This document shows, piece after piece, positions 1 through 25,062 of a DNA stretch of 25,062 nt. The notes below the pieces were generated by a model. The model saw only the letters and a program-made list of their open reading frames with translations. It made no database searches and was not told where the DNA came from. Numbering within the stretch: the stretch's first letter is position 1; each line of letters starts with the position of its first letter. The position numbers were made by a program, and so were the translations under genes. Source of the DNA: a virus. The DNA lies in IMG/VR virus record IMGVR_UViG_3300010885_030042, positions 1-25,062 of that record. One strand, 5' to 3'.

Positions 1-676
1 GTAATTGTGCATACATTTTTACGATCTCACTAAGATGATATTTCTTATTATACACTATATTTAGGTTGTTGTCATGTATTTGTTTAGCCAAAACAGCTTC
101 AACCACAATCAATAGATCCTGAGCACTGACCATATCAAACAAACGGTCTTTGGGAATCAACAATGGTTCGTTGAGTTGGCATTTTTTAGCAAACAATTTT
201 AACAGACGATTGTTGCCTTCACTACTGTCAAAACAACCAAAGATTCGTAGATTGTAAAAATCGGGCATGGTTTGTACAAACTTGGCTATGACGTTTTTAC
301 TACGCCCATAGCTGTGTTTGGGGTTCCTGGTCCAGATTTCTTCCTCGGATACTTCACGTATATCAGTGTCAATATCAAACTCTGCACCACTGCCAAAATT
401 AATAAACTTATTGTAGTGCGCTCTATTGACAGCTAGATTATAAAACATACAAAGATTATTTTCTTCAATCTTGGGATCTACAGCATACACACTTTCTCTG
501 CCCACTACAGCGCAATGTACAACAGCATCAAATTGTTGTGATTTTAAAAACTCAGTTACTGAATTTAAATCTAAAAGATCAATTTCTTTTGAAGTGGGTG
601 CAATAACATCGTGTTTGAGATGTTGTTTAAGGTAGTGACCAATAAATCCAGTACCACCCGTTAATAGGATTCTCAT
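1..676 (-). CDS. NAD-dependent epimerase/dehydratase (extended SDR), 3' end cut by window
   Basis: The reading frame starts at ATG 676-674 and stays open to the window edge, giving 225 visible residues. It is a nucleotide-sugar SDR. The N-terminus has the Rossmann motif TGGTGFIG (residues 6-13), a DLLDL stretch sits where the D-x-(V/L) adenine-ring site is expected, FGSGAEFD (94-101) holds the catalytic-type serine, and YGRSK (Y123, K127) is the YxxxK pair. This family oxidises, reduces or epimerises NDP-sugars with NAD(P). The start overlaps the stop of the thiamine-enzyme beta subunit upstream (ATGA), so it is the last visible gene of the sugar operon. Placed after an RfbH-like dehydrase and a thiamine enzyme, it could be the reductase finishing a branched or 3,6-dideoxy sugar. 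That role is inferred; the family is clear. Confidence 0.85.
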   Translation of the reverse strand, partial: MRILLTGGTGFIGHYLKQHLKHDVIAPTSKEIDLLDLNSVTEFLKSQQFDAVVHCAVVGRESVYAVDPKIEENNLCMFYNLAVNRAHYNKFINFGSGAEFDIDTDIREVSEEEIWTRNPKHSYGRSKNVIAKFVQTMPDFYNLRIFGCFDSSEGNNRLLKLFAKKCQLNEPLLIPKDRLFDMVSAQDLLIVVEAVLAKQIHDNNLNIVYNKKYHLSEIVKMYAQL

Positions 677-1206
677 TTACCGTAATCTGGAAATTCAACT
701 AAAATTGTACTACGATCACTGGCGTAGGCTGTTTGATATGCTGGAAGAATATCGTCTGGATGATGTAACTCTACAATGTCAATGTTTTTGCACATCAATC
801 TAAATGCGTCTGCAAAATTGCCTTTGTGTTGATCTTGCGGGTCAACGGGATTTTCACTGCCCTTGGCCACACGAATAATAACTTTGGGTCTACAACGTCC
901 GTCACTCATTGATTCCATTTTGTCAAGGTGGTTGACAATTTGATCTGTGGCATTTAATAAAAAATTCCATCTTGGAACAACACTGACAGGCACCATGCCA
1001 TTGATTGCCATACCTGTGCTTATGCCAATTTGAAAGTTCTCAGCAACAGGAAACTCCATCTTCTTATCAGCAGGAACTTCTGTTATGCTTTCATAACAGC
1101 CGGTGCCAGCATAACAAACAGCTTGCCCTAGAATCATAACACGATCTTGTGCGCCAATCCAATTCATTGCCGCTTTGAGTTGTTGATTATACAGTTGTGT
1201 AGTCAT
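673..1206 (-). CDS. Thiamine diphosphate enzyme, E1-beta/transketolase pyrimidine-binding subunit, short form
   Basis: The 177-residue product matches the pyrimidine-binding domain of transketolase and E1-beta subunits. FPVAENFQIGISTGMA (about residues 52-67) carries the glutamate that activates the cofactor (E55), followed by the family-like MVPVSVVPRWNFLLNATDQI. It lacks the C-terminal domain of full E1-beta (about 325 residues), so it is a minimal subunit. It directly follows the alpha-type gene (1206-1826, one base shared), and the two should form one active site at their interface. In nucleotide-sugar clusters such pairs are plausible carboligases adding a two-carbon or longer unit to a keto sugar. 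Lack of a lipoyl-domain E2 nearby argues against a 2-oxoacid dehydrogenase. The substrate is unknown. Confidence 0.8.
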   Translation of the reverse strand: MTTQLYNQQLKAAMNWIGAQDRVMILGQAVCYAGTGCYESITEVPADKKMEFPVAENFQIGISTGMAINGMVPVSVVPRWNFLLNATDQIVNHLDKMESMSDGRCRPKVIIRVAKGSENPVDPQDQHKGNFADAFRLMCKNIDIVELHHPDDILPAYQTAYASDRSTILVEFPDYGK

Positions 1207-1826
1207 TAAAATTGTACCCTTACTCCGGCGCCGGCATGTGGATACTTGTGATTTTTATATTTGTAATAGATTAAATGTTTACTTTCGTACCAAACTCTGT
1301 TTTGTACAGGTAGATACCACTTGTCTGGCCCCCACATTTCGTGAGTAGGAGTCAACACACTTAATTCATTGTCTTCTACAACAAATGTAATTGGCAAGTC
1401 TTGTGCTCGAGCATACTTGTAGGCTTCGACCCAGGCACCTGTTTCGGCACTCATATCTCCGGTCCAGCACCATACATGTTCATCTGTACCACGAAGCTTG
1501 GCGGCAAGTGCCAGTCCTGTGGCAATGCTAGGAATGCCTCCTACAATACTTGAACATACAAATTTGTATTCTGGCAAGTTCATGACCATACTTTTACCGG
1601 CCATGATGCGTTCTTTAATTACGTTGGGCGGAATACTTTTTAACAGTGCTTGGTAGTGATTACGCCAAGTACAACAGATCCAATCTTTTTTGACATCAAT
1701 CTTTTCAAACACACGCATGATTTGATCTTCATTGCCAGCATATAAATGAATAGGAGCACGGATTTCTCCGCGATTAAATGTTTCACCTATATCTGTTTCG
1801 AAGTCAATTAGATCTTGTTTGTTCAT
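1206..1826 (-). CDS. Thiamine diphosphate enzyme, E1-alpha/transketolase N-terminal-like subunit, short form
   Basis: The 206-residue protein is the cofactor-diphosphate-binding half of a thiamine enzyme. Residues 80-112 match the E1-alpha segment before the cofactor loop (VGGIPSIATGLALAAK). The Mg/ThDP motif follows as WTGDMSAETG (G123-D124) through to EDN (151-153), the counterpart of GDG...NN, with M for the third G and D for the first N. Full E1-alpha subunits have about 320-360 residues, so this one is cut down at the C-terminus. It overlaps the RfbH-like gene upstream by 4 bases and the beta subunit downstream by 1 base, which implies coupled translation. The neighbourhood points to carbohydrate chemistry and not to central metabolism. 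No E2 or E3 gene is nearby. Confidence 0.8.
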   Translation of the reverse strand: MNKQDLIDFETDIGETFNRGEIRAPIHLYAGNEDQIMRVFEKIDVKKDWICCTWRNHYQALLKSIPPNVIKERIMAGKSMVMNLPEYKFVCSSIVGGIPSIATGLALAAKLRGTDEHVWCWTGDMSAETGAWVEAYKYARAQDLPITFVVEDNELSVLTPTHEMWGPDKWYLPVQNRVWYESKHLIYYKYKNHKYPHAGAGVRVQF

Positions 1827-3142
1827 AGATATAAACTCATAAATCCGTCGACCTTCTCTCCAATGTAGGCAATCTGTTCAGGAGTGATAACTGGACTGCA
1901 TCCGTGGAAGTAAGTGTTCTTCATAGTGAATGTGGCTACAGGATAATTGTCACGTGCCTCTGCAGGATTCATTAAATGACTGTATGCAGGTTGTAACATG
2001 ATGTTACCAGCAAAGTAAGGGCGTGTCTGTATCAAGTTTTCTTCTAAATAGTCAACGATATCCATGCGAGAGAATGGAGCACCTTCTCGGATGGTTAACG
2101 GAAATGCAAACCAACTGACATCGGCTTTGTCTCTAGCACGTGGCAAGTGGAAGAATTCTTCATACTTTTCATAGATGGCAAACAACAGGTTGTAATTGCG
2201 TTGGCGTAAGGCATGTATCTCGGGCAGTTTTTTAAGTTGCTCTAGGCCCATGGCCGCTTGCAGTTCAATGGGTTTCAAGTTGTACCCAATTTCATCATAA
2301 ACATACTTGTGATCAAAAATCTGATCTGGCATTTCAGGAATCCATTCATTGAATCTTTTACCGCATGTGCCACATTTTAACTTGTTGGCCTCGGGTCCTA
2401 CACAATAGCAACCACGACCCCATTCACGTAGACTACGCACAATAATTTCTTGTTGTGGATCATTCATAGCTACAAAGCCGCCTTCGCCCATGGTCATATG
2501 GTGTGCTGGATAAAATGAACATGATGCCATTAACCCAAAGCTACCCAATGGCTTGCCATCATAATTAGTTCCTAGGCCATCACAACAATCCTCTAACAAG
2601 ATTAGATTATGTTTGTTGACTAACTCCATCACACGATCCATGTTAGGTGGATTACCTAACACATGTGCAAAGGTTATAATTTTAATATCTGGGTCGTTGG
2701 CAAGTATTTGCTCTGCTTGATCTAGATCAATATTCAAAGTATCAATTTCAATGTCGCAAAACACCGGAGCAAATCCATTTTGTAAGGTTGGATTAAGCGT
2801 AGTTGGAAATCCAGCAATGGGCATCAATACTTTAGTTCCCGGTGGAAAGTTATAGCCACGTTTAGACTTCATGGCTGTCATCATAAGCAAGTTAGCCGAG
2901 CTACCACTGTTGGTCAACACTCCTCGAGTCTTACCAAATTCCTTAGGAAACTTTTGTTCAAAGCGCAGGCTCTTGTTGCCCATTACTAGCCAGCCATTTA
3001 ACAAGGCCTCTGCGGCGGCCACATACTCGTCTGAATCAAAATGTGGACCTGCATAATTAACAAAATCCTTGCCAGCTACCCAAGTCTTATCAGCATGTTT
3101 AGCATCAATATATTTTTTAATGTCTTCTAATATTTGTTTCAT
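1823..3142 (-). CDS. rfbH: RfbH/E1-type NDP-4-keto-6-deoxyhexose 3-dehydrase (PMP and Fe-S, DegT fold)
   Basis: The 439-residue protein matches RfbH (DdhC/AscC, 'E1'), which removes the 3-OH of CDP-4-keto-6-deoxyglucose using PMP and a [2Fe-2S] cluster on the way to 3,6-dideoxyhexoses. The usual PLP lysine is replaced by histidine in YPAHHMTMGEGG (H214-H215), the hallmark of the dehydrase branch. Cysteines C187, C245 and C247 keep the C-X57-C-X1-C spacing known for E1, followed by C257 and C260 (E1 has X7 to its fourth cysteine; here it is X9). TNSGSSANL (78-85) and EDCCDGLG (184-191) are DegT-fold landmarks. The length fits the family. It overlaps the glycosyltransferase-like gene upstream and the thiamine alpha subunit downstream by 4 bases each. 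The dedicated flavin/Fe-S reductase partner (E3) is not in the window. Confidence 0.9.
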   Translation of the reverse strand: MKQILEDIKKYIDAKHADKTWVAGKDFVNYAGPHFDSDEYVAAAEALLNGWLVMGNKSLRFEQKFPKEFGKTRGVLTNSGSSANLLMMTAMKSKRGYNFPPGTKVLMPIAGFPTTLNPTLQNGFAPVFCDIEIDTLNIDLDQAEQILANDPDIKIITFAHVLGNPPNMDRVMELVNKHNLILLEDCCDGLGTNYDGKPLGSFGLMASCSFYPAHHMTMGEGGFVAMNDPQQEIIVRSLREWGRGCYCVGPEANKLKCGTCGKRFNEWIPEMPDQIFDHKYVYDEIGYNLKPIELQAAMGLEQLKKLPEIHALRQRNYNLLFAIYEKYEEFFHLPRARDKADVSWFAFPLTIREGAPFSRMDIVDYLEENLIQTRPYFAGNIMLQPAYSHLMNPAEARDNYPVATFTMKNTYFHGCSPVITPEQIAYIGEKVDGFMSLYL

Positions 3143-3864
3143 ATTTTAATTCCAAGATAGTTAGATAGTTGTTTCATAATTGCAATCACTTCTTGGCTGC
3201 CTCGGCTGCCATGAAAATGTAGTATGTGTGCAGAATTAATGCTTATGCCGTTCCATTGATCGTGCTGAGCCAGTACTGTAGCATCTACACTGCGCAACTT
3301 CATGGCCTGATAAGCCATCTCTGGATGTAGTTGATCCGATTCGGGTATGTCTTGACTCCAAAACATAGCATTGTGCCTTAATTGATCAAACCCCCAATTG
3401 CGGTTTGGATGGTTCTCTATGTTGCTCCACCATTGTTCACCAAGTTCCCATACTTTGTCGCTAGTGGTATGTGGATAATACATTAGGTCGTCGTTGAAGT
3501 AGCGCGGAAATTCGTTATGATTTTTAGGATCAGTATAGTTAAACAACCTGTATTCTGAAAATCGATCAGAAAAAAGACTAGTAGGTTGTACCATTATAGT
3601 ATCAGCACCGGCCCAAAATATATTACACGGGCCGCTGTTACGAAGCTCTACAGTGGCTCGCCAATTGGCTAGGGCGTATTCTTCATTGTTGGCCACTGGG
3701 TCGATCCATAGTATTGTTTCAAATGGTTCCTGAACAAAGTGTTGAAAACTGGCTAAACTTATTTGATACATTTCTGAATAATCGGAATATAAATTAGCAC
3801 TGGCTTGATTCATCCAATTATCGGTCACTGGTCTGACTGCACCTACAAGATAGTTTTTTACCAT
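3139..3864 (-). CDS. Possible glycosyltransferase, unassigned family
   Basis: The 241-residue soluble protein matches no family that I can name with certainty. It begins with a short beta strand (VKNYLVGAVRPVT), then FETILWIDPVAN (about 48-59) and IFWAGADTIMVQP (about 82-94), which read like the strands and DxD-like loop of a GT-A fold. The C-terminal ILHFHGSRG (about 212-220) resembles the closing HFxG motif of small glycosyltransferases that act on nucleotide sugars. It overlaps the 4,6-dehydratase gene upstream by 7 bases and the RfbH-like gene downstream by 4, so it belongs to the sugar operon. A glycosyltransferase using the sugar made here is the best guess; an unrelated conserved phage protein is the alternative. 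Confidence 0.55.
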   Translation of the reverse strand: MVKNYLVGAVRPVTDNWMNQASANLYSDYSEMYQISLASFQHFVQEPFETILWIDPVANNEEYALANWRATVELRNSGPCNIFWAGADTIMVQPTSLFSDRFSEYRLFNYTDPKNHNEFPRYFNDDLMYYPHTTSDKVWELGEQWWSNIENHPNRNWGFDQLRHNAMFWSQDIPESDQLHPEMAYQAMKLRSVDATVLAQHDQWNGISINSAHILHFHGSRGSQEVIAIMKQLSNYLGIKI

Positions 3865-4808
3865 ACAAAATTATTCCGATAGTATTCGACTACATTTGCT
3901 AGTTCCTGGTCGAACTGGGCCTGTGGTTGCCACCCTAACAGTTTTAATTTGTTATCGTTGATGGCATAGCGTACATCCTGCCCTTGTCTTACGCTGGGAA
4001 TAGTAAATGATTCCCAGTCGCTGTTGTGATCAACACCGTAATATAATTTTAATATTTTTTTAATTACTTCGCAGTTGGGCAACTCGGTATTGCCACTAAT
4101 GTTGAATATTTCATTTTTACAACCTGAATCAATAATGGTCAACACCGCAGAGGCTGTATCACCGGCGTGTAACCAAGTGCGTATAGGATTACCTCGGTTG
4201 TGTAAATCAATTGGTTTGCCCAGCTCGAGATATTTGATACTTTTGGGTATGAGTTTTTCTACGTATTGCCCAATTCCGTAATTGTTGGTTGGACGAACTA
4301 TAACATACTTGATACCATAGGTTCTTGCCCAGGCCAAGACCAGCATGTCGGCCGCCGCCTTTGAAGCTGAATATGGATTACTGGGCTTGAGTAAATCTGT
4401 TTCGGTATGAGACCCGGTTTCAATATCTCCGTAGACTTCGTCGGTGCTAAAGTGTAAAAATATTGGAGCCTTGTACAAGGGCTGTTGTTTGATCAGCTCT
4501 AACAAATGATGTACGCCATTGATGTTGCTACGAATAAACACATCAGAACTCATGATTGAATTATCCACGTGTGTTTCTGCAGCAGTGTTAATCACATAGT
4601 CGCAATCAACCAACCGATCAATGTCGTTGATGTCAGATTTGATAAATTTGAAATTGGGATTTTTATTAAATTCTTCTAAAAAATTCCAGTTGCTGGCATA
4701 AGTGCCTTTGTCTATGCCCAGCACATACCATCCACGTTCCAAACATTGTCGGGTGACATGTACTCCTATAAATCCTAGACAACCAGTTACATAGACAATT
4801 TTTTTCAC
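3858..4808 (-). CDS. NDP-glucose 4,6-dehydratase, RmlB-like
   Basis: The 316-residue extended SDR has VTGCLGFIG (7-15) for NAD binding, the dehydratase triad STDEVYG (T122, D123, E124), which separates 4,6-dehydratases from simple epimerases, and the catalytic pair Y146/K150 in PYSASK. The stretch around NNYGIGQYVEKLIP matches the substrate loop of RmlB. It should convert an NDP-glucose into the NDP-4-keto-6-deoxy sugar that an RfbH-type enzyme uses, so it is the natural first step of this operon. It resembles the dTDP enzyme more than CDP-glucose dehydratase, yet RfbH normally uses the CDP sugar, so the nucleotide is unresolved. It overlaps the methyltransferase upstream by 4 bases and the next gene by 7. 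Confidence 0.88.
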   Translation of the reverse strand: MKKIVYVTGCLGFIGVHVTRQCLERGWYVLGIDKGTYASNWNFLEEFNKNPNFKFIKSDINDIDRLVDCDYVINTAAETHVDNSIMSSDVFIRSNINGVHHLLELIKQQPLYKAPIFLHFSTDEVYGDIETGSHTETDLLKPSNPYSASKAAADMLVLAWARTYGIKYVIVRPTNNYGIGQYVEKLIPKSIKYLELGKPIDLHNRGNPIRTWLHAGDTASAVLTIIDSGCKNEIFNISGNTELPNCEVIKKILKLYYGVDHNSDWESFTIPSVRQGQDVRYAINDNKLKLLGWQPQAQFDQELANVVEYYRNNFVW

Positions 4809-5584
4809 AGTCGACGAGCTTTAACTAATAGGTGCCACCCAAGATATTCCTTGACCGCTTCACGCATGGCCTCGGGCATGGCTTCAAACCATGGCTCTAA
4901 TTCGTAACGACCTTGCTTGTATGCGTCCACATTGTACATGAAACAATGATCTTGCCGTAGTCTTTCAAGTTGAAATTTTGATCCTAGCAAGTCAATGATG
5001 TCATCCTTGGTATAACTTTTAGCATACGGGCAACCGGCTTGTGCTTCAAACTGATCTAGCCCTCGGTTAATCATGGCCTGCTTCCAGGAATTTTTAGCAT
5101 ACACCATGAAACGGAATTCGCCACCAGGCTTAAGAATATTGTACACATTATCAATAATACGATCTATAGCTGGAAAGTGGTGTATCACTCCATAACTATA
5201 GACCAAGTCCATCTTGGGCAACGTGGCGTATGATTCAACATCGCTGGAGTCACCGCACACAAATGTACCTTCAAGTTCTTCAACTTTGAATCTTTGTTGC
5301 GCTAATTTAACACTTTCATCTGAATAGTCTATACCATAGTAATCAGCACCATTGCGAGCAAACTCGGCAGCATCGGACCCAATACCAGGCCCAATCTCTA
5401 ATACTTGTTTTCCTTGCCAAAGATAAAAACCAGCAAATTCTGGAATATGTGCCTCAACGCGATAACGACGAGCAGATACATCTTGAAAAAATTCTAAACT
5501 TCCAGGAGTATTTTTACTGTGTCGAACATTACAGGGTTGGTTGTTCCAATAATCTCGAATACGTTGTTCTAAAGATTTTGTCAT
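4805..5584 (-). CDS. Class I SAM-dependent methyltransferase
   Basis: The 259-residue protein has the class I SAM-binding fold. Motif I is VLEIGPGIGSDAAEFA (61-76), the acidic end of strand 2 is GIDYS (84-88), and DLVYSYGVIHHFP provides the motif IV region. LKPGGEFRFMVY follows as the strand-5 signature. A short N-terminal part, RIRDYWNNQPCN, is common among methyltransferases in polysaccharide clusters. It sits between a GT2-like glycosyltransferase and a 4,6-dehydratase, each overlapping by 4 bases. The simplest reading is O-, N- or C-methylation of a nucleotide sugar or of a transferred glycan. The acceptor cannot be read from the sequence, and no DNA-methyltransferase motif such as DPPY is visible. 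Confidence 0.85.
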   Translation of the reverse strand: MTKSLEQRIRDYWNNQPCNVRHSKNTPGSLEFFQDVSARRYRVEAHIPEFAGFYLWQGKQVLEIGPGIGSDAAEFARNGADYYGIDYSDESVKLAQQRFKVEELEGTFVCGDSSDVESYATLPKMDLVYSYGVIHHFPAIDRIIDNVYNILKPGGEFRFMVYAKNSWKQAMINRGLDQFEAQAGCPYAKSYTKDDIIDLLGSKFQLERLRQDHCFMYNVDAYKQGRYELEPWFEAMPEAMREAVKEYLGWHLLVKARRL

Positions 5585-6417
5585 GATTGCACCTTGCCAG
5601 TACGATCAATATTAAATTGACGCATTTGATCATTGGGATCATTGTTGCGTAATTTTTCCCAGGGATCTTGTTTTTGTTGTTTGACATTTTTCCACCAAGA
5701 AGTATCTAGTCCTTTGGATTTCATGTAAACAGTCAATGTGTCGCAGTCTTCGGTCCTTTTAGCAGCCCAGGTGTAATGATGAAAGTCATGCGGACTGCTA
5801 GGATTGCCTTCGAGCATGGGTCTATTTTTATAAGTTTGATCAAGATTATTTCCAGTAAGATCAGCACGGTCATGTTTGACCTTGATTGATGTACGTTGCA
5901 TGATATCTAAACAGTAAGCGACTTGGCTAATCCATCCATCTGATATTTGATGTGGACTAAGGTGCCCTAATACTGTTAACCAATCACTCGGCACTATAGG
6001 AAAAATACTGTAAGGATGATCGTTATGAGTCTTAAATGCTAAAATTTTAAACTCTCCAGTATAACTGGCAATTGTACGGTCCCACCCTTGAGTTTCCATC
6101 ACTGCATCGTCATTCCAAAAGACCAACCAATCTGCAGATGAATTTTTTGCTAGGGTATTTACATATTCGTTAAGACGTATATAGCCCATAGGAGCAAATG
6201 TCATAGCAGTGTAATTGACATTGTGCTGATCTAGCCACGGTTGTAACTCTGATTGAAAATGTTCAATACCTACAGTATCATCATTGTCAAATCCCAGCAT
6301 GATTTGTATACTGTCAACATCATCTGCTAAAGTTATAAGGCTTTCGATACTACGGGATAATGCCGCAGTGCGGCCTCGTGTGGGTAATAATATGGCTATT
6401 TTGTGGTCTTTTGTCAT
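5581..6417 (-). CDS. Glycosyltransferase, GT2-like (GT-A fold)
   Basis: The 278-residue protein starts with AILLPTRGRTAALSRSIESL (8-27), a typical nucleotide-sugar-binding entry of GT2-type enzymes. IMLGFDNDDT (39-48) follows, then the metal-binding acidic stretch WLVFWNDDAVMETQGWD (97-113). No transmembrane segment is visible, so it is probably cytosolic. It is the first gene of the left-hand sugar operon and lies directly after a 42-base gap with an inverted repeat and a TATAAATA octamer (see 6426-6458). No clear Shine-Dalgarno sequence precedes its ATG. It overlaps the methyltransferase downstream by 4 bases. Donor and acceptor are unknown; virion protein, LPS or modified DNA are all possible. 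Confidence 0.8.
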   Translation of the reverse strand: MTKDHKIAILLPTRGRTAALSRSIESLITLADDVDSIQIMLGFDNDDTVGIEHFQSELQPWLDQHNVNYTAMTFAPMGYIRLNEYVNTLAKNSSADWLVFWNDDAVMETQGWDRTIASYTGEFKILAFKTHNDHPYSIFPIVPSDWLTVLGHLSPHQISDGWISQVAYCLDIMQRTSIKVKHDRADLTGNNLDQTYKNRPMLEGNPSSPHDFHHYTWAAKRTEDCDTLTVYMKSKGLDTSWWKNVKQQKQDPWEKLRNNDPNDQMRQFNIDRTGKVQS

Positions 6418-6425
6418 TGTGCAAA

Positions 6426-6433
6426 TATTTATA
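6426..6433 (-). promoter_or_regulatory. TATAAATA octamer, T4 late-promoter-like
   Basis: The minus strand reads TATAAATA, the exact T4 late-promoter consensus. It lies in the gap before the GT2-like gene (ATG at 6417). A start site about six bases downstream would leave only a few bases of leader, so a functional promoter would give a nearly leaderless message. The octamer sits in one arm of a perfect inverted repeat, so it may instead be part of that structure. It is a sequence match only. Confidence 0.4.
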
Positions 6434-6458
6434 TGCGTATATTATTTTGCATATAAAT
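6427..6458. repeat. Perfect 10-bp inverted repeat in the intergenic gap
   Basis: The arms ATTTATATGC (6427-6436) and GCATATAAAT (6449-6458) are exact reverse complements around a 12-base AT-rich loop. They fill nearly all of the gap between the QueD-like stop (6460) and the next gene's start (6417). The arm is AT-rich and no U-run follows, so it is a poor intrinsic terminator. An operator or an mRNA-processing or stabilising hairpin fits better. Confidence 0.6.
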
Positions 6459-6459
6459 T

Positions 6460-6909
6460 TTAGCCTTCGTAGGTTGCTGAGTTAGCACCGTGTTCTGCAC
6501 ATTCTACCCTAACACAATAGCAACGACCGTTGGATTCTTTGCGTATCAATTGATTGGCAAAATGAAATGCGTGTTCAGCAAACTTCTCTGCACCTACTCC
6601 GTTAAAGACACGAATCTCTACCAAATCCAATGCTTGCAATTCTTCAAACTTGGCCAAATGTGGATCTCGTTTATCCAATGCCAACTTGTGGTCGAAGTGA
6701 TCTTCTAACCAGGCTTTTAGTTCTTTGAGCCCGCCAAAATCCACAGCCCAATTCTTATCATCCAGATGATCACATCCAAATGTGAATGTGAACGCTAGAC
6801 TGTAACCATGTAGCAAGTGACAATGTGAATGATCAGCATTGGGCTGACGGAATACAGCACTCAGGCCAATGTTGTGTCCGTAGTGCTTTGTTGAATAATA
6901 TTTTGCCAT
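6460..6909 (-). CDS. queD: 6-pyruvoyl-tetrahydropterin synthase/QueD-like protein
   Basis: The 149-residue T-fold protein belongs to the PTPS/QueD family, which makes 6-carboxy-tetrahydropterin in the preQ0 (7-deazaguanine) pathway. Catalytic-type residues are in place: C30 in CHLLHGY, D73-H74 in FDHK, WAVDFGGLK (54-62) and the late glutamate in VRVECAEHG (E135). Two classic zinc ligands are altered. The first histidine aligns with F20, and HGH is HGY (Y36), while extra histidines (H12, H27, H29) are nearby. I recall this HGY variant from alphaproteobacteria and marine phages. The gene has its own sigma70 promoter and an AGGAG (6917-6921) seven bases before ATG. It probably serves DNA modification together with FolE and DpdA. 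Confidence 0.82.
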   Translation of the reverse strand: MAKYYSTKHYGHNIGLSAVFRQPNADHSHCHLLHGYSLAFTFTFGCDHLDDKNWAVDFGGLKELKAWLEDHFDHKLALDKRDPHLAKFEELQALDLVEIRVFNGVGAEKFAEHAFHFANQLIRKESNGRCYCVRVECAEHGANSATYEG

Positions 6910-6928
6910 TGTTGTTCTCCTATGTTAG

Positions 6929-6957
6929 ATTATAGCATAGGCGGCAGAGTTTGTAAA
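6929..6957 (-). promoter_or_regulatory. Sigma70-type promoter of the QueD-like gene
   Basis: The minus strand reads TTTACA (-35, 6957-6952), 17 bases, then TATAAT (-10, 6934-6929), about 20 bases before the ATG at 6909. This is near consensus for host RNA polymerase and suits early expression. The expected start site falls just before the AGGAG ribosome-binding site, so the leader would be very short. Confidence 0.75.
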
Positions 6958-6988
6958 GCGGGATGACACCAAAGACCGCTGTTTTAAA

Positions 6989-7552
6989 TTACCAAGGAGC
7001 CTTCTTACTATCAAGGCACATAATAGGAATCTCAAATGATTGCTCAAAAACCCAAGGAATCATATTGCATACAGTATCAATACTTATTTGTCTATCATGT
7101 GCATCATTGCTAGTTTTCAAGTGACCAAGCATAAGATGACATGTTTTAAATCTAGCTGTATTTAGATTTAAACTTAGATCTCTTAGATTTAATTTTGATT
7201 GTTTGTAATTTGGCGATCCAAGACTGTCGTATTCGTGGGTGCTGCCTATGTTTATCACATCGCAATATTTTACGGATTGGTTGCATAGTTCTAGTAATCG
7301 GCTTTGAATTCCAGCATCAATATAACTGGCATTAACAAACATATTGTGTTTAGAAAATTGTTCTTTAATTTTTAATTCAAGTAACGGATCGGTCAAATCC
7401 CACCCATTGGACTTGTGTATAAATGTAGCATTAGGATATATTTTTTTTATACCATTGGCAATGGTAAACGGCTTATCTGGATTACCGGTGCAAATTACTC
7501 GACGAGTAGACATAAATTTTTGTCTTAATTCAAATAATAGTTGTTCTTGCAC
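6989..7552 (-). CDS. Short-chain dehydrogenase-like protein, short or divergent
   Basis: The 187-residue product looks like a reduced Rossmann-fold SDR. VICTGNPDKPFTIANGI (19-35) stands where TGxxxGIG is expected but lacks the standard glycines. MFVNASYI (71-78) resembles the NNAG strand, NIGSTHEYD (101-109) carries the serine, and YKQSK gives Y116/K120. The frame begins with GTG 7552-7550, overlapping the radical SAM stop as TAGTG, which fits coupled translation. An internal ATG at 7513 just before the Rossmann strand is the alternative start, without a clear ribosome-binding site. With a degenerate cofactor loop the enzyme may not bind NAD(P) normally. It probably works with the radical SAM protein encoded just before it. 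Confidence 0.6.
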   Translation of the reverse strand: MQEQLLFELRQKFMSTRRVICTGNPDKPFTIANGIKKIYPNATFIHKSNGWDLTDPLLELKIKEQFSKHNMFVNASYIDAGIQSRLLELCNQSVKYCDVINIGSTHEYDSLGSPNYKQSKLNLRDLSLNLNTARFKTCHLMLGHLKTSNDAHDRQISIDTVCNMIPWVFEQSFEIPIMCLDSKKAPW

Positions 7553-8541
7553 TATAGTTCAACCAGATTGGATTGTACACAGCCTTGACGGCAACGCATT
7601 TTACATAGGTGATCAAGTCTTGGACTACCTGTTTTGCCTTTTTCTATTACTAGTTGTTTCCATTGATTTATTAACGCATTACCTTGATCTAAATTGATCT
7701 GATCTATAGACATTCGGTCGTACCATTCGCTTTTATTTTTCCAAAGGTCAGATTTATAAAATGTTTTAGGGTTGCGGATCCAGTCGCAAGGAAGATAGTA
7801 GCCCTCGCTAGTTACTACCTTAGCTGTGTCACATCGAGGCTCGATTACTATAGGATCATTATTGTTAAATGATTCTTGCCATGCATAGTTATTTTCTACT
7901 AGAGTTGTATTTGGAACTAATTCGTCATTACCATACCGGTGGGTTTTGATTGCAAAAAATTCTGCTCCTTTGGATTCTGCAAAAGTTTTTATATCTTGAA
8001 GAACATCTTGATTAAATGCAAATGTAATAGTCTGCCATTTAACTCGAGCTGGACTTTTCGTCATAATATCAACAGCAGTCATAATACTTGACCACTCAGC
8101 ATTTTTTCTATAAATGTGATTGGTATCTTCTAATCCATCTATTCCAAATACAATTGTGTCGTCCTTGGTTACTAGATCTGCTAGTTGCAACCAAAATTCT
8201 TTTGTTTTGCGGCTGCCGTTGGTTCGTATATCAAATTTTTTATGTCTAAATCGGTTGATGAAGTCAAACAACTCTGGATAGTATATGCAGTCGCCGTAAT
8301 CACCACATAACAATAAAGTTTCAATTTTTTGACCAGCATCACAATCCATAAATCGTTCAAAAGAATCGATAGATAAATCACTTTTAACAATTGGTCTTTT
8401 AGTTAGTTCTTTCCAAATCGTTCGTGGGCATGCCGGGCATTCTAGCGCACATCTATTAGTTAGTTCTACGTGTAAACGAGACAAATTATTTTTTCTTAGC
8501 CGGTGTTGATTTTCTAGCCGATTTGGTTTGAGTAGCATCAC
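7552..8541 (-). CDS. Radical SAM protein with SPASM-like C-terminal cysteines
   Basis: In the 329-residue protein the radical SAM cluster motif CX3CX2C is C31, C35 and C38 (RCALECPACPR), preceded by the usual LHVELTN strand. DIRTNGS (104-110) and FGIDGLED (132-139) are barrel landmarks. The C-terminus holds C237, C252 (LPCDW), C313, C317 and C321 (CKMRCRQGC), a pattern like the auxiliary Fe-S cluster of SPASM or twitch proteins. QueE is shorter and lacks this C-terminus. The ATG at 8541 overlaps the 68-residue gene by 56 bases and has AGGTG only 1-2 bases away. A TTG at 8484 just after that gene's stop would also keep the whole radical SAM domain, so the start is uncertain. The substrate is unknown. 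Confidence 0.82.
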   Translation of the reverse strand: MMLLKPNRLENQHRLRKNNLSRLHVELTNRCALECPACPRTIWKELTKRPIVKSDLSIDSFERFMDCDAGQKIETLLLCGDYGDCIYYPELFDFINRFRHKKFDIRTNGSRKTKEFWLQLADLVTKDDTIVFGIDGLEDTNHIYRKNAEWSSIMTAVDIMTKSPARVKWQTITFAFNQDVLQDIKTFAESKGAEFFAIKTHRYGNDELVPNTTLVENNYAWQESFNNNDPIVIEPRCDTAKVVTSEGYYLPCDWIRNPKTFYKSDLWKNKSEWYDRMSIDQINLDQGNALINQWKQLVIEKGKTGSPRLDHLCKMRCRQGCVQSNLVEL

Positions 8542-8692
8542 CTGCGTTAATTAATTGTTGTACAGTATCAAGTGCTTCGGCGGTAGCAAACATCTGCCAC
8601 AGACGATTGTCAGTGGCTTCGATCGGTGTAAATTCAAGCGTGATAGCTTGACCATTTTTTAATTCTAAAACAAAGGTTCTTTTCTGGTTCAT
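8486..8692 (-). CDS. Small conserved-type protein with lysine-rich tail, unknown function
   Basis: I do not recognise this 68-residue product. The N-terminal part (about 1-30) alternates polar and hydrophobic residues as in beta strands (TFVLELKNGQAITLEFTPI). A helical segment follows (about 34-51, LWQMFATAEALDTVQQLI), and the tail (about 57-68) is rich in K, S, T and A and ends in KKK, which could bind nucleic acid. The ATG is preceded by a weak AAGAAAG. It lies 23 bases after the small membrane-protein gene and its end overlaps the long form of the radical SAM gene. A precursor-peptide role for the radical SAM enzyme is conceivable but unsupported. Confidence 0.6.
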   Translation of the reverse strand: MNQKRTFVLELKNGQAITLEFTPIEATDNRLWQMFATAEALDTVQQLINAGDATQTKSARKSTPAKKK

Positions 8693-8715
8693 TATTTCTT
8701 TCTTGATAACTTTAT

Positions 8716-8874
8716 TTATTTTTGTTCAGCGGGTGCATTGGGTTTTGTTGGGGGCATGACCTGATCTATAGCCGGGTTGATATAAGGTTCAACTACAGTT
8801 TTTTGAGCAGTGCCCCACCCGATTGCACTAAAAAATCCAATCACTATCCATGTTCCAATAAGCTCAATGATCAT
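8716..8874 (-). CDS. Small membrane protein, 52 residues
   Basis: This short frame encodes one hydrophobic helix at residues 2-19 (IIELIGTWIVIGFFSAIG) followed by a proline-rich polar tail that ends EQK. It is likely a single-pass inner-membrane protein with its tail on one side. Its ATG overlaps the HIT gene's stop as ATGA, the same coupled arrangement as its neighbours, which is the main reason to call it real. No family is recognised. Small membrane proteins of this kind in phages are often involved in lysis control or superinfection exclusion, but nothing here tells which. Confidence 0.65.
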   Translation of the reverse strand: MIIELIGTWIVIGFFSAIGWGTAQKTVVEPYINPAIDQVMPPTKPNAPAEQK

Positions 8875-9239
8875 TTTTGATAGTTGCCTTTACCCGGTAT
8901 GGTATTACGCACACCGCCCACTGGATCTTCGACATCGCCAGCTCTGCGTGGAATAAGATGCACATGCGGATACATCACAGTCTGTCCTGCGGCTGTACCT
9001 GAATTGTAACCAATATTAAATCCATCACATTCACCAGATTTAACCATGTGATTGCCATCAGCTAGTGCGTGTTCCATGGCCTGCACAATCCAATTAGGAT
9101 TGTCATCTTTGGGCACATACAACCTATGCCCCGGAGTACATGGATACTTGTCTAAGTATACCACAATCAATGGACGATCTTTTATCTTGTTGTCCCATGG
9201 TGCTATACCTGCTTGTTGTGCATCAAATAGTGTAGTCAT
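8871..9239 (-). CDS. HIT-family nucleotide hydrolase/transferase-like protein
   Basis: The 122-residue protein is a histidine-triad member. NIGYNSGTAAGQTVMYPHVHLIPRR (about 75-99, split here as NIGYNSG and TVMYPHVHLIPR) and the closing GGVRNTIP match bacterial Ap4A-hydrolase-like HIT proteins. The usual H-x-H-x-H becomes Y90-P-H92-V-H94: the presumed nucleophile H92 and the last histidine remain, but the first is tyrosine. I chose the ATG at 9239 because a longer frame from 9287 would run into the lipoprotein gene, whose stop ends at 9241. Family members cleave dinucleotide polyphosphates or nucleoside phosphoramidates. It could manage signalling nucleotides during infection. The substituted histidine makes the activity uncertain. 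Confidence 0.8.
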   Translation of the reverse strand: MTTLFDAQQAGIAPWDNKIKDRPLIVVYLDKYPCTPGHRLYVPKDDNPNWIVQAMEHALADGNHMVKSGECDGFNIGYNSGTAAGQTVMYPHVHLIPRRAGDVEDPVGGVRNTIPGKGNYQK

Positions 9240-9240
9240 A

Positions 9241-11859
9241 TTAATTAAATGTATATCTGTATTCTGCCATAGCACGATACTTGCCATCTTGAGTTGCTAT
9301 GCCGGATAATCTATATCCATTGTTACGGTCGATAATTCCGGTATATAAGACTCGAGCATATGGAGTAGTTTGACTCACAACGCCCATCTTAGTGTTAGTA
9401 TATACTACATTGCCTGCATTGTCAACACTGGTTGGTATAGTAGCAGTAATATTACCACTCAATACTACCGGTTTTACGCCTACATATAATCCAAGATCGC
9501 CAAAACCTTTCTCGCTGTATCTATATCCAGTTTCTGCCCAGGCCGCTGTGATTGGACTTACATTGGTCACTATGCCAGATCTAAAATTAGTAGTAGTGCG
9601 CATGACAGCACCTTGGATACTAAATCCATCTTTGGCATAAGTCATCACTTGTTCTAATGTTCCACTGCCATTGACTGATCCAAACGACCCACTGAAGTTT
9701 AACCACGGATTTGAATTAAGATTGGTATATTGCATACCAGTGTAGAAATTGCCATTTCTATACATTACAGGCAGTCCAAAACTCCATTGTGTGGGTGGAG
9801 TTGCACCTAGATACAGACCTTGATTACCTGATTGGTCGCCAAACTCCTTGGGTTGGATTGGTGCACCAATTGTGTTTCCTTGGTTGCGATTCTCGACACC
9901 CATTCGCATAGGCATGCCTTGCGGATTATACACAGTATTGGTATTGCCGTTTAACATGTATTCGGTATGACTGCTGAGATTATATTGGTCGATATGCTCA
10001 GTATTGTATGTGAAACTGTTTGGGCCAACATAGTTGGTATTGCCAAAGTTTAGGCTATAGTTACGACCTATTGAATCAAATGCCTGCATTTGATTGAGGC
10101 CAGACATGTTGACTCCAGCAATACCGCCTGATAATGCAGTTAGACCAGATCGAGTTGCTACGCTCAATGATCCAATTGGATTCATCATCTTATCTGGATT
10201 TAATACCAAACCGGTTCCAGCATCGGTCATGTAACTACTGGAAGTTTGTGCCAAGACCTGATTAACTTGGGCTGAGCTCATCCAGGGCCATGTTGCTTTG
10301 ACCGCGTTAAATGCGGCCTGTGCTGTGGTAGTGTTTAAATTGGCCCCCACTAGACTCAAGTAAGTGGCCATACGCATTGGTGCATTGGCATCAGTCTGAT
10401 ATTGCAGTGTGGTTACAAGATAAAGATTTTTACTGGCATCTTTGACCACGGCCACTTGGTTGCCTCTATTACCGGTGCCAGCAATTAAATTAGCCTGGCT
10501 TGCAAAGTCGGTGATGATATTTTGAAATGCGGCCACATACGGACCGGTGGCACTTTGTTTTATTAAAAACTGTGTGCTACTGTTTGAAGATCCAGACCAA
10601 TCATTTCCACTTACAATCATACTTTGAAAGCCGTTGCCAAGATCTACAAACTGTGGACGATAAGTGCCATAAGTGTTGGTGTTGTAACCTTTGAGCATGG
10701 TAGTGGTCACGTCAGCAAAATTACCTGCACCATCATTTTGTAAAAATTGTATTGCTGATTGTTTTACACCGCCGCTGGTACCAGGCGAGCTAAACAAAAT
10801 TAAACTTTGATTGCCACTGCTGTTAAAATCATAGTTTATGACCAAATAGTTGTGACTACTGTTGCCCAGGATCGGTGCTGGTAAATCTTTTGCCCAATTG
10901 ATACTGAGTTTATTAGTGGTTGAATCTATAGCCCAGGTGTACATTTTAGTGGTGCTACTTCCGCAACCGTTCCACGCAGTGACACCAACACAGGCTCTAC
11001 TATCGGTGGCCACCAGTTGCGTAGAGCCGTTGTTCAAAAAGTCTGCGGCCGCTATGCTACTTGTGCCCCAAAATAAATCGTTGTTGCCTCGGGCCTGATA
11101 TACCGTAAAACCGTTTACACGATTGTTCATCAAGAATGTGGTGTTGGGACCGTAGTCGGTAATAATAGCATCCATCCATCCGGTTTTGGTCAAGTCAGCC
11201 ATTGTGGTGCCGTGCCCCCATACTTGAGCACCAAGTTCTATAGTGCTACGAGTAAATTGACTTCCGGTATTTCGAAACAACCAGGCTTGACTGGACCCAG
11301 TTGGTCCGTAGTAGTTCATGTCAGTAGAAGCACTGACCAACATGTCAGTTCGTCCGCTCTTAAAAAAGTCAGCAAACTGGATATTAGGATCTGTTCCTAA
11401 AATTGAGTTATTGCCACCAACAAACCACGTGGCAGTGTCGTTGACAAAACTTCCATTTTTCCAAGTGAACAACTGTATGCTATTATTAACCCACTCGCTA
11501 CTGGTGGCTGGTTGGCTCATGCGCCCGGCTACGATCATGCTGTCAGCGCCATTACCGGTCAAGTCGTTTACTACATATTGTTGACTTACCGCAGTCTTGG
11601 TTGAATCGCTTGCATAAGGATTAAATGTGCTAACATGAGTAGGAGTAGCAAATGGAACTGTGCTTCTAGTACCAGGGGTGAACCCATAATTGGCCAGCGT
11701 TCCAGAACTATAGTAAGGTGTATCGGGTTTGATGTACGAAGGACCGCCGCCACCTCCACCTCCACCTCCGCCGCCACCGCCACCACAGGCCGATAATAGG
11801 AAGACAGTGGATACTGCTAGGGCTATAGCACTACGTCTGAGTAAGACTTGTTTTTTCAT
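9241..11859 (-). CDS. Large outer-membrane lipoprotein: poly-Gly linker, FG-GAP-like propeller, beta-rich C-terminus
   Basis: The 872-residue product starts with a lipoprotein signal (KKQVLLRRS, a hydrophobic core, then LLSAC with lipid cysteine C25) and a run of 14 glycines. Residue 26 is G, so outer-membrane sorting is expected. The next 400 residues or so contain repeated acidic FG-GAP/VCBS-like units (DLTGNGADSMIVA, ADFFKSGRTDMLVS, ADLTKTGWMDAIIT, ADFLNNGSTQLVAT, YDFNSSGNQSLILF, VDLGNGFQSMIVS), consistent with a beta-propeller. The last 200 residues or so alternate like a barrel or autotransporter-type domain and end AEYRYTFN. It has its own sigma70 promoter but no clear Shine-Dalgarno sequence. 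It looks like a host-surface or adhesive protein carried as a phage cargo gene. I recall similar C-termini on peptidase-like marine phage proteins, but no protease motif is visible. Confidence 0.8.
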   Translation of the reverse strand: MKKQVLLRRSAIALAVSTVFLLSACGGGGGGGGGGGGGGPSYIKPDTPYYSSGTLANYGFTPGTRSTVPFATPTHVSTFNPYASDSTKTAVSQQYVVNDLTGNGADSMIVAGRMSQPATSSEWVNNSIQLFTWKNGSFVNDTATWFVGGNNSILGTDPNIQFADFFKSGRTDMLVSASTDMNYYGPTGSSQAWLFRNTGSQFTRSTIELGAQVWGHGTTMADLTKTGWMDAIITDYGPNTTFLMNNRVNGFTVYQARGNNDLFWGTSSIAAADFLNNGSTQLVATDSRACVGVTAWNGCGSSTTKMYTWAIDSTTNKLSINWAKDLPAPILGNSSHNYLVINYDFNSSGNQSLILFSSPGTSGGVKQSAIQFLQNDGAGNFADVTTTMLKGYNTNTYGTYRPQFVDLGNGFQSMIVSGNDWSGSSNSSTQFLIKQSATGPYVAAFQNIITDFASQANLIAGTGNRGNQVAVVKDASKNLYLVTTLQYQTDANAPMRMATYLSLVGANLNTTTAQAAFNAVKATWPWMSSAQVNQVLAQTSSSYMTDAGTGLVLNPDKMMNPIGSLSVATRSGLTALSGGIAGVNMSGLNQMQAFDSIGRNYSLNFGNTNYVGPNSFTYNTEHIDQYNLSSHTEYMLNGNTNTVYNPQGMPMRMGVENRNQGNTIGAPIQPKEFGDQSGNQGLYLGATPPTQWSFGLPVMYRNGNFYTGMQYTNLNSNPWLNFSGSFGSVNGSGTLEQVMTYAKDGFSIQGAVMRTTTNFRSGIVTNVSPITAAWAETGYRYSEKGFGDLGLYVGVKPVVLSGNITATIPTSVDNAGNVVYTNTKMGVVSQTTPYARVLYTGIIDRNNGYRLSGIATQDGKYRAMAEYRYTFN

Positions 11860-11891
11860 AGCTACTATCTATAATAATTGATCTTACAACT

Positions 11892-11920
11892 ATTATAACA
11901 AATGGCTATTTTTGGGTCAA
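11892..11920 (-). promoter_or_regulatory. Sigma70-type promoter of the lipoprotein gene
   Basis: The minus strand reads TTGACC (-35, 11920-11915), 17 bases, then TATAAT (-10, 11897-11892), about 32 bases before the ATG at 11859. The -35 box overlaps the TGA stop of the ferredoxin gene (11919-11917). The lipoprotein can therefore be transcribed by host polymerase independently of the FolE-FdxA operon. Confidence 0.75.
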
Positions 11921-12243
11921 TCTTGTTTTAAATACTGTAGTTTATTAGCAACACCAGACCATTTGGCCGCATCGGGCAAGCTATCCTTGCTTTTGGTTAT
12001 TGGTAACCATATTTTGCTTAATTCAGCATTGATTTCAATAAACTGTTGTTGGTCTTCCGGAACATCATCATCAGCATAGATAGCATTCTCGGGGCACTCC
12101 GGGACACACACCGCACAGTCAATACACCCATCTGGATCGATTGCAAGAAAGTTTGGCCCTTCTACAAAACAGTCCACCGGACATACATCTACACAATCAG
12201 TATGTTTGCAAAGAATACAACTTTCAGTTACCACATAAGTCAT
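11917..12243 (-). CDS. fdxA: Seven-iron ferredoxin, FdxA/Azotobacter FdI type
   Basis: The 108-residue protein follows Azotobacter ferredoxin I closely along its whole length. Its cysteines sit one position later because of the initial Met. C9, C17 and C50 would hold the [3Fe-4S] cluster, and C21, C40, C43 and C46 the [4Fe-4S] cluster, with C25 and C12 as the conserved free cysteines. The C-terminal [19 protein letters not shown] and LPDAAKWSG extension is also kept. The ATG at 12243 gives an ATGA overlap with the 74-residue gene; a longer in-frame start at 12264 would extend further into that gene. It is a small soluble electron carrier. It could feed the radical SAM enzymes and the RfbH-like dehydrase, whose own reductase is absent. 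That pairing is inferred. Confidence 0.93.
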
Positions 12244-12464
12244 ACCCGTTGCCCACGCAACCACTCATCAACACGGGTTTCGGCTTCAGCTTGGCTGATA
12301 GCCGGCACAGTAATTTCTACCTGCTCGCCCATGACATGGTTAAGCGTATAAGGAATTGGTGTACCGCAAAACACAATATCTTCCATGTCGCGGAACACAG
12401 CAAACTCTTGTAGATTTTTTGCTCGATCAATTGCCTCTGCGGCTAATATGTTGATATTGTTCAT
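12240..12464 (-). CDS. Small protein of unknown function, 74 residues
   Basis: I do not recognise this product. It is acidic to neutral and soluble, with a helical start ([18 protein letters not shown]), a short central part with one cysteine ([17 protein letters not shown]), a beta strand ([10 protein letters not shown]) and a C-terminal helix ([12 protein letters not shown]). ATGA overlaps join it to the 47-residue gene upstream and the ferredoxin gene downstream, so it is a genuine member of the FolE operon. No metal-binding cluster or membrane segment is visible. Confidence 0.65.
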
Positions 12465-12604
12465 TCTTCTCTCGCTTTGTGTTTGGCAATAGCATCTGCG
12501 CTACGCTGTTGAAAATCTACCATACTATGATAGCCCATTTGATAGCATGGACAATGTTTGCCCAAGATCCAACGAGCTAGTTTAACTCTTAGCTGTTGAA
12601 TCAT
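12461..12604 (-). CDS. Very small protein, 47 residues, unknown function
   Basis: The frame opens with an ATG that overlaps the folE stop (ATGA, 12604-12601) and closes with a TGA that overlaps the next start (12464-12461), so it exactly fills the space between them. The product has a basic amphipathic start (IQQLRVKLARWILGKH), a CPC motif (C18, C20) with H17 and H26 nearby, and a charged helical end ([10 protein letters not shown]). The perfect fit at both junctions is the strongest evidence that it is translated. Function is unknown; the C-P-C and histidine cluster could bind a metal. Confidence 0.7.
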   Translation of the reverse strand: MIQQLRVKLARWILGKHCPCYQMGYHSMVDFQQRSADAIAKHKAREE

Positions 12605-13410
12605 CTTGGGGCAAAGTCTTGTTGCAGTTTAATATTGTCCATGAACTCTTTTTTAGTTCCTGGGTCTGTGTTGAAAGCACCTTTTAATACTGTAGTCTGT
12701 GTCAGACTTGAGTGTGCCATGATGCCACGATTCTCACAACAACCATGCGTGGCCTGTATGTACACACCCACGTTCTCTGAATCAGTTGCCCGCATTATTT
12801 CTCTTGCGATATCGTTACATAGTTCTTCCTGAAGTGTGCCACGACGAGCACACCACTGAGCGATCCTAGTATATTTAGACAGGCCAATAAGTTTGTTAGC
12901 CGCAATAATTCCGATGTATGCCACACCTGATACAGGCTGGTGATGATGACTACACATAGAACGCAGTTCACTACGAACCACAAGCATACCTTCATATCTA
13001 TCCGCTGAATCATTTGGAAAAGCTGTTGCATCTGGTGCTGGATCATATCGACCTCCCATAATTTCGTTGTAATACATCTTAGCAAGACGACGTGCCGTGC
13101 CCTTTGAATTAGGATCCGTTTCGCGATCGATAAGCAAGGTATCTAGTACCCGTTCAAAAGCTTCAGTAGCTTCGTTGATCAAGATCTCTTTGTCACCATC
13201 GTGCAAGTAATCACTGATGTTGTCGCCGGCCCAGAAACGTTTTTTATCACGTTTCATGTTAAAACGGATAGCATCAGCTAGATTAGCTTCTTCATAGCCT
13301 TTGTCACCAATCACAGCATCTTCATAGCCAGGATGGTACGGTGCTTCTTCTACTAGTTTATTTTTAAGATTTTCTATTTTTTGTTCTTCAGGTGATGCAT
13401 ATTTGGCCAT
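12601..13410 (-). CDS. folE: GTP cyclohydrolase I
   Basis: This enzyme converts GTP to 7,8-dihydroneopterin triphosphate, the first step of both folate and 7-deazaguanine (preQ0) synthesis. The 269 residues include the zinc site MCSHHHQPVSG (C153, H156) and THGCCENRG (H222, C224, R228), plus the conserved GLSKYTRIAQWCARRGTLQEEL and the C-terminal SSLTQTTVLKGAF. The N-terminus is longer than that of the E. coli enzyme (222 residues) by part of the first 80 residues or so, which are charged. The ATG has CGGAG seven or eight bases before it and a perfect sigma70 promoter. In a phage with QueD-like and DpdA genes, 7-deazaguanine DNA modification is its likely purpose. Confidence 0.95.
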   Translation of the reverse strand: MAKYASPEEQKIENLKNKLVEEAPYHPGYEDAVIGDKGYEEANLADAIRFNMKRDKKRFWAGDNISDYLHDGDKEILINEATEAFERVLDTLLIDRETDPNSKGTARRLAKMYYNEIMGGRYDPAPDATAFPNDSADRYEGMLVVRSELRSMCSHHHQPVSGVAYIGIIAANKLIGLSKYTRIAQWCARRGTLQEELCNDIAREIMRATDSENVGVYIQATHGCCENRGIMAHSSLTQTTVLKGAFNTDPGTKKEFMDNIKLQQDFAPR

Positions 13411-13435
13411 TAAATTTCTCCGAGTTCTTGCTACT

Positions 13436-13464
13436 ATTATAACAGTTATTTAGATTGTTGTCAA
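13436..13464 (-). promoter_or_regulatory. Consensus sigma70 promoter of folE
   Basis: The minus strand reads TTGACA (13464-13459), 17 bases, then TATAAT (13441-13436): both hexamers are perfect consensus with ideal spacing. The ATG of folE lies about 26 bases downstream. The -35 box begins four bases after the stop of the DegT-like gene (13468). This should be a strong early promoter for folE through fdxA. Confidence 0.88.
13446..13456 (-). repeat. 11-mer AATCTAAATAA, copy 1 of 3
   Basis: The minus strand reads AATCTAAATAA inside the spacer of the folE promoter. The same 11-mer occurs at the two ends of the sliding-clamp gene (23853-23863 and 24607-24617). It contains CTAAATA, which resembles a T4 late-promoter core (TATAAATA). 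Its function is unproven. Confidence 0.5.
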
Positions 13465-13467
13465 TAA

Positions 13468-14106
13468 TCAATTGAATTTTATTTTTCTCGGTGCTGAAAT
13501 ATTCAGAGTCCTACAATCTGGGTAGTTGTAAAATTTTGGTTGTTTGAGCAACTGACCAGATTTCAACAAATTTAATCCTGCTATACAGTGCTCTGGTTTC
13601 ATGAAATAATGAAATCCCAATTCAAAATCAACTTGTTCAGCCCATGGACTATAAGTCAAAAGATCTCGGCCATCACTGCGCATGCGACTGGCCGATTGAT
13701 AAAGTTCTGTATTATCAGTCAACAAACACCCACCTATGCCTATTTCCAAAGGTTTGGTACGTCCAAAACTCAAGCATTGTATTTGTCCAGCACGATACAT
13801 ACCGGGTTCAAAAAATCTTGCACTGTCCCAAATACGGCTACCTTGAAATTGATATTCTCCTGACCATAGTTCTGACGTGAGTTCGTAAGGCACAGATAAC
13901 TTTTCCAAGATCATAGGCACACTGAGATAGGTATGTGCTGGAAATGTTACTGTACTTTGATCATGGGTCAATCGAAAAGCAATTTCAATAGCATGGCTAC
14001 AGCAGTCAGTGATTACACAATAAGGAGCACCTGTAAACTCAGCAATAGCTTGTTCAAAATCTATCACAGCATGCCATGGATTTTTATAATCCTCGAGCTT
14101 AATCAT
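13468..14106 (-). CDS. Miniature DegT/DnrJ/EryC1 aminotransferase-like protein
   Basis: The 212-residue protein covers only the large-domain half of a DegT-fold sugar aminotransferase (families are usually 360-400 residues). Landmarks are VITDCCSHAIEIAFRL (31-46), in place of the TNSGTAAL cofactor-phosphate loop, FPAHTYLSVPM (55-65), an aspartate before the lysine (D94, WDSARFF) and SFGRTKPLEIGIGG (113-126), where K118 is the expected PLP lysine. The small C-terminal domain is missing although the frame is intact. It overlaps the 2OG oxygenase gene upstream by 4 bases and is the last gene of the carbohydrate operon. It may be a sugar aminotransferase or dehydratase that acts as an obligate oligomer, or a non-catalytic sugar-binding relative. 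Confidence 0.72.
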   Translation of the reverse strand: MIKLEDYKNPWHAVIDFEQAIAEFTGAPYCVITDCCSHAIEIAFRLTHDQSTVTFPAHTYLSVPMILEKLSVPYELTSELWSGEYQFQGSRIWDSARFFEPGMYRAGQIQCLSFGRTKPLEIGIGGCLLTDNTELYQSASRMRSDGRDLLTYSPWAEQVDFELGFHYFMKPEHCIAGLNLLKSGQLLKQPKFYNYPDCRTLNISAPRKIKFN

Positions 14107-14606
14107 TTTTGTATTCCGGTGATTTGAATAGTGTATCGAGGTTCTATACCAAAATTACCGGCAAAATGTGGAACATCGTAATTCCAGGTTACATAATTGC
14201 CTGCTTTCCAATTTACAAATGGTTGACCATCTATTTCAAAATAGTGACCACTTTTCCAATCCTCTAAGAAAACAACTGTACGCCAGATTGTGGATGTATC
14301 TGTTATATTGTAAATCTTTCTATAGGTCACATAGTGATCTTTATGCGTAGGCAATGCTTCGCAGATTTTCATTTTTGAAAAAGATAATTCTGCATGCTCC
14401 CAGTTGTTTAATGTTAAAAATGATTTAGCATATTCGGGCATAGGTCCAGTTTTTGTAGCATATATGCCGCAGTGAAGGTCTAGATTGGTATAACCTTGAG
14501 CAGACCACTCGTCAAGCAATCCTTGATTCACTGGATAGTACTGATAGCCCAATGTTTTAAAGCTATCATCCCACCAAGGAATTACGTGATCAAAGTGGTA
14601 TTGCAT
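14103..14606 (-). CDS. 2-oxoglutarate/Fe(II)-dependent oxygenase-like protein
   Basis: The 167-residue protein has the double-stranded beta-helix signature. Metal ligands would be H88 and D90 in LPTHKDH and H147 in YDVPHFAGN, with R157 (PRYTIQITG) binding 2-oxoglutarate. Spacing matches small aspartyl-hydroxylase or phytanoyl-type phage oxygenases. It should hydroxylate or otherwise oxidise a small substrate or protein side chain; the substrate is not evident. It shares one base (TAATG) with the two-domain oxygenase gene upstream and four with the DegT-like gene downstream, so it belongs to the same pathway. Unlike its larger neighbour, it keeps the full H-x-D...H triad. Confidence 0.78.
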   Translation of the reverse strand: MQYHFDHVIPWWDDSFKTLGYQYYPVNQGLLDEWSAQGYTNLDLHCGIYATKTGPMPEYAKSFLTLNNWEHAELSFSKMKICEALPTHKDHYVTYRKIYNITDTSTIWRTVVFLEDWKSGHYFEIDGQPFVNWKAGNYVTWNYDVPHFAGNFGIEPRYTIQITGIQK

Positions 14607-15754
14607 TATTCTAAACCTAGTTCTTTTCTTAATTGAGACACTGGATTACTCCAATCATTGGTAAACGATCTTAGATATTCAATCTTGCCTAGATCCTCCG
14701 GTGTTTCCAACACAAGTTCTTCGTTGGCAAAATGTAATCGGCATTTGTGTTCTAATGCACTACGCATGATGGCTTGACGATGTTCTGGGTTGTCAGGCAA
14801 ACTAAACATACTAAACAATAACAAGTGGTCTGTATGCTTGATCAAATATTCCATGTGTGCATAATTTAATCCTTCGTTTTCTCCATGCGCATATGGAAAC
14901 TTATAATTTCTTGAGTTACAATAGTTCTTGACTGCCAAAGTTTGGAAATACAAATCAATATACTTGGTCTTGATACCTTCGAATTCACCGTAGGTTACTA
15001 CGTTTTCGTGTGGTAAAATTTCCACCACTTGATTGTATTTTTTATCAAATAACTTTCTAAAATATGCCCCAGGCCATTTACGATGTGCTTGACCATCTTT
15101 TAACAATAGACGAATATCAATACTAACTCGTGTCTTGTTAGTTCTATTAGGAATATTGCCATGAATATGTTCTTGGAAGAACAAATGTGCTTGTCCGGGA
15201 TGTAGGGTTACTGGCCAAGAATTTTCAACACAGTAGTCATTGAGTTTTTCGTAGCTCCATTTTTCAAGAACCGATTCTCTGGTAACACGACGACTGATAT
15301 CCAAATCCATAATTTGCATAGTGTTTGATTCAAAACAATCAGTGAATGGCATCCAGATAGTCCTTAATCCCAGACCGTTACCGACCCAACGTCCTTGATG
15401 GTATAGTAGTACTGCACCAAATTTATCCTGGTCAGGAGGTAAAATTCTTAAATTGCCAAACTTTTGTATCAATACTTCGCGATTTAGTTTAGGTACAATA
15501 TTTTCTTGCACCATTGCATCGTAGTAATCGCAAAAATCAGTTTTTAATAATTCGCGACTGGCATTATTCATAAGTTGCTGAATGTCGTCTTTTGCAACCA
15601 CCTCGTGAATGGTATCAAGTGTTTTAACTTCTGGATAAAACTTTTGTATAACTTTGAGTACAATATCGGGCAACGGATATTTTTGTAAATCGTAATTTAA
15701 TGTTTGATTGTCAAATATTTGCTGGGTATGATCTAGCGGGGTATTATATGTCAT
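14606..15754 (-). CDS. Fusion: 2OG-Fe(II) oxygenase-fold (HxG variant) plus LIC12192-like domain
   Basis: The 382-residue protein joins two families that I know as separate genes of the bacterial 'sporadic carbohydrate cluster'. Residues 1-235 or so match its 2OG-Fe(II) oxygenase: TIWMPFTDCFESNTMQI (132-148), EHIHGNIPN (195-203) with metal ligand H198, and TRVSIDIR (208-215) with R209. Where relatives have H-x-D, this one reads YHQGRW (H119, Q120, G121), so the acidic ligand is missing. Residues 262-365 or so match LIC12192-family proteins (FQTLAVKNYCNSRNYKF, LLLFSMFSLPDNPEHRQAI, HFANEELVL). H-x-G or H-x-A is what radical halogenases have, but loss of activity is the other reading. It overlaps the radical SAM gene by 4 bases. 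Confidence 0.75.
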   Translation of the reverse strand: MTYNTPLDHTQQIFDNQTLNYDLQKYPLPDIVLKVIQKFYPEVKTLDTIHEVVAKDDIQQLMNNASRELLKTDFCDYYDAMVQENIVPKLNREVLIQKFGNLRILPPDQDKFGAVLLYHQGRWVGNGLGLRTIWMPFTDCFESNTMQIMDLDISRRVTRESVLEKWSYEKLNDYCVENSWPVTLHPGQAHLFFQEHIHGNIPNRTNKTRVSIDIRLLLKDGQAHRKWPGAYFRKLFDKKYNQVVEILPHENVVTYGEFEGIKTKYIDLYFQTLAVKNYCNSRNYKFPYAHGENEGLNYAHMEYLIKHTDHLLLFSMFSLPDNPEHRQAIMRSALEHKCRLHFANEELVLETPEDLGKIEYLRSFTNDWSNPVSQLRKELGLE

Positions 15755-17529
15755 GATATTTTTAATAGGTTTTTGATTAACCCATTTCTCCTTAATGTAT
15801 AAAAATCCTCAGTCGGTTCTTTCAAACGCGACTCAACGGTGTACTGGGTCTCTTTGATTTTGCCTGAATTAATATCAAATCCAGCATCAATATTATAAGG
15901 GTATTGTTTATTAAAATCTATTATAAATGAATCCTGTAACTCGGTCAACTCGTTTGGTATATTGGTTAGTGTTGCTAGCACTTGCTCTGCCAATTTTGCG
16001 GCTTTTTGCTTGTTATCAAATAGAAATTTATAAGAAGCCGAATGCAGTGCATGGCCTCCAACAAAGTTTTTAGGCAATTGACCATTTTTAAGGTAATTTT
16101 CCACAATGCTTCTTAACCAAAGGTAGTGATCTTGAAACGTAATATCATTATTTATAGCTCGATACAATGCATTGTAAAATATTTCATATGATATGCCAGC
16201 ACAATTTCTAGCATATTTGGCCATGATTTGTGTGTAACCTGTGATATGAAATTGTATGATCATCCAGGTGTACATATAACATTCAATCATGTCTTCGGTA
16301 CTCATACTAGCAGTGGCATTGACAATTTCTGTGTATTCAGGAACATTGTCGCTGGATTGATCTAGGTTCATGTAGTCTTTGACATTTATACTTTGTATGC
16401 CGTATTTTAATCGACTCGCGGCAGACGCCAGTTCACTATTTTCTAATAATTGTGCAAACCAAATATCAATGCTTTGATGTTGTCCCAGCTCTAGTAATTG
16501 ATTGAGACCACTGATCCAAGTTTGTTTGGTTTCATCGGGTAACCCAAGGATAACTTCAGTATATGTTCCTATGCCGTGTTGTTGACTTAACTGCATAAGA
16601 CGGCCAATATTATTTACATCCATGTTTTTACGTTTGATAGTTTCCAAAGTAAGGTCATTCATACTTTGCACACTTACTGTAACACCACGTCCGTACGGGC
16701 CAATAATTTTAGCTATTTCAAACACAATGTCTGTACTATTCTTGGCATATTGTAAATTTACAGATTCTATTTTAGACTCGTCGGCTGCTGCTCTAATTAA
16801 TCTGGCTACTTCAAGATCTCGTTCTTTAAATATTCCAAAGTTGGCATCAGTGACAAACACATACGCCACGTTGTGTTTCTTGACCCATTCCAAATCGCCT
16901 GCCAAGCGTTCCAAGCCAAACTTTTTAACCTTACTGTAAGTCACACCGCCCCAATCACAGAAGGTGCATGCATACGGACAACCACGATTTGTTTCCAAAC
17001 TCATGGCCCACACAACGCCGGGATTTTCTTTGATGATTGAGTCAAATATGCCTGTAGTATATGGACTGGGTATATCCAAGTGCTCTAGTCTATGTTGTGG
17101 ATATATTGTGTCCGGAGCTTGCTCAGATTGCACAGTACGCAACAGTTTTAAAAAACTTTCTTCGCCTTCAGCAATCATAATACTGTCAATGAATTTGTGC
17201 TTGAGCATTGATGCACTGGTTTGCGCACCACCAAATGCTATCACGCAGTTGGGCCAACGTGCTTTGATGGCTTGTGCCATGGCCAGACAATATTGTTCGT
17301 TCCACATGTAACAACTAAAACCACAAAGTGTGGGATCTTCAATCTGATCCAACACAGTATCGATTGGTTCTCTTTTGAAAAAGATACGACTTAATTTAAA
17401 ATTGTTAGTGATGTCTTTGAATTGTGCGGCATAGGTCCACACGCAGGCCGCGCTATACGGAAGCCAGTAGTTTTTTTCTTTTCTAAACTCAACAGCATAC
17501 TGTGGTTGAAAAAGATAAACATTTTTCAT
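15751..17529 (-). CDS. B12-binding-domain radical SAM enzyme
   Basis: The 592-residue protein has a cobalamin-binding-like Rossmann domain (about 1-130; CGFSCYMWNEQY, VIAFGGAQTSA and IMIAEGEESF are typical of the strands) and then a radical SAM barrel. The cluster cysteines are C184, C188 and C191 (RGCPYACTFCDWGG), followed by VTDANFGI and VSVQSMNDLTL. The canonical DxHxxG cobalamin motif is not visible, so B12 may be bound base-off without it or not at all. I chose ATG 17529 because it forms ATGA with the preceding stop; an in-frame ATG at 17550 adds seven residues without matching family sequence. It is a member of the carbohydrate operon, and C-methylation or a rearrangement of a sugar is a reasonable inference. 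Confidence 0.85.
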   Translation of the reverse strand: MKNVYLFQPQYAVEFRKEKNYWLPYSAACVWTYAAQFKDITNNFKLSRIFFKREPIDTVLDQIEDPTLCGFSCYMWNEQYCLAMAQAIKARWPNCVIAFGGAQTSASMLKHKFIDSIMIAEGEESFLKLLRTVQSEQAPDTIYPQHRLEHLDIPSPYTTGIFDSIIKENPGVVWAMSLETNRGCPYACTFCDWGGVTYSKVKKFGLERLAGDLEWVKKHNVAYVFVTDANFGIFKERDLEVARLIRAAADESKIESVNLQYAKNSTDIVFEIAKIIGPYGRGVTVSVQSMNDLTLETIKRKNMDVNNIGRLMQLSQQHGIGTYTEVILGLPDETKQTWISGLNQLLELGQHQSIDIWFAQLLENSELASAASRLKYGIQSINVKDYMNLDQSSDNVPEYTEIVNATASMSTEDMIECYMYTWMIIQFHITGYTQIMAKYARNCAGISYEIFYNALYRAINNDITFQDHYLWLRSIVENYLKNGQLPKNFVGGHALHSASYKFLFDNKQKAAKLAEQVLATLTNIPNELTELQDSFIIDFNKQYPYNIDAGFDINSGKIKETQYTVESRLKEPTEDFYTLRRNGLIKNLLKIS

Positions 17530-18446
17530 GCAGACAGAATTTTTTTCCAAACATCAATGGTATAGTCAAGCCCGTCATCAAGTGTGACTTTTGGAGCCCA
17601 CCCAAGTGTCTTGGTAATAAGATTGTTATTGCTGTTTAGCCAGTAGATTTCTCCATGTCGCTTGGGCTTGGTATTCCAATTAATTTGACCATTCCATCCA
17701 ATTTTCTTAGCAATCAGATTGGCATAGTCAAGAATCTTGATAGGTTGATCTGGGCCAATGGTAAAAATCATTCCTGAATTGCATTTTTCGTAATTGTTAA
17801 TTACTGTAACCCATGCATCCAATAAATCAGTTACAAAAATAAAATTACGATATGGATCGCTATACCCTAAATTAATTTCGTTGGGATTTTTTAACATTTG
17901 AGTAATAATTTGTTCAGTAACAAAAAAATCATTATCTCGACGTCCATATGCATTGGTTTGTCTAATAGCTGTGAATGGAAAGTCTTGGCTACGATTCATG
18001 TACTCAAGATATTTTTCAACGGCATATTTGGCCACAGCATAAGGAGCATTAGGATGGGGCGGCGTATTTTCATCAAATGCCACGTGAGTAAGAGGTTTAC
18101 CCAATGTTACTATTTCATCACTAATAGATTGCCAACCATACACTTCCATGGTGCTGGCAAAAACAAAGTTTTTAAGATTGCTACATTTTTTGGCGGACTC
18201 TATTAAATTAACACTGCCTATATAATTGACTTCACTAAAACTAATTTGTTCATAAAAACTTTTTTCTACTTCTGTGCGAGCAGCCAAATGCACAACAATG
18301 TCAGGGTTAAATTCCTGCAATTCACGGTCCACAGCGTCGTGATCAGTTAAATCACTAACCATATTGTGTATTTGATTTGATTTGTTAAGTAAGGGTACTA
18401 AGTGTGATCCAATAAACCCGCTAGATCCAGTGATAAAAATTTTCAT
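17526..18446 (-). CDS. NAD-dependent epimerase/dehydratase (extended SDR)
   Basis: The 306-residue nucleotide-sugar SDR has ITGSSGFIGSHL (5-16), HLAARTEVEKS (53-63), the serine in FASTMEVYGW (96-105) and the catalytic pair Y136/K140 in YAVAK. The 4,6-dehydratase triad TDE is replaced by TME, so it is more likely an epimerase, reductase or decarboxylase-like member. IRQTNAYGRRD marks the substrate loop. The ATG follows a TATAAATA octamer (18451-18458) with only four bases between and has no visible Shine-Dalgarno sequence. It overlaps the radical SAM gene downstream by four bases. It and GalE are two separate SDRs of this operon, so more than one sugar conversion is implied. Confidence 0.85.
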   Translation of the reverse strand: MKIFITGSSGFIGSHLVPLLNKSNQIHNMVSDLTDHDAVDRELQEFNPDIVVHLAARTEVEKSFYEQISFSEVNYIGSVNLIESAKKCSNLKNFVFASTMEVYGWQSISDEIVTLGKPLTHVAFDENTPPHPNAPYAVAKYAVEKYLEYMNRSQDFPFTAIRQTNAYGRRDNDFFVTEQIITQMLKNPNEINLGYSDPYRNFIFVTDLLDAWVTVINNYEKCNSGMIFTIGPDQPIKILDYANLIAKKIGWNGQINWNTKPKRHGEIYWLNSNNNLITKTLGWAPKVTLDDGLDYTIDVWKKILSA

Positions 18447-18450
18447 ATAA

Positions 18451-18458
18451 TATTTATA
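18451..18458 (-). promoter_or_regulatory. TATAAATA octamer, T4 late-promoter-like
   Basis: The minus strand reads TATAAATA in the 15-base gap between the GalE stop (18462) and the next ATG (18446). A T4-type start site would fall within that ATG, so translation from it would be awkward. It may serve genes farther along or be a chance AT-rich match. Confidence 0.3.
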
Positions 18459-18461
18459 AGC

Positions 18462-19427
18462 CTATAATTGTTGTATTTTATTTCCATACCACGCCCATGC
18501 ATGTGAAATCATGTCAGTTAAATTAAACTTTGGTTTCCATTTACTTACTGCCATAAACTTGCCAGCATCGGCAGTTAGTACAGCAGGATCACCTTCCCGT
18601 TGAGGCCCGTGTACTACCGAGATATCTTTACCGACTATTTGTGAAGCTAATTGTATAACTGCAAGATTACTGTTGCCAACATTGGTGCCAAGATTGTAAA
18701 CGTCACTGGGGATAGAAGGATCCATGGCCAATATATGTGCTTCGGCAAGATCCTCCACGTGTATATAATCTCGAACACAAGTTCCATCATCGGTAGGATA
18801 ATCAGTGCCATACAAGGTAAAGTCGGTATTATTTTTAACGGATTCTAATACACGGGCAATAATATGAGTAGCACCCGGAGCCTGCCCATGTCGGGCACAA
18901 CTGTCAGCACCACAGGCATTAAAATAACGGAATGACACAAAATCTAACCTGTAGGCTTTTCGGTAGCTTTGTAACATCCAGTCAATCATTAACTTACTTT
19001 GACCGTATGGGCTAATAGGTTCAGTAGGATCTATTTCTTGTACCGGAGTCATTATAGGATTGCCGTAGGTTGCAGCACTTGAACTAAAAATAAATCTAAC
19101 TCGTTTATCGTGATTTTTAACCAGGTAGTCTAACAAAATTTTAGTCTTGGTAAAGTTATTGTCGTAATATTCTTGGGGGTTTAGCACACTGGGACCAACG
19201 AGGCTGGTACCGGCACAATGGATGATAGCATCGGGACAAAATCTTTTAATTGAATCTAATCCCAACTCGGCTGCATAATCTCCGGTGTGCCACTGACACG
19301 GAACCGGAATTAAATTTCCAGGCGGCATTACTCGATCGATAGCCAAGACATCGTGGCCAGCATCCACTAGCTTTAATAAAGTTTCGCCACCAATAAATCC
19401 TGCGGCTCCTGTGACCACTACTTTCAT
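18462..19427 (-). CDS. galE: UDP-glucose 4-epimerase, GalE-like
   Basis: The 321-residue protein shows the GalE pattern: VTGAAGFIGGE (5-15), CAGTSLVGPSV (71-81), FSSSAATYGNP (114-124), Y141/K145 in SPYGQSK, FRYFNACGAD and the hallmark YGTDYPTDDGTCVRDYIHVEDLAEAH. These enzymes interconvert UDP-glucose and UDP-galactose (or the GlcNAc forms) with tightly bound NAD. Its ATG shares one base with the stop of the GT-B glycosyltransferase upstream (TAATG), so the donor-making enzyme and a transferase are translated together. It is slightly shorter than E. coli GalE (338 residues). The sugar it epimerises in this pathway is not certain. Confidence 0.92.
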   Translation of the reverse strand: MKVVVTGAAGFIGGETLLKLVDAGHDVLAIDRVMPPGNLIPVPCQWHTGDYAAELGLDSIKRFCPDAIIHCAGTSLVGPSVLNPQEYYDNNFTKTKILLDYLVKNHDKRVRFIFSSSAATYGNPIMTPVQEIDPTEPISPYGQSKLMIDWMLQSYRKAYRLDFVSFRYFNACGADSCARHGQAPGATHIIARVLESVKNNTDFTLYGTDYPTDDGTCVRDYIHVEDLAEAHILAMDPSIPSDVYNLGTNVGNSNLAVIQLASQIVGKDISVVHGPQREGDPAVLTADAGKFMAVSKWKPKFNLTDMISHAWAWYGNKIQQL

Positions 19428-20629
19428 TATTTGATCTTTCTTACATGATATTTGGCCTGACTTACATGGTCACGATAACGATTGCCCGCACGATTCCAAG
19501 ACTCGCCCTTGCCTTCTAAGATATCTACAATGCGATCTACAGTGCCATCAGTCCAATCACTAATCAAGCCCATGTTATGGTGTGGAGCCTGTAGCAAGTT
19601 TTCTAACTTGTGATAAGCGTCATCTATTGACCAAGGAACGTAAAGTCGGTTTGGGTCATCAGCAAAAGTTTCAGGGAAACTACGATAAGCAGGATATAAA
19701 ACATTCGCTCCAAGTGTATCGGCTTCAGACACTGTGTTACTGACCCAGTCCTGGAGAGCACAATTGAACAATACACGAGTATCGTTAAGCAAAGTATAGT
19801 ACTCATTCTTTTTTAAGTCCTCATAAATTACAAGTTTACCTTCACGCTCCAGTTGTCTAGCACGTTCGATATACCGAGTATTGTTACTACGCAATGGCCC
19901 ACCTTGGAACACAGCAAACTCAATGTCCTTGTGGCGTCCTTGATTGTGATACATTTCAATCAAGTCCATGTAAAAGTCTGGTTGCTTCTCTTGGTCAAAC
20001 CTAGCGGCAAAGCCCACACGCATCTTGCGTTGGTCAAACGGTCGAATATTTTGCGAGCCACCTATACGCTCTAGAACTTCCTCTTTGCCAAACGCCAGTC
20101 CACTAATATTGTAGATTGGAGCTTCCCAACCTGCAATACGCATATGAGCCACCATCTCTTCGTTGGTAGCTAATACACCTGTAGCAAATTCATTAACCAT
20201 TTTTTCATAGATGCCCATCCACTTAGCCATACCCCATACATGAACAAAATCATCAGGATCAATGGCCTGAGCAAGACAACGTACAAAAATACGGGGACGC
20301 TGATTAGAATCGACTTGATCAAGAATGTAAGGTAAGCTCTCGATACCGGGTTGAAACATGTCTTCAAAATAGATAACATCTTCATTTGTAACTTCTCCAT
20401 TACGCATCATCTGAACCAAATTCATCATTTGGCTCATACCAAAGTAACTGCGGCCATGTGCATCTAACACTTGTCCTACACTAATGCTTTGTGTGTTGTC
20501 AATTGTAGTTCCAGGAACGTAGACTACATCTAGACCTCTGCGATCAAACACACGCTGATTCCACTCAGTTAGTTGTAAGGTATAACGAGCTTCGTACGAC
20601 TCCAAGCCCATGTAGAACAGTTTTCTCAT
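19427..20629 (-). CDS. Glycosyltransferase, GT-B fold (GT4-like)
   Basis: The 400-residue protein looks like a two-domain GT-B enzyme. The C-terminal half has MRVGFAARFDQEKQPDFYMDLI (about 211-232, split as RVGFAARFD and EKQPDFYMDLI), the usual 'x-GR-x-xxK' donor-domain entry. Later WVSNTVSEADTLGANVLYP resembles the E-x7-E nucleotide-sugar motif region. ATG 20629 is chosen because it overlaps the 73-residue gene as ATGA; a longer frame from 20665 would run through that gene. I recall similar proteins in marine T4-like phages. It is the first enzyme of the right-hand carbohydrate operon. Virion or DNA glycosylation and host-surface modification are all possible. Confidence 0.8.
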   Translation of the reverse strand: MRKLFYMGLESYEARYTLQLTEWNQRVFDRRGLDVVYVPGTTIDNTQSISVGQVLDAHGRSYFGMSQMMNLVQMMRNGEVTNEDVIYFEDMFQPGIESLPYILDQVDSNQRPRIFVRCLAQAIDPDDFVHVWGMAKWMGIYEKMVNEFATGVLATNEEMVAHMRIAGWEAPIYNISGLAFGKEEVLERIGGSQNIRPFDQRKMRVGFAARFDQEKQPDFYMDLIEMYHNQGRHKDIEFAVFQGGPLRSNNTRYIERARQLEREGKLVIYEDLKKNEYYTLLNDTRVLFNCALQDWVSNTVSEADTLGANVLYPAYRSFPETFADDPNRLYVPWSIDDAYHKLENLLQAPHHNMGLISDWTDGTVDRIVDILEGKGESWNRAGNRYRDHVSQAKYHVRKIK

Positions 20630-20847
20630 ATGTTGCGACCTAGTCTGCGAGCATCTTCCAGCCACATGTTTTTGGCGTTTTTACCTTGTGTAAACTTGTT
20701 GTACTGTTGCCAGGCGTATGCTTTAAAGTTATAAAGGTCTTCTTCTCGATATCTGTAACCGTATTCTTTGCAGAATTCCAAATAGTTTGACAAATCTTCT
20801 AATGCTTGAAGTGCTCTTGGGTTTACACGATGTTGGGGCTTGCCCAT
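20626..20847 (-). CDS. Conserved small phage protein, 73 residues, unknown function
   Basis: The product is helical and charged with many aromatic residues (NYLEFCKEYGYRYREEDLYN, then KAYAWQQYNKFTQGKN). I recognise the opening HRVNPRALQALEDL and the tyrosine-rich middle as a pattern seen in T4-like cyanophages and related marine phages, but no function is known to me. AAAAGGA stands seven bases or so before the ATG, a good ribosome-binding site. It follows the T-fold-like gene after 11 bases and overlaps the glycosyltransferase gene by four, so it links the DpdA-side genes with the carbohydrate operon. Confidence 0.75.
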   Translation of the reverse strand: MGKPQHRVNPRALQALEDLSNYLEFCKEYGYRYREEDLYNFKAYAWQQYNKFTQGKNAKNMWLEDARRLGRNI

Positions 20848-20858
20848 GATGTTTCCTT

Positions 20859-21308
20859 TTAAATTACAATTGATTGGGTTGGACGAGTAAGATTATACTT
20901 AATGGAGCATCCGTTCTCGCCGTCTTCGGACACTTCAATTACTACAGCACGACCTGGATAACGATCTGCTATCTGTATATATAAGTCATCTGCGATCATC
21001 TCACAACTTTTCCAGTCTAGTGCTAAAACGGTATTCGAACCGTTATACAGCGACTCGAGCCATCGCTTGAACTGGATAAACTCGATGTCCCTGTCATTGT
21101 GGAACACATCGATTGACACCCTGAAATGAAATATATGGCGATGAGGATTAGCAAGGAACGAAACATCATATTCTCCTGCTGTATTTAACTTGGGATCTGT
21201 GGCGGCAGCTGGATAGCAATGTATGCCTTCTTTCCTGAACGTTACCCAAATTTGCCGTTGTGCGGCTGTTTTAACACGTTCTACTGTTTCTCGTTCTGCT
21301 TGTATCAT
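20859..21308 (-). CDS. Conserved phage protein with QueD/PTPS-like T-fold pattern
   Basis: The 149-residue protein resembles a family that I recall in T4-like cyanophages, without an assigned role. Its order of motifs mimics QueD: a strand ending GIHCYPAAA (H30), a histidine cluster FLANPHRHIFHFRVSIDV (51-68), DRDIEFIQFKRWL (72-84) in the place of the DFxxLK helix, LDWKSCEMIADDLY (97-110) like the 'TxExxA' helix, and VVIEVSEDGENG (122-133) for the late E strand. It could bind a pterin or purine. With DpdA two genes upstream in the same run of overlapping genes, a role in the 7-deazaguanine pathway or in DNA modification is a reasonable inference. The fold call rests on my reading of the motifs only. 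Confidence 0.6.
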   Translation of the reverse strand: MIQAERETVERVKTAAQRQIWVTFRKEGIHCYPAAATDPKLNTAGEYDVSFLANPHRHIFHFRVSIDVFHNDRDIEFIQFKRWLESLYNGSNTVLALDWKSCEMIADDLYIQIADRYPGRAVVIEVSEDGENGCSIKYNLTRPTQSIVI

Positions 21309-21613
21309 TTTTGTAATAACTCCATGGTTACGATTTTTCCAATTGATTCAGATAGATTTTCTTCAGGCGTCACAATGTGTAGTTTGACACGATGATCGTC
21401 TTTCTTGGGATCATAATAGCGTGTTTCAATCACAGTACCACCGTTGACCTGTTGCACCTTGAACGTGATAGGATCTGGAAGATCGATACTATTGTCACTG
21501 CAATCTGCTATTTCGTCAAAGTCGCGACTGAGTTGATTTCTACCTACTACCTTTATTTCAGCATGCCCACCTACCAAGAGATTGAGCAGGCGTTGCCTTA
21601 GCCAGTTCTTCAT
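21305..21613 (-). CDS. Conserved small phage protein, 102 residues, unknown function
   Basis: The product has a basic helical start (KNWLRQRLLNLLVGG), a beta-rich middle (EIKVVGRNQL, ITFKVQQVNGGTVIETRYY) and an alternating strand then helix at the end (RVKLHIVTPEENLSESIGKIVTMELL). It looks like a small beta-sheet domain. No catalytic motif or metal site is visible. Overlaps of four bases on both sides place it firmly between the 171-residue protein and the QueD-like T-fold protein. I have a general memory of similar short genes in marine T4-like phages but cannot name a function. Confidence 0.7.
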   Translation of the reverse strand: MKNWLRQRLLNLLVGGHAEIKVVGRNQLSRDFDEIADCSDNSIDLPDPITFKVQQVNGGTVIETRYYDPKKDDHRVKLHIVTPEENLSESIGKIVTMELLQK

Positions 21614-22125
21614 TTGATTATTTCGTCCTTGGTATATTTAGACCAGTCAGTAAACACTGATCGATTTTGTAAGTTGTGCAAGCTATGACACCAAACACCC
21701 GGATTGGTTGCCGCAAAGTCCTTGTCGTCAATTTTGAGTGTAGCATGATATCCAAACTGTTTGATATAGGGTAGTTTGACCGAAATCATTGGAATAAAGT
21801 TGTTGAACTCTACCAGACCGCTTTCTAATAGACCTTCTGCTTGTGCATGATCTAAATCTAATGTGCATAACCATTTAGTCTCTAGACAGTCTTGGATCAT
21901 CATTTCCCATTCGCGCCAAGCATCACCATCGTTCTTGTCAAGAGCTGGAAAACTTTGATTTGCACCAAAGTAGATATGTTCACAATCATTATTCAGTGCT
22001 TCTTGACGAATGATTTGTGAATCTTGTACTCCTACTACAAATAGTGTGCGTAATCCAAATGCTGGAGTGTGTTCAACTTCAGTTCCTATAAAGAAACTAA
22101 CGTTGTTATGACCATCTCTATTCAT
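21610..22125 (-). CDS. Conserved phage protein next to DpdA, 171 residues, unknown function
   Basis: The start MNRDGHNNVSFFIGTEVEHTP and the stretches HIYFGANQSFPAL (46-58), WLCTLDLDHAQAEGLL and HATLKIDDKDFAATNPGVW make this recognisable as a family that I have seen in T4-like cyanophages, always without a function. Alternating strands and helices suggest an alpha/beta fold; acidic residues at DLDH and KIDDKD could bind metal. Its ATG shares one base with the DpdA stop (TAATG), the tightest possible coupling. That makes a DpdA partner, for example an enzyme preparing or tailoring the base, the first hypothesis to test. Confidence 0.75.
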   Translation of the reverse strand: MNRDGHNNVSFFIGTEVEHTPAFGLRTLFVVGVQDSQIIRQEALNNDCEHIYFGANQSFPALDKNDGDAWREWEMMIQDCLETKWLCTLDLDHAQAEGLLESGLVEFNNFIPMISVKLPYIKQFGYHATLKIDDKDFAATNPGVWCHSLHNLQNRSVFTDWSKYTKDEIIK

Positions 22126-23849
22126 TATACTTGATCTTGTTCTAGTTGATCTAATCGGGCCAGTTGGTCCGGGCTGAACTCTTCTTCTAATTGTACACTA
22201 TCTTCATCGTTGTTGTCAACATCGGCTTCTTCAAACAAGGCATTAAATTGGCTGTGTGCGTTTTTGGCTTTTTTACCTTTGAATCCACGTGTGCCCACGA
22301 TGTCCATCCAGTAGCGGTCATAGTGTTCTATGATAGCCTCAGCTTCGTCACGATCTGGAGTGGCAAATATGGCATCCACAATGTCCTTGAATCGGGCATG
22401 GTCGCCATTTTGATTCCACATCATGGCTGGCCAGGTTCCTGTGTCATACTCGCGATTGGCTCTTTGAACTGCTTCCAAATGCATCCACACATTATGCCCC
22501 ATCAACAATGCATAGCTGAAACTGTCCCACGAGGTCTTACCTTCCTTGCCAATTTTGTTTAACATACCGGGTGCATAATAGCAAATGTCTTTCATTTGTA
22601 ATTGTAAACTAATTGGACTTTCATCAAAGTGATCAACAAGACCATCGGCAACCACAGCAGGACCAAATGGGCGAGTATCGTTGGCATACTTCTTGTCATC
22701 CACAATAGGACTCATACGATAACACCACTTGTCATTGTGTGGCAGGTCAATATGGTGATACACCTGCCCGTTGGCAGTGGCCAGAAACGGACTGGCACAG
22801 TCAAACGAAATTGTAAAACTTGGATTGACATACTTGCGAACAGCACGTTGGATATCAGTCAACAACACTGCCCACTCTAATTTACTTGTGCCCAAGAAGT
22901 GCATCCAATCATGTATGCCTTCTTTGAGTAGGCCATCGTGTCGTAATGCCACAAGTCTACGCAATACAAGATGTACATCACACATGTTCTGTCCACCCAT
23001 ACTCCAACCGTCAAAATGGGTATCTGGATACAAGTTAGGATCACAATAGTGCTTCATGGTGTCGTACCAACGATCGGCATCAGCATGGTTAGCACCTTGT
23101 AGAACATTCAGCACTTTCATACCACCATTCTTAGCACCCTTACGATGACGCATATAGTAATCATTGTTATACTTGGTAGCTGCTACTGCTTCTTCTAATG
23201 TGGTAATACCACACTTGTCGCTGGCATTTTTGTCATGTATGACCCAGGTTGGTATGTCTAAGGTCATACCATAATCTGAAACACCATCTAACCACCTAAC
23301 CACCGCTTCTCGTTTCTTCTGTGCAGCATCTAGCAAGTTCTGATAGTTTTTAACATGATCAATCTTGACATACTTTTTGTTGCCATTTTTATCATGCTTA
23401 GGGGTACCATCTGGTTTGAGATCCAGCACATGTTCAACCCCCTTGGCCTTGAGTTCGGCCATCTTGGACAAGACCGCTGGGCTGGTTGGATCACGCCACT
23501 CGCCCTCCCACAAGCCTTTAGCAATCTGGAATCCACCCGAGTCGCCCAGCATTAGTGTGCCAGGCTCACGATTACGAACCATATCTTCCGACCAGTCCTG
23601 TTTGGTTAGATCTAAGTTGGCATGACCACCCGAATACAATGACCACTTGTATGGAAACAGACTTTTGGAACTATTAAGCCAGTTCATCATCTCCATGTCC
23701 TTGATACCTGCGGGCATACGGGCCGGGTCTACATAAGGACCGTTTACAGGATCACGTTGCTTACCTACGTAAGTGGCATAGAAGCCGCTGATAGCTGGCA
23801 AGAATACAGCGTAATCTTTTTGCTTGGCTGTGAGATTGTCTTGAGTCAT
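22125..23849 (-). CDS. dpdA: DpdA-like DNA 7-deazaguanine transglycosylase (TGT fold)
   Basis: The 574-residue protein shares the order of active-site motifs of tRNA-guanine transglycosylases: LGDSGGFQIA (101-110, D103 as the acid/base), LDIPT (197-201), VLQGANHADA (249-258) in place of the 'VQGG' base-binding loop, GWSMGG (281-286), HFLGTSK (317-323) and SFDCASPF (348-355, with D350 as the expected nucleophile). The CxCxxC...H zinc site of the tRNA enzymes is not seen. This fits DpdA, which exchanges guanine in DNA for a 7-deazaguanine. Length exceeds bacterial TGT (about 375 residues) because of insertions and an acidic C-terminal tail. It starts three bases after the clamp stop without an obvious Shine-Dalgarno sequence. 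Confidence 0.85.
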   Translation of the reverse strand: MTQDNLTAKQKDYAVFLPAISGFYATYVGKQRDPVNGPYVDPARMPAGIKDMEMMNWLNSSKSLFPYKWSLYSGGHANLDLTKQDWSEDMVRNREPGTLMLGDSGGFQIAKGLWEGEWRDPTSPAVLSKMAELKAKGVEHVLDLKPDGTPKHDKNGNKKYVKIDHVKNYQNLLDAAQKKREAVVRWLDGVSDYGMTLDIPTWVIHDKNASDKCGITTLEEAVAATKYNNDYYMRHRKGAKNGGMKVLNVLQGANHADADRWYDTMKHYCDPNLYPDTHFDGWSMGGQNMCDVHLVLRRLVALRHDGLLKEGIHDWMHFLGTSKLEWAVLLTDIQRAVRKYVNPSFTISFDCASPFLATANGQVYHHIDLPHNDKWCYRMSPIVDDKKYANDTRPFGPAVVADGLVDHFDESPISLQLQMKDICYYAPGMLNKIGKEGKTSWDSFSYALLMGHNVWMHLEAVQRANREYDTGTWPAMMWNQNGDHARFKDIVDAIFATPDRDEAEAIIEHYDRYWMDIVGTRGFKGKKAKNAHSQFNALFEEADVDNNDEDSVQLEEEFSPDQLARLDQLEQDQV

Positions 23850-23852
23850 CTA

Positions 23853-23863
23853 TTATTTAGATT
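23853..23863 (-). repeat. 11-mer AATCTAAATAA, copy 2 of 3
   Basis: The copy includes the TAA stop of the sliding-clamp gene and lies four bases before the dpdA start. It could be a T4-like late or middle promoter element, or simply a shared Ser-Lys-stop ending. Confidence 0.4.
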
Positions 23864-24575
23864 GTGCTGGAATAATGTATGTGTAAGTTGCCAATCCAGA
23901 ATCAACAGTGATCTGTGCGGCCCCATCATCACTGATACGCATTACTTTATCTCCGGTTAAATCTAAAATTGAAATTACAGTCTTGATGGGCCAACTCCAG
24001 GTGCGTTTAAGTGTGCCAGTTACACCGGGTTGGAATACAAAGTTTCCAGAGTGGGTTGAATGATCACCAAACACAAATTTTAAGTCACCATTTTCAGTTT
24101 TGGCTTGAAAGTTTAATTCTTCAGCATTAGCACTGGCTTGCATCTTGAGTCGCTGAATAGCAGCCACAGTTGGTTCAAACTCAATGTGCCAATTAACACC
24201 TTTGAACTTGACTGTCTTGGCCTTTTCAGTTACGATCTCACTGGCCATAAAACGATAGGTGTTTTTAAAATCCTTTGTGGCGTTTTGAAAACTAATACCG
24301 TCTGGCTCACCAGTTGATTTCTTTGTAACGCTAAGTTCGGCACCTTCTTTATACTCTGGCAAATTTAAAAGAATATTAAGTTTTGCCAAGTTTGGCATAC
24401 CAAACAGTCCAATAAATTCTGGCACTGGATTAGCATACTTCCCCTCCACTACCACACTACGATCTTCGGCTACGCCAAAGATTTCACTCGATTTGGCATC
24501 GCCAGTGATTTTAACTAGGTCAATGCAACCTAATTTTAATGTGTGTTCTACTAAGTCTAGTAAATGATCTTTCAT
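23853..24575 (-). CDS. DNA polymerase sliding clamp, gp45/PCNA-like
   Basis: The 240-residue length is close to T4 gp45 (228 residues). The whole protein is beta-rich with two similar halves. LFGMPNLAKLNILLNLPEY (about 55-73) stands for the first-domain strand-helix unit, the middle has a long helix AAIQRLKMQ, and the end GAAQITVDSGLATYTYIIPAQ resembles the terminal strands of PCNA. Clamps encircle DNA, tether the polymerase and in T4 also activate late transcription. I chose ATG 24575 because AAGGAG stands seven bases before it; a longer frame from 24659 would run into the gene upstream. It has a sigma70-like promoter in the preceding gap. In T4 the clamp is followed by gp44 and gp62, but here DpdA follows. 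Confidence 0.72.
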   Translation of the reverse strand: MKDHLLDLVEHTLKLGCIDLVKITGDAKSSEIFGVAEDRSVVVEGKYANPVPEFIGLFGMPNLAKLNILLNLPEYKEGAELSVTKKSTGEPDGISFQNATKDFKNTYRFMASEIVTEKAKTVKFKGVNWHIEFEPTVAAIQRLKMQASANAEELNFQAKTENGDLKFVFGDHSTHSGNFVFQPGVTGTLKRTWSWPIKTVISILDLTGDKVMRISDDGAAQITVDSGLATYTYIIPAQSK

Positions 24576-24594
24576 GTAATTCTCCTTGTGTTTG

Positions 24595-24623
24595 ATTATA
24601 CTTGGTTTATTTAGATTTTGCAA
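24595..24623 (-). promoter_or_regulatory. Sigma70-like promoter of the sliding clamp gene
   Basis: The minus strand reads TTGCAA (24623-24618), 17 bases, then TATAAT (24600-24595), 20 bases before the ATG at 24575. The -35 box matches consensus at four of six positions. It overlaps the end of the methyltransferase-like gene. A host-polymerase promoter fits early or middle expression of a replication gene. Confidence 0.65.
24607..24617 (-). repeat. 11-mer AATCTAAATAA, copy 3 of 3
   Basis: The copy covers the stop of the methyltransferase-like gene and lies in the spacer of the sliding-clamp promoter, as copy 1 lies in the spacer of the folE promoter. This shared position hints at a regulatory element. 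Confidence 0.45.
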
Positions 24624-25062
24624 CAGGTTTAGATAATATTTTTGCCAAACTTTGGCCACCGCGCAACGACGTTAATGCTCCAGGTTTGCGTAATTCGATC
24701 CAACTCCATGCACCGTCATCGTTGTAACAAAATACTTCTTCAAATCCTATGTAGTTGGCCCATCCTCGAATCAATGACCCCGGAGTATAACTGGTAATAT
24801 CTTGTTCAACAGCCTGCATGGCCTGATAACGATCACAATCGTTGAAGGTAAATGCCAATGTTCCGCCTGGTAATAGTTTTTGATAAAGTTCTTCGATATA
24901 TTTCTTTATAATTTCAAATGGTTTATAATTCATGTAATTGTATGCAAGGCAAAAACCAAATTGCTGATCGGGCAATTGACCCAGGATTGGCCAGTCAAAA
25001 GATTCATCAATTACATACGGGCGTAATCTATGTTGATACTGTTGATTAAATTGTTCTAGAAC
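24607..25062 (-). CDS. Methyltransferase-like phage protein, 5' end cut by window
   Basis: The frame stays open to the window edge, so the 151 visible residues are the C-terminal part. FGFCLAYNYMNYKPFEIIKKYIEELYQKL (split as FGFCLAYNYMNY and PFEIIKKYIEELY) followed by LPGGTLAFTFND matches the second half of a class I methyltransferase (motif post-II helix and 'LxPGGxL' strand). ANYIGFEEVFCY is typical of the last strand. Visible SAM motif I would lie beyond the window, so this is a family-level guess. The tail ending PVAKSK is basic. It is the gene directly upstream of the sliding clamp, and its end overlaps the clamp's -35 box. The start codon is not visible. Confidence 0.6.
   Translation of the reverse strand, partial: VLEQFNQQYQHRLRPYVIDESFDWPILGQLPDQQFGFCLAYNYMNYKPFEIIKKYIEELYQKLLPGGTLAFTFNDCDRYQAMQAVEQDITSYTPGSLIRGWANYIGFEEVFCYNDDGAWSWIELRKPGALTSLRGGQSLAKILSKPVAKSK

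Follow-up and report, generated by a model that had tools for sequence, protein, structure and literature searches.

A viral protein family with HxG in place of HxD at a predicted two-histidine Fe(II)/2OG site, fused to a LIC12192 domain

We found that the stretch of DNA analysed here (the window, a viral record from IMG/VR, 25,062 bases long) carries a gene for a PhyH-type protein in which the usual HxD motif reads HxG. Judging from conservation, the HxG proteins constitute a new, well-defined two-His subfamily within an established superfamily of enzymes, and they are apparently active. Our best explanation, offered tentatively and with slightly less than even confidence, is that the gene encodes a phage-carried, active PhyH-type Fe(II)/2OG enzyme with a two-His iron site, fused to a LIC12192 domain, that oxidises a nucleotide-linked or glycan sugar.

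The fused gene and its HxG motif

The minus-strand reading frame from 15754 to 14606 is open, and the plus strand over the same stretch contains many stops. The following features were assigned to the gene and its product:

14606..15754, minus strand: fused two-domain gene, 382 aa, with an HxG Fe(II)/2OG-type domain and a LIC12192 (TIGR04323-like) domain
15050..15658, minus strand: PhyH-type double-stranded beta-helix domain, TIGR04324-like, residues 33-235 (NCBIfam, model, Foldseek)
14672..15001, minus strand: LIC12192 (TIGR04323-like) domain, about residues 252-361, with a predicted resolvase-type fold (NCBIfam, separate model, Foldseek)
15392..15400, minus strand: H119-Q120-G121, HxG where HxD is usual (MAFFT and hhalign, gap-free against canonical HxD)
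15161..15175, minus strand: Q194-E195-H196-I197-H198, the predicted distal iron-binding His with the acid E195 three residues earlier (column comparison)
15128..15130, minus strand: R209, the predicted 2OG-binding Arg, in an RxS motif (22/22 HxG, 27/27 HxD)

Both NCBIfam matches of the window protein fall under the family cut-offs. Residues 33-235 match TIGR04324 with E 1.2e-24 and 87 bits (cut-off 150), and residues 267-361 match TIGR04323/LIC12192 with E 4.5e-13 and 49.2 bits (cut-off 55), a threshold that the homologue L003 passes with a score of 58.8. H119-Q120-G121, H198-G-N and T-R209-V-S, the residues named in the original prediction, are all present in the ORF, in the contexts FGNLRILPPDQDKFGAVLLYH119QG121RWVGNGLGLRTIWMPFT and FFQ194E195HIH198GNIPNRTNKTR209VSID213IR. 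As in PhyH-type enzymes generally, R209 is presumed to be the Arg that binds 2OG.

Two scans of the viral collection yielded about 80 relatives at 36-81% identity, and a viral alignment was made of the window protein and 52 others (n = 53, identity down to about 36%). All 53 proteins carry H-[QK]-G-x-W-x-G-N-G, with GLRT[VI]W[MLV]PFT coming after the HxG site; the distal H-G is likewise fixed in all 53, and T-R is found in every protein that extends that far. The presence of the motif in 53 viral proteins rules out a sequencing error or an accident of one genome. The predicted absence of the metal-binding Asp is real and defines the clade; the alignment to canonical HxD proteins is gap-free. 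No relative was found when annotated phages were searched by sequence or when GTDB genomes were searched with the first alignment. Gly121 is encoded by all four codons (GGA, GGT, GGG and GGC), and dN/dS was 0.04-0.14 in the seven pairs with estimable dS, figures from which the comparisons of the window with L002 and with L025 are excluded by saturation at synonymous sites. The use of four codons at such dN/dS values points to selection on the residue and excludes drift.

The HxD relatives and the fusion partner

Of 385 genomes sampled from one bacterial class, that of the Pelagibacter-binned genome, 28 contained members of TIGR04324 scoring above the cut-off. (A contig binned as a Pelagibacter MAG, L091, carries the fused HxG gene and has an SDR gene much like the one in the window; the contig probably belongs to a phage and was binned together with the host.) The 27 canonical members compared have H-[ASTC]-D at the same columns, ungapped, in the context HADVWSGDSPFEVVxWLPL, and the H-T-D given for relatives in the original prediction was essentially right. 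In the StrG-like proteins from Azospirillum and Mycetohabitans the motif reads HRD; a literature search on StrG function found nothing informative. Profile-profile comparison of the HxG clade with TIGR04324 by hhalign gave 99.4% (E 1.9e-21) with no gap at the motif. HMMER gaps HQ-G against the HQDG of PtlH by one residue, as if Asp had been deleted instead of substituted, but substitution is preferred because the alignment to the nearest family is ungapped; Asp is absent either way.

The HxG rows form a single clade (support 97/92), in which some branches are long and deeper placements are unsure. The clade takes in two bacterial genomes of the KSB1 group, where a free-standing HTG protein is encoded next to a separate LIC12192 gene (at 7180-7935 and 7932-8348, respectively, in L090). 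Since the HTG protein is free-standing there, loss of the Asp is independent of the fusion and the two were separate events; most simply, the Asp loss came first. A scan of the viral collection with the KSB1 protein found no relative.

In 19 of the 20 genomes bearing TIGR04324, the TIGR04323 gene lies directly behind it; the exception, G148, carries a divergent member. What is an operon pair in bacteria is thus a single protein in the phages, suggesting that the two fused domains act together. The original prediction had correctly described a fused LIC12192-like domain but had called the arrangement unusual, whereas fusion is the rule in the phage family: all 37 fused-type phage homologues of alignment A4 are two-in-one proteins matching TIGR04323, and fusion as a rarity is ruled out. 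When modelled alone, the LIC12192 domain gave a pLDDT of 86.8, and almost all of the top Foldseek matches to this model in the PDB were serine-recombinase catalytic domains (best E 2.5e-4, TM up to 0.65 by query length). We found no conserved Ser at the recombinase-nucleophile loop, so recombinase activity is not expected. On the strength of the model, we read the domain as a repurposed resolvase-type fold, which gives the LIC12192 partner a predicted fold. Our literature search on LIC12192, TIGR04323/4 and sporadic carbohydrate clusters found no published function or structure.

To compare the active sites, columns were tabulated for 22 HxG members and the 27 canonical HxD members. Neither branch varies at His119, His198 or Arg209, and the conservation of both His and the Arg under the dN/dS values given above indicates that the catalytic machinery has been kept. 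H198 and Q194 are present in 22/22 HxG members, although the Q194 column is also Gln in 19 of the 27 HxD members and hence is not specific to HxG. The HxG clade departs from the canonical branch at many otherwise invariant columns, with S103R, D109Q, D121G, D/E126N, S/T127G, F/Y129G, V131R, V132T, V138T, K144N, F/Y147Q, N195E and N213D. Of these, S103R, D109Q, D/E126N, V131R, V132T, K144N and N195E look like a concerted pocket change toward a new substrate or new chemistry and not like decay.

A relative that is inactive or not an oxygenase, serving as a redox-inactive partner that binds sugar or regulates, would fit both the absence of the Asp and the loss of Lys144, which is fixed in the HxD branch. 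Such a role is nonetheless quite improbable, as the two His, the Arg and the pocket around them do not vary, dN/dS is low and the HxG gene is retained across differing gene neighbourhoods; an inactive relic can be rejected on the dN/dS values and the invariant His/His/Arg. Of the two possibilities raised in the original prediction, an inactive protein is accordingly unlikely (His, His, Arg and Gly are invariant under purifying selection), and a halogenase-like enzyme is allowed, with the proviso that the HxG enzyme AspH is a hydroxylase.

The HxG clade has gained two acids, one near the distal His and one near the Arg. Position 195 is Glu in 20 of 22 HxG members, with one Asp and one Gln (L078), and is thus acidic in 21/22; the canonical column holds N/T/S and is acidic in 0/27. 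D213 is present in 22/22. These counts could be taken to mean that the acid has simply moved, with E195 (or D213) ligating the iron instead of Asp121 in a normal carboxylate triad with conventional chemistry. We regard this as very improbable. D213 is ruled out as a replacement iron ligand by its presence in HxD relatives (StrG-like, L123), while E195 is Gln in L078 and lies at -3 from the distal His, a position that is Asn in the halogenase CytC3 and His in PtlH and is no known ligand position. From the sequence comparison, E195 is the sole candidate for compensating the lost Asp.

Gene neighbourhood and possible substrate

The immediate neighbours of the HxG gene are a B12-radical-SAM gene on one side and a small 2OG-oxygenase-like gene on the other; further sugar-related genes lie beyond them:

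13468..14106, minus strand: short DegT/DnrJ/EryC1-type aminotransferase-like protein (Pfam E 4.7e-12; same cassette in relatives)
14103..14606, minus strand: small 2OG-oxygenase-like protein, H-K-D motif (cyanophage S-SCSM2R has a protein, annotated as 2OG-Fe(II) oxygenase, that is 34% identical to it over 99%)
15751..17550, minus strand: B12-binding radical SAM protein (KedN5-like, below cut-off; NCBIfam E 7e-50; adjoins in near relatives)
17526..18446, minus strand: nucleotide-sugar epimerase/dehydratase family protein (SDR; Pfam Epimerase E 7e-44)
18462..19427, minus strand: GalE-type epimerase (TIGR01179, 296 bits, over cut-off)

The small 2OG-oxygenase-like protein had no Pfam or NCBIfam match. 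A 412-aa ORF in the window, without a family match, is one that we take for a glycosyltransferase. The block found in close relatives is DegT-(small 2OG)-SDR-B12rSAM-HxG-FolE, and in the divergent relative L069 the HxG gene adjoins a WbuC cupin gene and a GDP-mannose 4,6-dehydratase-like gene. Canonical bacterial genes lie near a CDP-glucose cytidylyltransferase and a 4,6-dehydratase (L126) or, in L127 and L128, near split ThDP enzymes that are PDH-E1-like or transketolase-like, which the window parallels with its own E1-alpha/beta-like genes. Because of this gene context we read the enzyme as sugar-directed, and we infer that its substrate is a sugar of a surface or virion glycan. Against a sugar enzyme, several phages (L003, L013) have no evident sugar-pathway gene right beside the HxG gene, which there adjoins an ORF of ~1,940 aa that looks like a virion structural gene.

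Several other genes of the window were observed in passing. A PDH E1-alpha/beta-like pair (673-3142, minus strand; 206 and 177 aa, both under normal length) lies about 11 kb from the HxG gene and beside a gene for an RfbH protein (434.7 bits, cut-off 423); together, these may point to a phage pathway for a branched or 3,6-dideoxy sugar. FolE (12601-13410), a QueD-like protein (6460-6909) and a 574-aa ORF (22125-23849) are all encoded on the minus strand. The last had no Pfam, PHROGs or NCBIfam match and reads, in our judgement, like a relative of tRNA-guanine transglycosylase/DpdA, so the three perhaps serve 7-deazaguanine DNA modification. Also on the minus strand are a ferredoxin gene, fdxA (11917-12264; 159.5 bits, cut-off 135), on a viral contig that also has radical SAM genes, its product being a possible electron donor, and an 872-aa ORF (9241-11859) without an NCBIfam match, whose start, MKKQVLLRRSAIALAVSTVFLLSACGGGGGGGGGGGGGG, combines a lipoprotein-like signal with a subsequent run of 14 Gly. 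In cyanophage S-SCSM2R (L089), positions 3510-10263 encode glycosyltransferases, an aminotransferase, a radical SAM protein, a 2OG oxygenase and a gene product annotated as inosamine amidinotransferase, a cluster resembling aminocyclitol or aminosugar pathways.

Possible chemistry and comparison with known iron enzymes

An AlphaFold2 model built from 38 natural sequences had a pLDDT of 91.6 and a pTM of 0.89. Foldseek matched it to the PhyH-type 2OG enzymes ThoJ, CurA halogenase, SptF, GriE, PtlH, SnoN and SyrB2, and a viral structure library returned remote PhyH-type matches only. Pfam PhyH was matched by 16 of the 38 members at E<=0.1 (best 6.2e-8). Among PDB profile matches, the hydroxylase PtlH ranked first (E 0.027) and CytC3 second (E 1.3); a PDB search by single sequence gave no match. 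The predicted double-stranded beta-helix fold, combined with the two His and the 2OG Arg, places the protein in the PhyH-type 2OG superfamily.

Most characterised two-His 2OG enzymes are halogenases. In a radical halogenase, Gly121 would open the third iron position to chloride or bromide, and a Cl-Fe(IV)-oxo species would chlorinate a sugar or nucleotide-sugar C-H, as in SyrB2, CurA, WelO5 and AdaV. HxG/A serves as a diagnostic halogenase signature in genome mining (PMC11186838). In addition, the CurA halogenase occupies Foldseek ranks 2-6 and SyrB2 is also matched, 4 of 38 members weakly match TIGR01762 ('chlorinating enzyme', best E 0.0012), and, where AspH has Asp at -4 from the distal His, the HxG members have Gln (22/22), which is neutral and donates an H-bond. 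However, the same Gln is common in the HxD branch, the acid gained beside the distal His could repel an anion, and Foldseek does not separate halogenases (CurA, SyrB2) from hydroxylases (ThoJ, PtlH, GriE), which appear at equal scores, with a hydroxylase as the best profile match. Human AspH has an HxG...H site yet hydroxylates its substrate and does not halogenate it; D721, which precedes its distal His by four residues, holds a water that fills the third site (PMC10947486, PMC13168262). The motif alone therefore cannot decide the reaction, and we consider halogenation a serious but somewhat doubtful alternative.

We slightly favour oxidation over halogenation, and AspH makes hydroxylation by a two-His site feasible. 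In such a sugar-oxidising enzyme, H119 and H198 would hold Fe(II), R209 (with S211) would anchor 2OG, and water would take the third facial position vacated by Asp121Gly, steadied by Q194 and/or E195 in the manner of D721 in AspH. O2 and 2OG would then give an Fe(IV)-oxo species that abstracts a hydrogen from a sugar C-H, and OH rebound (or a second oxidation) would yield a hydroxylated or oxidised sugar. The placement of E195 at -3 and not -4, the neutral Gln at -4 and the replacement of E195 by Gln in L078 count against a two-His hydroxylase. The fuller halogenase proposal, in which a virus-encoded family with a repurposed resolvase-fold partner fused to it would modify sugars or nucleotide sugars and let phages halogenate a surface or virion glycan, strikes us as unlikely; if the product were halogenated, phages would be making halogenated sugars.

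To our knowledge, two-His Fe(II)/2OG enzymes are few, and halogenation versus hydroxylation is not yet readable from sequence. The sizeable viral HxG clade and its HxD sister family share a fold, a partner gene and a kind of gene cluster, and so offer a natural before-and-after pair for the effect of the lost carboxylate.

Among the closest known systems is TIGR04324 (sporadic carbohydrate cluster 2OG-Fe(II) oxygenase, SpoChoClust_2), with which the HxG proteins share homology over about 190 residues, the two His, the 2OG Arg, W-x-G downstream of the motif and the LIC12192 partner. In contrast to the canonical members compared, all of which are HxD, the clade has HxG in 22/22, scores 68-101 bits against the cut-off of 150 and shows about a dozen further pocket changes. 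The second domain matches TIGR04323 (LIC12192 family, SpoChoClust_1; E 4.5e-13), which is fused in the phages but is a separate gene directly behind TIGR04324 in the 19 canonical bacterial genomes and directly behind the HTG gene in the two KSB1-group genomes. PtlH (1-deoxypentalenic acid 11-beta hydroxylase) has HQDGFYIG...RTFWIPL, resembling HQGRWVG...RTIWMPF, but it is an HxD enzyme with a terpenoid substrate, matched at E 0.027 only. The Fe(II)/2OG radical halogenases (SyrB2, CurA-Hal, CytC3, WelO5, BesD and AdaV) share the two-His HxG/A...H site, and SyrB2 and CurA also match the predicted fold; they differ in having no significant sequence homology to the phage protein, which carries an acid three residues before the distal His. 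Human AspH (aspartate/asparagine beta-hydroxylase) shares a natural HxG...H two-His site but is absent among the Foldseek matches listed, acts on a protein and has its acid at -4 from the distal His, where the phage family has Gln, with Glu at -3.
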